The notes under the pieces: generated by a model
What the model saw: only the letters and a program-made list of their open reading frames with translations
The model's database searches: none
What the model was told of the DNA's origin: nothing
Assembly (NCBI GenBank): GCA_902601315.1
Contig: CACKMS010000007.1
Location: 1 to 64,000 of the forward strand
Length of the DNA stretch: 64,000 nt
Source of the DNA: an uncultured Pelagibacteraceae bacterium
GTDB taxonomy: Bacteria; Pseudomonadota; Alphaproteobacteria; Pelagibacterales; Pelagibacteraceae
Direction of reading: 5' to 3'
Made by a program: the position numbers and the translations under genes
Part shown: positions 1 to 64,000 of the stretch, piece after piece
How the letters are laid out: each line of letters begins with the position of its first letter
How positions within the stretch are numbered: the stretch's first letter is position 1

Positions 1-2
1 TA

Positions 3-443
3 ATAATTGGGGGATCATTTTTTTCCACAAGTTCAGGTTTAAGAGTAATTAAGATATTGAGTTTACTTAAATACTCATTAAATAATTTGCTTTCTAATAC
101 AAAACCAAATCAAATTTATTTGAATAAAGTGGCTTTATTAAAATCAAATACAGATAAGTCTGACGTAAATAAATATTTTTTGACTGTTTTGGTTTTTATT
201 ATTTCACTTTTTGTAATCTCAAGCTTATTGACTATATCAGGTATAAAATTTGAAAACTCATTTAAGTTAGGAATTTTAACGATTATGAATACTGTAAATT
301 CATCAATGTACGGATTAGCTGATTTTAATTTTTATAGTATAAATACTATGTCCAAATTATCCTTAATCTTATTTATGATTATCGGTAGGATTGAATTATT
401 GACTATTTTAATTTTGATAAAAAAATTCCTTTTCAAAAATTAA
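3..443 (+). CDS. trkH: TrkH-family potassium uptake protein, C-terminal part (truncated by window start)
   Basis: Frame open from base 3: IIGGSFFSTSSGLRVIK resembles the TrkH filter/pore region, followed by hydrophobic helices. Confidence 0.7.
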   Translation: MIGGSFFSTSSGLRVIKILSLLKYSLNNLLSNTKPNQIYLNKVALLKSNTDKSDVNKYFLTVLVFIISLFVISSLLTISGIKFENSFKLGILTIMNTVNSSMYGLADFNFYSINTMSKLSLILFMIIGRIELLTILILIKKFLFKN

Positions 444-469
444 TTTTGTATTATACGTTCATAACTTGG

Positions 470-546
470 GCGCCCTTAGCTCAGCTGGATAGAGCAACGG
501 TTTTCTAAACCGTGGGTCGGAGGTTCGAATCCTTCAGGGCGCGCCA
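470..546 (+). tRNA. tRNA-Arg (anticodon TCT)
   Basis: Acceptor GCGCCCT/AGGGCGC, D-arm, anticodon loop TTTCTAA, T-arm GGTTCGAATCC, encoded CCA. Confidence 0.95.
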
Positions 547-735
547 TATTTGCATACTTTTTCTATTTCATATTAAACAGTAATTGACTTGATAATTTTA
601 AATCTCCGATAAACCAGAAATGATGGGCTTAAATTATCGTTGATGAAGATCCTTGTTTCTGCTTTACTTACGATAATTCAAATTAACTTTTGAATTATTT
701 GTTAACAAATAAATTAATAACAAGAGGAAGAAATA

Positions 736-1776
736 ATGTTTAAAATAGTAAAACAATTGACTTCTTTAGTTGCTGTATTTGCAGTTCTGTTTGCTTTTAC
801 AACTGAAACTATGGCTGCTAAGAAATCTAAAACTCTTAAAAACACTCAGAAAAAAGGTTTTGTGAGATGTGGTGTTTCACAAGGTCTTCCAGGATTTTCA
901 AATGCTGATGCTGCAGGAAACTGGACTGGTGTTGATGTTGATGTATGTAGAGCGGTAGCTGCTGCAGTACTAGGTGATGCAAGTAAAGTTAAATTTACTC
1001 CACTAAGTGCTAAAGAAAGATTTACTGCACTTACATCTGGAGAGATCGATGTGTTATCAAGAAACACAACTTGGACATTGTCTAGAGATGCTGACATAGG
1101 TTTAACATTTGTTGGTGTAAACTTTTATGACGGTCAAGGTTTCATGGTAAGAAAAAACTCTGGAATTAATTCAGTGAATGATTTCAAAGATGGTATTTCT
1201 GCATGTACAAACATTGGTACAACTACAGAGCTTAACATGAGAGACTTCTTTAATTCTAAAGGAATTTCATATGAGCCAGTAGCTTTTGAAAAAGCTGACG
1301 AAGTTGTTGCTGCTTATGATGCTGGAAGATGTGATACTTACACTACTGATAAATCAGGTCTTGCTGCACAAAGAACAAAAATGTCAAATCCAGATGATCA
1401 CATGGTATTACCTGAAACTATATCAAAAGAGCCTTTAGGCCCAGTTGTTAGACAAGGTGATGCTGTTTGGGAAGACATCGTAAGATGGTCACTAAACACT
1501 ATGATCGAAGCTGAAGAATATGGCATTACGTCTGCAAACGCTGATATGATGAAAACATCTGACAACCCAGCTATTAAAAGATTAGTTGGTGCTGAAGGTG
1601 AATTAGGTGCCGCTTTTGGATTAGATAATGAGTGGAGCTTAAGAATCATTAAGCAAGTTGGTAACTATGGAGAAAGCTACGAGAGAAATATTGCTGCTCC
1701 TGGAATTTTACCAGACAGAGGTCCAAACCAACTATGGACAAAAGGTGGAATTCTTTACGTACCACCAGCAAGATAA
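736..1776 (+). CDS. aapJ: General L-amino acid ABC transporter, periplasmic binding protein (AapJ/YhdW)
   Basis: Signal peptide; VRCGVSQGLPGFSNAD... family pattern; followed by aapQ, aapM, aapP. Confidence 0.93.
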   Translation: MFKIVKQLTSLVAVFAVLFAFTTETMAAKKSKTLKNTQKKGFVRCGVSQGLPGFSNADAAGNWTGVDVDVCRAVAAAVLGDASKVKFTPLSAKERFTALTSGEIDVLSRNTTWTLSRDADIGLTFVGVNFYDGQGFMVRKNSGINSVNDFKDGISACTNIGTTTELNMRDFFNSKGISYEPVAFEKADEVVAAYDAGRCDTYTTDKSGLAAQRTKMSNPDDHMVLPETISKEPLGPVVRQGDAVWEDIVRWSLNTMIEAEEYGITSANADMMKTSDNPAIKRLVGAEGELGAAFGLDNEWSLRIIKQVGNYGESYERNIAAPGILPDRGPNQLWTKGGILYVPPAR

Positions 1777-1792
1777 TTGCTAATTAATTAAT

Positions 1793-1828
1793 GAAAAAGG
1801 GCTAGATTTTTCTAGCCCTTTTTTTTAT
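1793..1828 (+). terminator. Rho-independent terminator/attenuator after aapJ
   Basis: AAAAAGGGCTAGA-TTTT-TCTAGCCCTTTTTTTT hairpin plus T-tract between aapJ and aapQ. Confidence 0.85.
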
Positions 1829-1837
1829 AAAATCTCC

Positions 1838-2989
1838 GTGAAATTTAATATCAAAAAAATCGCACCACAGTTATTAACACTTTTATTTGTAATATTGGTG
1901 TTTGGCTTCTTTTCATACAATGCTCAACTTAATATGGAAAATCGAGGTATTGATTTTGGCTATGGTTTTTTAAGCCAAGAGTCTTCATTTGATGTTCAAT
2001 TTTCTTTAATAGAATACGACGGATCACACTCATATTTTAGAGCTTATTTAGTAGGACTTTTAAACACAATTTTAGTTTCAGTAATCGGTATAATTTTAGC
2101 AACTATAATTGGAGTAATTGTTGGTATTGCAAGATTATCTTCAAATTACTTGATTAAAAACACAGCTGCCTTTTATGTAGAATTTTTTAGAAATATACCT
2201 CTTTTATTGCAAATTTTCTTTTGGTATTTCGCAGCATTAAGAGCATTGCCATTACCTCAAGATACTGAGAGTATTATGGGAGTATTCTATTTAACAATTA
2301 AAGGATTGTTTGTTCCAGCTTTTATTTGGGAAAATTTTAATATCTTTATATATTCAATAATAGCAGCAGTAATATCAATTGTTGTAATTAAAATTTATGC
2401 AAAACGTAAACAAGAAAATGAAGGAAAACAAACACCAGTATTTTTAATATCAATTGGCTTATTATTTGTTTTACCATTGTTAAGTTTTTTAATTGGGGGA
2501 GTTTCACTAAGTTTTGAAATACCTGTTCTTAAAAAATTATCAAAAACATCATATATTTATGAAGGTGGTGTTGGAATTCCTCCAGAGTTGATTGCTTTAA
2601 CTTTAGCTTTATCTTTATATACAGCAACATTTATTGCAGAATGTGTAAGAGCTGGAATTCAAGGTGTTGGCAAAGGTCAAAAAGAGGCTGCAGCTTCAAT
2701 TGGTTTAAATCCTAATCAAATTTTAAAATTAGTTGTTATGCCTCAAGCGTTAAGAATAATTATTCCACCAACAACCAATCAATATTTAAATTTAACAAAA
2801 AATTCGTCTTTAGCTGCTGCAATTGCTTATCCTGATCTAGTTTTAATTTTTGCTGGAACTGCACTTATGCAAACAGGTAAAGCTATCGAAATAGTTTCAA
2901 TTACAATGCTTACTTACTTATCATTAAGTTTGTCGATTTCAGTTTTAATGAATTGGTATAACAAAAAAATTGCAATCAAAGAAAAATAA
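1838..2989 (+). CDS. aapQ: General L-amino acid ABC transporter permease AapQ (GTG start)
   Basis: His/Glu/Arg/opine permease family; EAAASIGLNPNQ EAA loop; synteny. Confidence 0.9.
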   Translation: MKFNIKKIAPQLLTLLFVILVFGFFSYNAQLNMENRGIDFGYGFLSQESSFDVQFSLIEYDGSHSYFRAYLVGLLNTILVSVIGIILATIIGVIVGIARLSSNYLIKNTAAFYVEFFRNIPLLLQIFFWYFAALRALPLPQDTESIMGVFYLTIKGLFVPAFIWENFNIFIYSIIAAVISIVVIKIYAKRKQENEGKQTPVFLISIGLLFVLPLLSFLIGGVSLSFEIPVLKKLSKTSYIYEGGVGIPPELIALTLALSLYTATFIAECVRAGIQGVGKGQKEAAASIGLNPNQILKLVVMPQALRIIIPPTTNQYLNLTKNSSLAAAIAYPDLVLIFAGTALMQTGKAIEIVSITMLTYLSLSLSISVLMNWYNKKIAIKEK

Positions 2990-4432
2990 ATGAATAAAAT
3001 AAATTTTTTAAAACCAGATAAATCAAATTTAAATTTATTTTTAATATCAGGATTGTCTTTAGTATTTATTAGTATTTTTGATGTATTTTTATCATCTTTC
3101 TTCAAAATAAATGCTACTGGATTTTTGCCTACATCTGTAAGTTTTTTATTACCATTAATAATTGGTTTTATTGGATTACATTTAATTAGGATTGAATACT
3201 CTGGAATAAGAAGATTAGATGAAATTAATAAAAACTTTAATAATAATAATTTTAACGCTGCCCTATCATTATTAATTATCTTTATTATTATAAAATCATT
3301 ACCACCTGTATTAAGTTGGACAGTGATTGATGCTAATATTTCAGGTAATTCAAAAGAAGCTTGTACAGGGGATGGTGCATGCTGGACATATATTAAAGTT
3401 TGGTTGAGAAGATTTATATATGGATTATATCCAAACGAAGAGCAGTGGAGAATTAATTTGTCCTTTATATCTTTATTGGCTCTTGGATCAGTAGGGTACT
3501 TTGCAACAGAAAAATTTAAAAAATATTTGACTTTATATTATGTAGTTATTTACCCAATTATTGCTTTCTTATTTATATTCTTTTTTATTTCTGGAGGTCC
3601 TGTATTTTTTGATTTTTCATATGGAATTATTGCAAGTGTTGTTGCAATAATTATTGGATTTTTTGTGCCAAATAAATTTAAATTATATTATTTTTGTTTT
3701 GTACCATTAGCAGTTTATTTATCTTTGAATCTTTTCATATTGCCTGAGGAATATGTCGAACTCGGCAAATTAGAGGGCTTGAATTGGGTTGAAACTGGTG
3801 CGTGGGGTGGCTTAGCTTTAACTTTCATAGTTTCATTTTTCTGTTTAATTTTTTGTTTTCCAATAGGAATGGCTTTAGCTTTAGGAAGAAGATCTGAACT
3901 ACCATTTATAAAATATACTTCAGTTGTTTTTATTGAATTTTGGAGAGGTGTTCCACTGATAACCGTTTTATTTATGTCATCAGTTATGTTCCCTATGTTT
4001 CTACCTGAAGATTTCTTCTTAGATAAATTGGTAAGAGTTATAATTGCTATCTCTTTGTTTGAAGCAGCATATGTTGCTGAAGTTATAAGAGGAGGTCTAC
4101 AAGCACTTCCTAGAGGTCAATACGATGCAGCAAAATCTTTAGGTATGGGGTACTGGAAAATGCATATATTTGTAATTTTACCTCAGGCACTAAAATTAGT
4201 AATCCCTGGTATTGCTAATACTTTTTTAGCTTTGGTAAAAGACACACCTTTAATTTTAGTAGTTGGTTTATTAGAAATTGCAGGAATGCTTCAAATGGCC
4301 AAAACAAATCCAAAGTGGTTAGGATACTCGATGGAAGGTTATGTTTTTGCAGCTGTTGTGTTTTGGATAATTTGCTATGCAATGAGTAAATATAGTTATA
4401 ACTTAGAGGAAAAATATAAAACTGAAAGATAA
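2990..4432 (+). CDS. aapM: General L-amino acid ABC transporter permease AapM
   Basis: [27 protein letters not shown] loop; synteny. Confidence 0.9.
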
Positions 4433-5166
4433 TGTCAGATACAATTATTCAAATTAAAGACGTAAATAAGTGGTTTGGTGATTTTCAAGTTCTAAAAAAT
4501 ATTAATTTGAATGTTGAAAAAAATAAAAAGATTGTTGTCTGTGGCCCGTCGGGTTCTGGGAAGTCTACCTTAATTAGATGTATAAATAGATTAGAGGAGC
4601 ATCAAGAAGGATCAATTGTTGTAGACGGAAATGAACTTACAGAAGACACTAAAAATATTGAACAAATAAGAGCTGAGGTTGGAATGGTATTTCAACAGTT
4701 TAATTTATTCCCACATTTGTCAATTTTAGATAATTGTACACTAGCACCTATATGGGTTAAAAAGATGCCAAAAAAAGATGCTGAAGATTTAGCAATGAAA
4801 CACTTGGAAAAAGTTCAAATCGCTGACCAAGCTTACAAATTTCCTGGTCAATTATCAGGTGGACAACAACAAAGATGTGCAATTGCAAGAGCTTTATGTA
4901 TGGAGCCTAAAATAATGCTTTTTGATGAACCTACTTCTGCCTTGGATCCAGAAATGATTAAAGAAGTTTTAGAGGCTATGGTAAATTTAGCCAAGGCAGG
5001 TATGACTATGATTGTTGTTACACACGAAATGGGCTTTGCAAAAGAAGTTGCAGATGAAGTAATCTTTATGGATGAAGGAATGATAGTTGAAAAAGCAGCA
5101 ACAAATGAATTTTTTGCTAATCCAAAGAGTGATAGAACTAAGCTATTTTTAAGCCAGATACTCTAA
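4432..5166 (+). CDS. aapP: General L-amino acid ABC transporter ATP-binding protein AapP
   Basis: Walker [18 protein letters not shown] signature, Walker [12 protein letters not shown]. Confidence 0.95.
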
Positions 5167-5311
5167 AAATAATCGACAATATTGTAAAAAAGAAGCTTGA
5201 CAGGAAATTTCATTTTTAAAAAAAAGAAATTTTTTAAAAAAAATTCTTCTTGTAATACATGCCCTATTTCTATTAACTCAACTTAATATTTTAATTAAAG
5301 AGGGGTCTTTG

Positions 5312-5683
5312 ATGGAAGATAATTTCAACAAGCATTTAGGCAACAAGCTTAAACTTAGAAGACTTGCACTAGGTCTAACACAAACTAAAGTTGCAAAAGC
5401 TATTAACGTAACATTTCAACAAATACAAAAATATGAGAAAGGCACAAATGGAGTAAGTTCTATTAGATTACTTCAATTATCTAATTATTTGAAAGTGCCA
5501 ATTAACTATTTTTTTGAGGATTTTTCTGAATATCTTTTAAATTTAGAGAAGTCAAAAGAAGGACATATGAATGTAAATTATAATTTTTTGGTAAAGGTTT
5601 ATTCAGAATTAACTCAAGATCAAAAAATCAAATTTGGAAAAAATATACAGCTGTCACAGCCAAGTATTTCAAAAATAGGTTAA
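5312..5683 (+). CDS. XRE-family HTH transcriptional regulator
   Basis: LGNKLKLRRLALGLTQTKVAKAINVTFQQIQKYEKGTNGVS HTH_3 domain; ATG at 5309 or 5312. Confidence 0.88.
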   Translation: MEDNFNKHLGNKLKLRRLALGLTQTKVAKAINVTFQQIQKYEKGTNGVSSIRLLQLSNYLKVPINYFFEDFSEYLLNLEKSKEGHMNVNYNFLVKVYSELTQDQKIKFGKNIQLSQPSISKIG

Positions 5684-5689
5684 TTTTAT

Positions 5690-5765
5690 TGGCTCCTCGG
5701 GCAGGACTCGAACCTGCGACCAATTGATTAACAGTCAACTGCTCTACCAACTGAGCTACCGAGGA
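5690..5765 (-). tRNA. tRNA-Asn (anticodon GTT)
   Basis: Minus strand TCCTCGG...CTGTTAA loop...CCGAGGAGCCA cloverleaf. Confidence 0.95.
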
Positions 5766-5814
5766 ATAACAAATTGCAACTTACTTTTTTTTTGGTTTAT
5801 CACAATAGTTTTTT

Positions 5815-5888
5815 TGGAGGCAACGCCCGGAATCGAACCGGGATACAAGGATTTGCAATCCTCTGCGTAACCATTCCGCCACGTTGCC
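5815..5888 (-). tRNA. tRNA-Cys (anticodon GCA)
   Basis: Minus strand GGCAACG...TTGCAAA loop...CGTTGCCTCCA cloverleaf. Confidence 0.95.
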
Positions 5889-6009
5889 AGCAAATATCCA
5901 ATATTTGATAGATGACCTTATATAATTGATTTTTAGGATTAGTCTATAAATTTTAATCCTAATTTCATTATTGTTTATTGAAATGATTAATTTATAAAAT
6001 ATTTGTCTA

Positions 6010-8637
6010 ATGAGCACTGATAAATATATACATTCTGATGTAGAAAATAAGATCTATTCTTATTGGGAAAATAATAAACTTTTCCAACCTAAAGAAAACA
6101 CTAACAAATTTTCAATAGTTATTCCTCCACCTAATGTTACTGGAAGTTTACACATGGGTCATGCTTTAAATAATTCTATTCAGGATTTATTAGTAAGATT
6201 TCATAGAATGAATAATTATGAAACTTTATGGCAACCTGGTACCGATCATGCTGGTATAGCAACGCAAGCTCTTGTTGAAAAAAAGTTAGAAAAAGACGGT
6301 ATAAAAAAAAATGATTTAGGTAGAGATAAATTTATTGAAAAGGTTTGGGATTGGAAAAAAGAATATGGGGATATAATTATTAATCAGTTAAAAAAACTAG
6401 GATGTTCATGTGATTGGTCAAGAAATGCTTTCACTATGGACGAAAATCTATCTAAATCTGTTTTAAAAGTTTTTGTAGATTTATATAAAAAAAATCTAAT
6501 TTTTAAGTCAAAGAAGTTAGTTAATTGGGACACTGTATTAAAAACTGCCATTTCTGATCTTGAAGTAGATCAAAGAGAAGTAAATTCAAAACTTTATCAT
6601 ATAAGATATCCTATCGAAAATAGTGAAGATTTTATAACTATTGCAACAACAAGACCTGAAACTATGCTGGGTGATACTGCTATTGCAGTAAATCCTAGCG
6701 ATGAAAGATATAAAAAAGTTGTTGGTAAATTTGTAATAATTCCTCTTGTTGGAAGAAAAATAAAAATTATAGAAGATGAATATGCCGATCCAGAACAAGG
6801 AACAGGAGCTGTTAAAATTACCCCGGCTCATGATTTTAATGACTATGAAGTAGGTGAAAGAAATAATTTAGAAATTATAAATGTTTTTACTGAAGACGGA
6901 AAAATAAATGAAAATGCACCAAAAGAATTTATTGGATTAGATAGATTTGAAGCAAGAAAACAATTATTAAAAAAATTAAAAGAAAATAACTTCTTTGTTG
7001 AGGAAGAAAATATTAAAAATAAAGTTCCATATGGAGATAGATCTAATTCAATTATAGAACCTTATTTAACAGAGCAGTGGTTTGCTGATGCAAAAAAATT
7101 ATCTATTAAGGCTAAAGAAATTGTAAATAATAAATCAACAAATTTTTTTCCTGAAAATTGGTCCAAAACATATTTTCAATGGATGGACAATATTGAACCT
7201 TGGTGCGTATCAAGACAACTTTGGTGGGGTCATCAAATACCTGCTTGGTATGGTCCAGATGGAAAAGTATTTGTAGAGTATACTGAAGAAGAAGCAATCA
7301 AAGAGGCTAAAAATTATTATAAAAAAGATGTTGAGTTAAAAAGAGATGAAGATGTACTTGATACTTGGTTTTCATCAGGTTTATGGCCATTTGCAACTTT
7401 AGGCTGGCCTAATCAAACTGAATATTTAAAAAAATTTTATCCAACCACAGTTTTGGTAACTGGTTTTGATATTATTTTCTTTTGGGTAGCTAGAATGATG
7501 ATGATGGGTATGGCTTTTTTAGAAAAAGAGCCTTTTAAAGATATTTATGTTCATGCTTTAGTTAGAGATGAAAAAGGACAGAAAATGTCTAAGTCAAAAG
7601 GTAACGTAATTGATCCATTAGATTTAATAGAGAAATATTCAGCAGACGCACTAAGATTTACATTATTATCAATGGCATCTCCAGGTAGAGACGTAAAACT
7701 CTCAGAAGATCGGGTAAAAGGATATAGAAACTTTTTAAATAAAATATGGAATGCAAATAATTTACTCAAACAAAATGATTGTAATTTTGATGAAATTGAA
7801 AAGCCTAAAGAATTAAAGGTAAATATAAATAAATGGATAATTTCTGAATATTATTCAATTAATAATCAGATTAAGCAAAATATAAAAGATTATAGATTTG
7901 ATGAAGCTGCTAGAAATGCTTATCAATTTGTTTGGCATTCTTTTTGCGATTGGTATTTGGAACTATCAAAAACAATATTATATTCAGATGATAAATCTTC
8001 TATAGAGGAAGTTAAAAAAGTCTCTGCATATGTTTTTAGGGAGATCTTGATTATCCTACATCCATTTATTCCATTTGTTACAGAGGAAATCTGGCTAAAT
8101 AATAAATTAGATAAAGATAGTAGTGATTATTTAATGTTAGCTAATTGGAGTGAGGAAAAACCCGTAGAAAGTAATGAATATAATGATGTAAGTAATATAA
8201 TTGAAATTATTACATCAATTAGATCCTTCAAAAACGAGATAGGAGTTAGTCCAGGTTCTTTAATTGATATATCTTTAGTTAATACAAATTCAAAAACACA
8301 AGAATTTTTCAATAAAAATGAAATTGTGTTAAAAAAGTTAGGAAGAATATCTAAGATATTGTTAGAAGATCAAAAAAAATCATCTGCAAGCCTAATTATA
8401 AAAGGTGAGCTTTATAAAATGTATTTTGAGCAGGATGTAGATATTAAAACTATCAAAGATACATTATTAAAAAAACACTCTAAAATTAAAGACGAAATGG
8501 ATAAAATAAATACCAGACTTTCAAATAAAAGTTTTATAGATAGAGCTCCAAAAGATATTGTTGAACTAGAAAAATCTAACTTTAACAACTTAGAAAAAGA
8601 TGCTAAAAAAATACAACTAACCTTAGAAAATTTATAA
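6010..8637 (+). CDS. valS: Valyl-tRNA synthetase
   Basis: [17 protein letters not shown] (HIGH), KMSKSKGN (KMSKS), C-terminal coiled coil. Confidence 0.97.
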
Positions 8638-10355
8638 TGAAAAAATTTAATAAAAAGAAATTACCAAGCAGACACACAACTATAGGGCCTGATAAAGCAC
8701 CTCAAAGGTCATTTTATTACGCAATGGACTTAACAGAGAAAGATGTTGCAAAACCATTTGTTGGTGTTGTTTCAACATGGAACGAAGCAGCTCCTTGTAA
8801 CATTAATTTAATGAAACAAGCTCAATCGGTTAAAAAGGGTGTTGTTAAATCTGGTGGAACACCGAGAGAATTCTGTACAATTACAGTTACTGATGGAATT
8901 GCAATGGGCCACGAAGGTATGAAATCTTCTTTAGTATCTAGAGATGTTATAGCAGACTCAACTGAACTTACAGTAAGAGGTCATTGCTATGATGCATTAG
9001 TTGGTTTAGCTGGATGTGATAAGTCACTGCCTGGATTAATGATGTCAATGGTTAGATTAAACATTCCAAGTGTATTTATATATGGTGGATCAATTCTCCC
9101 GGGAAGATTTAATGGAAAAGATGTAACTGTGGTTGATGTTTTTGAGGGTGTTGGAAAATATACTTCAAAAAAAATGACTGCTCATGCATTAAGAAAATTA
9201 GAATTAAAAGCTTGTCCATCTGCAGGTGCGTGTGGTGGTCAATTTACTGCAAATACAATGGCATGTGTATCAGAAGCGATTGGACTTGCATTACCATATT
9301 CAGCAGGAACACCAGCGCCTTATAAAGAAAGAGATAAATATGCTGTAGATAGTGGTAAAGCTGTAATGAATTTATTAGCGAAAAATATTAGACCAAGAGA
9401 TATTGTAACAAGAAAGTCTTTAGAAAATGCTGCAACAATTGTTGCTGCAACAGGCGGATCTACTAATGCTGGATTACATTTACCAGCTATAGCAAATGAA
9501 ATTGGGATTAAATTTGATTTGATGGATGTTGCAAAAATTTTTAAAAAAACTCCATATCTTGCAGATTTAAAACCAGGTGGAAAATATGTTGCAAAAGATA
9601 TGTGGTTAGCAGGTGGTGTACCAATGTTATTAAAAACTTTATACGACGGTGGTTTTATACACGGTGACTGTATGACAGTTACAGGGAAAACAATGAAAGA
9701 AAATTTAAAAAATGTTAAATTTAAACAAAACCAAAAAGTAATGAGAAGTTACAAAAATCCAATTACTAAAACTGGTGGTGTTGTTGGTTTAAAAGGTAAT
9801 TTAGCTCCTGAAGGGGGTATTGTTAAAATAGCAGGATTAAAAAAATTACAGTTTACTGGAAGAGCAAGATGTTTTGATAATGAAGAGACAGCTTATAAAG
9901 CCGTTAAAAATAGAAAATATAAAGACGGTGATATAATTATAATCAGGTACGAAGGACCAAAAGGAGGTCCAGGTATGAGGGAAATGCTTCAAACAACTGC
10001 AGCAATTTATGGTCAAGGAAAAGGAGAGACTGTTGCATTGATAACTGATGGACGATTTTCTGGAGCTACCAGAGGATTTTGTATTGGCCATGTTGGTCCT
10101 GAAGCTTCAGTAGGTGGTCCAATAGCTCTTTTAAGAGATGGAGATATCATCGATATAGATGCCAAAAAAGGTACTATCAATGTAAGATTAACAAAAAAAC
10201 AGTTAGCTAGCAGACGTAAAAAATGGAAACCAAAAAAGATTAATTTTGGAAATGGTACTTTGTGGAAATATGCACAAACAGTTGGACCAGCATACTTAGG
10301 AGCACCTACACATCCTGGAGGCAAAAACGAGGTTAAAGTTTACGCGGATATTTAA
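8637..10355 (+). CDS. ilvD: Dihydroxy-acid dehydratase
   Basis: [34 protein letters not shown] motifs. Confidence 0.96.
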
Positions 10356-10357
10356 AC

Positions 10358-11563
10358 ATGAAAATTAGACCTGTAATTCTTTGTGGAGGAGCAGGGACAA
10401 GACTTTGGCCAAATCAAAAAAATCACCAAGCAAAACAGTTTATTAATTTTGGTAATTGGACTTTATTAGGTAAAACATTAGAAAGAGTTAAAGGCTCAAT
10501 TTTTGATAATCCTGTTATCAGCACAAATGCAAAATACCTTAAACAAATAAAACAGCATTTAAAAAAACATAAAATTAAAAAATATAAAATTGTTTTAGAA
10601 CCAGCTAAAAGAAATACAGCTCCTGCTATTTTAAGCACTGCCTTAATAAAAGATATTCCAGACAATCAACCATTAATGTTCTTTTCATCAGATCATTTAA
10701 TAGAAAAAGTAAATATTTTTAATAATGCTATTTATAAAAATAAATCTAATTTGACTGATCAAAATATATTTATCTTTGGCATAAAACCTAAATCTCCCTC
10801 AAGTGAATATGGCTACTTTCTTACAAAAAAAATTAAGGGAAATATTAATAAAGTAACAAAATTTATTGAAAAACCTAAAGAAGAAAAAGCAAAACAAGTT
10901 ATTAAAAAAAATGGTTGTTGGAACTCTGGTATGTTTTTTCTAAGAAAAGACTCTATAATTAATAACTTTAAAAAATATCAGCTAAAAACATATAAAAACT
11001 GCTTAGATGCAGTTAATAAAGCTAAATATAAATCTAACACTTATTATTTAAATAAATCTTCATTTTTAAAAGCTACAGCTAAATCATTTGATTATGCCAT
11101 TTTAGAAAAAACCAAACAAATAAATGCAATTAAATTAGATATTCCTTGGTCAGATCTTGGAAGCTGGAAAGAAATATTAAAAATGTATGATAAAAATAAA
11201 CGGAAATACATTAAAAAGAAGAATATTTATTATCGACCTTGGGGAAAATACACAAATTTATTTGAAGGTAATGAATTTTTAATCAAAGAATTGTACGTAA
11301 AACCAAAAGGGATTTTGAGTTTACAAAAACATCATCACCGAGCAGAGCATTGGTTGGTAACACAAGGAAATGCTAAAATTACGCTTAATAAAGATATAAT
11401 AATCAAAAAACCTGGTGAACATATATTTATTCCATTAGAAGCAATTCATAGAGTTCAAAATCCAGGCAGGAAACCAGTTAAAATTTTTGAAGCACAAGTT
11501 GGATCAATACTTAAAGAAAGTGATATTGTTAGATATCAGGATGTTTACGGAAGAGTAAAATAA
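10358..11563 (+). CDS. manC: Mannose-1-phosphate guanylyltransferase / mannose-6-phosphate isomerase
   Basis: PVILCGGAGTRLWP pyrophosphorylase motif, C-terminal cupin YVKPKGILSLQKHHHRAEHW. Confidence 0.9.
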   Translation: MKIRPVILCGGAGTRLWPNQKNHQAKQFINFGNWTLLGKTLERVKGSIFDNPVISTNAKYLKQIKQHLKKHKIKKYKIVLEPAKRNTAPAILSTALIKDIPDNQPLMFFSSDHLIEKVNIFNNAIYKNKSNLTDQNIFIFGIKPKSPSSEYGYFLTKKIKGNINKVTKFIEKPKEEKAKQVIKKNGCWNSGMFFLRKDSIINNFKKYQLKTYKNCLDAVNKAKYKSNTYYLNKSSFLKATAKSFDYAILEKTKQINAIKLDIPWSDLGSWKEILKMYDKNKRKYIKKKNIYYRPWGKYTNLFEGNEFLIKELYVKPKGILSLQKHHHRAEHWLVTQGNAKITLNKDIIIKKPGEHIFIPLEAIHRVQNPGRKPVKIFEAQVGSILKESDIVRYQDVYGRVK

Positions 11564-11758
11564 AATTTTATAAGATGAATGGGAAAAGCATTTTAACTAA
11601 TTTGTAATAATTTTTAAATATTTTTGTCATCAACATTTACTACTGTTTAATTACAAATTTTAAATTAAAAAGTCATATTATTTTTTCCTCCAATTTAAAT
11701 TTTGTTGATTAACTACCTTCCCCTTTTCTTATAAAAAGGGGGGAGGACGATTTAGATC

Positions 11759-11971
11759 TTAATTATTTACAGACGCAGGACTCTCACTAGCTTTTTTTTT
11801 AGCTAATTTTTTTGCTTTTTTTTCAGCTGCTTTTTTTTCAATACTGGCAATTTTTATATTAAGTTTAGATAATTTCTTCTCTTTTAAATTAATCTTATTT
11901 TTAAGTTTATCTATTAATTTGATAACCTTTTTTTTTCTTTTTTCATGTTTCTTTAACTTTTTGCCCATCAT
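11759..11971 (-). CDS. Small Lys/Ala-rich basic protein of unknown function
   Basis: 70-aa ORF with a strong SD (TAGGAGGTA) just upstream of ATG. Confidence 0.6.
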   Translation of the reverse strand: MMGKKLKKHEKRKKKVIKLIDKLKNKINLKEKKLSKLNIKIASIEKKAAEKKAKKLAKKKASESPASVNN

Positions 11972-12057
11972 TACCTCCTAGATAAATTATAAAATTATTA
12001 TATTTATATTAAACTTCTAAGTAAAATAATTTTTGTAAAATTATATAATTTAAAATA

Positions 12058-12969
12058 TTAAAGTAAAAAATTTACTTTTTTTTCTGAAAATTCAATATCA
12101 ATCTTATTGTGACATCCAAAATTATCTCCATCAACCTGAACGGGAATTTTAAAATTATTGCAATTAATATGAATACTTTTTGAGTAGGTAGTTATTATAG
12201 ATTTATTTTTTGATAAATCTCCATAAATAATTATTAAAATTATATAATATATTAGCTTAAGCCTAGTTAAATCTTTAAAGACATAAGTTATTAATCTGTC
12301 ATCAAAAATGTTTGACTTATTTATTTTATGATGGCCAGCATAAAACTTGGTATTAGAAGATAGTATCCAATCAGCTTGATGTTTTTGACCATCAAAGGAA
12401 ACATTTAATTTATTGTTATTCATAAATATGAAATGTTGAAATCCCTTTAAACCAAATATTATCTTTCCAAGTATTTTTTTTATACGTGTATCAATCGAGT
12501 GAACAATTTTAGCATCCCAACCAATACCGGCCATTAAAAAAAAATAATTTTCATTTATTTTTATTAGATTGGATTGTTTATAATTATTTGAAGTTAATAC
12601 TTTACAAACATCTTCTACTTTTCTAGTTATTGATAACTCTGCTTGAAGCAAATTGGCTGTTCCAGCTGGTATATATCCAATTGCAAAATTTTCATCAAAG
12701 TCAAAGTCATTTTTGATCAATTCATTAATAGCGAATGATACAGATCCGTCTCCACCTGCAACTATCAATCGATCATAATTCTTATTTTTAAATTCAAGAA
12801 ATATTTCTTTCGCTTCTTTTTCAGATTTTGTTTTGAAATAATCAACAGTGTTGTTGATCTTTAATTTTTCATAAATCTTATTTATCAGTTTTACTTTTCT
12901 CCCAGATGAAGAATTAAGATTATAGATTAAACAAAAATGCATAATTTTTCCGTAACTAATTTTTAACAA
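12058..12969 (-). CDS. Diacylglycerol kinase-like lipid kinase (YegS/DagK catalytic domain); likely start is the internal ATG near 12942
   Basis: IVAGGDGSVSFAINEL, IGYIPAGTANLLQAEL motifs of DAGK_cat. Confidence 0.8.
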   Translation of the reverse strand: MLKISYGKIMHFCLIYNLNSSSGRKVKLINKIYEKLKINNTVDYFKTKSEKEAKEIFLEFKNKNYDRLIVAGGDGSVSFAINELIKNDFDFDENFAIGYIPAGTANLLQAELSITRKVEDVCKVLTSNNYKQSNLIKINENYFFLMAGIGWDAKIVHSIDTRIKKILGKIIFGLKGFQHFIFMNNNKLNVSFDGQKHQADWILSSNTKFYAGHHKINKSNIFDDRLITYVFKDLTRLKLIYYIILIIIYGDLSKNKSIITTYSKSIHINCNNFKIPVQVDGDNFGCHNKIDIEFSEKKVNFLL

Positions 12970-12989
12970 AACTTTAACATTACAATGAC
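12961..12989 (+). promoter_or_regulatory. Pho-box-like array (3 units, 11-bp period) upstream of plcP-like gene
   Basis: TTTTAAC-AAAA-CTTTAAC-ATTA-CAATGAC. Confidence 0.6.
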
Positions 12990-13009
12990 ATAAGAAATAG
13001 ATGATTCGA

Positions 13010-13027
13010 GTTACAGTTGTGTTACAA
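13010..13027 (-). promoter_or_regulatory. Reverse-oriented Pho-box-like pair facing the DAG-kinase-like gene
   Basis: Minus strand TTGTAAC-ACAA-CTGTAAC. Confidence 0.6.
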
Positions 13028-13041
13028 AATAGGTTTTTTTA

Positions 13042-13848
13042 GTGCCACCTATATTAAAATATAAGAGTATTTTTATATCAGATGTGCATCTTGGTACCAA
13101 AGGTTGTCAGGCTAATAAGCTTTTAGAATTTTTTAAGAATTCAAGATCTGAAAATCTTTATCTGGTTGGAGATATAATTGATATTTGGGCTATGCAAAAA
13201 ACTTTTTATTGGCCTCAACAACATAATGATGTCATTCAAAAAATATTGAGAAAAGCAAGACATGGAACAAAAGTATTTTATATAATTGGAAATCACGATG
13301 AGGTATTTAGAAAATTTATACCTATGCATTTTGGTGATATCAAAATTGTAAATAGAGTTATTCATGAGACGCTGTTAGGCAAAAAATATTTAGTTGTTCA
13401 TGGTGATGCATGGGATGGAGTAATGAAGTATGCAAAATGGCTATCTAAATTAGGAGCGGTCGCTTACGAAATATTACTCAAAATTAATATTGTTATTAAT
13501 TTCTTTAGAAAAATGAGAGGTAAAGATTATTGGTCTTTAGCCAAATTTTTAAAATATAAAGTGAAGAATGCAGTAAAATATATAGGTGAATATGAAAAAA
13601 CACTAACAGATTATGCAAAGAGAAAAAAATTTAATGGAATAATTTGTGGTCACATACATCATGCAGAGAATTTAAATCTTGATGGTGTTAATTATTTAAA
13701 CTGTGGAGACTGGGTTGAATCTTGCACTGCGTTAGCTGAAAAATACGATGGGACTTTTGAAATTATCTACTGGGACAAAATAAGACAAAACTTTATTTTA
13801 GAAAATTTAGAGACTAAAAAAGTTAGCGATTTTAAAAGAGCATCATAA
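13042..13848 (+). CDS. plcP: Metallophosphoesterase, UDP-2,3-diacylglucosamine diphosphatase-like; PlcP-type phospholipase C candidate
   Basis: ISDVHLG, GDIIDIW, GNHDEV, HGDAWD, GHIHHAE metallophosphatase motifs; adjacent glycosyltransferase; Pho-box-like array. Confidence 0.75.
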   Translation: MPPILKYKSIFISDVHLGTKGCQANKLLEFFKNSRSENLYLVGDIIDIWAMQKTFYWPQQHNDVIQKILRKARHGTKVFYIIGNHDEVFRKFIPMHFGDIKIVNRVIHETLLGKKYLVVHGDAWDGVMKYAKWLSKLGAVAYEILLKINIVINFFRKMRGKDYWSLAKFLKYKVKNAVKYIGEYEKTLTDYAKRKKFNGIICGHIHHAENLNLDGVNYLNCGDWVESCTALAEKYDGTFEIIYWDKIRQNFILENLETKKVSDFKRAS

Positions 13849-13851
13849 AAT

Positions 13852-14856
13852 ATGAAAATATTAATAGTGACAGATGCTTACTTTCCTCAAGTAAATGGTG
13901 TTGTTAGAACACTTCATGAAACAGGTGAAGTTCTAAAATCTCAAGGTCACACGTTAGAATATATTACTCCTCAACAATTTCTTACTGTGCCTATGCCTAA
14001 ATATAATGAAATTAGATTGTCTATAAATGTTTGGCCCCGTGTTAGTAATTTAATCAACTCTATTAAGCCTGATGCAATACATATTGCAACAGAAGGCCCT
14101 TTAGGTTTTATGGCAAGAAGACATTGTATTAAAAAAGGATTAAAATTTACAACAAGTTTTCATACAAGGTTTGATAAATATATAAAGCTTTATATGCCCA
14201 TAATTCCAGCTAAATGGTCAGAAAAATTTTTGTGTAACTTTCATAATAAAGCTGAAAGAATTTTAATTACAACAGAGTCTATGCGTGAAGAACTCATTGC
14301 ATTAGGTGTTGATAACAGCAAAATGGTTACGTGGACAAGAGGAGGTAATCATGGTGCATTTAAAAATCCCATTAAGAGAGACTTACCTTATAAAAGACCT
14401 ATATGGATTTATGTTGGAAGGGTTGCTGTTGAAAAAAATATTAAAGCATTTTTAGATTTAGATCTTGAAGGTACTAAAATTATAATTGGAAAAGGTCCTA
14501 ACTTGAACATTTTAAAAAAAAAATATCCAAAGGATATTTTTTTAGGCGAAAAAACAAATGGAGAATTAGCATCACATTTTGCATCTTCTGATGTTTTTGT
14601 ATTTCCAAGTAAAACAGACACTTTTGGAATAGTCGTTTTAGAATCTTTAAATTGTGGAACACCAGTTGCAGCTTACCCTGTACCAGGACCCAAAGATATA
14701 TTGGGTGGAACTAAAATTGATACATTAGATGTGGACCTTAAAAACTCAGCACTTAAAGCTTTAAAAATAAATCGAGATGATTGTTTAGAATTTGCTAAAA
14801 AATATAGTTGGGAAGAAACGGCAAAGATATTTTATAACAATATATCACCTAATTAA
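13852..14856 (+). CDS. GT4-family glycosyltransferase (candidate glycolipid synthase, Agt-like)
   Basis: TDAYFPQVNGVVRTLHETG, YVGRVAVEKN, FVFPSKTDTFGIVVLE motifs. Confidence 0.85.
   Translation: MKILIVTDAYFPQVNGVVRTLHETGEVLKSQGHTLEYITPQQFLTVPMPKYNEIRLSINVWPRVSNLINSIKPDAIHIATEGPLGFMARRHCIKKGLKFTTSFHTRFDKYIKLYMPIIPAKWSEKFLCNFHNKAERILITTESMREELIALGVDNSKMVTWTRGGNHGAFKNPIKRDLPYKRPIWIYVGRVAVEKNIKAFLDLDLEGTKIIIGKGPNLNILKKKYPKDIFLGEKTNGELASHFASSDVFVFPSKTDTFGIVVLESLNCGTPVAAYPVPGPKDILGGTKIDTLDVDLKNSALKALKINRDDCLEFAKKYSWEETAKIFYNNISPN
14764..14819 (+). repeat. Left copy of 56-bp exact direct repeat (3' end of glycosyltransferase gene)
   Basis: Identical to 32058-32113 by eye. Confidence 0.93.
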
Positions 14857-15586
14857 TATTTAAAACTATAGATCTAAGTTTATCAACAATTTGTTTATTA
14901 TTTAATTTTTCTTTTTGTAGCGAGGAGATTTTTTCACCAATACTAAGCTTATATGTTCGATTTTTTTTATTTATTAACTCTCTTATAAATAAAATTCTTC
15001 TTAAGTTATTATTTATAAAGCCTACTGTTTGAAAGAATAAGCTATTCTTACCAAAAAAACGTACAGGAATAATTTCCGCCTTGGTTTTATTAATTATAGA
15101 TCCAATTAATGGTTTCCATCTTCTTTCATTAGCCTCATTAAAAATAAAAGAAGATGTAGCAACTTCTCCTGAAGGAAAAGTTATTAAAATTCCATTTGCA
15201 TTTAAGTGTTCAATTGCCTTCTTTTTAGAAATGATATTTTTTTTTATATCCTCTGTAAATTTTGAAAATTTAATTGGCAATAAGTACTCTCTTATTTGAT
15301 CAATTTGTGAAAGTTCTTCGTTAATTAAAATTTTATAATCCTGTCGGATATCACAAATTATTGAACAAATTATAAGTCCATCTAATAATCCAAATGGATG
15401 ATTTGCAACTATTATACTTGATCCTTCTTTAGGTATATTGGCAACATTTTCTGCAATGTAATTAATGTTAAAAATATCTAAAGTTTTTTTCCAAAAATTC
15501 TTTGACTGTTTTAACTCTTCATAATTAACTTTATATATAGATTTGATTTCATCAATTTTTGAAATTTTCTCTAAAATTTGCTGCAT
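14849..15586 (-). CDS. 1-acyl-glycerol-phosphate acyltransferase family protein (OlsA-like)
   Basis: IIVANHPFGLLDGLI (NHX4D-type) and FPSGEVATS acyltransferase motifs; adjacent to OlsB-like. Confidence 0.75.
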   Translation of the reverse strand: MQQILEKISKIDEIKSIYKVNYEELKQSKNFWKKTLDIFNINYIAENVANIPKEGSSIIVANHPFGLLDGLIICSIICDIRQDYKILINEELSQIDQIREYLLPIKFSKFTEDIKKNIISKKKAIEHLNANGILITFPSGEVATSSFIFNEANERRWKPLIGSIINKTKAEIIPVRFFGKNSLFFQTVGFINNNLRRILFIRELINKKNRTYKLSIGEKISSLQKEKLNNKQIVDKLRSIVLNIN

Positions 15587-16413
15587 TAGTCTAAAATTTT
15601 ATTAACATATTCTTTATTTATTTTTTCAATTGGTAAAAAAACAAAAACATCAGTTGTCTTAAATTTATTATCAATTACTGCACCTGTCCCAATAGAAGCG
15701 TTAAACTTTATATAAGCTTTAATTAAAGTTGGTAATTTTGAAATTAATTTAATATTCACATTAATGTTTTTTTGATAATCAATATTTAGTCTACATTTTG
15801 GTAAAGCACTGACTGTGATGTTGCCTGACATTTTATGATAATTGTTAAGATATATCAATTGATCTTCAATCTTGTTAATATTAGTACTTAAGAAACTGGC
15901 CGTACCAAACAAAGCATCTATATTATTTCTGTTAATATAATTATATATTTCTTTCCACATTAATTTAAGAACATTTTTATTTCTAAATTTATAAGATATA
16001 CATGATCGACTTAATTCTAGCATATTGTCGTAAACTCCAGAATTTAGTAAATTATCTAAATTAAATTCATCGCAACTATAAAAACCTGATTTTTTTTCCG
16101 CAACAGATTGCTTAAGTAAACGATAAGTTCCTATTACTCTTGTTTTGGAAAATTTTGATTTTTTGTGGGTCACAATTATATGATCTGCATAATTGTCAAA
16201 TTTATCAGAGTCTCTTCTAAAATTTCCTATATTATATAAAGGGTTTTTAATTCTTTCGGAGAAGAAAACTTTATACCTAAGTTTTTGTGCGAGTTTTACT
16301 TCTCCTCTGCTTTCAGCTAGTTTGACGTTAAACGAGGGCTTAAAAAAATCATAGGTATTTATATTAAACCTTTTATTCTGGTTAACTTTTCTAAATAATG
16401 TATTTATTGGCAC
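15586..16413 (-). CDS. olsB: GNAT-type N-acyltransferase, ornithine-acyl[ACP] N-acyltransferase (OlsB-like)
   Basis: LAQKLRYKVFF, VIGTYRLL, ELSRSCI pattern of the OlsB/hemolysin-like acyltransferases. Confidence 0.75.
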   Translation of the reverse strand: MPINTLFRKVNQNKRFNINTYDFFKPSFNVKLAESRGEVKLAQKLRYKVFFSERIKNPLYNIGNFRRDSDKFDNYADHIIVTHKKSKFSKTRVIGTYRLLKQSVAEKKSGFYSCDEFNLDNLLNSGVYDNMLELSRSCISYKFRNKNVLKLMWKEIYNYINRNNIDALFGTASFLSTNINKIEDQLIYLNNYHKMSGNITVSALPKCRLNIDYQKNINVNIKLISKLPTLIKAYIKFNASIGTGAVIDNKFKTTDVFVFLPIEKINKEYVNKILD

Positions 16414-16446
16414 GAATCCTTAGTAAAAGATTCACATGTATTTAAT

Positions 16447-16475
16447 GTTAAATAATTATTTCAAATTCATTACAA
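16447..16475 (-). promoter_or_regulatory. Pho-box-like array upstream of olsB-like gene
   Basis: Minus strand TTGTAAT-GAAT-TTGAAAT-AATT-ATTTAAC. Confidence 0.45.
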
Positions 16476-16574
16476 AGTTTAATTATAATTTACATTAAAA
16501 TTAAACAATATCTTAATAATTTTTAAACAAATGTTTTACATAAATATTTTAAAGTAATCTAATTAGGAAATATT

Positions 16575-16907
16575 ATGAGTTACAGTAAAATTGAAAAAGC
16601 AACCAAAGAATTTTTTAAATCAAATATTGAACCTTTCAAAGATATAGTTTCTAAGGAAGTACATTGTGAGGCTATACATAAATCAAGTTTTGGCGGTAAC
16701 ATAAAGAACTACGATGAAATGATGGAAATGATAAAAGATGCGATGACTAGTTGGAACACAGAACCAGAAATTAAGTGTTTAATTGATACTCCAGAGGTCG
16801 TAGTTAAAACTGTTAAAGGATTTGATCCTAACTTTACTTATCTTGAAATAGATCAACTTAAAGATGGTAAAATTATTAAACATTTTTATGGCAAAGTTCC
16901 AAAATAG
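16575..16907 (+). CDS. SnoaL/NTF2-like small protein
   Basis: Size and fold-like pattern (FxxxxLEIDQLKDGKIIKHF) of NTF2-like proteins; ATG start. Confidence 0.55.
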   Translation: MSYSKIEKATKEFFKSNIEPFKDIVSKEVHCEAIHKSSFGGNIKNYDEMMEMIKDAMTSWNTEPEIKCLIDTPEVVVKTVKGFDPNFTYLEIDQLKDGKIIKHFYGKVPK

Positions 16908-16912
16908 ATAAA

Positions 16913-17030
16913 TCAAGGTTTAAGGGATTATGGCGGAAGATAATCGGCGTAAACTGTGGACTTTAATAAAGGAAGCTGGCGATTATTTACGGGATTAGAG
17001 GTTCACATTAATCCACATTAAACGGCATTA
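16913..17030 (+). repeat. Element copy 1: micro-ORF plus inverted repeat plus three 10-bp iterons
   Basis: Ungapped alignment to 31903-32020; about 79/95 identical over 16936-17030 by hand count. Confidence 0.85.
16930..16998 (+). CDS. Putative 22-aa micro-ORF MAEDNRRKLWTLIKEAGDYLRD
   Basis: Paralogous micro-ORF of identical length at 31920-31988; differences include synonymous/conservative codons. Confidence 0.4.
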   Translation: MAEDNRRKLWTLIKEAGDYLRD

Positions 17031-17155
17031 TCCCACACGAACAAAATCATCTTTTGATAGACCAAAAAAAATAAACCTTTATTAACAAATTTTTCATTAC
17101 AAATACCGATAATGATAGCAGGTATAATTAAATATTCTTATACAACCGGAATATT

Positions 17156-18295
17156 TTAACTTACTTGGATTCCGTTTGACCAAACGTTTTTCACAACAGG
17201 TAAATTATGATAAACTTTAAACCTTACTAAATCTGCTCTTTTATTGTTATCAATTAAACCCCTATCATTTAAATTTGTAGCTATAGATGGAGCGTGACTA
17301 GCTGCTGCAAATGCTTTTGGAAGATTATCAATTTCTAAACCCCATTTGACAACAGATATAATTAATGATGATGGAATATAATCTGAGCTTAAGATATCTA
17401 AACAATCATTTTCTAAGAGTTCTTTTGCAGATATATTGCCAGAGTGTGAACCTCCTCTAAGTAAATTAGGAGATCCCATCATAACTTTAATATTGTAATC
17501 TTTAGAAGTTTTGGCTGCTTCTAATGTTGTTGGAAATTCAGCCAATTTTACTCCATATTTATTTGAATTATGAACATCATTTTCTGTGGTATCGTCGTGA
17601 CTAGCCAAAATACAATCATATGATGATTTAAATTCTAAAATTTTATCTATGTGTTTCTTGCTATTTTTTTTTGAAAGATTTTTTAAGTGATCAAAATGAA
17701 TTTCCATTTCTTTTTCTGTCATACCGTATTTAATTGAAAGATATTCTTTGTACTTATCTATAACTCTAAATTGCCTCTGACCTGGTGTATGATCCATTAT
17801 ACTAATCAGTTTTACATCGTGAGTTTCATTGTATTCGTCTAATTCATCAATCAAATTCTCCGAACAAGTTTCAGCTCTTAAATGTATTTTGTGATCAATC
17901 TTGAGAATATTATCTTTTTTAAAACTTGAAATTATATCCGAACAGTTTTTTGCATATTTTTTATATTTTCCTGTTTTTTCAATAGAACCAACTCTTAATG
18001 CATCAAAAACTGTAGTTATTCCAACAGATGCTAATTCTCTATCATGAGATAAAATTGCATTTTCTACTGGAAATGAAACTTTAGGTCTTGGTGTCATGTG
18101 TCTTTCAAGATTGTCAGTATGTAATTCAACCAATCCTGGCGAAATATAATCTTTTTCGCAGTCTATAGAACTTTTGTTATTACTTAATCCACTACTTATA
18201 TCGACAATCTTGTTATCTTTAATCCTGATATGACCATGAACGATTTCATCTTTTTTAATTATCATGGCATTGTTTAAAATATATTCATGCATCAC
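17156..18295 (-). CDS. phnM: Alpha-D-ribose 1-methylphosphonate 5-triphosphate diphosphatase PhnM
   Basis: SPGLVELHTDNLERHMTPRP, SIMDHTPGQRQF, LASHDDTT, SSDYIPSSL motifs. Confidence 0.95.
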   Translation of the reverse strand: MMHEYILNNAMIIKKDEIVHGHIRIKDNKIVDISSGLSNNKSSIDCEKDYISPGLVELHTDNLERHMTPRPKVSFPVENAILSHDRELASVGITTVFDALRVGSIEKTGKYKKYAKNCSDIISSFKKDNILKIDHKIHLRAETCSENLIDELDEYNETHDVKLISIMDHTPGQRQFRVIDKYKEYLSIKYGMTEKEMEIHFDHLKNLSKKNSKKHIDKILEFKSSYDCILASHDDTTENDVHNSNKYGVKLAEFPTTLEAAKTSKDYNIKVMMGSPNLLRGGSHSGNISAKELLENDCLDILSSDYIPSSLIISVVKWGLEIDNLPKAFAAASHAPSIATNLNDRGLIDNNKRADLVRFKVYHNLPVVKNVWSNGIQVS

Positions 18296-18314
18296 TTTTT
18301 AATACACATGAATT

Positions 18315-18332
18315 GTTACAAATATTTTAAAT
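18315..18332 (-). promoter_or_regulatory. Pho-box-like site upstream of phnM
   Basis: Minus strand ATTTAAA-ATAT-TTGTAAC. Confidence 0.35.
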
Positions 18333-18367
18333 TAGAGAAAATTTATATAAGTATTATAAGTTGAATT

Positions 18368-19081
18368 ATGAAAAAATATTCTAGATACGCTATTTATTAT
18401 GCACCTCCAAAAGAGAGTAGTCTAGAAGAATTTGGCAGATATTGGTTCGGTTGGGATCCACTTAATGCAAAGTTAATAAATAACAAACATAGAATTAATT
18501 ATCTAAACAGATTTGGAATTAAAAACTTAATAAACATAGATAAAAATGTTTTAATTGCAAAGAAATATGGGTTTCACGGCACACTTATTCCTCCTTTTAA
18601 ACTAAACAAAAATTATAGTACCAATACATTATTTAAAAAAACTGAGGAAATAGCAAAAAAATTCAAAAAATTTAAATTTTATAAATTTAAATTAAAAAAA
18701 ATGAATAATTTTTATGCTTTTGTTCAAAATAAAAAAAATAATAACATTAATAAGTTATCAAATAGACTAGTTAGAGAATTATTTAAATTTAGGTCACCTC
18801 TTACAAAAAAAGAAATTGATAGAAGAAATCCCTCTAAACTAAGTAAATTACAATTAAATATTTTATATAAATGGGGATACCCCTATTTAATGTCAGAATT
18901 TAATTTCCATATGACCCTTGCATCAGAGGTCACAGGAAACAAATTGTACCTTGAGTTAAAAAAAATTGAAAGAAACAAAGAAATCATTTTAAATGAAATA
19001 AATAATTTTGATAAAATATATATATTTGGTGAAAACCAAAAAGGAATGTTTGAGAATTTAGAAAATTTTTCACTTAGCTAA
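18368..19081 (+). CDS. DUF1045 / phosphonate-operon-associated 2H-type phosphoesterase
   Basis: RYAIYYAPPKESSLEEFGRYWFGWDP start; two HxTL motifs (FHGTLIPPF, FHMTLAS). Confidence 0.88.
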   Translation: MKKYSRYAIYYAPPKESSLEEFGRYWFGWDPLNAKLINNKHRINYLNRFGIKNLINIDKNVLIAKKYGFHGTLIPPFKLNKNYSTNTLFKKTEEIAKKFKKFKFYKFKLKKMNNFYAFVQNKKNNNINKLSNRLVRELFKFRSPLTKKEIDRRNPSKLSKLQLNILYKWGYPYLMSEFNFHMTLASEVTGNKLYLELKKIERNKEIILNEINNFDKIYIFGENQKGMFENLENFSLS

Positions 19082-19606
19082 AATTATTTTTTTCAATTTA
19101 TTTGCACCTATAGCTATTGATTTATTATTATTTATAGTAATTATATTTTTCGGTAGTAAATTAATTTTTCTTTTTATCCTTTTATTAATTGATTTTTTGT
19201 CTTCTCTAGCTCGATTTACAAGTCTCTTTTTAATAATTGTTGATGGGGCAAAAATATTAATTATTTTAACGTTATTAACTTTTTTTTTTACTTTAAAAAG
19301 TACTTTTCTTGATCCATTAAAAATTACTGTTTTACCTTCCTCTATTTTTTTTATTTCCTTAAATGGAATACCGTATGAAAAACCATGAGCTTTCCAGTAA
19401 ACAAAGAAATGTTTTTTTAAAATCTTATCTTCAAAATTTTTAATTGATATGCTGTAATGATCTTCATTTTTAATATCTTTTTTCCTAGTAATGTACCTTT
19501 TTACCAAAATGGAATTAGGAATTTTTTTAATTACTTTTTTTAATAAAGTATCTTTTCCTGATCCTGATGGTCCAACGACTACGATAAGCTGACCGTTATT
19601 TTGCAT
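19070..19606 (-). CDS. phnN: Ribose 1,5-bisphosphate phosphokinase PhnN
   Basis: VVVGPSGSGKDTLL P-loop, guanylate-kinase-like; position after phnL. Confidence 0.9.
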   Translation of the reverse strand: MQNNGQLIVVVGPSGSGKDTLLKKVIKKIPNSILVKRYITRKKDIKNEDHYSISIKNFEDKILKKHFFVYWKAHGFSYGIPFKEIKKIEEGKTVIFNGSRKVLFKVKKKVNNVKIINIFAPSTIIKKRLVNRAREDKKSINKRIKRKINLLPKNIITINNNKSIAIGANKLKKIILAK

Positions 19607-20273
19607 CTGATATTTTTGTAATATCTATTTCCCTAGCATTTAAATATTTACGTGAATATTCATCATGAAAAATACCAATTATTGAAGATCCACTATCTTT
19701 TTTTTCATTAATCAAATTCAAAACAATATCTTTGTTAACACTATCTAAACTAGCAGTTGGTTCATCTAGTAATAAACATGGATAATTTCTAATCAGTCCC
19801 CTAGCAACATTAACTCTTTGTTGTTCTCCACCTGAAAAAGTTAGTGGCGATAAATTCCATAAGTTTTTATCTATATTAAGTTTTAGTAAAATTTTTTCAG
19901 CTTTTTCACGAACTTCATCTTGATCTGAATTTATTTCTAATAAGGGCTCCATAACAATTTCAATTGTAGGAACACGAGGTATCACTCTTAGAAATTGACT
20001 AACATATCCTATTATATTTTTTCTAAGTTCAATAATATTTCTCGGATATGTATGATCTATGTTGTGATTATTAATTTTAATTTGTCCTGATTGAAAAACA
20101 TAGTTTCCGTAAATCATTTTTAAAATACTAGACTTTCCAACACCTGATGGTCCTGTTAACGCTACAATTTCTCCAGGATTAATTTTCAAATTCAAATTAT
20201 TAAAAACTAATATGTTTGTTTTGCCCTGATTATGAAGTGTAAATTTTTTTGTAATTTTATTTAGTTCAATCAT
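19596..20273 (-). CDS. phnL: C-P lyase system ABC-type protein PhnL
   Basis: GPSGVGKSS, FSGGEQQRVNVARG, LLLDEPTASLD; order in cluster. Confidence 0.93.
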   Translation of the reverse strand: MIELNKITKKFTLHNQGKTNILVFNNLNLKINPGEIVALTGPSGVGKSSILKMIYGNYVFQSGQIKINNHNIDHTYPRNIIELRKNIIGYVSQFLRVIPRVPTIEIVMEPLLEINSDQDEVREKAEKILLKLNIDKNLWNLSPLTFSGGEQQRVNVARGLIRNYPCLLLDEPTASLDSVNKDIVLNLINEKKDSGSSIIGIFHDEYSRKYLNAREIDITKISDAK

Positions 20274-20275
20274 AT

Positions 20276-21043
20276 TTAAACCTGTAATACTGAACTAACT
20301 AATAACTGAGTATAAGAATGTTGCGGATCATCTAATACCTGATCACAAAGTCCAGACTCAACAGCCTCCCCATTTTTCATAACAATAATTTTATCAGCTA
20401 ACAATCTAATCACTGCTAAATCGTGAGAAACGATTACAACTGATAAATTTAATTCTCTAACTAATTTTCTTAACAAATCTAAAATTTTTGCTTGAACAGA
20501 AACATCAAGACCTCCTGTTGGTTCGTCCATGAAAATTATTTTAGGACTCGTAACCAAATTTTTTGCTATTTGTAATCTTTGCAACATTCCACCAGAAAAT
20601 GTTCTTGGAAAATCATCTACTCTACTTTTATCGATTTCTACTTTATCTAACCATTTAAAAATAGTTTGCCTAATATTTCCATAATTTCTTTGTCCAATCG
20701 ACATTAATCTTTCACTAATATTTCCACCAGCACTTACATCTAATCTTAAACCGTCTCTAGGATTTTGGTGAACAAAAGCTAATTCAGTTCTTATCAATAA
20801 CCTTTTCAATGACTCAGATATTTCTAGAAAATCAATCGTTTCATTACCTGTTTCAATTAAGATTTTTCCACTATCAGGAATAAGATTGCCTGATATGGAA
20901 TTTATAAAAGTTGTTTTTCCTGAGCCAGATTCTCCTACTACACCAACGACTTCCCCAGGATATAATGTCAAATTCATATTTTTGCATCCCACTTGATTAC
21001 CGTAATATTTGTTTAAATTATGAACTGACAAAATTGGTTGCAT
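20276..21043 (-). CDS. phnK: C-P lyase system ABC-type protein PhnK
   Basis: GESGSGKTT, FSGGMLQRLQIAKNL, FMDEPTGGLDVSVQ. Confidence 0.94.
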   Translation of the reverse strand: MQPILSVHNLNKYYGNQVGCKNMNLTLYPGEVVGVVGESGSGKTTFINSISGNLIPDSGKILIETGNETIDFLEISESLKRLLIRTELAFVHQNPRDGLRLDVSAGGNISERLMSIGQRNYGNIRQTIFKWLDKVEIDKSRVDDFPRTFSGGMLQRLQIAKNLVTSPKIIFMDEPTGGLDVSVQAKILDLLRKLVRELNLSVVIVSHDLAVIRLLADKIIVMKNGEAVESGLCDQVLDDPQHSYTQLLVSSVLQV

Positions 21044-21925
21044 TTAATTATTTTCCATTCTTTGATTACAATAATTTGTATCTGAACATATAAATGATCT
21101 ATTACCGTCATCATCAGTAATTATTTCATCTAAAAAACTCTCATTTGATCCACAAATAGAACATTTATGAGGTGCCTTTGAGGGATCAAATGGATAATCC
21201 TCAAAATCAAGACTCGTTACTTCAGTATATGGTGGTATTGCATAAATTCTTTGCTCTCTTCCTGCTCCAAATAATTGAATAGCAGGGTTATTGTTCATTT
21301 TTGGGTTATCAAATTTTGGAATAGGTGATGGGTCCATTATATATCTTTCATTTGTCTTTACTGGATAAGCATATGCTGTTTCTATATGACCATTTTTGGT
21401 AATATCTTCATATAACTTTACATGCATAATTCCATATTCTGATAGTGCATGCATTTTTTTAGTTTCTTGATATCTTGGTTCTAAAAACGCAAGAGGTTCT
21501 GGTATTGGAACTTGATAAACAAGTATTTGTTTTTCTTTTAACTTTTCTTCTGGAATTCTGTGTCTTGTCTGAATTATCGATGCTTGGCTTGTTTTTTCTG
21601 TGGTCTCAATATTAGCAGTTTTTTTAAAGAAATTTCTAATTGAAACTGCGTTTGTAGTATCATCTGCTCCTTGATCAATAACTTTTATCACATCGTCAGT
21701 TGTTAAACATGACGATGTTACTTGAACCCCTCCTGTTCCCCATCCATATGGCATAGGCATTTCTCTAGATGAAAATGGAACTTGATAACCTGGTATGCAA
21801 AGAGCTTTAATCAAAGCTCTTCTTATCATTCTTTTTGTATTTTCGTCTAAATAAGCAAAATTATATATTTCATCTTGAGCTGCAACATCAGTTTTTTTAT
21901 TTTTAAATTTAAGTACGTTGTTCAT
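21044..21925 (-). CDS. phnJ: Alpha-D-ribose 1-methylphosphonate 5-phosphate C-P lyase PhnJ
   Basis: AFLEPRYQETKKMHALSEYG; C-x2-C-x21-C-x5-C cysteine pattern matching the PhnJ Fe-S/catalytic cysteines. Confidence 0.96.
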   Translation of the reverse strand: MNNVLKFKNKKTDVAAQDEIYNFAYLDENTKRMIRRALIKALCIPGYQVPFSSREMPMPYGWGTGGVQVTSSCLTTDDVIKVIDQGADDTTNAVSIRNFFKKTANIETTEKTSQASIIQTRHRIPEEKLKEKQILVYQVPIPEPLAFLEPRYQETKKMHALSEYGIMHVKLYEDITKNGHIETAYAYPVKTNERYIMDPSPIPKFDNPKMNNNPAIQLFGAGREQRIYAIPPYTEVTSLDFEDYPFDPSKAPHKCSICGSNESFLDEIITDDDGNRSFICSDTNYCNQRMENN

Positions 21926-22988
21926 TTTTTTTATACTCTTCTCTAATTTTTCTTACTAAATCCAATTCCGCTTGAAAATCTACATAATGAGGTAATTTGA
22001 TATGTTCTAAAAAACCTGTGGCTTGAATATTATCACAATGAGATATAACAAATTCTTCATCTTGAGCAGCAACACCCAAATACTCCTCACCAAATTCTTT
22101 CCATCTCATTGATCTATCAACTAAAGCCATAGAAATAGCTTTTCTTTCTAATTGACCAAAAACTAAACCATATCCACGGGTAAATTGAGCAGGTATTTTT
22201 TTACTACCTTTAAATTGGTTTACTGACTCACACTCAGTAAACATGACATCAGCAATATTTATTTCTATTCCTAATTCTGGAATTTCAAATTGAACCTCAA
22301 CGTAACCAGTTCTTAATTCACCAACAAATGCATGATTTCTAGCATACCCTCTCTGTGTTGAATAAGCTAAACCAAGAAGAAAACCTTCATCTCCTCTTGA
22401 AAGAGATTGCAATCGTTCAGATCTTGTTAAAGGAAAATTAATTGGGTTTCTTGTAATATCTTTAGATGTCTTGCCACTAGGTATTTCTTTCTGAATTAAT
22501 CCTTCTTTATTTAAAAAGCTTAAAACATGTGGGATTTCTTTATCATCATATTTTTCAATCTTAGCTTTTTCATACTCTCCATCAGCAAGAAGCTTGAAAT
22601 CAAGTAAACGGTGTGTGTAGTCAAATGTTGGGCCTAACTTTTGTTTACCTGGGATATCTTTAAATGTTGCAGATATTCTTCTTAGACATAACATTTTGCC
22701 AGTTTCGATAGGTTTGCTTGAACCAATTCTAGGTAAAGTAGTTCTATAGGCTCTCATTAGAAAAATTGCTTCAATCAAGTCACCTCTAGACTGTTTGATT
22801 GCAAGAGCAGACAAATCTTTGTCATATAAAGATCCTTCTGACATAACTCTATCAACACTTAAAGTTAGTTGTTCACTAATTTGTTTAATATTTAGTTCTG
22901 CTATATTTACATCCCCTCTTCTTATTTCGGATAACCAGGAATGTGCGTTATTTATTGCCTTTTCCCCACCTTTTACTGATACATACAT
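21909..22988 (-). CDS. phnI: C-P lyase complex subunit PhnI
   Basis: MYVSVKGGEKAINNAH start; RGYARNHAFVGELRTGYV. Confidence 0.96.
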   Translation of the reverse strand: MYVSVKGGEKAINNAHSWLSEIRRGDVNIAELNIKQISEQLTLSVDRVMSEGSLYDKDLSALAIKQSRGDLIEAIFLMRAYRTTLPRIGSSKPIETGKMLCLRRISATFKDIPGKQKLGPTFDYTHRLLDFKLLADGEYEKAKIEKYDDKEIPHVLSFLNKEGLIQKEIPSGKTSKDITRNPINFPLTRSERLQSLSRGDEGFLLGLAYSTQRGYARNHAFVGELRTGYVEVQFEIPELGIEINIADVMFTECESVNQFKGSKKIPAQFTRGYGLVFGQLERKAISMALVDRSMRWKEFGEEYLGVAAQDEEFVISHCDNIQATGFLEHIKLPHYVDFQAELDLVRKIREEYKKNEQRT

Positions 22989-22989
22989 T

Positions 22990-23544
22990 TTATAGCTCTC
23001 CTATTTTCAATGATCTTGGTATTGAATAAAATTTATCATTATCAACAAAATAAAAATCAAGTCCTAATGGAAATTGCTGGTTATTTTTTTTTATAACCTC
23101 TCTATCAGGTAAAAATATACTTTTAGAACTTTTAATACCAGGGCCAGAAATTATGGCATTTGGTTTTTCAAATTGGGACTGGCAAATAATTGTACACGAT
23201 TGATCAGGATTTTGCTCGTCCCCCTTTTTAAATTCATCTAATGGTAAAAGATCATCCCAAGTACCAATTGCAAAATTTGCATTTTTTTTATCTGTAATGT
23301 TTGCACCTGTATTAAATTTAATCCAATCAATAGTTTCTTGATTGTTAACTTCACCACCTAAAAAAATATTTGAATAACTATCACAAAAAGTTTTTATTAT
23401 TGAACAACTAGCTGAAAACATATTCGAAGGGGGATCTATATTTTTTAATGTCTCAATTGAACCGGGATATGAGGTTGCAAACAAAATACTTCTAAAATAA
23501 TCAGCACTTACTTGAGAATTATTTTTTTTAGAAACAACTTCCAT
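22990..23544 (-). CDS. phnH: C-P lyase complex subunit PhnH
   Basis: PGSIETL, SGPGIKSS, QFPLGLDFYFVD family pattern; order. Confidence 0.92.
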   Translation of the reverse strand: MEVVSKKNNSQVSADYFRSILFATSYPGSIETLKNIDPPSNMFSASCSIIKTFCDSYSNIFLGGEVNNQETIDWIKFNTGANITDKKNANFAIGTWDDLLPLDEFKKGDEQNPDQSCTIICQSQFEKPNAIISGPGIKSSKSIFLPDREVIKKNNQQFPLGLDFYFVDNDKFYSIPRSLKIGEL

Positions 23545-23547
23545 AGA

Positions 23548-23991
23548 TTATTTATCCTCACCTCTTACCAAGGTAAAAAAATCAACTTTAGTAGCTTCTG
23601 TTTTAGATAATATTTCATTTCTTTTGTTATTTTTATATTTAATTAATTTATCAATTATATTTCTTTTAATTATTTCTTTTTTTTCAGTTTGCATCAATGC
23701 ATCACACAAAGCTGCAATTTTGGATTTATATTTATTTCTACCTTGAACATAACCATGTCCTTGAATTTTTTTATCTAAACTTAATGAACATCTCGTTATA
23801 GTTACTTCTCCAACATTAAAATTATCACCTGTGACGCCTGCTTTTCCTTGAACCATAACACTGCCAATCTCAGGTTCTCTTAACCAATTATATTCTATTT
23901 TCATATTTAAATTGTCCCAAAGCGATATTAGATAATTTTCATCTGCTGTTGCTAAATAACTTAACCATTGTTTTCTTGATTTATTTTTCAT
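23548..23991 (-). CDS. phnG: C-P lyase complex subunit PhnG (ORF track opens at 24003 with TTG; ATG near 23991 preferred)
   Basis: REPEIGSVMVQGKAGVTGDNFNVGEVTITRCSL, GYVQGRNKYKSKIAALCDAL. Confidence 0.92.
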   Translation of the reverse strand: MKNKSRKQWLSYLATADENYLISLWDNLNMKIEYNWLREPEIGSVMVQGKAGVTGDNFNVGEVTITRCSLSLDKKIQGHGYVQGRNKYKSKIAALCDALMQTEKKEIIKRNIIDKLIKYKNNKRNEILSKTEATKVDFFTLVRGEDK

Positions 23992-23993
23992 AA

Positions 23994-24017
23994 TACTATA
24001 CAACTAGACAAGTACTA
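23994..24017. promoter_or_regulatory. Candidate PhnF (GntR/HutC type) operator between phnF and phnG
   Basis: TACTATACAACTAGACAAGTACTA; two TTG(T)(C/A)TAG half-sites on the minus strand. Confidence 0.4.
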
Positions 24018-24057
24018 AAATTAAAAATAATTTCAATATATTATTTATTAAAATTTT

Positions 24058-24768
24058 ATGACAACAAAAGATTTGCTTTGGAAGGAAATATACAATTCAA
24101 TCAAAAGAGAAATTGTTTTAAATAAGTACAAAATTAATAAAAAGTTAGATTCTGAGAATGACTATGCAAAACAATTCAATGTCAATAGACACACTATAAG
24201 AAGAGCTTTTAAAGAACTTAAAGATGATAATTTAATATATTCAAAAAGAGGTCTTGGAGTATTTGTTAAATCATCAAAAATTAATTACTCAATTAGTAAA
24301 AACGTACGATTTACTGAGAATATACTTCAAGAAAACCAATCAGTAAGAATTGAAATAAAAAGTTTTGATATTGCTGAATGCAATCTTTTTGAAAAAAAAG
24401 AACTCAACTTAAAAAAAAATGACAAAGTTACACGCATAAATAGCATAGGTTTTGTCAACAATTCACCTTCTGTAATAACTTTCAGATCGATTCCTTATAA
24501 AAAATTTCCAAAATTTATTAATTATTTTGTTAAAAAACAATCAGTAACCAAAGCTTTTAATTTATTGAATATCAAACTAATTAAAAGATCAAAAACTCTA
24601 ATCAATGCTGAAATTGCAGACAAAATAAAATCAAATTTATTAAATATAAATGAGGGGGAAGCACTATTAAAAACTACATCTGTTAATGTCGATTTTAAAA
24701 ACAATCCTATAGAGTTAAGTGAAAGTTATTTTATTGGATCTAAAATTCAATTTTTAATAAAAAATTAG
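24058..24768 (+). CDS. phnF: GntR-family regulator, PhnF
   Basis: N-terminal wHTH (YAKQFNVNRHTIRRAFKELKDDNLIYSKRGLGVFV) and UTRA-like C-terminal domain; divergent from phnG. Confidence 0.88.
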   Translation: MTTKDLLWKEIYNSIKREIVLNKYKINKKLDSENDYAKQFNVNRHTIRRAFKELKDDNLIYSKRGLGVFVKSSKINYSISKNVRFTENILQENQSVRIEIKSFDIAECNLFEKKELNLKKNDKVTRINSIGFVNNSPSVITFRSIPYKKFPKFINYFVKKQSVTKAFNLLNIKLIKRSKTLINAEIADKIKSNLLNINEGEALLKTTSVNVDFKNNPIELSESYFIGSKIQFLIKN

Positions 24769-24799
24769 ATTTTCTACCTTAGGTTTAAATTTCATATAA

Positions 24800-24850
24800 C
24801 TTAAACAAAATTTAAAAGATTCATTAATAATATTTTAACATTTATTAAAG
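24800..24850 (+). promoter_or_regulatory. Extended Pho-box-like array (5 units, 11-bp period) upstream of phnC
   Basis: CTTAAAC-AAAA-TTTAAAA-GATT-CATTAAT-AATA-TTTTAAC-ATTT-ATTAAAG. Confidence 0.5.
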
Positions 24851-24875
24851 ATTAGAGGGTTAACAAATTCTTCAA

Positions 24876-25700
24876 ATGATTATTGAAAAAGTTAACAAAT
24901 TTTTCGGTGATAATCATGCCGTTAAAAACGTTTCTTTTGAGGTTAACAAACCTCAAATGATAGGAATCATAGGTAGATCTGGGGCTGGTAAATCAACATT
25001 ACTAAGAATTATAAATCGACTTACCGACGCAACAGATGGGTCTATTAAAATTGAAGGTCAAAATATTCTAGATTTAAAAAGTAAGGAAAAGAGATCATGG
25101 CAAAGAAACTGTGCAATGATTTTTCAACAATTTAATTTAGTTCCACGATTAGATGTTCTAACAAATGTAATATTAGGCAGATTAAATTATCAGGGCTCAT
25201 TTAGAGCATCTTTAAAAATGTTTTCTCGAGATGAAAGAGCTGATGCTCTGATTTTACTCAATAACTTAGGTATGGCTAACACTGCCCTTCAAAGAGCTGA
25301 AACGTTATCTGGAGGTCAACAGCAACGTGTAGCTATATGTAGAGCTTTGATGCAAAATCCTAAAATGATTTTAGCAGATGAACCAATTGCATCTTTAGAT
25401 CCAATGAATGCAAGAATGGTAATGGAATCATTAAGAAAAATTCATGACGAAAAAAATTTAACAGTTATTTCAAATCTTCATACACTTGATACAGCAAAAA
25501 CTTATTGTGATCGAATTATTGGAATGAAAGATGGTGAAATAGTCTTTGATGATTTGCCTGAAAAATTATCACATAAACTTGCAAGAGAAATTTATGGTGC
25601 AGAGGCTGATGAAGCTTTTGAGCCACAAGTAACATCTACAGAGCTTAAAACAAAAAATAAATTAAATGGAGATGTTGAGAAAGAATTTGCAACTGCATGA
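24876..25700 (+). CDS. phnC: Phosphonate ABC transporter ATP-binding protein PhnC
   Basis: [35 protein letters not shown]. Confidence 0.95.
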
Positions 25701-25760
25701 GATCAATAACTCATCGTTACAAATAAGTCGTTAGACTAAAATTATAAAAAGGAGATAATT

Positions 25761-26711
25761 ATGTTTAATAAACTAACAAGAGTTATTGCACTTTTGGCTA
25801 TGGTGTTTTTTTCAACTCAAGCTAATGCAGTAACTTACACAGGTCCAAAAATGGACTTAAGTAAATACCAACCAGAATTTAGAGTTGGTTTTTTAGGTGA
25901 CGAAGCAGCTCAAGATATTATAGCTAGAAATGAATGTTTCATGCCGTATATCGAAGCCGCTTATGGTGTACCAGCTAAATTTTTTACTTTTAAAGACTAC
26001 GCTGGAACAATGGAGTCGATGCTAGGTGGTAATCTAGATTACACTTGGTTCGGTTCTTCAGGATATGCGGGTATGTATTTAAAAGATCCAACTGCAGTAG
26101 TACCAGTACTAACAAGAATGCAGCCAACTGGTGATATGGGTTACTACTCTGTTGCAGTAGCAACTAAATCATCTGGAATTAAATCAATGGAAGACCTTAA
26201 AGGTAAATCCTTTGGTTGGGCTGACCCTAACTCTACATCAGGTTTTTTAATTCCGTCAATTGAATTAAAGGCTATGGGTATGGATCCAGATACATATTTT
26301 TCAAAAACACAGTTTTCTGGAGGACATGAAAACAATGTATTAGCGGTAATGAATGGTGATGTTGATGCTGGTGTAACATGGGTATCTGGTGTTGGTAGCT
26401 GGGAAGAAGGATATTCGTCAGGGAATTTAAGAAAAATGGTTGATAAAGGGATTTTAAATATGGACGACATTGTTCAAATTTGGTCTTCAAAATTAATTCC
26501 TAATGGTCCAATTGTGATGCCTACTTTTTTACCTGTTAGAGCACACCAAGTAATGATTGGTTTAAAGCAATGGATACACGAGAACGATCCAAAATGTAGC
26601 GAAAACGTTGCAAACGGGATTGTAAAAAAATGGGTTCCGGTGGATCATTCTTTTTACGAGTCAGTTGTAGCTGCAAGAAAAGCTAAAATTGAAGCGCAAA
26701 AAAATAATTAA
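25761..26711 (+). CDS. phnD: Phosphonate ABC transporter substrate-binding protein PhnD
   Basis: Signal peptide; TFKDYAGTMESMLGGNLDYTWFGSSGYAGMY; synteny. Confidence 0.95.
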   Translation: MFNKLTRVIALLAMVFFSTQANAVTYTGPKMDLSKYQPEFRVGFLGDEAAQDIIARNECFMPYIEAAYGVPAKFFTFKDYAGTMESMLGGNLDYTWFGSSGYAGMYLKDPTAVVPVLTRMQPTGDMGYYSVAVATKSSGIKSMEDLKGKSFGWADPNSTSGFLIPSIELKAMGMDPDTYFSKTQFSGGHENNVLAVMNGDVDAGVTWVSGVGSWEEGYSSGNLRKMVDKGILNMDDIVQIWSSKLIPNGPIVMPTFLPVRAHQVMIGLKQWIHENDPKCSENVANGIVKKWVPVDHSFYESVVAARKAKIEAQKNN

Positions 26712-26728
26712 TTAAACCCCCTATAATT

Positions 26729-26757
26729 AGAGGCAAAGACTGTAAATCTTTGCCTCT
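26729..26757 (+). terminator. Hairpin between phnD and phnE (processing/attenuation hairpin; weak T-tract)
   Basis: AGAGGCAAAGA-CTGTAAA-TCTTTGCCTCT, 11-bp perfect stem. Confidence 0.7.
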
Positions 26758-26775
26758 GATTTATTTTTAAAAATT

Positions 26776-27630
26776 ATGGCAAAAGCCTTACCTGCCAACC
26801 TAGAACAAATTGAAGTTAATTTAAAAAAATTAACAAACCAGAGAACTAGGTCCTCGCTACTTGGAATTGCAATTCTAATATTAATTTTTTTTGGTGGTAC
26901 CTTGGTATCGTTAGAAGCAAATGCAGGGTCTTTTGGAAGAGGTATAGCTAATTTTTTTAACTACCCTAGAGATTTATTTGTAGACACTTTTGAGATGGGA
27001 TGGAAATATTGGCCAAGAGTTATTAAGTATATTCCTGAATTAATTATTACTTTAAATATTGCTTTATTTTCAACTTCTATAGGTTTTATTTTAGCAATTA
27101 TATTTGCAATTTTTTCAAGTAGGAACCTAATTAGAAACAAAAGAGTTATTCAATTTACAAAATTTTTAATGGATGTGACAAGATCATTTCCAACATTAAT
27201 AATAGCAATGGTGTTTTTATATCTAATGGGTAAATCATCTTTACCAGCTGTAATTGCTATAACAATACATACTGCTGGAGCACTTGGTAAATTATTTACA
27301 GAGGCTATAGAAAATTGTGATGGAAAACCTATTGAAGGTTTAAGTTCTGTTGGTGCAACTTGGACACAGAAGATAAGATTTTCAGTTCTTCCCCAGGTAC
27401 TACCTTTGTTTTTAAGTTATGGAATATTGAGGTTAGAAATTAATGTTAGAGAATCTACAATATTAGGTTTTGTTGGTGCAGGTGGAATTGGAGAAATGTT
27501 AGCGGCTCTAATTCAGTGGAATTATGGAGCTGATGTTTTAGCGTGTATGCTCTTACTGGTTGGTACGATAATTGCATTAGATTATTTGTCTGCATATTGG
27601 AGACATAAATTAATTGGAGCAAATCAATGA
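26776..27630 (+). CDS. phnE: Phosphonate ABC transporter permease PhnE (1)
   Basis: PhnE permease pattern GALGKLFTEAIENCDGKPIEGLSSVGA. Confidence 0.95.
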   Translation: MAKALPANLEQIEVNLKKLTNQRTRSSLLGIAILILIFFGGTLVSLEANAGSFGRGIANFFNYPRDLFVDTFEMGWKYWPRVIKYIPELIITLNIALFSTSIGFILAIIFAIFSSRNLIRNKRVIQFTKFLMDVTRSFPTLIIAMVFLYLMGKSSLPAVIAITIHTAGALGKLFTEAIENCDGKPIEGLSSVGATWTQKIRFSVLPQVLPLFLSYGILRLEINVRESTILGFVGAGGIGEMLAALIQWNYGADVLACMLLLVGTIIALDYLSAYWRHKLIGANQ

Positions 27631-29027
27631 GTTCTAGTTTAGCTATTCAAAGAGAAAATATTCGTAAATTATTTCCTGACACATTTAAACAAGCCAGAAA
27701 GAGTAGATTAAGAGGCCAAATAATTTTTTTTCTCGTCTTAGTATATTTAATAGTAGGTTTTTTTACTTTAGATGTTGTTGATATCCCAAAAAAATGGAAA
27801 CCACAAAATGCTGCTATGTTTGTCTTAGACACATATGCACACAAAGATCATGTAACAATGAAATGGGAAAATCATGAGGATATTAAAATAGCTTTTGAAG
27901 GAAATTATAGAAGTGTTTATGGAAGAGATAATCTTGATAAATCAATTCCAGATTGGTTTTACAAAAATTCTGATAATGTTGGCAATGTAGTTGAGTTTAA
28001 TAATAAAGGTAAGGCAATATTATACAAAGATAAAGTCGAGATTGTAAATTTTCCAAAATATGAGAGAGATTTTACCATAAAATTAAATTCTAATGGTAAA
28101 CCTTACCTTGTAGGTTCAGAGGATTTGGTCATAGAAGATTTAAAAGGTTTTAGAATCACAGAAAATAGAGTTGAATTTAGACCCACTTTGTATGAGAGAA
28201 TTCAAGTATATCCAAAAAAAGTTGAAATTCATCGTTACAGTATCGGATGGAAATATTTTTGGTTTGATTTCTCAAGTCCTTTAGAACCATATAGCTTTTT
28301 CGAAGCATTAGGTTTGACTTTTTCTAAAGAAAGAGTTGTTCCTGAAATGTCTAATTTAAAACTTTTCTTAACAGAGATTAAGGATAATGAAGCATTTATG
28401 CACGGTAGAGTTTGGTGGGCAATGCTCGAAACAATAGTTATGGCTGTACTTGGGACAATGTTTGCTACAGTAATGGCTCTGCCCTTGTCATTCCTTGCTG
28501 CATACAACGTTACACCTATTAAAGCTCTAAGATTTACGTTAAGAAGATTATTTGATACTTTAAGAGGAATAGACTTTTTAATTTGGAGTTTAATATTTTT
28601 AAGAGCTTTTGGTCCAGGACCCTTCACTGGTATTTTTGCGATTGGTTTTACTGATACAGGTACTTTAGGTAAATTATATTCTGAAGCAATTGAAAATACT
28701 GAGAAGAAACAACAAGAAGGAGTTCAATCTACAGGGGCTAGCAAATTTCTACAACATAGATTTGGTATAATTCCTCAAATACTTCCAATTTTTGTATCTC
28801 AATCCTTATACTATTTAGAGTCAAATACTAGAGGAGCCGTAATAATAGGTGCAATGGGCGCAGGAGGAATTGGTTTACAATTTTTAGGTGCACTAGGTAC
28901 TGGAAATGATTTTGAAAATGTCGCCTACATGGCAATATTAGTTTTGGCTGTAGTAATATTTATGGATAGATTATCTGCTTGGCTTAGAAGAATATTAATT
29001 GGATCAGATCAATTAATTGTAAGGTAA
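27627..29027 (+). CDS. phnE: Phosphonate ABC transporter permease PhnE (2)
   Basis: GTLGKLYSEAIENTEKKQQEGVQSTGA; tandem with first phnE. Confidence 0.95.
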   Translation: MSSSLAIQRENIRKLFPDTFKQARKSRLRGQIIFFLVLVYLIVGFFTLDVVDIPKKWKPQNAAMFVLDTYAHKDHVTMKWENHEDIKIAFEGNYRSVYGRDNLDKSIPDWFYKNSDNVGNVVEFNNKGKAILYKDKVEIVNFPKYERDFTIKLNSNGKPYLVGSEDLVIEDLKGFRITENRVEFRPTLYERIQVYPKKVEIHRYSIGWKYFWFDFSSPLEPYSFFEALGLTFSKERVVPEMSNLKLFLTEIKDNEAFMHGRVWWAMLETIVMAVLGTMFATVMALPLSFLAAYNVTPIKALRFTLRRLFDTLRGIDFLIWSLIFLRAFGPGPFTGIFAIGFTDTGTLGKLYSEAIENTEKKQQEGVQSTGASKFLQHRFGIIPQILPIFVSQSLYYLESNTRGAVIIGAMGAGGIGLQFLGALGTGNDFENVAYMAILVLAVVIFMDRLSAWLRRILIGSDQLIVR

Positions 29028-29094
29028 ATAGAAAAAATACCTTTATCAAAAATTTTTCTAGAAATTTTAATTTAAGAATTTAAAAAGATAAAAA

Positions 29095-29523
29095 TCAATC
29101 TTTCCAGAATTTCCACCAAGGTTTTTCTTCCTTTGTTATCTCATTATTGTCAACAACAACTTTAGTTATAGATGGATCCTCTCCATCTACTAATCCTGCT
29201 CTAGCAGTTGTTTTAGCGTCTTCTAATTTTAGTTTTGCCTCAAAAACTCTGTTTTCATTACACAATTTCATGCCCTCTTTCATTAATGCTTCTGCCTCAG
29301 ATGCTTTTTCGGGACTAGATCTTGAAATATCATTTTTAACAGTGGCTCTTAACATAAGTACTCCAGGGTCTTCACAATTCCCTATTTCATTTTTAAATGT
29401 ATCCTCAGTATTTTGTGAATAACTACTGCCGGCTTGTTGCTCTGTTATTTTAGCATGATTGTCAGCTTGAGTAATAGAAATTGTGGATAAAGTTAATATA
29501 AATGAGATTAGGATTTTATTCAT
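29095..29523 (-). CDS. Secreted protein of unknown function (C-terminal KPWWKFWKD)
   Basis: ORF with signal peptide; Pho-box-like array directly upstream. Confidence 0.7.
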   Translation of the reverse strand: MNKILISFILTLSTISITQADNHAKITEQQAGSSYSQNTEDTFKNEIGNCEDPGVLMLRATVKNDISRSSPEKASEAEALMKEGMKLCNENRVFEAKLKLEDAKTTARAGLVDGEDPSITKVVVDNNEITKEEKPWWKFWKD

Positions 29524-29534
29524 AATAATCTATT

Positions 29535-29563
29535 AACTTACTTTTGTTAAAAAAATGTTAAAG
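29535..29563 (-). promoter_or_regulatory. Pho-box-like array upstream of the secreted unknown
   Basis: Minus strand CTTTAAC-ATTT-TTTTAAC-AAAA-GTAAGTT. Confidence 0.6.
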
Positions 29564-29577
29564 AAATAAAAAAATTT

Positions 29578-30750
29578 GTGAAATATTTGTCTGCATTTTT
29601 AATAGGTATATCAGTTACCTTTTGTTACAGCAGTTGTATGTACCTGTTCTCAGCGTTGTTGCTAACTTGGGAAAACGAACTAGGTATTTCAAGAAACAAC
29701 TTAACTTTTATTTATTCCCTAGGCTTAGTTGTGCATAGTTTACTTTTACCTTTTCTAGGTAAGATTGTAGATAGAAATCTAAGTTTTCCAATGATGTGGA
29801 CCAGTCCTATACTGTTAGGACTAAGTGTAATTTATCTTTCATCAGTAGATACATATGGTGGATTTTTACTTGCTTGGATACTTGTCAGTGCAACCTCGGG
29901 TGGCTGTCTTTATACGATGCTTTTTAGTGTCATTACTATTAATTTAAAATCAAAGGCCAAAACATCTATTGCAATAATTACTTTGTTTGCTGGATTTGCA
30001 AGCACATACACATTTCCTACTGCTACTTATTTAACAGAACAATATGACTGGAGGTTTACTGTATTTATTTTTGGAATATTAAATATATTGATTAGTTCAC
30101 CAGCTAATTATTTTGGTTTCAAAAATATAATTATAAAAGAATTTAAAAAAATTGAAAAGAAAACAGATCAAAATTCAAAGCTTAAAATAATACTTAAAGA
30201 TTATAGATTTTGGTTATTTAGTTTTTCATTGTTTGTTATTGGATTTAATATTGGTGCTATTACAACTCATGTAATTCCAATGTTGCAGGAAAAAGGGATG
30301 AGTCTATCCCAAGCTGTATTGACAGCATCTCTGTTTGGACCAGGACAAGTAATAGGTAGAATTTTAGTTATGATATATGGAGGTGATAAGTCAAATTTAA
30401 AATTATTTGTAATTTGTTTTTACTCGATGGTAATTGGAATGATATTTTTATACTTTATAAATATTAATCATTACTTAGCATTTTTATTTGTTTTATTTAA
30501 TAGTTCAGCATATGGCAGTATGGCTATTTTAAAACCTTTGGTTCAAAATGATACTTTTGGCCAAAAAAACTTTGGCAATATTCATGGTATTTTAGCTTTA
30601 CAATATATGATTGGTAGTATTGCTGGTCCATGGATAGGTTCCTTGATATGGAATGTAGGGGGGTATGATTTGTTAATATTAGTATTTTTTGTTTTAGCAA
30701 TATTTGGTAACTCGACAGCAATTTTTCTAAACAAAAAAAAATTTATTTAA
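29578..30750 (+). CDS. MFS transporter (GTG start)
   Basis: 12-TM MFS pattern, FLGKIVDRN loop. Confidence 0.88.
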   Translation: MKYLSAFLIGISVTFCYSSCMYLFSALLLTWENELGISRNNLTFIYSLGLVVHSLLLPFLGKIVDRNLSFPMMWTSPILLGLSVIYLSSVDTYGGFLLAWILVSATSGGCLYTMLFSVITINLKSKAKTSIAIITLFAGFASTYTFPTATYLTEQYDWRFTVFIFGILNILISSPANYFGFKNIIIKEFKKIEKKTDQNSKLKIILKDYRFWLFSFSLFVIGFNIGAITTHVIPMLQEKGMSLSQAVLTASLFGPGQVIGRILVMIYGGDKSNLKLFVICFYSMVIGMIFLYFININHYLAFLFVLFNSSAYGSMAILKPLVQNDTFGQKNFGNIHGILALQYMIGSIAGPWIGSLIWNVGGYDLLILVFFVLAIFGNSTAIFLNKKKFI

Positions 30751-31294
30751 AACTGCTTTCCACATGTTTATAAAAAAAATTTATATTTGGAATTTCTAAA
30801 TTTTCAACTTTAGCAAGATCATCATATTTCCTTAGTCTAACTGCATCTTGCATAAAAGGTTGTTTAATAAATTCGTTTGCCTCTTCTTCAGAAAAACTAC
30901 CACCTTGAACATCCAAACTTCTTTTTGAGGCAATAGATAGAGCCTCATAATATCCTTTCTCATAATAAACTAAATATCTTTTAGCTGGCACATGCCCTTT
31001 AATTAGTCTTGTAACATCTTCTGGAAAAAATTTAGAAAGAAAAAAGGATCCTGAATTCTCATGCTTTTTATCTACTCCTTTTTTGATGGCTTCTTTATCA
31101 TTATTAATTAAGTGACCAATATCATGGAATAGAGCTGCAGTTATAAAAAAATTGTTTTCATTATTTTTTTTTGCCAATAATGCACATTGAATTGCATGTT
31201 CTAGTTGTGAAACTTTTTCATTTCCATATTGTTTGTCTGATCCAATTTCTTCTATAATTTTAAATAAATTGGTTATATTTGATTTAATATCCAC
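30743..31294 (-). CDS. PhnZ-like HD-domain mixed-valent diiron oxygenase (phosphonate-degradation HDIG family)
   Basis: QLEHAIQCA, AALFHDIGH, IKGHVPAKRYLVY, QGGSFSEEEANEF, AVRLRKYDDLAK pattern of PhnZ/TIGR03276-type proteins. Confidence 0.85.
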   Translation of the reverse strand: MDIKSNITNLFKIIEEIGSDKQYGNEKVSQLEHAIQCALLAKKNNENNFFITAALFHDIGHLINNDKEAIKKGVDKKHENSGSFFLSKFFPEDVTRLIKGHVPAKRYLVYYEKGYYEALSIASKRSLDVQGGSFSEEEANEFIKQPFMQDAVRLRKYDDLAKVENLEIPNINFFYKHVESSFK

Positions 31295-31316
31295 AATGTT
31301 ATTTTAAATTAAGAAT

Positions 31317-31334
31317 GTTTCAGTTTTGTTACAA
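31317..31334 (-). promoter_or_regulatory. Pho-box-like site upstream of the phnZ-like gene
   Basis: Minus strand TTGTAAC-AAAA-CTGAAAC. Confidence 0.5.
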
Positions 31335-31391
31335 TTTAGATTTAGCATTCATTAAGTATAGAAAAATAATATATAGTAATAAAAGTTAAAA

Positions 31392-31841
31392 ATGAAAAAA
31401 CTTTTATTTGTTTGTACCGGCAATTCTCATAGAAGTATATTGGCTGAAAGTGTAGTTAACAAATATCATAAAGATAAATTTATTGGCTACAGTGCAGGTA
31501 GCAAACCATCTGGAATAATTAATAAATATGTCATTAAATATCTTAATGAAAATAATTTTGATACAAAAAATCTATCTTCTAAAAACTTTAATAAATTTTT
31601 AGATGAAAAAACAATATTTGACCAGGTATTTACCGTATGCAACAATGCCAGTGATGAAGTTTGTCCAGTCTGGCCATCTCCTGAAAAAATAGTTCATTGG
31701 GACATTGAGGATCCTGTTCATATCATTAATGAGTTAGAAAATAGTGATAAACCAAATAAAGAAGAGCTGATTTCAACAGAAATACATAAAACTTATTCCA
31801 ATTTAGAAACCAGAATAAATGATTGGATTAAAAATTATTAG
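31392..31841 (+). CDS. arsC: Low-molecular-weight phosphatase-type arsenate reductase ArsC (copy 1)
   Basis: LFVCTGNSHRSILAE P-loop, TVCNNASDEVCPVWP, HWDIEDP. Confidence 0.85.
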   Translation: MKKLLFVCTGNSHRSILAESVVNKYHKDKFIGYSAGSKPSGIINKYVIKYLNENNFDTKNLSSKNFNKFLDEKTIFDQVFTVCNNASDEVCPVWPSPEKIVHWDIEDPVHIINELENSDKPNKEELISTEIHKTYSNLETRINDWIKNY

Positions 31842-31902
31842 CTTAAAGACTCATCAATTTTACTGTCAAACTAGAACCACAACTAGAACTTTTGGAGATG
31901 TT

Positions 31903-32020
31903 TCAAGGTTTTGTAGTAAATGAATGAAGATAATCGGCGTAAACTCTGGAAAATTATTCAGGAAGCTGGCGATTATTTGCGGGATTAGAGGGACACATTA
32001 TTCTACACTAACCTACATTA
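31903..32020 (+). repeat. Element copy 2: micro-ORF plus inverted repeat plus three 10-bp iterons
   Basis: Ungapped alignment to 16913-17030. Confidence 0.85.
31920..31988 (+). CDS. Putative 22-aa micro-ORF MNEDNRRKLWKIIQEAGDYLRD
   Basis: Paralog of 16930-16998; in-frame stops directly upstream in both copies. Confidence 0.4.
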   Translation: MNEDNRRKLWKIIQEAGDYLRD

Positions 32021-32057
32021 AACTAAAGTATTTATGCGGATACTAAAAAGTTAGCTT

Positions 32058-32153
32058 AAAATAAATCGAGATGATTGTTTAGAATTTGCTAAAAAATATA
32101 GTTGGGAAGAAACAGCAAAAATTTTCTTTAAAAATATTTCACCTAATAACTAA
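32058..32153 (+). pseudogene. 3' stub of glycosyltransferase gene (KINRDDCLEFAKKYSWEETAKIFFKNISPNN*)
   Basis: First 56 bp identical to 14764-14819; the rest is homologous but diverged; no start codon, upstream in-frame stop. Confidence 0.9.
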
Positions 32154-32187
32154 AGACAATATTAGTTACATTTGTTAAAACATATCC

Positions 32188-33336
32188 ATGTTTTGGACAG
32201 AGTTGATACTTATATTTATAGTAATTGTTTTATTATATTTTTTATTTAAAAAAAATATTAAGCCAGAAAACATTGCTCCTACTATTAATAAGACAAATAA
32301 AGACGACTTAGGTAAAAGAATAATAATAGAGGAATTAGAGGATCAATTTTTTGCTTTAGACAAATATAACTTAATTAAATATCTTAACAAAAGCGCAAAA
32401 CAACGTTTTGGAGAAGGTTTAATTGATAAAAATATTTCAAGTGTAATAAGAGATACAAAATTACTTGAAACAATCGAAAATGCTATTAAAGATCAAACTA
32501 CAAAAAATGTAAATGTAGAAATAAATTTACCATCTTATCAACTTTACAAAATTTATGTTATACCTGGCCCCACTCATTTGTTTCCAGAAGCAGATTCTGT
32601 CGTATTATTTTTAAAAGATTTTACAGAAATAACAAAAGCACAAAAATTAAAAACTGATTTTGTTGCTAACGTAAGTCATGAGTTAAGAACCCCTTTAGTA
32701 TCAATCAAAGGTTCTTTAGAAACTATTCTTGGACCAGCTTCAAATGATCAAGAAGCGCAAAAAAAATTTATGTCGATCATGTCTGATCAAGTATTAAGAA
32801 TGGAAAATCTTATCAACGATTTATTGATTTTAAGTAGAATTGAACTAGAAGAACACATTAAGCCTAATAAAATAATCAACTTAAATGATATTTTTACAAA
32901 TATAAAAAGTAATTTTGAAATAATATTAAAAAAAAAAAGTATTAATTTGCATCTAGATCTTATGAAACCAACCTTAGTGTTTGGTGATAATGATAAATTG
33001 TTAACTGTGTTTTCAAATTTAATTGATAATTCAATAAAATACTCTCAAAATGGCAAAAATATATATGTAAATAGTCAAAATAGCGAAGGTAAATTAATTG
33101 ATAAAAATATTGTAATTAGCATTAAAGATGAAGGTGTTGGAATACCTCAACAATTAATTCCAAGAATAACTGAAAGATTTTTTAGAGTAGATGAAGAAAA
33201 AAGTAAAAAGGCTGGTGGTACAGGTTTAGGTTTAGCTATCATGAAACATATTATATCTCAACATAGAGGTGATTATGAGATTCTCAGTAAAGTAGATAAA
33301 GGTACTGAAGTAAAGATATATCTTCCAACAAAATAA
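32188..33336 (+). CDS. phoR: Phosphate regulon sensor histidine kinase PhoR
   Basis: FVANVSHELRTPLVSIKG H-box, DNLIDNSIKYS N-box, GGTGLGLAIMKHI; next to pst operon. Confidence 0.93.
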   Translation: MFWTELILIFIVIVLLYFLFKKNIKPENIAPTINKTNKDDLGKRIIIEELEDQFFALDKYNLIKYLNKSAKQRFGEGLIDKNISSVIRDTKLLETIENAIKDQTTKNVNVEINLPSYQLYKIYVIPGPTHLFPEADSVVLFLKDFTEITKAQKLKTDFVANVSHELRTPLVSIKGSLETILGPASNDQEAQKKFMSIMSDQVLRMENLINDLLILSRIELEEHIKPNKIINLNDIFTNIKSNFEIILKKKSINLHLDLMKPTLVFGDNDKLLTVFSNLIDNSIKYSQNGKNIYVNSQNSEGKLIDKNIVISIKDEGVGIPQQLIPRITERFFRVDEEKSKKAGGTGLGLAIMKHIISQHRGDYEILSKVDKGTEVKIYLPTK

Positions 33337-33379
33337 TAAATTTAAAAACTTGTTTAAAATTAACACTTATTCAATCAAT

Positions 33380-33397
33380 TTTTAACAAATCTTTTGT
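33380..33397 (+). promoter_or_regulatory. Pho-box-like site upstream of the 33431 unknown
   Basis: TTTTAAC-AAAT-CTTTTGT. Confidence 0.4.
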
Positions 33398-33430
33398 TGA
33401 TTAGTATCTTAGTTAAATTAAAATTTTAAT

Positions 33431-34039
33431 ATGACTAAGGTGTTAAATTGTATTTTGATTATTATATATTTTTCAATATCAATGATTGCGAAAAGTAATG
33501 CATCTGATATTTCTACAATTTTAAAAAACCAGCAATTAACCGTTTTTGATATTGGTATTTTTAGATTGCACGAAGACTTAAAGAGTGCATATCCTGAAAT
33601 TAAAAAACATAAAGATGTACCATACGAAGATATATACATAGATGTTCTTAGTTCCTATTGGAGAAATACAGTAGATTTAATTGTTTCAATTCCAGTAAAT
33701 GAAAATTTAAAAAAAGAGAACTACATGTCAGATTCATTGAGATGTCGAAACATATTTAATTCTGTTAGAGATCATTTACTGAGAAATGAAAATATGAGTA
33801 ATTATAGGTTTACTATGGCGACAAGCTATTTAACAACTATCTTTTCTACTCCATCTAGTTGGCCAAAATGGCGTTATGATCAAAGCGTGCTTGAAGAATT
33901 GGTTAATTTGGTAAAACTGGAAGTTGTTTTAAGACCTACTCCAGATCTTGCTTTTAAGGATAATGTTAATCCAGTCTCATGCAAAGGTGGTTTGGAAACC
34001 GAAAATAACGAGATTATTTTCTCAATGAAATACAACTAA
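33431..34039 (+). CDS. Secreted protein of unknown function between phoR and pstS
   Basis: 202-aa ORF with signal peptide and two Cys; no family recognised. Confidence 0.8.
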   Translation: MTKVLNCILIIIYFSISMIAKSNASDISTILKNQQLTVFDIGIFRLHEDLKSAYPEIKKHKDVPYEDIYIDVLSSYWRNTVDLIVSIPVNENLKKENYMSDSLRCRNIFNSVRDHLLRNENMSNYRFTMATSYLTTIFSTPSSWPKWRYDQSVLEELVNLVKLEVVLRPTPDLAFKDNVNPVSCKGGLETENNEIIFSMKYN

Positions 34040-34049
34040 AAGGTTATGT

Positions 34050-34078
34050 TTTTAACAAAACTGTAACAATTCCGTAAT
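34050..34078 (+). promoter_or_regulatory. Pho box array upstream of pstS
   Basis: TTTTAAC-AAAA-CTGTAAC-AATT-CCGTAAT. Confidence 0.75.
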
Positions 34079-34144
34079 ATTTAAGATTCAATTAATTTAT
34101 AGGAGTCTAAAATCTTTTAATAAACTATGAAAGGATTAAAGATA

Positions 34145-35176
34145 ATGAAAAAACTAACTATAATAATTGCTTCGCTTGTTGCTTTAACGGTCGCAACAGT
34201 TGCTCAAGCAAGAGATCAAATTAAAATAGTTGGTTCATCTACAGTATTCCCTTACGCAACTGTTGTTGCTGAAAGATTCGGTGGTTCAGGATTTAAAACT
34301 CCTGTAATCGAATCTACTGGTACTGGTGGAGGAGCTAAACTATTCTGTGCTGGTGTTGGTGAGCAACATCCAGATATTACAAATGCATCAAGAGCTATGA
34401 AAGATAAAGAGAAAGCTCTATGTAAGAAAAACGGTGTAAATGAAATTGTTGAGATTGTGATTGGTAACGATGGTATCACACTAGCTTACAGCAAAGATGC
34501 AAAACCAGTAAATTTTACTAAAGAACAATTATATTTAGCACTAGCTGCTCATACAGTTGTTGATGGTAAATTAGTTCCAAATATTTATAAAACTTGGGAC
34601 CAAATTGACCCTAGCTTACCAAAACAAAAAATTTCAGTGATGATCCCGCCAGGAACATCAGGAACTAGAGATGCTTGGAATTCTTTAGTAATGAAAAAAG
34701 GTATGACTAAAGAAGCTAAAGCTCTTTATAAAGCTGGTTTTGAAGCTGGAAATAAAAAATATAAAAAACCACAAAAACTTTACAGAGAAGATGGTGCTGC
34801 TATTGAAGTAGGAGAAAACGATAGTTTAATCATCCAAAAGTTAACTCAAGATAAAGATATGTTTGGTTTCTTTGGTTTCAGTTATTTCTTGGCTGCTAAA
34901 GATAAATTACAAGCTGCTAGCATAGATGGTGGACAACCCTCTCTAGCGAGTATTCAAGACTACAGTTATGCAGTTGCAAGACCATTATTTTTCTATGTGA
35001 AAAAAGCTCACGTTGGCGTTATTCCAGGATTACATGAGTTTGTGAAAGAATTCACAACAAAGAAAGCTATTGGAAAAGGTGGTTATCTAGCAGACATTGG
35101 TTTAGTGCCATTAGATAAAACGTTGTATAAAACAACCAGAACTAATGCCACCAAACTAGTTGCTATGGGAGATTAA
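34145..35176 (+). CDS. pstS: Phosphate ABC transporter substrate-binding protein PstS (ORF opens at 34127)
   Basis: Signal peptide MKKLTIIIASLVALTVATVAQA; IKIVGSSTVFPYA; PPGTSGTRDAW. Confidence 0.96.
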   Translation: MKKLTIIIASLVALTVATVAQARDQIKIVGSSTVFPYATVVAERFGGSGFKTPVIESTGTGGGAKLFCAGVGEQHPDITNASRAMKDKEKALCKKNGVNEIVEIVIGNDGITLAYSKDAKPVNFTKEQLYLALAAHTVVDGKLVPNIYKTWDQIDPSLPKQKISVMIPPGTSGTRDAWNSLVMKKGMTKEAKALYKAGFEAGNKKYKKPQKLYREDGAAIEVGENDSLIIQKLTQDKDMFGFFGFSYFLAAKDKLQAASIDGGQPSLASIQDYSYAVARPLFFYVKKAHVGVIPGLHEFVKEFTTKKAIGKGGYLADIGLVPLDKTLYKTTRTNATKLVAMGD

Positions 35177-35199
35177 TTATTTCTTTAATAACAAATGAT

Positions 35200-35232
35200 A
35201 AAAAAGGGGTCTTTTTAGGCCCCTTTTTTTTA
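35200..35232 (+). terminator. Terminator/attenuator after pstS
   Basis: AAAAAGGGG...CCCCTTTTTTTT hairpin with T-tract. Confidence 0.8.
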
Positions 35233-35266
35233 TAAACAGAGTAAAGTCTTTATTAGTGGAGATTCT

Positions 35267-36652
35267 TTGAACTTAATATTATTTACATTTATTGTTCTTC
35301 TTGGTTTCACAAGTTATTATTTTGGACGAAAAAAAGCATACACAATTCAATATACAAAAAAAAGATTAACTGCATTACCTCAATTTTATGGTTATTATCT
35401 TGCGATTTGGTGTGCAATACCGGCTTTTATAATTTTTTCTTTATGGGCAATTTTTGAGCCTACAATTGTAAAATTGCTTATCTTAAGTGATTATTCAAAT
35501 CAAGGTTATCTTGATAATGAATTAAATTTAATTTATGAAAAAACAAAATCATTGTCTCGAGGTCAATTTACTGGAGAAATTACACCCTTCATTGAAGCTT
35601 CAGCTAAAAAATACATAAATCTTCGATCAATAGCCCAAAGTTCAAAAGTTGTTATAGTGTTATCAGCAATTATTGCGTCTGGGGCCTACGCTTATAAAAG
35701 AATTTCATCTAATTCTAGAACAAGAGAGCCAGTTGAAAAATTTTTGAAAGCAGTTTTATTTACAGCTTCTTTAGCTGCAATATTAACTACTGTTGGAATA
35801 ATTTTCTCACTTATATTTCAAACTATAGATTTTTTTAAAGTAATCCCATTATTTGATTTTGTCTTTGGAACTCATTGGTATCCTGCAAAAGCTTTTGTTA
35901 GAGATTCATCTGAGGCTTTAGATCCGTCAATGTACTCCGATACTTTTGGAGCAGTCCCTATTTTTGCGGGAACTTTTTTTATTGCTTTCATAGCTATGTG
36001 TGTTGCTATTCCTATTGGATTAATGAGTGGAATTTATTTGGCTGAGTATGCATCAGTTAAAGTTAGACAATACGCAAAACCTTTAATTGAAATTTTAGCA
36101 GGTATACCAACAGTTGTTTATGGATTTTTTGCTGCTCTAACAGTTGGACCTTTTTTAAAGGAAATAGGTAATAGCATGGGTTTAGACGTTTCAGCTGAAA
36201 GCGCTTTAGCGGCAGGCGGAGTAATGGGCATTATGATTATACCATTCATTTCAAGTTTAAGTGACGATGTGATTACAAGTGTACCTCAAAGTTTAAGAGA
36301 TGGAAGTTATGCCATGGGAGCAACCAAATCAGAAACAATAAAAAAAGTTATTTTTCCTGCAGCATTACCAGGTATTGTTGGTTCTATTTTATTAGGTGTT
36401 TCAAGAGCTATTGGAGAAACAATGATAGTTGTTATGGCCTCTGGTTTAGCTGCTAATTTAACTTTAAATCCATTAGAATCTACTTCAACAATTACAGCGC
36501 AAATTGTTGTAATATTAATTGGAGATCAAGCTTTTGGCGACCCAAAAACGCAAGCTGCATTTGCTTTAGGTATGTCATTATTTTTAGTAACGCTCTGTTT
36601 GAATATTGTGGCCTTACGAGTAGTTAAAAAATATAGAGAAAAATATGAATAA
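35267..36652 (+). CDS. pstC: Phosphate ABC transporter permease PstC (TTG start)
   Basis: Long N-terminal extension; LAGIPTVVYGFFA, SLRDGSYAMGATKSETIKKVIFPAALPG. Confidence 0.95.
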   Translation: MNLILFTFIVLLGFTSYYFGRKKAYTIQYTKKRLTALPQFYGYYLAIWCAIPAFIIFSLWAIFEPTIVKLLILSDYSNQGYLDNELNLIYEKTKSLSRGQFTGEITPFIEASAKKYINLRSIAQSSKVVIVLSAIIASGAYAYKRISSNSRTREPVEKFLKAVLFTASLAAILTTVGIIFSLIFQTIDFFKVIPLFDFVFGTHWYPAKAFVRDSSEALDPSMYSDTFGAVPIFAGTFFIAFIAMCVAIPIGLMSGIYLAEYASVKVRQYAKPLIEILAGIPTVVYGFFAALTVGPFLKEIGNSMGLDVSAESALAAGGVMGIMIIPFISSLSDDVITSVPQSLRDGSYAMGATKSETIKKVIFPAALPGIVGSILLGVSRAIGETMIVVMASGLAANLTLNPLESTSTITAQIVVILIGDQAFGDPKTQAAFALGMSLFLVTLCLNIVALRVVKKYREKYE

Positions 36653-37913
36653 AAAAAAAGAACAATTATTAAATAAAAGATATAAAGCTGAAAAGAGATT
36701 TCGATTATACGGTCAAAGTGCAATTTTTATGGCACTTTTATTTTTAATAATCTTTATTTTTAAAATTTTTTCGACAGGCTATTCAGCCTTTCAAAAAACT
36801 TGGCTTATTGTTCCAGTTACTTTTGATGCTGAATTAATGATGTTAGAGCAAAATCCTTCTAAAGAGGATTTAAAAGATGCTGATTATTACGATATAGCAT
36901 TAAAATCAATGGCTGATTTAGATCCAAATGCTAATGAGAATCAAGAAAATGAGCTGAAGAGAATGGTTTCTTACTTTTTCGAAAGAGAGATTAAAAGAGA
37001 ACTTTTAAATGACCCTTCATTAATTGGAAAAACTAAAGATGTTTATTTAACTGCCTCAGATGATTTAGATCAAGTATTCAAAGGCAATTATCCAAGAGAT
37101 TTACCTGAAGATCAAAGAAGAGTTACGGATTATCAATTAAAGATTTTCGATCAACTTGTAGAACTAGGAAAAGTTGAAAGTAAATTCAATTTAAGTTTTT
37201 TTACATATCCTGATTCAAGAGAAGCTGAATTAGCTGGTATAGCAAGCTCATTTATGGGATCAATATTTTCTATACTTGTTTGTTTAATGATAGCGTTTCC
37301 TGTAGCAGTTCTAGCAGCTATTTATTTAGAGGAATTTGCTCCTAAAAACAGATTTACTGATTTTATTGAGGTAAATATAAATAATTTAGCAGCAGTACCT
37401 TCAATTGTTTTTGGTCTTTTAGGACTGGGTATTTTACTTGCTGTATTTCAATTACCTAGGTCAACACCTTTAGTCGGTGGAATAACTTTATCGTTGATGA
37501 CTTTACCAACAATTATTATTGCTTGTAGAGCATCTTTAAAAGCAGTTCCTCCAAGTATAAGAGAGGCAGCACTTGCAATGGGTGCTAGTAAAATGCAAAC
37601 TACAATGCATCATACAGTTCCGTTATCTATGCCAGGGACTTTATCCGGTACAATAATTGGTTTGGCCCAAGCATTAGGCGAAACGGCACCTTTGATATTG
37701 ATTGGCATGGTGGCTTTTGTAAATACAATACCAGGATCTCCTTTAGATCCAGCTGCAAGTTTGCCAGTGCAAATTTATATTTGGGCAGAGAGTGCTGAAA
37801 GAGGTTTTGTCGAGAAAGTTTCTGCCTGTATTATGGTTCTATTAGGATTTTTAATTATAATGAACTTATTTGCACAAATAATTAGACATAAATTTGAAAA
37901 AAAATGGAGTTAA
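36645..37913 (+). CDS. pstA: Phosphate ABC transporter permease PstA
   Basis: [42 protein letters not shown]. Confidence 0.95.
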
Positions 37914-37914
37914 G

Positions 37915-38670
37915 ATGATAAAGATAAGTTCAAAAAATGTAGATGTTTTCTATGGAAAAAAACAAGCTCTATTTAATATAAATTTAGATATTGAAGAAAA
38001 TCAAGTTACAGCACTAATTGGGCCTTCAGGTTGTGGTAAATCTACTTTTTTAAGATGTCTAAACCGAATGAATGACGTAATTGATATATGTAGAGTAAAA
38101 GGGCAGATTATAATCAATGATTTTGATATCAATGACAAAAGTTGTGATGTTGTTAGATTAAGAGAAAAAATTGGGATGGTTTTTCAAAAACCAAATCCTT
38201 TTCCCAAAACTATTTATGAAAATATTTCTTATGGTCCAACAATTCATGGTATGGCTCAATCAAAGAATGAAATGGATGAAATAGTTGAAACTAGCTTAAA
38301 AAAGGCAGCATTATGGGAAGAGGTTCAAGATAGACTTCATGAGCCGGGCACAGGGTTATCAGGAGGTCAACAGCAAAGATTATGTATAGCAAGAGCTATT
38401 TCAGTTAAACCTGAAGTTATTCTCATGGATGAGCCTTGCTCTGCTTTAGATCCCATTGCTACAGCTCAAATTGAAGAATTAATTGATGAACTAAAAAAAG
38501 ACCATACTATCATAATAGTCACTCACTCAATGGCACAAGCTGCAAGGGTCTCTCAAAATACAGGTTTTTTTCACTTAGGAGAATTGATTGAACATGGCTC
38601 TACTGATAAAATATTTAAGAATCCTGAAAATAAAAAAACTCAGGATTATATCACTGGGAGGTTTGGATAA
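37915..38670 (+). CDS. pstB: Phosphate ABC transporter ATP-binding protein PstB (ORF track opens at 37894)
   Basis: [33 protein letters not shown]. Confidence 0.96.
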
Positions 38671-39377
38671 TGACCGAAGCACCGCATACTGTAAAGTCTT
38701 ACGAAGAAGAGCTTAAAAATTTAAATAGCAATATAATTAAAATGGGTGGTTTTTGTGAAAAGTCTTTAGGGAAGGCTATTCAAGCTATTACCACTAGAAA
38801 CAGTGATAATGCGGAAGCTGTTATAAAGGATGACGAAAAAATAGATAAGTTTGAAACTTTAATAGAGCAACAGGTAGTAAATCTTATTGCTTTAAGACAG
38901 CCAATGGCTATAGATCTTAGAGAAACAGTTACTGCTTTAAAAATATCTTCTGATCTTGAGAGAATAGGTGATTTAGCAAAAAATATTTCCAAAAGAACCC
39001 TTTTGTTAAATGAGAATTTACCAAAAAATTTAGTAGATGCTATCATAAGAGTCTCTTCTGATGTTCAAAAACAATTAAAATCAATATTGGATGCATACCT
39101 AGAAAGATCTTCGGCTATGGCAATTAATGTATGGGAAAGCGACGAACAAATTGATGATTTAACCAATTTATGCATGCAAGAAGTGATTAAATATTTAAAA
39201 GAAAATGAAAAAAACTTAAGTGATGGAACGCACTTATTATTTGTAACTAAAAATATAGAGAGGATAGGTGACCATACAACTAACATTGCAGAGCAAATAT
39301 ACTATTTAGTTAAGGGAGAATATCTTGAGGGTGATCGACCTAAAGGTACAGAACCTATTGTTACAGGAGAAAAGTAA
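38670..39377 (+). CDS. phoU: Phosphate signalling protein PhoU
   Basis: Two DLERIGD / IERIGDHTTNIAE repeats. Confidence 0.95.
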   Translation: MTEAPHTVKSYEEELKNLNSNIIKMGGFCEKSLGKAIQAITTRNSDNAEAVIKDDEKIDKFETLIEQQVVNLIALRQPMAIDLRETVTALKISSDLERIGDLAKNISKRTLLLNENLPKNLVDAIIRVSSDVQKQLKSILDAYLERSSAMAINVWESDEQIDDLTNLCMQEVIKYLKENEKNLSDGTHLLFVTKNIERIGDHTTNIAEQIYYLVKGEYLEGDRPKGTEPIVTGEK

Positions 39378-39380
39378 AAT

Positions 39381-40064
39381 ATGCCGGCTCACATTTTTAT
39401 AGCTGAGGACGAAACTTCGATAATAACCCTTCTAAAGTATAACCTTGAAAAAGAGAGTTACAAAGTAAGTTTCTGTGAAAATGGTGAACAAGCGCTTAAA
39501 CAAATTAAAGATAAGCATCCTGACTTAATTTTAATGGATTGGATGTTGCCTGATTTATCGGGTGTTGAAGTATGTAAGAATTTAAAGAAAGACAATAAGT
39601 ATAACGACATACCAATAATAATGTTGACAGCAAAAGGTGAGGAAGAGGACAAATTAAGAGCCTTTGACACAGGTGCTGATGATTATGTTACAAAGCCGTT
39701 TAGTCAAAAAGAACTTAATGCAAGAATCAAATCACTACTTAGAAGATCAAAACCATATTCTTCAGTTGATGTTGTTGAGTTTACAGATCTAAAAATAGAC
39801 AGAATAACAAAAAGAGTTTATAGAAATAACGTTGAAATCTCTTTGGGTCCTACAGAATTTAAATTATTAGATTTTTTTATTAAAAATCCAAAAAGGGTAT
39901 ACTCACGAGAACAGCTTTTAAATAATGTTTGGGGTGAAAATATTTATGTAGAAACTAGAACCGTCGATGTACATATTAGAAGATTAAGACAGGCTATTAA
40001 TATAGATAAAACTAAGCCTTTAATAAGAACCGTAAGATCAGCAGGTTATTCTTTAGAAACTTGA
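39381..40064 (+). CDS. phoB: Phosphate regulon response regulator PhoB
   Basis: Receiver (LILMDWMLPD) plus OmpR-type wHTH; RTVDVHIRRLRQAI. Confidence 0.94.
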   Translation: MPAHIFIAEDETSIITLLKYNLEKESYKVSFCENGEQALKQIKDKHPDLILMDWMLPDLSGVEVCKNLKKDNKYNDIPIIMLTAKGEEEDKLRAFDTGADDYVTKPFSQKELNARIKSLLRRSKPYSSVDVVEFTDLKIDRITKRVYRNNVEISLGPTEFKLLDFFIKNPKRVYSREQLLNNVWGENIYVETRTVDVHIRRLRQAINIDKTKPLIRTVRSAGYSLET

Positions 40065-40570
40065 AGGTCTTTAGGTCTCATAAATTCCTTAATTAAACCA
40101 TTTCCATCTATTTTATTCCATTCATTAAAATCAAAATAAATTTTTGCAAAAGCAGATGTTGGAAATTTAAAGTTTAATAACTTAAAATGGTTGTTGTTAT
40201 GATTTTTTGTCAGTGACTGGACTAGATTTCTAACAGCAGGCTCGTGATTAATTAAAAGCACAGATTTAAATTTTTTAGGTATTTTTTTTATTATATCTAT
40301 AATTTTATCTTCACTTGTTAAGTATAATTTTTTTGAGGAAGTAATTTTTTTCGGTTTTTCAATTTTTTTTAATAAAATTTTTAATGTTTTCTTTGTTCTT
40401 TTTGATGATGAAAGTAATATATAATCAAATTTATATTTTTTTTTAACAAAAAATTCACAAATCTTTTTTGCATTTTTCTTGCCACGCTTACTTAAAGTTC
40501 TTTCATGATCGTCAAGATTTGGATGGTCCCAGCTAGATTTTGCATGACGCATAACGTATAATTTGAGCAT
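40046..40570 (-). CDS. SixA-like histidine phosphatase (start at MLKLYVMRHAKSS; ORF track extends to 40663)
   Basis: MRHAKSSWDHP RHG motif; overlaps the phoB 3' end. Confidence 0.85.
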   Translation of the reverse strand: MLKLYVMRHAKSSWDHPNLDDHERTLSKRGKKNAKKICEFFVKKKYKFDYILLSSSKRTKKTLKILLKKIEKPKKITSSKKLYLTSEDKIIDIIKKIPKKFKSVLLINHEPAVRNLVQSLTKNHNNNHFKLLNFKFPTSAFAKIYFDFNEWNKIDGNGLIKEFMRPKDLQVSKE

Positions 40571-40583
40571 AAAGTTTAAATAT

Positions 40584-42734
40584 ATGACTGCATTAAAAAA
40601 ACAAGATAAAGAAATACTTAAATCTAAATATATAAATAGAGAATTATCTTGGCTTAAATTCAATGACAGAGTTCTTCTAGAGGCTCAAAATATAGAAAAT
40701 CCTCTTTACGAAAGAATTAAATTTTTATCTATAGCTGGATCAAATTTAGATGAATTTTTCATGGTACGTGTTGCAGGTTTATATAGTCAAATCAAGCAAG
40801 ACGTAGACTCTCTTAGTTCTGATGGTCTTACTCCTGATGAACAAATGAATGAAGTTATTTTGGAAACTAACAATCTTCTTAATAAACAAAATAAAATATA
40901 TAAAGATTTAATTCTTCAATTAAAAAAAGTAAATATAAGTATAGTTAAACCTGAAAATTTAAGTAAATCGGATCAGAAAAAATTATTTAAAGTTTTTAAC
41001 GAAGAAATTTACCCCTTACTAACACCATCAGCAATAGACCCAGCTCATCCATTTCCATTTATTGTCAATCAAGGAAGAGCATTAGTTATGAGATTAAATA
41101 AGAAAAATAAAAAAAGAGTTTTAAATGCAATAATAGTAATTCCAAAAGCTTTATCAAGATTTATTGAAATAGATGGAAACAAAAGTTTTAAAAAATTTTT
41201 AATTATTGATGATGTTATAAGTTTTTTTGCTTCTGAAATTTTTCCCGATCATGATTTAGATAAAAAAATGTTATTTAGAGTTATAAGGGATAGTGACGTA
41301 GAAATACAAGAGGAAGCTGAAGATTTAGTAAGATCTTTTGAATTGGCATTAAAAAGAAGAAGAACAGGTGACATAGTACGTTTAGAAATTTTAAAAAATA
41401 GTAATAATGACTTAATTAAGTTTATAACAAATAAGTTAAACGTAAATTCTGAATATATCTATGAAACCGAAGGTATTGTTGGAATTCAAGATATCGATCA
41501 AGTTTGTAAAATTAAAAATTCTAAATTAAGATTTAAAAATTTTAATCCCAGGGAGGTTGAGAGATTAAAGGAATTTAATAATAATTTTTTTGATACTATA
41601 AAAAAAAAAGATTTAATAGTTCATCATCCTTTTGAAACATTTGATGCTGTAATTGAGTTTTTAAATCAAGCTGCATATGATAAAAAAGTTATAGCAATTA
41701 AACAAACTCTATACAGAACAACGTTAGACTCTCCAATTGTTAAAGCCTTAATAACAGCAGCCGAAAACGGAAAGACAGTGACTGCTTTAATAGAGATCAA
41801 AGCAAGATTTGATGAAGAAGCAAATATTCAACTTTCCAGAAGTTTAGAAAAGGCAGGAATTCAAATACTTTATGGTTTTGCAAAATATAAAACACATGCA
41901 AAATCATCTTTAATATTAAGAAAAGAGCAAGGAAAAATTCAAACCTATATACATCTGGGAACTGGCAATTATCACCCAGTTAATGCAAAAATTTATACTG
42001 ACTTATCTTTATTTAGCTCTGACAAAAAAATAGCAACTGATGTGGAAAAATTTTTTAATTATGTAACTGGTTATTCAAAACCGCGAAACCTTAATAAAAT
42101 ATCCATATCACCAATAAATCTTAGGGAAACTTTAAACAAATGTATTGCTAATGAGATAGCAAATGTCAAAAAAGGAAAAAACGGTGAAATATGGGCAAAA
42201 ATGAATTCCTTAGTAGACCCAGTGATAATTGATAAATTTTATGAAGCTTCAAATGCTGGAGTGAAGATATTTTTATTTGTAAGAGGTGTTTGTTGTTTAA
42301 GACCTGGAGTTAAAGATAAATCAGAAAATATAATAGTTAAAAGCATGATAGGAAGATTTTTAGAACACTCAAGAATTTATTGTTTTGCAAATGGAAAAAC
42401 AATGCCTAGTAGAGATGCAAAAGTCTTTATTTCATCAGCGGACTTAATGCCAAGAAATTTAAATCGAAGAGTAGAACTTCTAGTTCCAATTGAAAACCAA
42501 ACAGTCCATGAGCAAGTTCTTGATCAAATTATGCTAGCTAATTATTTAGATAAAAAACAAAGTTGGGAACTCGATGCGAGTGGAAATTATAAAAAAATTA
42601 AATATATTGAAAATGATTCTTTTTCAGCTCACGATTATTTCATGAATAATCCTAGTTTATCTGGAAGAGGTAAAGCTAAATTAAAAATGAAACCAAAAAA
42701 ATTAAACTTAAAATTAATTAAAAGTGGAAATTAA
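40584..42734 (+). CDS. ppk1: Polyphosphate kinase 1
   Basis: REL-SWLKFNDRVL, RGVCCLRPG, YHPVNAKIYTD motifs; ORF opens at 40563. Confidence 0.95.
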   Translation: MTALKKQDKEILKSKYINRELSWLKFNDRVLLEAQNIENPLYERIKFLSIAGSNLDEFFMVRVAGLYSQIKQDVDSLSSDGLTPDEQMNEVILETNNLLNKQNKIYKDLILQLKKVNISIVKPENLSKSDQKKLFKVFNEEIYPLLTPSAIDPAHPFPFIVNQGRALVMRLNKKNKKRVLNAIIVIPKALSRFIEIDGNKSFKKFLIIDDVISFFASEIFPDHDLDKKMLFRVIRDSDVEIQEEAEDLVRSFELALKRRRTGDIVRLEILKNSNNDLIKFITNKLNVNSEYIYETEGIVGIQDIDQVCKIKNSKLRFKNFNPREVERLKEFNNNFFDTIKKKDLIVHHPFETFDAVIEFLNQAAYDKKVIAIKQTLYRTTLDSPIVKALITAAENGKTVTALIEIKARFDEEANIQLSRSLEKAGIQILYGFAKYKTHAKSSLILRKEQGKIQTYIHLGTGNYHPVNAKIYTDLSLFSSDKKIATDVEKFFNYVTGYSKPRNLNKISISPINLRETLNKCIANEIANVKKGKNGEIWAKMNSLVDPVIIDKFYEASNAGVKIFLFVRGVCCLRPGVKDKSENIIVKSMIGRFLEHSRIYCFANGKTMPSRDAKVFISSADLMPRNLNRRVELLVPIENQTVHEQVLDQIMLANYLDKKQSWELDASGNYKKIKYIENDSFSAHDYFMNNPSLSGRGKAKLKMKPKKLNLKLIKSGN

Positions 42735-44235
42735 AGTTTATAAAAATAAACAAAATTTAAAATTAAAAACTGCTAAATTAGCAGTTATAGATATAGGATC
42801 TAATTCAATTAGGATGCTGATTTATGAAGATTTTAGCTCTTCTCGTGTACCATTTTTTAATGAAAAAGCTGTTTGTGAACTTGGTAAAAATTTAGATAAA
42901 TCAAGAAGGCTTAATAAGTCAGGCGTTGATTATGCTCAAAAAGTTTTAAAAAGATTTTCGGAGATTTTAAATATTTCTAAAATTGATAATTTAAAAATAA
43001 TAGCAACTGCTGTATTACGTGAGGCAACAGATGCAAAACCATTTGTAGAGTATGTAGAGAGCCTTTTTAAAAAAAAAATCGAAATTTTAAGTGGTGAGGA
43101 AGAAGCAATTTGTTCAGCAGAAGGAGTTAAAATTGGATTTGATAATGTTGATGGGTTAGTTGCAGATCTCGGTGGAGGTAGTTTAGAATTATCGAGAGTT
43201 GAAAACGGTATGATCACCAATAAAACATCTCTACCCTTAGGTGTTTTAAGATTAATTAATAATCCAATTGTAAAAAAGAGAAACCTTTACAAATATGTAA
43301 AAAAACTTTTGAGAGAGGAGAAATGGTTATCTAAAAAAAAATTTGAAAATCTTTATTTAGTTGGCGGAACATGGCGAGCTTTATTTAAACTTCATCTTTT
43401 TCAAAACAAACACCCTGTCCACATAATCCATCAATATTCAGTAAATTATGAAGATTTATCATTATTTGTGGAAAAAATTTCTTCATTCAATAAAGCAAAA
43501 TTAAAAACAGTTGAATATATATCTAAATCTAGAACTCCCTATCTACCTTATAGCTCCATTATTTTAAATGAGATCATGACAGTAACAAATCCAAAAAACA
43601 TAATATGCTCTATAAGTGGTATCAGAGAGGGGTCTCTCGCAAAAGATTACTTTAAAGATATTGATAACTCTCAAGTTTTTGAAAAATCATTAGAATACAT
43701 TTCAAAAAAAAGAGGTGATTTGGGACTAACTTACAAAAAATATCACGAATTTATCAAACCTGTTTTTGATGGTAATGAACATTTTGATGAAAAATTGCTT
43801 AACTTGGCTTGTGTTTTAAGTCATATGGATTGGGGACTTGGTGCTTTTCAAAAGGCAGAATTAGTTTTTCAAGAAACATTAAATACTCCTTTATTGAGAC
43901 TTTCACATAAAGAAAGAATTCAAATAGCTCTTTCATGTTATTGGAGGTACTGTAGCATTAAATACAACCCTAAAATAGAATATTTGACTTTTTTAAATAA
44001 TAATGAAATTTTTTCTAGTAAACAAGTTGGTGCAGCTTTAAGATTTGCTCACTCCCTAACATCTATTTCAACTATTTTTTTAGAGGAATTTAAATTATAT
44101 AAAAGAGGTAACTCTGTATTTTTAAAAATTCCATCACAACATCAAGAAATAATTTCCAAACAAGTTACAAAAAGATTTAAAGCTCTTGCGCGAGAATTAT
44201 TTTTAGAGCCGAGAGTAATTTACTCAAATAATTAA
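42724..44235 (+). CDS. ppx: Exopolyphosphatase Ppx/GppA family (GTG start)
   Basis: AVIDIGSNSIRMLIYE, VADLGGGSLEL. Confidence 0.93.
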   Translation: MEIKVYKNKQNLKLKTAKLAVIDIGSNSIRMLIYEDFSSSRVPFFNEKAVCELGKNLDKSRRLNKSGVDYAQKVLKRFSEILNISKIDNLKIIATAVLREATDAKPFVEYVESLFKKKIEILSGEEEAICSAEGVKIGFDNVDGLVADLGGGSLELSRVENGMITNKTSLPLGVLRLINNPIVKKRNLYKYVKKLLREEKWLSKKKFENLYLVGGTWRALFKLHLFQNKHPVHIIHQYSVNYEDLSLFVEKISSFNKAKLKTVEYISKSRTPYLPYSSIILNEIMTVTNPKNIICSISGIREGSLAKDYFKDIDNSQVFEKSLEYISKKRGDLGLTYKKYHEFIKPVFDGNEHFDEKLLNLACVLSHMDWGLGAFQKAELVFQETLNTPLLRLSHKERIQIALSCYWRYCSIKYNPKIEYLTFLNNNEIFSSKQVGAALRFAHSLTSISTIFLEEFKLYKRGNSVFLKIPSQHQEIISKQVTKRFKALARELFLEPRVIYSNN

Positions 44236-44378
44236 AATTTAATTTAATCTATTACAACTTATAAGTTAGTGGCGTTACTCCCGTAATAAATTTTTTAATT
44301 TTATTGAAATATATCATTAATCCAAATGTCATATTTTTATGTGAGGTTTAGAATTGGTTAATTAACAATAGACCCCTG

Positions 44379-44414
44379 AAATACGCTCGATAATTTATCG
44401 AGCGTATTTTTTTT
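44379..44414 (+). terminator. Strong terminator after ppx (13-bp perfect stem plus T-tract)
   Basis: AATACGCTCGAT-AATTT-ATCGAGCGTATTTTTTTTT. Confidence 0.9.
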
Positions 44415-44890
44415 TATAAAATAAAAACATACCGATATGAGAAGCATTATTAAATTTGCCATTCTTAACTAATTTAATTATTTGTTGATCTGAAACTAAG
44501 TGTATTTTTATTCCTTTTTCAGGCTTTGAAATTTTAATAAGATTATTACAAAAAAAACCAGTAATTTTAGTGGTGAGTCGACCTGGCTCAGAATAAAACG
44601 AGGTAATTTTTCTCAATTTATTTCTTGATTTATATCCCGTTTCTTCAATTAATTCTTTTTTAGCAGATATTAAGGCTGTTTCATGTTTTTCAATGATACC
44701 AGATGGAAACTCAAAATTAATTTGATTTATAGGAATTCTTTTTTGTGAAACCAAAATATACTTGTTTTTAATTTTAGGTATTACAATTGAAAGATTTGGA
44801 GTTTTAAAAAAATGATAAAATTCATTTTTTTTAAATTTTTTATTAATTAATTTAATATTGTTTGTTAGTCTTAAATTTTTCAATTTTTTT
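44395..44890 (-). CDS. NUDIX hydrolase (start approximate; ORF-track N-terminus overlaps aquaporin out of frame)
   Basis: EFPSGIIEKHETALISAKKELIEETGY Nudix box-like. Confidence 0.75.
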
Positions 44891-45539
44891 CTAAGAATAA
44901 TTTTTTTGCAATATAAACAGCAATTACCATACCAATTAGTTCTGCAACTATATAAAAAGGAGTGTTTAAATAACTTATACCAGTAAAGGACTCTGTGAAT
45001 GTTCTTGCTATTGCAACAGCAGGATTTGCAAAAGAAGTTGAAGAGGTAAACCAATAACCAGCTGTAATATATAACCCAACAGATGCAGCTACAGTAATTT
45101 TACCTGACTTCATGGATCCAAAAATAATGATTATTAGTCCTAATGTTGCAACAATTTCTGATACAAAAATATAGATACCATCTCTTGATTTTGTCGATAA
45201 TTCAAAAATCTGATGTTCAAAAAAGAAATTAGCTAATGCTACACCTAGTAAACATCCAAGTATCTGAGCGGAAATATAAAAGGGTAGAAGTTTTTTTTTT
45301 AACTTTCCTGTAATTGTCATAGCAATACTTACAAATGGATTGAAATGAGCCCCGGATACATCAGCAAATACTGTTATTAGCACAAACAAACCAGCTCCAG
45401 TTGCTATAGTATTTGCAATTAGCATTACCGCTGTATCATTGGTCATATTTTCTGCCATTAAACCTGATCCAACTATGATCATTACGAGAAAGCAACTTCC
45501 AATAAATTCTGAAAGAAAATATTTATTTTTATTTTTCAT
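44880..45539 (-). CDS. MIP-family aquaporin/aquaglyceroporin (AqpS-like, arsenite channel candidate)
   Basis: ADVSGAHFNPFVSIA and SFANPAVAIARTFT loops; adjacent to arsC. Confidence 0.85.
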   Translation of the reverse strand: MKNKNKYFLSEFIGSCFLVMIIVGSGLMAENMTNDTAVMLIANTIATGAGLFVLITVFADVSGAHFNPFVSIAMTITGKLKKKLLPFYISAQILGCLLGVALANFFFEHQIFELSTKSRDGIYIFVSEIVATLGLIIIIFGSMKSGKITVAASVGLYITAGYWFTSSTSFANPAVAIARTFTESFTGISYLNTPFYIVAELIGMVIAVYIAKKLFLEKN

Positions 45540-45960
45540 CTAGCCAATCTTTAATTTTATTACTTATAACATTGAAAGTGTTTCTAATGATTATTTGCTT
45601 TTCTTCATCATTTGCATTTTGAAGTTTTTTTACTGGATCTTCAATATCCCAGTGTATAATTTGATTTTTATCAGGCCAAATAGGACATACCTCATTATTT
45701 GCGTTGTTGCATACTGTTATTACATGATCCATTTTTATTTCTTTATTGATAAATTCTTCAAAGTTTTTAGAACTATAATTAGTTAAATCATAACTTTTAT
45801 TTTTCTCTAAAAAATTTTTTACATCTTCATTGATTTTTCCAGATGGATTACTACCAGCACTAAAAGCATTAAATTTATTTGAGTATTCATTATTAATAAT
45901 ACTCTCAGCAATAATGCTTCTCGCTGAATTTCCTGTGCATACAAATAAAATATTTTTCAT
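45529..45960 (-). CDS. arsC: Low-molecular-weight phosphatase-type arsenate reductase ArsC (copy 2)
   Basis: LFVCTGNSARSIIAES, TVCNNANNEVCPIWP, HWDIEDP. Confidence 0.9.
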   Translation of the reverse strand: MKNILFVCTGNSARSIIAESIINNEYSNKFNAFSAGSNPSGKINEDVKNFLEKNKSYDLTNYSSKNFEEFINKEIKMDHVITVCNNANNEVCPIWPDKNQIIHWDIEDPVKKLQNANDEEKQIIIRNTFNVISNKIKDWLDEK

Positions 45961-46181
45961 TAAAAAATAATTTTATAAATACCAATTACAAATAAAGGAA
46001 TTTGTAATCCAAAATTTGTTAAAATCGCCTTATCTTTTGAGATGAAACCTGCAATCGTCCAACCGACTACACCAAGACCATGAAAATATATATTTATCGG
46101 ATATATATTTAAATTTGTTAATAATATTCCAATTAGAACTAAAAAGGTACTTATCCACTTAAGATATTTTTTTAAAAACAT
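45960..46181 (-). CDS. Small membrane protein of unknown function
   Basis: 73-aa ORF, two to three TM; SD AAAGGAG upstream; first gene after Pho-box-like array. Confidence 0.75.
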   Translation of the reverse strand: MFLKKYLKWISTFLVLIGILLTNLNIYPINIYFHGLGVVGWTIAGFISKDKAILTNFGLQIPLFVIGIYKIIF

Positions 46182-46202
46182 ATAGCTCCTTTCGTATTAC
46201 TT

Positions 46203-46231
46203 ATGACACTTATGTTAAAGATTTGTTAAAT
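46203..46231 (-). promoter_or_regulatory. Pho-box-like array upstream of small TM - arsC - aquaporin operon
   Basis: Minus strand ATTTAAC-AAAT-CTTTAAC-ATAA-GTGTCAT. Confidence 0.65.
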
Positions 46232-46240
46232 ATGTTAACT

Positions 46241-46579
46241 TTATAAGAAATTAACTATGTATCTATGGATAAAATATCCACCGATTAGAAACATTAAACC
46301 TGCAATATAAATTATGAAAAAATTCATATTAAAAGATTTTGCAAAAAAGAAGGGCACAAAGAATAAGTAACTTGCTGGCACTGCAATAAATATACTTTTC
46401 GTAAACATTACTGTTTTTTCTGTATCATTGTGCTCATAATACGAAAACAGTATCGCTATTAGTGATACCAAAGGTAATGCTATAATAAATCCAGCCAGCT
46501 TAGGATTTTGACCAGCCAACCAGCTCGAAAAAGCAACAATTAAACCTGCACCAACAACTTTTAACAAAAAAAATAACAT
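46241..46579 (-). CDS. Integral membrane protein of unknown function (DUF3147-like)
   Basis: 112 aa with four hydrophobic segments. Confidence 0.7.
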   Translation of the reverse strand: MLFFLLKVVGAGLIVAFSSWLAGQNPKLAGFIIALPLVSLIAILFSYYEHNDTEKTVMFTKSIFIAVPASYLFFVPFFFAKSFNMNFFIIYIAGLMFLIGGYFIHRYIVNFL

Positions 46580-46672
46580 TAATAATCCTTATTTAATTCA
46601 ATATAGAAATACGAAATAATATTAGCAACCTTAAAATTTTGCTAAAATATTTCTAAGTAAAGTAAAATATAA

Positions 46673-47266
46673 TTATTTATTTAATGCATCCTCAAGATAA
46701 TCTAACCTGTCTTGACCCCAAAAAATCTCATTATTAAAGACATAAGTTGGGGCACCAAATACATCATTATCAACTGCATCTTTTGAATTTTTTTGGTACT
46801 TTAAGTTAACATCCTCACTTAACGCTACTTCTTTTATTTCTTCAAAATTTAAGGATAATTTTTCACAAATTTCCTTGAGGGTATTGTGATCAGAAATATC
46901 TTTTTCTAAAGACCATAAACTTTTTTGACATTCAATTCCAAAATTAAGTTTATTTCCTTTTAAGTTTGAGGCTATCGCAAATTTTGCAGGTAGGTGTGGG
47001 TCTTTAGGTGGAAAAAACTTTGGTTGTTTATTTATTTTTAATCCATGTTTATTCGCAATTCTATCCAACTCCAATAGTCTATATTTTTGTCTAGCTGGGT
47101 GTCTTTTAGGAACTGGCAACCCCCCAGTATTTGGAAAAATTTCACCTATTAAATCAAAAGGTTTTTCTTGAACGTCTAAATCATATTTGGTGACAAGCTT
47201 TAAAAATCTTTCTGCTCCTAAATAACTAAATGGAGATAAAACACTAAAATAATAATCAATTTTCAT
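46673..47266 (-). CDS. 2-hydroxychromene-2-carboxylate isomerase / DsbA-family protein
   Basis: DYYFSVLSPFSYLGAERF, VFGAPTYVFNNEIFWGQDRLDYLE. Confidence 0.88.
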   Translation of the reverse strand: MKIDYYFSVLSPFSYLGAERFLKLVTKYDLDVQEKPFDLIGEIFPNTGGLPVPKRHPARQKYRLLELDRIANKHGLKINKQPKFFPPKDPHLPAKFAIASNLKGNKLNFGIECQKSLWSLEKDISDHNTLKEICEKLSLNFEEIKEVALSEDVNLKYQKNSKDAVDNDVFGAPTYVFNNEIFWGQDRLDYLEDALNK

Positions 47267-47669
47267 TATTTTTTATTTTATCGCATTTCTTGCATAGACC
47301 AAAAAATTCCAAATTGTATTTATTATATCTCATCCCTTTATTGTCTTTGAAATCTTTTAAATGTTCAGACAATTTGTGGTCATGAATTTCAGTAACATGT
47401 TCACATCCTTCACAAATTGAAAAAACTGTAGCTTTAGCAATTTGACATTTAGAATTTTTGCAAGCTATAAAAGCATTTCTACTTTCTATTTTATGTATCT
47501 TTCCAATTTCTACTAATTTGTCTAAAGCCCTATACACTTGTAAAGGTGCATTAATTCCTTTTTTTTGAACATTAAATAAAATTGAATATGCTTTTAATGG
47601 TTGAGAGGATTTTTCAATTATATCTAATATAATTTTTTGGTTTTTAGTTAGATTTTCTTGTTTTTGCAT
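47256..47669 (-). CDS. zur: Fur-family regulator (Zur)
   Basis: Fur wHTH pattern, CxxC pairs (CEGCEHV, CKKCD); next to znuBC. Confidence 0.88.
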   Translation of the reverse strand: MQKQENLTKNQKIILDIIEKSSQPLKAYSILFNVQKKGINAPLQVYRALDKLVEIGKIHKIESRNAFIACKNSKCQIAKATVFSICEGCEHVTEIHDHKLSEHLKDFKDNKGMRYNKYNLEFFGLCKKCDKIKNNEN

Positions 47670-47693
47670 TCTATTATTTTTTACAACAATCCA

Positions 47694-48497
47694 TTAGTTT
47701 TTCAATTGTATCGTTTGTTTAATTTTTAATAGTGAAATTATGAACAACACTAAAGCAGCAGCAATTATTGATGGACCAGATGGAGTATTAAATTCTAAAG
47801 AGGAAAATAATCCTATAAATACAGATAATAATCCTCCAATTACTGAAAATATTACCATTTTTTGTGGGTTGTCTGAAAGATTTCTAGCCATAGCTGTGGG
47901 TATAATTAACATTCCTGTAATTAATAGAACTCCAACTAATTTAATTGAAATGGCAATTATTGCAGCCAATAAGATTGTAAACACTGCTTTTGCTCTATCT
48001 GGGTTAAGACCTTCTGCTTGTGCTAACTCATAATTTACAGTTGATGCGAATAAAGGTTTCCATATAAATCTTAAAACCAACAAAATTAAGGCTGCACCGA
48101 TCCATATAGTTAATAAATCTTTTTTGTTAACTGCTAATATATCTCCGAACAATAATCCCATAATGTCAAATCTAATAAAGGTTAAAAATCCAATCACAAC
48201 TAATCCAACTGCCAATGATGAGTGAGCTAACAGACCAAGCAAGGCATCACTTGGTAGATTAGTTTTTCTTTGTAGTTGTATTAAAATTAATGCAATTACT
48301 GATGAAATTAAAAATATTGAAACAGCAATATTAAACTCTAAAGAATATGCAATTGTAACACCAAGTAAGGCTGAATGAGCAAGAGTATCCCCAAAATAAG
48401 ACAATCTCCTCCAAACAACAAAACAACCAAGAGGGCCCGCCACAAAAGCAATACCTATACCTGCAACCAATGCTCTTATAAAAAAATCATCAAACAT
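47694..48497 (-). CDS. znuB: Zinc ABC transporter permease ZnuB
   Basis: ABC-3 family permease. Confidence 0.92.
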   Translation of the reverse strand: MFDDFFIRALVAGIGIAFVAGPLGCFVVWRRLSYFGDTLAHSALLGVTIAYSLEFNIAVSIFLISSVIALILIQLQRKTNLPSDALLGLLAHSSLAVGLVVIGFLTFIRFDIMGLLFGDILAVNKKDLLTIWIGAALILLVLRFIWKPLFASTVNYELAQAEGLNPDRAKAVFTILLAAIIAISIKLVGVLLITGMLIIPTAMARNLSDNPQKMVIFSVIGGLLSVFIGLFSSLEFNTPSGPSIIAAALVLFIISLLKIKQTIQLKN

Positions 48498-48498
48498 A

Positions 48499-49245
48499 TT
48501 AGTTTTTCTTTATATCCCCATCACTTGTATGAACATGATCGTGCTTGTGTTCATAAATTGATAGTGTTTGAGCGGCTTGATCACCAAACAATGCTTTGTA
48601 TTCGTTGTTTTTTGCAACTTCTTTTGGTGAACCTGAACAACAGACATGACCATTTAAACAAACAACATAATCTGTAGCACTCATTACAGTATGGAGATCA
48701 TGTGATATTAATAATATACCGCAATTTAATTTTTCTGAAATTTCTTTAATTAATTCATACAGAGCAATTTCTCCTGTAAAATCTACACCTTTAACAGGCT
48801 CATCAAGCACTAACAATTCAGGTTTTTTTGATATAGCTCTTGCAAGTAGCACTCTTTGAAATTCTCCACCGGACAAATTTCCCAAACTTTTGTCCTTTAG
48901 ATCAACTACACCAGTTAAGGATAGAGCTTCTTCCATTGTGTCTTCTTTAAGTTTATCAGTTAGAAGCATAAAGTCTCTAACTCTAAGGGGAAGTGTCCAA
49001 TCTATTGATATTTCTTGAGGCACATACCCAATTTTATTTGTAAATTTTTCAACTTCACCTTCAATATTTTTTAATAATCCTAATGCAATTTTAGCAGTTG
49101 TACTTTTACCTGATCCATTAGGACCAATTAAAGTAACAATTTTTGCTTTTTCAACTTGAAGAGAAACACCTTGAACAAGCCACTTTTGGTTTTGTCTAAA
49201 CCCAACATTATTTAACTTTACTAAAATATTATTTCCCATGCTCAT
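48499..49245 (-). CDS. znuC: Zinc ABC transporter ATP-binding protein ZnuC
   Basis: GPNGSGKSTTAK, LSGGEFQRVLLARA; His-rich C-terminus. Confidence 0.92.
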   Translation of the reverse strand: MSMGNNILVKLNNVGFRQNQKWLVQGVSLQVEKAKIVTLIGPNGSGKSTTAKIALGLLKNIEGEVEKFTNKIGYVPQEISIDWTLPLRVRDFMLLTDKLKEDTMEEALSLTGVVDLKDKSLGNLSGGEFQRVLLARAISKKPELLVLDEPVKGVDFTGEIALYELIKEISEKLNCGILLISHDLHTVMSATDYVVCLNGHVCCSGSPKEVAKNNEYKALFGDQAAQTLSIYEHKHDHVHTSDGDIKKN

Positions 49246-49266
49246 TTATTCTCTTGACTTAGATAT

Positions 49267-49297
49267 GTTATATTATTACACAGCGTTATATTATAAC
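49267..49297. promoter_or_regulatory. Double Zur-box candidate in znuC/znuA divergent promoter
   Basis: GTTATA-T-TATTAC (49267) and GTTATA-T-TATAAC (49285), 18 bp apart. Confidence 0.65.
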
Positions 49298-49318
49298 AAT
49301 TAACAATAACAAAATATT

Positions 49319-50329
49319 ATGAAAAACCTAAAAAAAACATCAATAATCCTATCAATATTATCATTTTTAACTTTATTTACATCAGCAAATGCTGAAATTA
49401 AAGTTGTTGCATCAATAAAACCAATACACTCGTTAGCTAGTTATTTAATGGATGGAGTAGCTAAACCTGATTTAATAGTTGATGGATATGCTTCCCCACA
49501 TGGTTTTGCAATGAAACCATCACATGCAAAAATGCTACAAAATGCGGACATTGTTTTTTGGGTTGGTGAAGATTTAGAAAATTTTTTAGAAAAACCACTT
49601 AATTCAATTGCTACAAAAGCTGAAAAAATTGAATTTATGGATTTGAAAGGTTTAGTTAAATTAAAATTCAGAGAGAGAAATATTTTTGATGATCACGATG
49701 ATCATGACCATGATGAACATGCAAAGAAAGATGATCACGATGATCATGACCATGATGAACATGCAAAGAAAGAGGATGGACATGACGATCACGACGATCA
49801 TGATGGACATGAAGGACACCATCACGGTGAATTTGATCCGCACATTTGGTTAGACCCAATTAATGCAAAAACTATTTTATTTGAAATGTCTAAGCACTTA
49901 ATTGAAAATGATCCAAAAAATGAAGCTACTTATAGAGCTAATTTAAGTAAAGCTTATAAGGAAATTGACAAACTCACGGCTAATGTATCCTCTGAACTTA
50001 CGAATAGTGTAGCCTCAATTGTATTTCATGATGCTTATCAATATTTTGAAAAAAGATTTGATGTAAATATTCTAGGAGCATTTACAGTAAATACAGATGT
50101 TTTGCCAGGTGCCGAACAACTTGCGGAAATACGAGAAATAATCGAGCATGATAAAGTTGCTTGTGTATTTTCAGAGCCCCAATTTAATCCCGATATCATT
50201 AAAGCAGTTGCTAAGGATATGAATATTAAAACCGGCGTGGTAGATCCTTTAGGAGCAACCTTAAATCCTGGAAAAGACTTATATTTTGATTTAATCAAAA
50301 ATATGTCTAATTCCTTTAAAGGATGTTAA
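49319..50329 (+). CDS. znuA: Zinc ABC transporter substrate-binding protein ZnuA, His/Asp-rich loop
   Basis: Signal peptide; IKPIHSL; DHDDHDHDEHAKK loop; GEFDPHIWLDPINA. Confidence 0.95.
   Translation: MKNLKKTSIILSILSFLTLFTSANAEIKVVASIKPIHSLASYLMDGVAKPDLIVDGYASPHGFAMKPSHAKMLQNADIVFWVGEDLENFLEKPLNSIATKAEKIEFMDLKGLVKLKFRERNIFDDHDDHDHDEHAKKDDHDDHDHDEHAKKEDGHDDHDDHDGHEGHHHGEFDPHIWLDPINAKTILFEMSKHLIENDPKNEATYRANLSKAYKEIDKLTANVSSELTNSVASIVFHDAYQYFEKRFDVNILGAFTVNTDVLPGAEQLAEIREIIEHDKVACVFSEPQFNPDIIKAVAKDMNIKTGVVDPLGATLNPGKDLYFDLIKNMSNSFKGC
49688..49771 (+). repeat. Two perfect 42-bp tandem repeats in the znuA His-rich loop
   Basis: GATGATCACGATGATCATGACCATGATGAACATGCAAAGAAA x2 (DDHDDHDHDEHAKK). 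Confidence 0.93.
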
Positions 50330-50337
50330 TTTAATTA

Positions 50338-51312
50338 ATGGAAGCGAGTAACAAACAAGTACCAGTTACCGTTTTAACTGGTTTTCTTGGTGCAGGTAAA
50401 ACCACTCTCTTAAATAGAATATTAACTGAACAGCACGGAAAAAAATATGCTGTAATAGTTAATGAATTTGGCGAACAAGGAATAGATAACGATCTTGTAG
50501 TTGACGCTGATGAAGAAGTTTTTGAGATGAACAATGGTTGCATATGTTGCACTGTTAGAGGCGACTTAATACGTATTTTAAGTGGACTCATGAAACGAGC
50601 TGATAGACTTGATGCCATTATTGTAGAAACTACTGGATTAGCTGATCCAGCTCCTGTAGCACAAACATTTTTTGTGGACCAAGATGTTGCTGATCGTACG
50701 AAGTTAGATGCAATTGTTACTGTTGCTGATGCTGTTCATTTAAGTACTCAATTAACAGATCATCATGAAGCAGAAGAACAAATTGCATTTGCAGATGTTG
50801 TATTATTAAACAAAATCGATCTTGTTGAAGAAAGTGGTTTAAATATAGTTAAGGATAGAATTAAAAAAATAAATCCTTTTGCAAAAATCATCAATACCAA
50901 GAAATGTGGAGTGCCTCTTAATGAAATACTTGATCTTGATGCATTTAGTCTAAAACGTGTTTTAGATGTTGAGCCTGATTTTCTAACATCAGATCATGAC
51001 CATGAACATGACGATGATGTAACTAGCTTGTCGTTTGTCACCGATACACCTTTGGATATGGAAAAATTTCAAGATTGGTTTAGCAAACTATTACAGACTA
51101 AGGGTCAGGATATATTAAGAACAAAAGGCATTCTTGACTTTAAGGGAGAAAGTGATCGATATGTATTTCAAGGTGTACATATGCTGATGGATGCTTCACC
51201 AATGGGTAAATGGCCTGAGGGAAAAGATCGTAGTTCACGTCTTGTATTTATTGGTCGAAATCTTGAAAATATGAACTTAAAAGAGGGATTCGAAAACTGT
51301 AAATCAGCATGA
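50338..51312 (+). CDS. COG0523 (CobW/ZNG1-type) metallochaperone GTPase
   Basis: VTVLTGFLGAGKTTLLNRIL, NGCICCTVRGDL, VVLLNKIDLV; His-rich segment. Confidence 0.93.
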   Translation: MEASNKQVPVTVLTGFLGAGKTTLLNRILTEQHGKKYAVIVNEFGEQGIDNDLVVDADEEVFEMNNGCICCTVRGDLIRILSGLMKRADRLDAIIVETTGLADPAPVAQTFFVDQDVADRTKLDAIVTVADAVHLSTQLTDHHEAEEQIAFADVVLLNKIDLVEESGLNIVKDRIKKINPFAKIINTKKCGVPLNEILDLDAFSLKRVLDVEPDFLTSDHDHEHDDDVTSLSFVTDTPLDMEKFQDWFSKLLQTKGQDILRTKGILDFKGESDRYVFQGVHMLMDASPMGKWPEGKDRSSRLVFIGRNLENMNLKEGFENCKSA

Positions 51313-52343
51313 AAGCTGACACAAGCCAATTTCCACAATTAGATAAAACTAAGTTTGAGCAAAGAGGAAAAGAATTTGAGTTTGGAATTCCAATTACTAA
51401 CTCAGTTTGCCTGGGAAACTCAATTGCGGTAGGTTTTGGAGATGGAACTGTAAGAATTTTTCGATCAGGTAAAAATTCAAAAACTATAAAAGCACATAAC
51501 GGTGTCGTTCTATGTATGGCCGAGGATGGAAATAATATTTTAACAGGTGGTGATGATGGTCGATTTTTAAAAATTTCAATTGATGGTCAAATAAATGAAA
51601 TTTATAATTTTGGTACACGGTGGGTAGACCATGTGGAAGCAATTAATGGGAATATAGCATGTTCATCTGGTAAGGATGTTTATTATTGGGCAAAGACTAG
51701 TAAACAACCAAAAATATTTAGTCACAACAGCACTGTTGGAGGCTTATCGTTTGATACTAAAGGAAGAAGATTAGCCGTTTCAAGATATGGAGGAATAACT
51801 TTATGGAAGAAAGATTATACCAATAAATGGACATCATCTAATTTACTTTGGAAAGGCTCACATAATAAAGTAATTTTTAGCAAAGACGGAAAATATTTGA
51901 TTTCTTCAATGCAAGAAAATCAACTTCATTGCTGGCGTTTAAAAGATAAAATTGATTTTGCTATGTCAGGATACGGTTCAAAAATAAAAAGTTTTTCCTT
52001 TACAGATAACTCAAAATACTTAGCTACATCAGGTGCAATAGATGCTATTTGTTGGCCATTTGATGGAGATGGACCAATGGGTCGCAAACCTGTCTGTATT
52101 CCTTATGTGGGAAATAAGAAAGTTTCATTTGTTGAAACTTTCCCAAATGAAAATGCAGTTTTTACAGGCTTAAGCGATGGATCAGTTTTTTTATCTGAAA
52201 TTGATAAAGAGGATAACACAATTATTATAAGAAGTTTTACAGAACATGAAGTATCAGCAATTTCAATTACTAATGATTGTTCAAATTTATTAATTGGTGA
52301 TATGGGTGGCAACATTTTATGGACTTCAGTTTGGGATAACTAA
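51309..52343 (+). CDS. WD40-repeat protein in zinc operon
   Basis: Repeated GDGTVRIFRSG / GGDDGRFLKIS / GLSDGSVFLSE blades; ATG overlaps COG0523 stop. Confidence 0.85.
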   Translation: MKADTSQFPQLDKTKFEQRGKEFEFGIPITNSVCLGNSIAVGFGDGTVRIFRSGKNSKTIKAHNGVVLCMAEDGNNILTGGDDGRFLKISIDGQINEIYNFGTRWVDHVEAINGNIACSSGKDVYYWAKTSKQPKIFSHNSTVGGLSFDTKGRRLAVSRYGGITLWKKDYTNKWTSSNLLWKGSHNKVIFSKDGKYLISSMQENQLHCWRLKDKIDFAMSGYGSKIKSFSFTDNSKYLATSGAIDAICWPFDGDGPMGRKPVCIPYVGNKKVSFVETFPNENAVFTGLSDGSVFLSEIDKEDNTIIIRSFTEHEVSAISITNDCSNLLIGDMGGNILWTSVWDN

Positions 52344-52353
52344 TAATTAATTT

Positions 52354-52617
52354 ATGTTTAACAAAAAAAAACCAAATGTAGAAAATATTAGAAATTTAAA
52401 AATAATAATTTCAGAAAAATATAATATTCCAGAAAATTCAACTTTAAGTATAGCTGAGCTAGCCTGTCATGAACCTAATTGTCCACCTATTGAGACAATA
52501 ATTACTGAGAGAAATGAAAATGGAAAAGTAAGAAATTGGCGTATAGCTAAACCAATAAATGATATTCAAGAAACTGATATTAATAATTTAAATAACTCAG
52601 AAAACCATAATCATTAA
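52354..52617 (+). CDS. Small conserved-looking protein with CHEPNCPPIET motif
   Basis: 11 nt after WD40 gene; CxxxxCPP motif. Confidence 0.75.
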   Translation: MFNKKKPNVENIRNLKIIISEKYNIPENSTLSIAELACHEPNCPPIETIITERNENGKVRNWRIAKPINDIQETDINNLNNSENHNH

Positions 52618-52688
52618 AAAAATTTAATTTTAAATATAATACTTGATTATAATTGATCTTTTAATTTAAATGAGATCTAATATTATTT

Positions 52689-53687
52689 GTGGCAACTGTA
52701 TCTCTATCACTCGATGAAATCTATAAATTAGCCAATAAAACATTACTAGCTAATGGATGTGATCAAGAAACAGCTGATATTTTATCAGAACTAATTACCA
52801 ATGCTGAAAGGGATGGTTCACTCTCACATGGCTTATTTCGTTTACCTGCATATGTTTCAGGTTTAAAAAGTGGAAAAATTAATGGCAAACAAAAACCAGA
52901 TATAAAAAAATTAACACCTTCAGTAATTAAAGCTGATGGCAAAAATTGCTTAGCACCAGTTGTGTTAAATAAATCGATACCAGAGTTAGTAAAAGCTGCT
53001 AAAGAAAATGGTGTAGCAGTTCTTGCTATAATTAATTCACACCACATGGCCGCTATGTGGCCTGAAACTGAAAAAATAGCTGAAGAAGGTTTGGTGGCAT
53101 TTGCATGCACATCCTATAAACCCGCAGTTGCTCCTGCAGGGGCTATTAAACCATTATTTGGCACAAACCCAATTTCTTTCGCTTGGCCAAGAAAAAATAA
53201 TACACCAGTTGTTTATGATATGGCCACAGCTTCAATGGCTATGGGAGAAGTGCAAGTTGCAAAGCGAGAGGGACACAAAGTTCCATTAGGTACTGGACTT
53301 ACAAAAGATGGCAAAGATACAACTGATCCTGCAGAAATTGCTGATGGCGGTGTTTTATTACCTTTTGGAGGTTATAAGGGTTCAGGAATTGCAATGATGG
53401 TTGAGTTATTAGCAGGAGCTTTGGTTGGAGATAATTTTAGTTACGAAACAGCAGCTAAAGATAATAATGATGGCGGACCTCCAAGTGGTGGAGAATTCAT
53501 ATTAGCAATATCTCCAGATAAACTCTCAGACACTAATTGGGATAAACATGCGAATGAATTTTTTGAAAAAATGAAATCAATGGGGGAGGTCAGATTACCT
53601 GGAGAGAGAAGACACAAAAATAGATTGGATAAAGGACCAAGAAATATAAACGATGCACTTGTTAATAAAATTAGATCTTTAAGCTAA
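52689..53687 (+). CDS. Ldh-family (malate/L-lactate/ureidoglycolate-type) NAD(P)-dependent dehydrogenase
   Basis: DGSLSHGLFRLPAYV, INSHHMAAMWP, GTNPISFAWP, PFGGYKGSGIAMMVE. Confidence 0.88.
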   Translation: MATVSLSLDEIYKLANKTLLANGCDQETADILSELITNAERDGSLSHGLFRLPAYVSGLKSGKINGKQKPDIKKLTPSVIKADGKNCLAPVVLNKSIPELVKAAKENGVAVLAIINSHHMAAMWPETEKIAEEGLVAFACTSYKPAVAPAGAIKPLFGTNPISFAWPRKNNTPVVYDMATASMAMGEVQVAKREGHKVPLGTGLTKDGKDTTDPAEIADGGVLLPFGGYKGSGIAMMVELLAGALVGDNFSYETAAKDNNDGGPPSGGEFILAISPDKLSDTNWDKHANEFFEKMKSMGEVRLPGERRHKNRLDKGPRNINDALVNKIRSLS

Positions 53688-54452
53688 TTCAATTTCTATA
53701 GGAGTGTGATCAGAAGGCTTTTCTCTTCCACGAGGATATTTATTAATTTTTACATTTTTAACTAAATTGATAATTGAATTAGAAACTAGGAAATGATCAA
53801 TTCTCATTCCATTATTTTTTTGCCAAGCACCACTTGTATAATCCCAAAATGTATAACCTTCTTTATCAGGATATTTGTATCTATATGCATCATGGAAGCC
53901 TAAATTAATCATTTCTCTTAATCTTTTTCTAATTTCTAATCTGAACAAGGCGTCGTTTTCATAACTTTTTGGATTATGAACATCTTCTGCTGCTGGTATT
54001 ATATTAAAATCTCCACCAATAATTATATTTTCGTTCTTATTTAAATAAGATTTAAGTTTTTTGATTAAACTATCTAACCAATAAATCTTATAAGAATATT
54101 TATCTGTATCAACTGGATTACCATTTGGAGTGTAAATATTTATTAGCTTTATAGTTTTAGATTTATGTTTTATGTTTGCAGTAATTATTCTTGATTGCTT
54201 ATTTTTATCTTTAAAAATATCCTTCTCAATTTTTTCAATTTTTTTTTTTGAAATTATAGCAACTCCATTATAACTTTTTTGACCGAATACATGACTTTCG
54301 TATTTTAGCTTTGATATATCATCAAAAGGATATGTTTCCTCTTGAGTCTTTATTTCTTGCATCATTAATATATCAGGTGAGAATTTCTTCAGGTATTCTT
54401 GAATATTAATAATACGTGCTCTTACAGAATTTACATTCCATGAGCTAATTAT
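53679..54452 (-). CDS. xth: Exodeoxyribonuclease III
   Basis: SWNVNSVRARI, LMMQEIKTQ, GGDFNIIPAAEDVHNP, RIDHFLVS, SDHTPIEIEL; ORF track opens at 54485. Confidence 0.93.
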   Translation of the reverse strand: MISSWNVNSVRARIINIQEYLKKFSPDILMMQEIKTQEETYPFDDISKLKYESHVFGQKSYNGVAIISKKKIEKIEKDIFKDKNKQSRIITANIKHKSKTIKLINIYTPNGNPVDTDKYSYKIYWLDSLIKKLKSYLNKNENIIIGGDFNIIPAAEDVHNPKSYENDALFRLEIRKRLREMINLGFHDAYRYKYPDKEGYTFWDYTSGAWQKNNGMRIDHFLVSNSIINLVKNVKINKYPRGREKPSDHTPIEIELA

Positions 54453-54454
54453 CA

Positions 54455-54772
54455 TTAAAGTGAGAATGAGACGCCACAACCACACGAGGATTTGCTTTGC
54501 GGGTTGTTAATTTTAAATGAATCTCCAATTAATTCTTTAACAAAATCTACCTCAGAACCTTTTAGTAGGTCAGCTGAAGTTTTATCTATGAGTATATTTT
54601 CATGTCTTAAATCATCTTCATTTTGTGATTTATCAAAAGAAAAATCGTACTGAAAACCTGAGCAACCACCTCCTTTAATTGCGATTCTAAAGAAAGATCC
54701 GTTATCTTTTGATGATAGAAGGTGCTTTATTTGTTTTAAAGCATTTTCTGTAAATTTAATTTCTTTAATCAT
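54455..54772 (-). CDS. erpA: HesB/IscA/ErpA-type Fe-S cluster insertion protein
   Basis: GGCSGFQYDF and CGCGVSF cysteine motifs. Confidence 0.88.
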   Translation of the reverse strand: MIKEIKFTENALKQIKHLLSSKDNGSFFRIAIKGGGCSGFQYDFSFDKSQNEDDLRHENILIDKTSADLLKGSEVDFVKELIGDSFKINNPQSKSSCGCGVSFSL

Positions 54773-54822
54773 GACTTAACACTGATAATACTAATATAAT
54801 GTCATTTTACCAAATTTAAAGA

Positions 54823-55938
54823 ATGAAAAATTATTCAAATTTAGGACTGTTTAAATCTAAAGGTAGATTGATTTTTGAGCCTAAGAATAAATACAGATCA
54901 CCATTTCAAAGAGATAGAGATAGAATTATTCATTCAGCTTCATTTAGAAGGTTAAAGCACAAGACCCAGGTATTTGTTAATACAGAAGGAGATCATTATA
55001 GAACAAGAATTACACATTCTATAGAAGTTGCACAAATTGCACGATCTATTGCCAAGTACCTAAATGTGAATGACGATTTAGCAGAAACATTAAGTCTTGC
55101 TCATGATTTGGGACATACGCCATTTGGTCATGCCGGCGAAATCGCATTAAACGAATGTATGTCAAAATACGGTGGATTTGATCATAATTTACAAACTTTG
55201 AGAATTGTTATGTTTTTAGAGCATAAGTATTTAAAGTTTAAAGGATTAAATTTATCTATTGAGACACTGGATGGATTAATTAAACATAATGGCCCTTATC
55301 GTGAAATTTCCAAACTTAATAAAATTATTGGAAAAAAAAATTTTAAAGGAAAACTTAATTTTAACAAAAATACATCGTTAGAAGCACAGATATCAGCAAT
55401 ATCAGATGATATAGCTTATAATAATCATGATATACAAGATGGAATTAAAGCCAACCTATTTAAATTAGAAGATTTAATTGAAATCAAATTTTTTAAAGAA
55501 ATTTACAAATCCTATAAATCAAATATAAAAAAAAGTAAGAAAAATATAATAATTTATCAAATTATCAGAGACTCTATAAATCTTATGGTTGAGGATGTAA
55601 TCAATAATACTTTACTAAATATAAAAGACAATAAAATTAAAAAGTATAGTGATATTATTAATAATAAAAAACAAATAGTATCATTTTCAAATAAATTCAA
55701 ATCAATTGAGCAAGAAATTAAATCATTTTTAAGGTTAAAAATGTACAACAATAGAAGTGTATTAAATAAAAATAATAATGGAAAAAAAATTATTACTAAA
55801 TTATTTTTAGAAATTTCAAAAAAACCAAAAAAATATATAAATAATTATCAAAATAAAGATCAATTTAGATCCATTTCTGACTATATATCAGGAATGACTG
55901 ATCGATACGCTATTCAACTTCATAAATCATTAAAATGA
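54823..55938 (+). CDS. dgt: dGTPase-like HD protein
   Basis: RDRDRIIHSASFRRLKHKTQVF, LAHDLGHTPFGHAGE. Confidence 0.94.
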   Translation: MKNYSNLGLFKSKGRLIFEPKNKYRSPFQRDRDRIIHSASFRRLKHKTQVFVNTEGDHYRTRITHSIEVAQIARSIAKYLNVNDDLAETLSLAHDLGHTPFGHAGEIALNECMSKYGGFDHNLQTLRIVMFLEHKYLKFKGLNLSIETLDGLIKHNGPYREISKLNKIIGKKNFKGKLNFNKNTSLEAQISAISDDIAYNNHDIQDGIKANLFKLEDLIEIKFFKEIYKSYKSNIKKSKKNIIIYQIIRDSINLMVEDVINNTLLNIKDNKIKKYSDIINNKKQIVSFSNKFKSIEQEIKSFLRLKMYNNRSVLNKNNNGKKIITKLFLEISKKPKKYINNYQNKDQFRSISDYISGMTDRYAIQLHKSLK

Positions 55939-57659
55939 ACATTTTTTCGGATTATCTAATAAAAATATTAAAATTAATTCAAAAAGCATCTAACGATAAT
56001 CAATTTAAACTTCCAGAAAAATTATCTAGTATAAATGTTGATATACCACCAAATAAATTTGATGGAGATTTATCAACAAATGTTGCAATGGTATTATCAA
56101 AACCCAACAATACTCCTCCCATGGAAATTGCTAAAACAATTAGTAAGCTACTTAAAGAAAATGACGATAATATTGAGTCTATAGAAATAATTAAACCAGG
56201 ATTTATAAATATAAAATTTAATTACAACTTTTGGGGTGAGTTTTTAAATAATATAATTAATCAAAAAAATTATGGATCTACTAACGGAGAAAATAAAAAA
56301 TATTTAATTGAATTTGTGTCTGCGAATCCAACTGGCCCTTTACATGTAGGTCACTGCAGAGGAGCAATTCTAGGTGATGTTATTTCAAATTTATTAATAT
56401 TTAATAATAACTCTGTTACAAAGGAATATTACGTAAATGATCATGGAAACCAAATATTATATTTTACAAAGTCTGTTTACTTTAGAATTCGTGAAATTTT
56501 ATATAAAGAAAATTTCCCATCTGATAATCCTGATCTTTATCCAGGGGAATATCTAATAGATATAGCAACAAATATTTTAAACCAAAAAAAAGATATCGAT
56601 TTTGACAACTATGAAAATATAAAAAGCGAATTAACAATTTTATCTGTCGATGAGTCTTTAAAGCTAATTAAGCAAAATCTTAAAAAACTCGGAATTCACC
56701 ATGATAACTTTGCTAGTGAAAGAAATTTAGTTCAAGAAAAAGAAGTAGAAAAAGTTATTGAAAAGCTTAAATCAAAAAAATTTGTTTATACTGGAAAAAT
56801 TAAAGCGCCAGAGGGGGAAGATACGAAAAATTGGGTAGAAAGGGATCAATTATTATTTAAATCAACAGAATTTGGTGATGACAAAGACCGTGCTTTACAA
56901 AAATCTGACAACACATGGACATACTTTGCAGGTGATGTTGCATACCACAATAACAAGCTAAATAGAAATTATGATATTTTAGTAAATATTCTAGGAGCGG
57001 ATCATGCAGGTTATATAAAAAGAATTACCTCAGTTGTGGAGGCATTATCAGGAGATAAAAATAAATTAACTTGCAAAGTCAGCCAATTAGTAAAATTAAT
57101 AAAAGATGGCAAACCTTTTAAAATGTCAAAACGTAAAGGTGATTATATAACTGTTGATGATTTAATCGGCGAAGTTGGAAAAGATGCTACTAGATTTATT
57201 ATGCTTAATAGAAGTAGTGATGCAGAACTAGATTTTGATTTTACCAAAGTAAAAGAAAAATCAAAAGACAATCCACTTTATTATGTTCAATATTGTTATG
57301 CTCGGATTTCATCAGTATTTAGAAATATAAGTAAAAATTTAGAAGATGAAATTTTAATTAAAAATGAACTAAAATATTCTAAAGATGAAATTAAGATTTT
57401 TAGAAAAATATCTGAGTGGCCGAAATGTATTGAAATTGCAAGTAATAAATTAGAACCTCATAGACTACCAGTCTATCTTTATGAATTATCATCTGAATTT
57501 CACTCGTATTGGAATATGGGAAGAGATGATAAAGATAAAAGATTTATTGAAGAAGATGGTACTATAAAAATTGAAAAATTGGTGTTTTTAAAATCTATCG
57601 CAAATGTAATTAAAACTGGAATGAATATTCTAGGAGTTGATACTCCACAAAAAATGTAA
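55935..57659 (+). CDS. argS: Arginyl-tRNA synthetase
   Basis: FVSANPTGPLHVGHCRGAILGD; KMSKRKGD. Confidence 0.97.
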   Translation: MNIFSDYLIKILKLIQKASNDNQFKLPEKLSSINVDIPPNKFDGDLSTNVAMVLSKPNNTPPMEIAKTISKLLKENDDNIESIEIIKPGFINIKFNYNFWGEFLNNIINQKNYGSTNGENKKYLIEFVSANPTGPLHVGHCRGAILGDVISNLLIFNNNSVTKEYYVNDHGNQILYFTKSVYFRIREILYKENFPSDNPDLYPGEYLIDIATNILNQKKDIDFDNYENIKSELTILSVDESLKLIKQNLKKLGIHHDNFASERNLVQEKEVEKVIEKLKSKKFVYTGKIKAPEGEDTKNWVERDQLLFKSTEFGDDKDRALQKSDNTWTYFAGDVAYHNNKLNRNYDILVNILGADHAGYIKRITSVVEALSGDKNKLTCKVSQLVKLIKDGKPFKMSKRKGDYITVDDLIGEVGKDATRFIMLNRSSDAELDFDFTKVKEKSKDNPLYYVQYCYARISSVFRNISKNLEDEILIKNELKYSKDEIKIFRKISEWPKCIEIASNKLEPHRLPVYLYELSSEFHSYWNMGRDDKDKRFIEEDGTIKIEKLVFLKSIANVIKTGMNILGVDTPQKM

Positions 57660-57919
57660 TGTTTAAGGAATTTAAGTATCTTTTATTTCTAATTGTTATT
57701 TTTTTCTTTATTTTTTTTACTGTGAGATATTACTTTTCAGATGAAAATAAAAAAAAGTCATATAGATCTTTCAACCAAATTGATAAAAAATTAGAAATTT
57801 CTACAAAAGATTTAATTATATTAAATAGCGATACTGAGAATATTATCGATTTTGTAGAATATAAAAACAATAAAAAAACAGAAAAATATTCATTTTGGGA
57901 ACTTCTCTATAATGATTAA
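57659..57919 (+). CDS. Short single-TM protein in the usual position of a SPOR-domain gene
   Basis: 86-aa ORF overlapping argS and nagZ ends. Confidence 0.7.
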   Translation: MFKEFKYLLFLIVIFFFIFFTVRYYFSDENKKKSYRSFNQIDKKLEISTKDLIILNSDTENIIDFVEYKNNKKTEKYSFWELLYND

Positions 57920-58865
57920 TAAGAATACTAGATCATTTATATGTGGCATTAAAGGTTACAAGCTATCTAAATCTGAAATAAAATTTTTACGTAAATATAA
58001 ACCCTGGGGTATAATTCTTTTTTCGAGAAATATAAAAACTATAAAACAAACCCAATTATTAACAAAGTCATTAAAAAATATTTTACAAAATCCTACACTC
58101 CCAATTTTAATTGATGAAGAGGGTGGTAGAGTTTCACGATTAAGAAAATTTATAGATAATTCTGTATTTACAAATAAATATTTTGGAGATCTTTATAAAA
58201 AAGATAAAAAAAAATTTAATTTGTATTTTAATGTCTACGTTAAACAAATTTCATATTTATTAAGACTTCTTGGTATTAATGTTAATACAGTTCCAGTTTT
58301 AGATATATTAAGAAAAAATTTACACCAAATTGTGGGTGATAGATCTTTTTCTTCAAATAAAAAAATTGTTTCAAAAATTGGTGATATTTGTATTGATAAA
58401 TTTCATAAAAACAAAATTGCAACAATAACAAAGCATATGCCAGGGCATGGCTTAGCTAAGGTAGATAGTCATTTAAAGCTGCCAATTATTGATAAAAATC
58501 AAGCTTATTTGCTTAAAAATGATTTTAATGTGTTTTCTAAAAAGAAATCTAAAATAACCATGACGGGTCATTTAATGTTTAAAAAATTGGATAGCCAATA
58601 TCCAGTAACACACTCCAAAAAGATAATTAGGATAATCAGAAACAAAATAAAATTTAACGAATTGATTATAACAGACGATATTTCGATGAAAGCATTAAAC
58701 AACAATATTGAAGATAATGTTATAAAATCATTCAGTGCAGGTTGTAATTTAGTTTTACATTGTAATGGAAAAATGAGTGAAATGCTTAGGGTAGCAAAAA
58801 ATTCACCTAAAATTAATAATTTTATAATTAAAAAAACATCACAAATAACTAATATTATAGGCTAA
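57912..58865 (+). CDS. nagZ: Beta-N-acetylhexosaminidase NagZ
   Basis: LIDEEGGRVSRL, KHMPGHG, TDDISMKAL. Confidence 0.94.
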   Translation: MINKNTRSFICGIKGYKLSKSEIKFLRKYKPWGIILFSRNIKTIKQTQLLTKSLKNILQNPTLPILIDEEGGRVSRLRKFIDNSVFTNKYFGDLYKKDKKKFNLYFNVYVKQISYLLRLLGINVNTVPVLDILRKNLHQIVGDRSFSSNKKIVSKIGDICIDKFHKNKIATITKHMPGHGLAKVDSHLKLPIIDKNQAYLLKNDFNVFSKKKSKITMTGHLMFKKLDSQYPVTHSKKIIRIIRNKIKFNELIITDDISMKALNNNIEDNVIKSFSAGCNLVLHCNGKMSEMLRVAKNSPKINNFIIKKTSQITNIIG

Positions 58866-58874
58866 ATTTATTTA

Positions 58875-59609
58875 ATGAATGATTCTTTAGAATTTAATGT
58901 TGAGTTAAATGCTTATACTGGTTCTCTAGAAGTATTGTTAGATCTAGCTAAATCTCAAAAAGTTGATTTAGAGCAAATATCTATTACTAAACTTGCCGAT
59001 CAATTTCATGAGTTCATTACCAACTCAAAAAATCTTAATCTTGAAATTGCTTCTGAGTATTTATTGATGGCAACTTGGCTCACATATTTAAAATCAAAGT
59101 TACTGTTACCTGAAAGTGAAGAGGAAGAATTTAAAGCTTTAGAAGTTGCTGAAAAATTAAAATTACAATTAAAAAAACTGGAGTTAATAAGACTTCTCTC
59201 GTCACAGATGTTAAGCAGAAAAAGACTGGGCAGAGACGTTTTTATGCGAGGTTCAAAAAGTGGTATTAAACCAATTTATGATTCTAAATACACTTTAACA
59301 TTGTTTGAGGTTTTGAAAACCTATGCCAATATAGTTATGACCAAAGATTTTCAAAGAATGAATATTCCAAGGCTACCAGTTCTTACAACAGAAGAGGGCA
59401 TTAAAAGAATAAAAGAATTTTTTGGTAAATTATCAGATTGGAAAGATATGTCTGAATTAATCCCAGATAATTTCAAATCTACAAAAAATTTAAAACGAAC
59501 TGGAAAAGCAGGAATTTTTGCTGGCTCTTTAGAGTTAGCTAAAGAGGGTAATATTTCTATAAAGCAAAAAGAATTATTTGATAATATCTATATTAAAGAG
59601 AAAATATGA
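58875..59609 (+). CDS. scpA: Segregation and condensation protein A
   Basis: YTGSLEVLLDLAKSQKVDLEQISI; YLKSKLLLP. Confidence 0.92.
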   Translation: MNDSLEFNVELNAYTGSLEVLLDLAKSQKVDLEQISITKLADQFHEFITNSKNLNLEIASEYLLMATWLTYLKSKLLLPESEEEEFKALEVAEKLKLQLKKLELIRLLSSQMLSRKRLGRDVFMRGSKSGIKPIYDSKYTLTLFEVLKTYANIVMTKDFQRMNIPRLPVLTTEEGIKRIKEFFGKLSDWKDMSELIPDNFKSTKNLKRTGKAGIFAGSLELAKEGNISIKQKELFDNIYIKEKI

Positions 59610-60298
59610 ATAAATTAAAAAAAGATAACGTTTTAAATTTTCCTTCAAAAATGACTGAAATAGAAAGAGAAGTTGAAGCTATTGTTTTTGCAGCTGCAGA
59701 ACCACTAAGTATAGAAACAATAGAAACTAAAATTTCAAAAAATACTAATGTTTTAAAAATATTACAAAAACTACAAACATTCTATACAAACAGAGGTATT
59801 AATTTAGTTTGTATTTCAAACAAGTGGTCTTTTAGAACGGCACAAAATTTATCATCATTAATGTCTCAACAAAAAACTGTTGAGAAAAAGCTATCAAAAG
59901 CGGCTATAGAAACATTAGCAATCATTGTGTATCACCAGCCTGTTACACGAGCGGAGATAGAGGAGATACGGGGTGTTGCTTTTGGTACCAATACTTTAGA
60001 AATCCTAATGGAATTAAATTGGGTTAAGCCACAAGGGAGAAAAGATATTCCTGGCAAACCTATTCAGTATGGAACTACAGATGACTTTTTAAGCCATTTT
60101 AATCTTCAAAAATTATCTGATCTTCCAACAGTGGATGAACTAGGGACTGCTGGACTTATTGATACATCTTCTGTTGATGCATCGATATTTGGTACCGGAA
60201 AGTTTTATAAGGAAAAGCAAGAAGACAAAAAGGAAAACATATATTCTGATATTGATGAAATGTTAAATAGCACTCTCAAACCAGAAAGTGATGAGTGA
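59606..60298 (+). CDS. scpB: Segregation and condensation protein B
   Basis: ALETLAIIVYHQPVTRAEIEEIRGV-like motif. Confidence 0.93.
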   Translation: MNKLKKDNVLNFPSKMTEIEREVEAIVFAAAEPLSIETIETKISKNTNVLKILQKLQTFYTNRGINLVCISNKWSFRTAQNLSSLMSQQKTVEKKLSKAAIETLAIIVYHQPVTRAEIEEIRGVAFGTNTLEILMELNWVKPQGRKDIPGKPIQYGTTDDFLSHFNLQKLSDLPTVDELGTAGLIDTSSVDASIFGTGKFYKEKQEDKKENIYSDIDEMLNSTLKPESDE

Positions 60299-60342
60299 AA
60301 AAGTTTCTTTAAAAAAACAACTATTAAGGGTATAAACTCAAT

Positions 60343-60555
60343 ATGAGTATAGGATTTTGGCAGATAGCAATTGTAGTTATACTAGTAGTTTTACTGTTTG
60401 GGAGAGGTAAAATCTCTAGTTTGATGGGTGATGTCGCTAAAGGAATTAAAAGTTTTAAAAAAGGTATGGCAACTGACGCTACAGAAGATACACAACCAAA
60501 AAATATCACAGAAAACGAAGACTCAAATAATCAAGATTCCAATAACAAAGAGTAA
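60343..60555 (+). CDS. tatA: Twin-arginine translocase TatA
   Basis: [38 protein letters not shown]. Confidence 0.93.
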
Positions 60556-60558
60556 TAA

Positions 60559-60798
60559 ATGCCACAAATTGGCTGGTTAGAAATTTTAATAATAGTTTCT
60601 ATAGCAATCATTGTCGTAGGACCTAAAGACTTTCCTTTAATGTTAAAAAAAATGGGATCTTGGATTGGATCAATTAAAAGATATGTAAGTGATGTACAAA
60701 ATCAAGTATCAGAAATTACAGATAACTCAATGGAGGATGAAAATAGTATTAAAAAATCATCTGGAAAAAATGAAAACATAAAAGATATAAATGGATAA
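60559..60798 (+). CDS. tatB: Twin-arginine translocase TatB
   Basis: IGWLEILIIVSIAIIVVGPKDFP. Confidence 0.92.
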   Translation: MPQIGWLEILIIVSIAIIVVGPKDFPLMLKKMGSWIGSIKRYVSDVQNQVSEITDNSMEDENSIKKSSGKNENIKDING

Positions 60799-61549
60799 AG
60801 AAACTGGATTCATAAGTCACCTAGTTGAACTTAGAAAAAGATTGATACATTCATTAATATTTTTATCTATATTATTTGTAATTTGTTATTTTTTTTCAGA
60901 GTACATTTATGGGTTTTTAGTTAACCCATATGCTGAAGCAGTTAGAGATGATGGTATTGAAAGAAGATTAATATTTACAGCTTTACAAGAAACTTTTTTA
61001 ACTTATTTAAAAGTATCTTTTTTTGCAGCTTTTTTTATCACTAGTCCATTTATTTTAATACAGATTTGGAAATTTATTGCACCTGGACTTTATACGCATG
61101 AAAAAAAAGCAATTATGCCTTATTTAATTATTACTCCAATTTTATTTCTTTTAGGAGGAATGCTTGTCTATTATTTAATAATGCCACTTGCGATTAAGTT
61201 TTTTTTATCTTTTGAAAGTTTAGGAGCAAGTACAAATTTACCTATTCAACTTGAAGCAAAAGTTAATGAATATCTGTCATTAGTAATGAAATTGATATTT
61301 GCTTTTGGTTTGAGTTTTCAACTCCCTGTAGTTTTAAGTTTATTAGCAAGAATCGGAGTAATTAATTCAACTTTTTTAAAAGAGAGGAGAAAATATGTTG
61401 TAGTTATGATATTTGGAGCTGCAGCAATTTTAACTCCACCAGATCCAATTACACAAATTGGTTTAGCTGTTCCGCTGCTTATTTTATATGAATTATCAAT
61501 TTTTTCTGTAAATATAATTGAGAAAAAAGCAGAAGAAAAAAATGCATAA
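60791..61549 (+). CDS. tatC: Twin-arginine translocase TatC
   Basis: [13 protein letters not shown]; multi-TM TatC pattern. Confidence 0.96.
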
Positions 61550-62801
61550 TTTAAAAGAAATAAGGGAAAATTTAGAACATTTTAAAACCTCACTCAGTCA
61601 TAGAAATTCTGAAGTCGATTATGATCAAATTTTAGACCTTGATAAAAAAAATCGACAGTTAATTCAAGAAAAAGAAAAATTTGAGATGGAGAAAAAAAAT
61701 ATTTCTAAATCAAAAGATGAATCTTTATTTGAAAAATCTAAAGAAATATCTAAAGAAATTGAAAATTTATCAAAAAAACAAAAAATTATTAAAAACGAAC
61801 TTGATAATTTATTAAGTTCAATACCTAATTTACCATTGGATGAAGTTCCTGTTGGTAAAGATGAAAATGATAATGTTGAAGTTACTAAATCTGGTGAAAT
61901 CAAAGATTTTAAATTTAAACCATTAAGTCATTATGAGTTAGGTGAAAAACTAAATATGCTAGATTTTGATTTAGCTACAAAAACTACTGGCTCTAGATTT
62001 GTATTTGTTAAAGATAAATTAGCTGCTCTTGAAAGAGCAATTTCTAATTTTATGATCGATTCACATATTCAAAAAAATGGATATACAGAAATATCACCTC
62101 CTTTGATGGCAACTGATGAAACTATGTTTGGAACAGGGCAATTACCAAAATTTGAAAATGACCAATTTGAAATTAAATTTGACGATAAAAATGATAGAAA
62201 ATTTTTGATACCAACAGCCGAAGTAATATTAACAAATATGGTTAAAAACCAAATTATTGATAAAAAAAAACTTCCAATGAGGTTAGTTGCATCAACACCT
62301 TGTTTTAGAAAAGAAGCTGGCAGTTATGGAAAAGATACAAAAGGAATGATTAGACAACATCAATTTTATAAAGTTGAACTTGTAAGTATTGTCGAAAATA
62401 ATCAATGTATGCAGGAACTAGAGAGAATGACCGAATGTGCAACTAAAATATTAGATGATCTAAAATTACCTTACAGAAAAATTATTTTATGTACCGGTGA
62501 CATGGGTTTTGGAGCAGAAAAAACATATGATTTAGAAGTTTGGCTTCCTTCAGAAAACAAATACAGAGAAATTTCGAGCTGTTCTTCATGTGGATCTTTC
62601 CAAGCCAGACGAATGAAAGCTAGATATAAAAATAAAGATAATAATATCGAATTTGTGGGTACTCTTAATGGCAGTGGATTAGCAGTAGGTAGAACTCTGA
62701 TAGCCATTCTTGAAAATTATCAACTAGAGGACGGCTCAATTATAATTCCAGAAGTCTTGAAACCCTATATGGGAAATATTGATAAGATTTCGAACAATTA
62801 G
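61542..62801 (+). CDS. serS: Seryl-tRNA synthetase (ORF track opens at 61518)
   Basis: Coiled-coil N-term; [39 protein letters not shown]. Confidence 0.96.
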
Positions 62802-62855
62802 GAGTTGTCATTAAAAATTAGATAGTATAAATAATCTTAAACTTTAGAGGATCAT

Positions 62856-63140
62856 ATGGACAGTGGAATTGGACAATTTATACCGTTAATTTTAATATTT
62901 GTTATTTTTTATTTCTTTTTGATTAGACCACAACAAAAGAAAGTTAAAGAACATAAGGCAATGGTTGAAAATTTAAAAAGAGGGGACAAAGTTGTAACTT
63001 CAGGTGGAATTGTTGGTACTGTTGAAAGAATAATTGATAACGATAAAGTTGAAGTACAAATCGCCGAAAATATTAATGTCGAGGTAGTTAGAGCTACTGG
63101 AATACAAGGTTTAATAAATACTGCAGAGCCAAAAAAATAA
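62856..63140 (+). CDS. yajC: Preprotein translocase subunit YajC
   Basis: FFLIRPQQKKVKEHKAMVENLKRGDKVVTSGGIVG. Confidence 0.95.
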   Translation: MDSGIGQFIPLILIFVIFYFFLIRPQQKKVKEHKAMVENLKRGDKVVTSGGIVGTVERIIDNDKVEVQIAENINVEVVRATGIQGLINTAEPKK

Positions 63141-63151
63141 CATTAATTTAA

Positions 63152-64000
63152 ATGTTATACTTTTCAAAATTAAGAATATTTAGTGTAATTATATTTACCT
63201 TAATTTTATCTTATTTTTCCCTCTCAAACTTTTTTAAGATAGATGATAATTTTTTTTCAAAAAATATAAAACTTGGATTAGATCTACAAGGTGGTTCATA
63301 CTTACTACTCGAAATTGATAATAAGCCTGTAATTACTCAAAAACTACAAAACAAAGTTATGGAGCTAAAAAATTTTTTTAAGGATAAAAATATTGTTACA
63401 AGAAATTATACAGTAGATGATAATTCAATTATTTTTGATACCACCTCAGACAAATCTGATGAATTAAATAATATTTTAGATGACGATGAAAGTGAAATTA
63501 ATCCTTATTATCAACAGTACAAGTCACATGAATTTGATTTTGTAAAAAATCAAGACTCATTTAAATTAACTCTTTCTAAATATGGACTTGTTCTATTAAA
63601 GAATGCTTCTTTAGATCAAGCAATTGAAATTGTAAGAAGAAGAGTTGATGAGGTTGGAACCAATGAACCAAACATTTTAAAAAGAGGGAATGATAGAATT
63701 TTAGTAGAATTGCCAGGTTTAGATGATCCTGGCAGAATAAAATCTTTATTGGGAAAAACTGCTAATTTGACTTTTCAATTTATTACTCAAAATACTGAGG
63801 AGTCTTTTGGAACTGAAAAATTAGAATTTGAAGATGGCTCTGAGAACGCAATTGTTAGTAAGCGTATTATCTTAAGTGGTGACAACTTAGTAGATGCAAA
63901 ACCATCTATGAACTCACAAACCAATGAAACAGTTGTATCTTTTACTTTGGATAGAGTAGGTGCAAAAAAATTTGGAAAAGCTACTAGTACAGGAGTTGGA
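63152..64000 (+). CDS. secD: Protein translocase subunit SecD (truncated by window end)
   Basis: KLGLDLQGGSYLLLEID; VRRRVDEVGTNEPNI; follows yajC. Confidence 0.93.
   Translation, partial: MLYFSKLRIFSVIIFTLILSYFSLSNFFKIDDNFFSKNIKLGLDLQGGSYLLLEIDNKPVITQKLQNKVMELKNFFKDKNIVTRNYTVDDNSIIFDTTSDKSDELNNILDDDESEINPYYQQYKSHEFDFVKNQDSFKLTLSKYGLVLLKNASLDQAIEIVRRRVDEVGTNEPNILKRGNDRILVELPGLDDPGRIKSLLGKTANLTFQFITQNTEESFGTEKLEFEDGSENAIVSKRIILSGDNLVDAKPSMNSQTNETVVSFTLDRVGAKKFGKATSTGVG

Follow-up and report, generated by a model that had tools for sequence, protein, structure and literature searches.

The repeated element analyzed here, which occurs twice in the window (a 64,000-nucleotide stretch of DNA from an uncultured Pelagibacteraceae bacterium), is very probably one half of an integration site in the 5' end of a SAR11 gene encoding a protein of 75 amino acids. 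The sequence evidence for this reading comprises the identity of the gene, the polarity of its truncated copies, matching arm words, empty and occupied sites, an attP next to an integrase gene, apparently circular contigs, and, in genome G523, the joining of the phosphonate block of the window to such a site. In the mechanism that we propose, the first 20 codons of the 75-aa gene would hold an approximately 40-bp core (CAGGAAGCTGGCGATTATTTG in the strict sense), and the attP of the integrative elements would carry this core as well, along with a start codon and N-terminal codons of its own and arm repeats that flank it. We infer that these sites are acted on by a tyrosine integrase, which would recombine attP with the 75-aa gene; the new 5' end brought by the incoming element would make the host gene whole again, and the original 5' end would stay at the far end of the element, fused to its right side, as a "22-aa ORF plus 10-bp iterons." Repeated insertion would generate tandem arrays in one direction. 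Autonomous members would be circles of about 9 kb with an integrase and a primase-helicase, most chromosomal copies being non-autonomous, cargo-bearing derivatives that are presumably mobilized in trans, and in the window two such sites would flank a phosphonate (C-P lyase) block.

Truncated copies in the window and their parent gene

The ORF, inverted repeat, 10-bp units, and second copy in the same orientation on which the original prediction was built are all present in the window. The 22-codon ORF of copy 1 starts at 16930 and has its stop codon at 16996-16998 on the plus strand; the motifs ATAATCG and CGATTAT are located at 16940-16946 and 16980-16986, and the 10-bp units at 17004 (CACATTA), 17014 (CACATTA), and 17024 (GGCATTA). 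Copy 2 (31896-32020) is on the same strand and 77% identical to copy 1 across 125 nt, the pair being the longest direct repeat in the window. A blastn search with copy 1 as query returned copy 2 with E = 1e-22 and located two more on a different contig of this genome; the copies are therefore not a product of chance. A separate repeat in the window, at 49688-49771, is a 42-nt sequence perfectly duplicated in tandem; it encodes a stretch rich in histidine and aspartate, of the kind found in metal-binding loops.

The source of the ORF is identified by a full 75-aa ORF, MNKENTSKLWKIIQEAGDYLVGQLPDHPNHPKGRNPYAHV..., in the same genome, on the minus strand of contig C1 (locus L006, 4508-4735), with a truncated copy 795 bp upstream of it; the 22-aa ORF of the window thus consists of the first 20 codons of this gene, to which two foreign codons and a stop have been added. 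This conserved gene occurs in 98 of the 247 family genomes sampled and in 157 of 247 in the order Pelagibacterales. Its product belongs to no Pfam, PHROGs, or NCBIfam family, giving just weak sub-threshold scores, and searches of cultured phages produced no convincing match to the core and no match to the 75-aa gene or the integrase. About 40 bp at the 5' end of this gene is read from these comparisons as the attachment site of integrative elements. In copy 1 the truncated 5' end of 22 codons (16930-16998, plus strand) has an element-type N-terminus, MAEDNRRKLWTLIKEAGDYL, and the putative attachment core, AAACTGTGG...GATTATTTA, lies at 16951-16989 on the same strand (strict core 16969-16989). 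On its left is the anchor AGATAAATCAAGG (16906-16918, plus strand), which the NTF2-like gene abuts and where the 11-12-bp arm-word pair is absent; in genomes G523 and G121 this NTF2 gene (97-98% identity up to 16916) instead leads into the start of an element, with the sequence ATAGATAAATCAAATAGCC or one closely similar to it. On its right, iterons with a lag-10 periodicity occupy 17004-17036 (plus strand), and the rest of the right arm (TTATGCGGAT onward, with its arm words) has been lost.

Copy 2, also on the plus strand throughout, retains a left arm of two words at 12-bp spacing, ACTAGAACC and ACTAGAACT (31870-31893), followed by the anchor GGAGATG and a leader up to the start codon (31894-31919), the truncated 5' end of the attachment-site gene, MNEDNRRKLWKIIQEAGDYLRD and a stop (31920-31988), with a core that is the same as the consensus (31941-31979), and the right side of a second, deleted element, consisting of 10-bp iterons and TTATGCGGATACTAAAAAGTTAGCTTAAAATAAATCG (31994-32069). 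The element is joined there, at AAATAAATCG, to a scar (32058-32152, plus strand), a 95-nt duplicate, 91% identical, of the 3' end of a glycosyltransferase-like gene (13852-14856); its source is 14764-14858, the last 95 nt of that gene, and the join after copy 2 has a 10-bp microhomology. The two microhomology junctions of the window copies are AAATAAATCG at 32060 and AGATAAATC at 16906. In other genomes the glycosyltransferase-like gene immediately precedes the histidine-kinase-like ORF found here at 32188-33336. The only tRNA genes in the window are at 470-546 and 5690-5888.

Comparison of many copies separates the features that belong to the element from those that do not. The residues that follow GDYL differ (RD, GC, GG, GS, or VG before the stop, or no nearby stop in several truncated copies), and the micropeptide was rejected as a candidate on account of these variable C-terminal residues and stops. 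That the ORF encodes a small regulatory peptide of 22 aa, as had been proposed, is accordingly an extremely improbable explanation; the coding-like pattern of substitution in the 5' codons would favor it, but that pattern is accounted for by the 75-aa gene, of which the ORF is the displaced first 20 codons and which the element must keep working. Among 34 distinct element-borne 5' ends, differences at the three codon positions are in the ratio 1318:693:2661, with no stops and the frame kept, as is expected if an element must restore a working gene. The inverted repeat is incidental, since ATAATCG is missing from all but 2 of the 72 full and 3 of the 33 truncated copies. The unusually GC-rich codons, attributed in the original prediction to constraint at the level of DNA or RNA, to foreign origin, or to a micropeptide, derive from the start of the host gene, which also serves as the putative attachment core. 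It had also been allowed that the copies might turn out to be the conserved tail of an ordinary gene; they are instead the conserved head of one, so that this reservation is half borne out, and they do lie at the borders of variable regions. A structured RNA or regulatory DNA serving the phn genes, for example a PhoB-box array, might be suggested by the position of the 10-bp iterons next to phnM, but there is hardly any probability left for it: the same iterons are found beside restriction-modification genes and other cargo and within attP, and a small RNA was rejected because the element matches no Rfam covariance model and its 3 predicted pairs contain no compensatory changes.

Hotspot sites, integrase, and cargo

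The surroundings of the full 75-aa gene were scanned at 72 SAR11 loci, mostly from fragmentary assemblies. Truncated copies or arm repeats occupy the region upstream of the full gene at 35 of these, which is not an unbiased rate because the loci were partly chosen for carrying the gene or a copy. All 26 truncated copies at the 72 loci are upstream of the full gene and on its strand, with none inverted and none downstream; weak core-like matches in L089 (12378), L096, and L103 (6669), which have no element structure, were excluded. A complete element begins with the old 5' end of the gene, including the core, a stop, three or four 10-bp iterons (CACACTA, CACATTA, CACCTTGG, or CAGTCTAG) and usually TTATGCGGAT; this is followed by a right arm (R-arm) of two 11-12-bp words, then (T)GAGATAAATCAA, the cargo, and often TATAGGATA or TGTGGGATA, and the element is completed by a left arm (L-arm) with the same word pair, GAGATAAAACAA, and a new start codon with N-terminal codons, leading into the core and the remainder of the gene. 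In the right-side 40-mers of 31 distinct copies, 71.6% of positions match themselves at a lag of 10, as compared with at most 37% at other lags from 4 to 16.

The arm words vary among elements (ACTCGATTTA, ACTTGAAACA, ACTATACC, ACTAGATAC, ACTATGCCA, and others), and random 75-mers from the same loci contain an arm-like pair in 1.5% of cases. Comparison of the R-arm word of a truncated copy with the L-arm word in the copy that follows it gives agreement at 6.38 of the 7 variable letters, versus 3.75 after shuffling (26 pairs). Not one of 20,000 shuffles reached this agreement, and the result is unchanged with 23 non-redundant pairs, although it should be noted that the shuffles ignore the kinship of the genomes, an effect that the non-redundant set lowers only in part. 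The one pair of arm words without agreement is in L040. The minimal element, in L090, is 227 bp long, and its R-arm and L-arm words are one single pair. Insertion can be followed by comparing empty and occupied sites: positions 1-538 and 481-1107 of the L110 query, where the gene has its native upstream region, as it does in L107, align to 10713-11250 and 13870-14496 of L087, revealing a 58-bp duplication around the core and an insert of 2.68 kb, and the comparisons of L107 with L087, L130 with L104, and L144 with L090 agree with this pattern of insertion and core duplication.

A candidate for the enzyme was found in viral sequences. The strict core, searched for exactly in 2.9 million viral contigs, has a single match, in the 9070-bp contig L051, where the core with both arm pairs (attP) is immediately upstream of an ORF for a 581-aa integrase. 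The same arrangement, an attP and two arm pairs directly upstream of an integrase of 570-581 aa, is present in L146, whose integrase is 63% identical to that of L051 over the aligned sequence, and in L149/L239, a contig from the SAR11 genome G335, whose integrase is 82% identical to that of L146. The core common to attP and attB is identical over 39 bp in L051; for L146 and L149 it is its 3' half that is shared. The second arm pair of L051 lies within the first part of the integrase gene, and this accounts for the remnant frame of the IAIFKANRLM type that follows the R-arm in many cargo units. The L051 integrase matches general phage integrase models, phrog_1 with E = 8e-23 and PF00589 with E = 8.5e-6, the latter at 26.1 bits, 1 bit below the curated cut-off of 27.1, and has the residues of a tyrosine-recombinase integrase; Arg382, Lys409, Arg506, His530, and Tyr540 are invariant in four sequences, and Lys503 is kept in the L051/L053 pair. 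A profile search of the PDB gave just a marginal match, to integrase 3nkh (E = 0.09), and the AlphaFold2 model is poor (pLDDT 50).

Repeats at the termini, with ORFs that continue across the join, mark contigs L051 (29 bp), L146 (81 bp), and L147 (123 bp) as probable circles of 9041, 8922, and 7849 bp. In addition, L239, an 8864-bp contig in a SAR11 assembly, has no chromosomal flank and is colinear with the L146 circle save for a gap of about 140 bp at its ends. The terminal repeats of the three contigs and the structure of L239 are consistent with an excised circular form. Pfam and PHROGs searches with the 10 ORFs of L051 identified the integrase, an AEP primase/DUF5906 protein (primase-helicase), and a RusA-like resolvase, and recognized no capsid, terminase, or other structural gene; L051 thus combines replication genes of its own with no recognized structural genes, as in a satellite. 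Other integrases, about 30% identical to that of L051, are encoded in L053 (15113-16768), L147 (4504-6141), L150, and L151. The gene order of the elements in L053 and L147 resembles that of L051, and there is no core of the 75-aa-gene site near the integrases of L053/L148, L147, L150, and L151; these are probably sister elements that use other attachment sites. A 21.8-kb IMG/VR contig (L085/L240) combines a complete 75-aa gene and its arm words with another integrase (31% identity) and an inverted primase gene located elsewhere on it, and possibly represents two elements that flank the host gene.

Integrase genes are rare in genomes of the family (4 of 347 and 3 of 397), whereas the sites are common, which indicates that most chromosomal units are non-autonomous; most chromosomal inserts, at 0.2-5 kb, have no integrase and bring genes for restriction-modification or for secreted proteins. 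The 27 units characterized range from 227 to 5182 bp, and their cargo includes a type I restriction-modification system (L092), a type IIG restriction-methylation protein (L099), N6- and C5-methyltransferases (L086 and L088), a Z1-domain ATPase (L091), a UvrD-like helicase (L102), a sugar dehydrogenase, a DHDPS-like enzyme, and an HMGL-like enzyme. Many cargo proteins begin with MKKLLG, in the manner of a signal peptide. In L039, L040, L099, L100, L102, and others, the first ORF, starting MKKLLG(I/V), is located shortly past the R-arm; the start regions of these ORFs are much alike and the remainder differs, as if genes had been fused behind a shared leader.

An explanation that dispenses with a dedicated integrase is that the copies are gene fragments that travelled with islands and were duplicated through recombination, either homologous or illegitimate. 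The genome of the window has no integrase, and its two copies are off the hotspot and have microhomology junctions, as this explanation would predict, but the strict polarity, the constant position of the breakpoint at the core, the matching arm words at both ends of the inserts, and the attP adjoining an integrase on apparently circular contigs all argue against it. It is very unlikely overall and is already refuted for the hotspot.

The phosphonate block in the window and in other genomes

The phn (C-P lyase) block of the window, the proposed cargo, extends from 17071 to 31841, from a phnM-like ORF (17156-18295) through an arsC-like ORF (31392-31841), the gene names being taken from the original prediction and from reading of the sequence. 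Matches to the block in genomes G120, G484, G054, G470, and G131 begin at about 17071 and end at 31838. In G120, G484, G131, and others the block is at another locus and has no sites; it is therefore not always cargo. The locus occupied in the window is without an island in G131, where 16474 is joined to 32213 within 36 bp. Elsewhere in the window, 45632-45961 has about 70% DNA similarity to the arsC-like ORF, on the opposite strand, and the neighborhood at 44.9-47.3 kb is similar to the locus that holds the phn block in other SAR11 genomes.

A link between the block and the hotspot is provided by G523, in which the order is YajQ, an ABC transporter, the phn block (95.6% identical to that of the window), the arm words ACTATGCCACAG/ACTATGCCAG, a start codon, the core, the full 75-aa gene, and an aldolase. 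The block is thus seen beside the correct end of an element, in line with the suggestion in the original prediction that a recombination or integration site, or a non-autonomous element, brackets it. No truncated copy was found at the left end of the G523 block; a lone arm-like word at that end, AAACTCGAAACAAAAGTGA (L213, 4350-4386), is perhaps a remnant of an R-arm.

In the window itself, copy 1 has neither arm-word pair and no full 75-aa gene follows copy 2, and for these reasons the pair alone would not prove an element. For the window only, it may be proposed that the phn block was never the cargo of one element and that it ended up between two unrelated site remnants by accident as the locus was reshuffled. 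The missing arm words of copy 1, the right side of a different element after copy 2, the spacing of 15 kb as compared with 0.2-5.2 kb in 27 other elements, and the copies of the block without sites in other genomes are in keeping with such an origin, but copy 1 ends 35-40 bp outside the left limit of the block, the L-arm of copy 2 starts about 30 bp past the arsC-like stop, and at the hotspot in G523 the end of the block adjoins arm words, followed by the core and the full gene. Chance flanking is considered unlikely on this balance. The preferred reading is that the window copies are an ectopic, decayed version of the site, without R-arm repeats or a full gene: most likely the block was carried as hotspot cargo, as in G523, and the window copy was later relocated to, or reassembled at, another locus, where it decayed. 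We read the window locus as a stretch of hotspot DNA that would have been transferred here before decay.

Relation to known systems and implications for SAR11

From its sequence features the element is classed as a tyrosine-recombinase integrative element, which would appear to combine a gene-restoring, site-specific integration like that of SXT at prfC with a layout like that of integron arrays. Integrative and conjugative elements of the SXT/R391 type use a tyrosine recombinase to integrate into the 5' end of prfC and supply it with a new promoter and N-terminus. They share with the SAR11 elements the type of recombinase, a protein-coding attB at the 5' end of a gene, and survival of the target gene, but the SAR11 elements have a different target, take the form of putative circles of about 9 kb or of cargo units of 0.2-15 kb with no conjugation genes seen, and include non-autonomous units in tandem arrays. 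The tandem arrays in one direction, the small cargo units, the use of one site, and the absence of an integrase from most units are reminiscent of integron cassettes. However, the SAR11 units have no folded attC (the 3 predicted pairs have a folding energy of −1.9 kcal/mol) but a double-stranded core with arm repeats, and each has its own arm pair and gene-restoring 5' end.

Tycheposons of Prochlorococcus and Methylophilaceae are tyrosine-recombinase islands at tRNA genes that carry nutrient genes (PMC10872708); they resemble the SAR11 elements as cargo islands of streamlined marine bacteria, but the SAR11 attachment site is in a protein gene, that of the 75-aa protein, and the units are much smaller. 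The SAR11 system is therefore not an integron by the attC criterion and not a tycheposon by the tRNA criterion. The PICI and PICMI phage satellites are small elements with an integrase and a primase (PMC10803314) and, like the SAR11 circles, have no recognized structural genes and occur in viral contig collections; their gene order and att site differ, and the SAR11 circles are candidate satellites. The hypervariable regions HVR1-4 of SAR11 genomes were found to have no attC with any HVR, and their mechanism was left open (PMC2217521); the variable islands described here are comparable, at a hotspot defined by YajQ, the 75-aa gene, and the aldolase. The view that the element is undescribed agrees with the open-access literature, in which no description of the system was found, subscription journals being largely outside this coverage.

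SAR11 are the most abundant bacteria of the ocean. We suggest, tentatively and at somewhat less than even likelihood, that they may have an integron-like cassette economy without an integron, in which satellite-like circles of about 9 kb would move cargo in trans into one small gene and the 11-12-bp arm words would act as address labels against cross-excision. If so, the cargo of this economy would include restriction-modification systems, secreted proteins, and even a C-P lyase cluster of 15 kb. Short "22-aa ORFs" of this kind should be regarded by annotators as scars rather than genes. The C-P lyase genes, which are of interest for phosphate scavenging and marine methane, are tied to a mobile-element site in one SAR11 genome, and the gain and loss of genes in SAR11, a poorly understood process, can now be approached through a specific site, a candidate enzyme, and an accompanying test.

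Follow-up and report, generated by a model that had tools for sequence, protein, structure and literature searches.

The two diverged repeats bordering the phosphonate (phn) genes in the window, the 64,000-nt stretch of DNA from an uncultured Pelagibacteraceae bacterium analyzed here as a whole, are very probably attL/attR-type scars of a family of ~9-kb integrative, satellite-like elements of SAR11. These elements persist as integrase-less cassettes resembling CIMEs, and in the window the phn genes were caught between two of their scars. How the streamlined SAR11 bacteria, which are very abundant in the ocean, gain accessory genes is poorly explained. The precise site, recombinase, cassette boundary and signature described here can now be searched in any SAR11 genome, and phosphonate use, a climate-relevant trait and a source of methane, is tied to a mobile-element site. 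A puzzling repeat is thereby recast as a testable recombination system.

The repeat and its parent gene

Copy 1 (16906–17030) and copy 2 (31896–32020) are 77% identical over 125 nt and have in common a 22-codon frame and 10-bp units. The frame spans 16930–16998 in copy 1, with the translation MAEDNRRKLWTLIKEAGDYLRD and a stop, the last codons and stop being supplied by the element; in copy 2 it spans 31920–31988, with the translation MNEDNRRKLWKIIQEAGDYLRD and a stop. Most of what the initial annotation had described by eye was reproduced. Its gapless alignment, with 79 of 95 positions identical by hand count, equals the 83% found over the 95-nt core (E = 1.2e-22, far beyond chance), and its seven codon differences, three of them synonymous (CTG/CTC, ATA/ATT, TTA/TTG), stand as counted. 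The proposed 10-bp periodicity is borne out by 52 unique truncated copies, with a lag-10 identity of 0.68 vs. 0.16–0.37 at the other lags from 5 to 15. Frame and 10-bp phase are kept in diverged copies, as had been noted, and mark a real, non-decaying multi-copy element; the window copies are not a recent local duplication, also in agreement with that annotation. Scans of the window with Rfam and for tRNA found nothing at either copy.

The frame had been taken for a free-standing micro-ORF, and this is refuted: it belongs to a 75-aa gene, of which it is the displaced 5′ end. Two forms of the copy are separated on alignment. The intact form runs on into the 75-aa protein (MNKENASKLWKIIQEAGDYLVGQLPDHPNHPKGRNPYAHVAICVKSKFNASYKDIPDEKYDEVIKYIEFLKENPS), and truncated copies agree with the intact gene over its first 20 codons, depart from it at GATTATTTGG, and enter GGGnnnTAGnGG followed by 10-bp units of the form yACAyTAnnn. 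Both window copies are of the truncated form. Truncated copies, intact genes, genes in naive genomes and attP (see below) have in common the core GATTATTTG(G) or near variants of it. Of 300 genomes from the genus, 172 contain copies, as do 76 of 297 in the family sample; the 75-aa gene is present in 92 of the 143 family genomes that are nearly complete, covering seven of eight genera. The records listed for the truncated-copy pattern come without exception from SAR11, and the near relatives named there are uncultured Pelagibacteraceae. Two further copies lie 0.8 kb apart on another contig (C1) of the window's own genome (G000, in which the window is contig C7): a truncated one at 67.5 kb and an intact gene at 66.7 kb. 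The 75-aa protein had no Pfam match above cut-off and weak PHROGs matches alone, one of them to anti-repressors (E = 0.055).

Selection on the micro-ORF, the other claim made from the two copies, was upheld in one respect and not in the other. The dN/dS ratio of truncated starts is indeed below 1 (0.19), but it nearly equals that of the 5′ end of intact genes (0.21; a class for which ORF length served as an additional criterion), so the selection is on the parent gene; these pairwise values are rough because the sequences are related. The remainder of the 75-aa gene has a dN/dS of 0.08. Synonymous divergence (dS) is 0.55 in truncated starts, 0.55 in intact-gene starts and 1.36 in the rest of the gene, and the low dS of the gene start is in keeping with extra constraint, or with the start being replaced often at the attachment site. 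The frame would be kept because the starts were recently severed or are reusable.

Cassette arrays and their arms

Sixty loci were read. At multi-copy loci the truncated copies lie, singly or in tandem, 0.7–7 kb upstream of the intact gene and in the same orientation, so that the intact gene stands at the right end of the array and the truncated copies at the left. The right-end genes are intact 75-aa ORFs, 47 of which were found at full length by script. Naive genomes (L076–L078) have a single intact gene, no arms and a different upstream region. The stretches between copies hold unrelated genes (116 ORFs in 100 clusters), including, according to Pfam, restriction and methylation enzymes, TRAP transport, dehydrogenase and polysaccharide lyase families. 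A Pfam search of 74 cargo proteins showed no integrase among the 25 families listed of 73, and no recombinase stood out in the ORF lists of 12 array loci.

Each cargo is flanked by direct-repeat arms: S2 follows the units, and S1 precedes the next start of the gene. The arms differ among cassettes and agree inside one, at 8.5 of 9 bases over 40 cassettes, compared with a permutation mean of 5.85 and a best value of 6.8 in 10,000 shuffles. Arm S1 is carried by 17 of 60 leftmost copies and by 43 of 52 later ones, as it should be if the native start, once displaced, became the leftmost copy; its presence on the right-end gene is likewise expected if the start of that gene came from a cassette. 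S1 and S2 are mismatched at three loci (L115, L136, and L147), which indicates that arrays have also been rearranged.

Two smaller features of the arrays may be recorded. An empty cassette at L071 (6996–7223) consists of a module with a single arm S, followed directly by the intact gene, as expected of the product of S2 × S1 recombination. In four cassettes (L065, L068, L072, and L082) the cargo often opens with a MKKLLGIVVLGL-like signal peptide, and a shortened repeat of this start stands just before arm S1, followed by TATAGGATTTTATAGGATAACT.

Circular elements and the integrase

Among viral contigs, the pattern scan yielded two 9-kb circular contigs and the integrase search a third (L096, L097, and L106); they are considered circular because their ends overlap by 29–98 nt. 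In all three, a single truncated copy immediately precedes an integrase gene, the first codons of which contain arm S2, and this copy is, on its sequence, the attP. The integrase matches phrog_1 (6e-26) and has a Pfam score of 26.1, just under the cut-off of 27.1. Other proteins of the circles match primase (1.7e-24), RusA-like resolvase (1.4e-11) and, weakly, small terminase (1.7e-5); no capsid match was found among the proteins scanned. No match to the integrase was obtained by tblastn in 50,697 phage records, and the primase gave distant partial matches alone. A sequence search of the PDB found no match, and an AlphaFold2 model of the integrase from three sequences was unusable (pLDDT 33).

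Relatives of the circles help to assign the parts of the site. In one genome (G159), an element of the family with a broken integrase gene ends at an intact 75-aa gene bearing arm S1. Two further circles (L271 and L272) encode integrases 57–59% identical; they retain the units and arms, but their core is another one. Since units and arms stay when the target changes, they are part of the element, and the core is part of the target. The core of these two circles (L271:8400–8560 and L272:8150–8290) is a terminator-like inverted repeat, AAAAGGCGCTTAAATTAAGCGCCTTTT in host genomes. Three of the four regions that hold more distantly related integrases (29–34% identical) contain tRNA-Leu or tRNA-Ser genes, and it is only in such regions that tRNA genes were seen. 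Tandem, near-identical prepilin-like genes (MNRKAFTLIELLVVVAIIGILAAVGVVAYNGYT...) occupy L111:1419–5075, upstream of a related integrase-bearing element. Lambda-like integrases have arm-type sites. By analogy, the SAR11 integrase may bind both the units and the arms.

At any identity, the integrase was found in six of 399 genomes of the genus, and IMG/VR contigs were the only source of intact integrases of the close subfamily. The window's genome (86% complete) yielded no integrase of this family, and no recombinase in a PF00589 search. Complete genomes with arrays have one PF00589 recombinase each, presumably Xer.

The phn block and its island

The phn cargo block (17071–31838, borders the same in most relatives) contains C–P lyase genes including PhnJ, a GntR/UTRA regulator and a phosphonate transporter, and also an MFS transporter, an HD protein and a low-molecular-weight (LMW) phosphatase. 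It lies between copy 1, whose left module is lost past the units, and copy 2, which keeps S1. All flanking parts are on the forward strand. Copy 1 comprises a leader and the severed 5′ end of the 75-aa gene (20 codons; 16906–16989), recognized by homology to the 5′ ends of intact genes in relatives and preceded by no arm S1. Its core CGATTATTTA (16980–16989) marks the divergence of truncated and intact copies, and is followed by the element side GGGATTAGAGG with 10-bp units (16990–17040); the rest of the left module, with arm S2, is missing. On the right, the end of the phn block is fused to the right part of an inter-arm module (31842–31869; remnant CTTAAAGACTCATCAATTTTACTGTCAA; 96% identical to L066 over 71 nt), followed by arm S1 ACTAGAACCACAACTAGAACTTTTGGAGATG (31870–31900), in which two direct repeats stand 12 bp apart. 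The leader and severed 5′ end of copy 2 (31901–31979; matching the start of an intact G284 gene at 95% over 110 nt) include the core CGATTATTTG (31970–31979). The element side CGGGATTAGAGG follows with 10-bp units that are probable integrase arm sites (31980–32033), and then the left part of an inter-arm module (32034–32068), which breaks off at AAAATAAATCG, its junction with a glycosyltransferase fragment.

That fragment, a 95-bp 3′ end on the forward strand (32058–32152), forms the right border of a 17-kb island and is 91% identical to the 3′ end of the complete glycosyltransferase gene at the left border (14764–14858, forward strand). The stretch 14858–32057 is missing from five relatives, in which the flanks are joined. 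The phn block is present in nine other genomes fetched; in eight of them it is at another locus, with no adjoining copy and essentially the same borders. In G214 it occupies the canonical site, directly upstream of the 75-aa gene, and G214 and the window share a right-hand join module, AAAAATTATT followed by ...TAAAGACTCATC or ...TAAGACTCATC. Another genome, G149, is near-identical to the window over 20 kb and for that reason adds no independent evidence. The missing left S2 and intact gene make the pair in the window a rearranged relic. Taken with the locations of phn and the borders of the island, this pair is most likely a relocated array relic with captured cargo, not a regulatory pair.

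Lateral transfer of phosphonate genes in marine plankton has been described for a phnCDE-ubiE operon, recently and non-homologously transferred between Pelagibacter and HIMB59 and adjoined by tyrosine recombinases and tRNA genes (PMC12416821). Elsewhere in the window, LMW phosphatase-like genes at 31392–31841 and 45529–45960 appear related (72% nucleotide identity over 285 nt), the latter lying close to the site that holds the phn block in eight relatives. An exact 42-bp tandem duplication (49688–49771) lies within the gene of a histidine-rich protein of zinc-binding type.

Proposed mechanism and alternatives

In the proposed mechanism, a tyrosine integrase would recombine attP with the 5′ part of the 75-aa host gene at GATTATTTGG. 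Integration would sever the native first 20 codons, the former micro-ORF, after which element DNA with its 10-bp units follows, and an element-borne leader and 5′ end would replace the native start; with this replacement supplied, the 75-aa gene would stay intact. The target gene, the core, the replaced 5′ ends and the matched arms can be read directly from the aligned genomes, as can attP beside the integrase gene, the uninterrupted target genes and the varied cargo. Many copies would have shed the integrase and replication genes and persist as two-ended cassettes, sometimes in tandem; acting in trans, a mobile relative could excise these or add to them. Two such scars would have trapped the 15-kb phn block of the window, the whole now standing in an island and not at the canonical site. 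Excision, transfer, mobilization in trans and packaging of elements or cassettes may be inferred from this organization; no excised cassette circle was seen. A wider proposal is tentative, and somewhat closer to doubt than to belief: that SAR11 has an integron-like exchange platform derived from a phage-satellite integrase, where 9-kb satellites move integrase-less cassettes with replacement 5′ ends in trans and so help to provide the streamlined genomes with accessory genes for restriction-modification and for nutrient use, C–P lyase among them, new cargo being caught by joins between inter-arm modules.

The alternative that survives best, though unlikely, accepts the origin of the repeats as att sites and ascribes their present spread mainly to DNA uptake and homologous recombination across near-identical modules, without integrase. 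The rarity of the integrase gene in genomes where copies are common, the single PF00589 recombinase of array-bearing complete genomes and the mismatch of some arms are in line with it, as is the movement of phn through joins at short homologies. However, leftmost copies without S1, combined with a cassette arm on the right-end gene, are what precise site-specific insertion would be expected to produce, and matched arms at both ends of a cassette favor movement as a unit.

An integron-like system, with the scars as attC sites for a dedicated integron integrase, would account for oriented tandem cassettes with varied cargo at a fixed locus. It is very improbable: no recombinase gene was noticed at the array loci listed, the autonomous 9-kb elements carry attP upstream of an integrase of phage type, and every cassette bears a copy of the 5′ end of the target gene and both arms.

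Still less credible is the regulatory reading of the initial annotation, that a selected micro-ORF with a 10-bp iteron operator controls phn through PhoB or PhnF. Conserved frame and phase, the presence of copies on both sides of phn and a dN/dS below 1 had made it attractive, but the ORF belongs to a larger gene, copies adjoin any cargo, and the units travel with the integrase gene, which they adjoin in free elements. An operator at phn is contradicted by these positions, and regulation of phn by the units also by the eight of nine other phn-bearing genomes fetched that have no copy beside phn. The units, yACAyTAnnn with any cargo, do not match the Pho box (CTGTCAT direct repeats).

Decaying MITE- or IS-like junk, as might be suspected of a short, multi-copy sequence in an AT-rich genome, is just as implausible given the fixed target and junction, the absence of stops from the compared start codons in 112 of 113 copies, the 47 full-length 75-aa ORFs and the integrase of autonomous relatives.

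Comparison with known systems

A literature search found no description of these SAR11 elements or arrays; the original tycheposon and VEIME papers were outside its yield, so this negative is no proof of novelty. Tycheposons, VEIMEs and PICMIs are phage satellites of marine bacteria (PMC11389934; PMC10803314), and the SAR11 elements resemble them in their small size, integrase and primase, small-terminase-like gene, lack of a recognized capsid, and accessory host genes. Occurrence in IMG/VR is no proof of packaging. Unlike tycheposons, the SAR11 elements target a protein gene and not a tRNA gene.

The arrays resemble those of integrons and CALINs in their oriented tandem cassettes and in that some have no recombinase. 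They differ in that no integron integrase was seen, and in that the site appears from its sequence to be an attP/attB core with arms and not an attC hairpin.

CIMEs are decayed elements that keep attL and attR, accrete in tandem and receive related elements by integration (PMC5704250). SAR11 cassettes likewise keep both att ends, 40 of them having both arms. Unlike CIMEs, they seem to descend from a satellite-like and not a conjugative ancestor (no relaxase or T4SS was recognized), their cargo is highly varied, and they supply the 5′ end of their target.

In this last property they approach the dusA-associated genomic islands and prophages, where a tyrosine integrase acts on a protein gene at its 5′ end and the island replaces that end and leaves a remnant of it behind (PMC4482086). 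The SAR11 elements differ in their 75-aa target gene, their host, their tiny size and their arrays of integrase-less cassettes. As at dusA, the SAR11 sites have a new 5′ end from the element together with a remnant of the old one.
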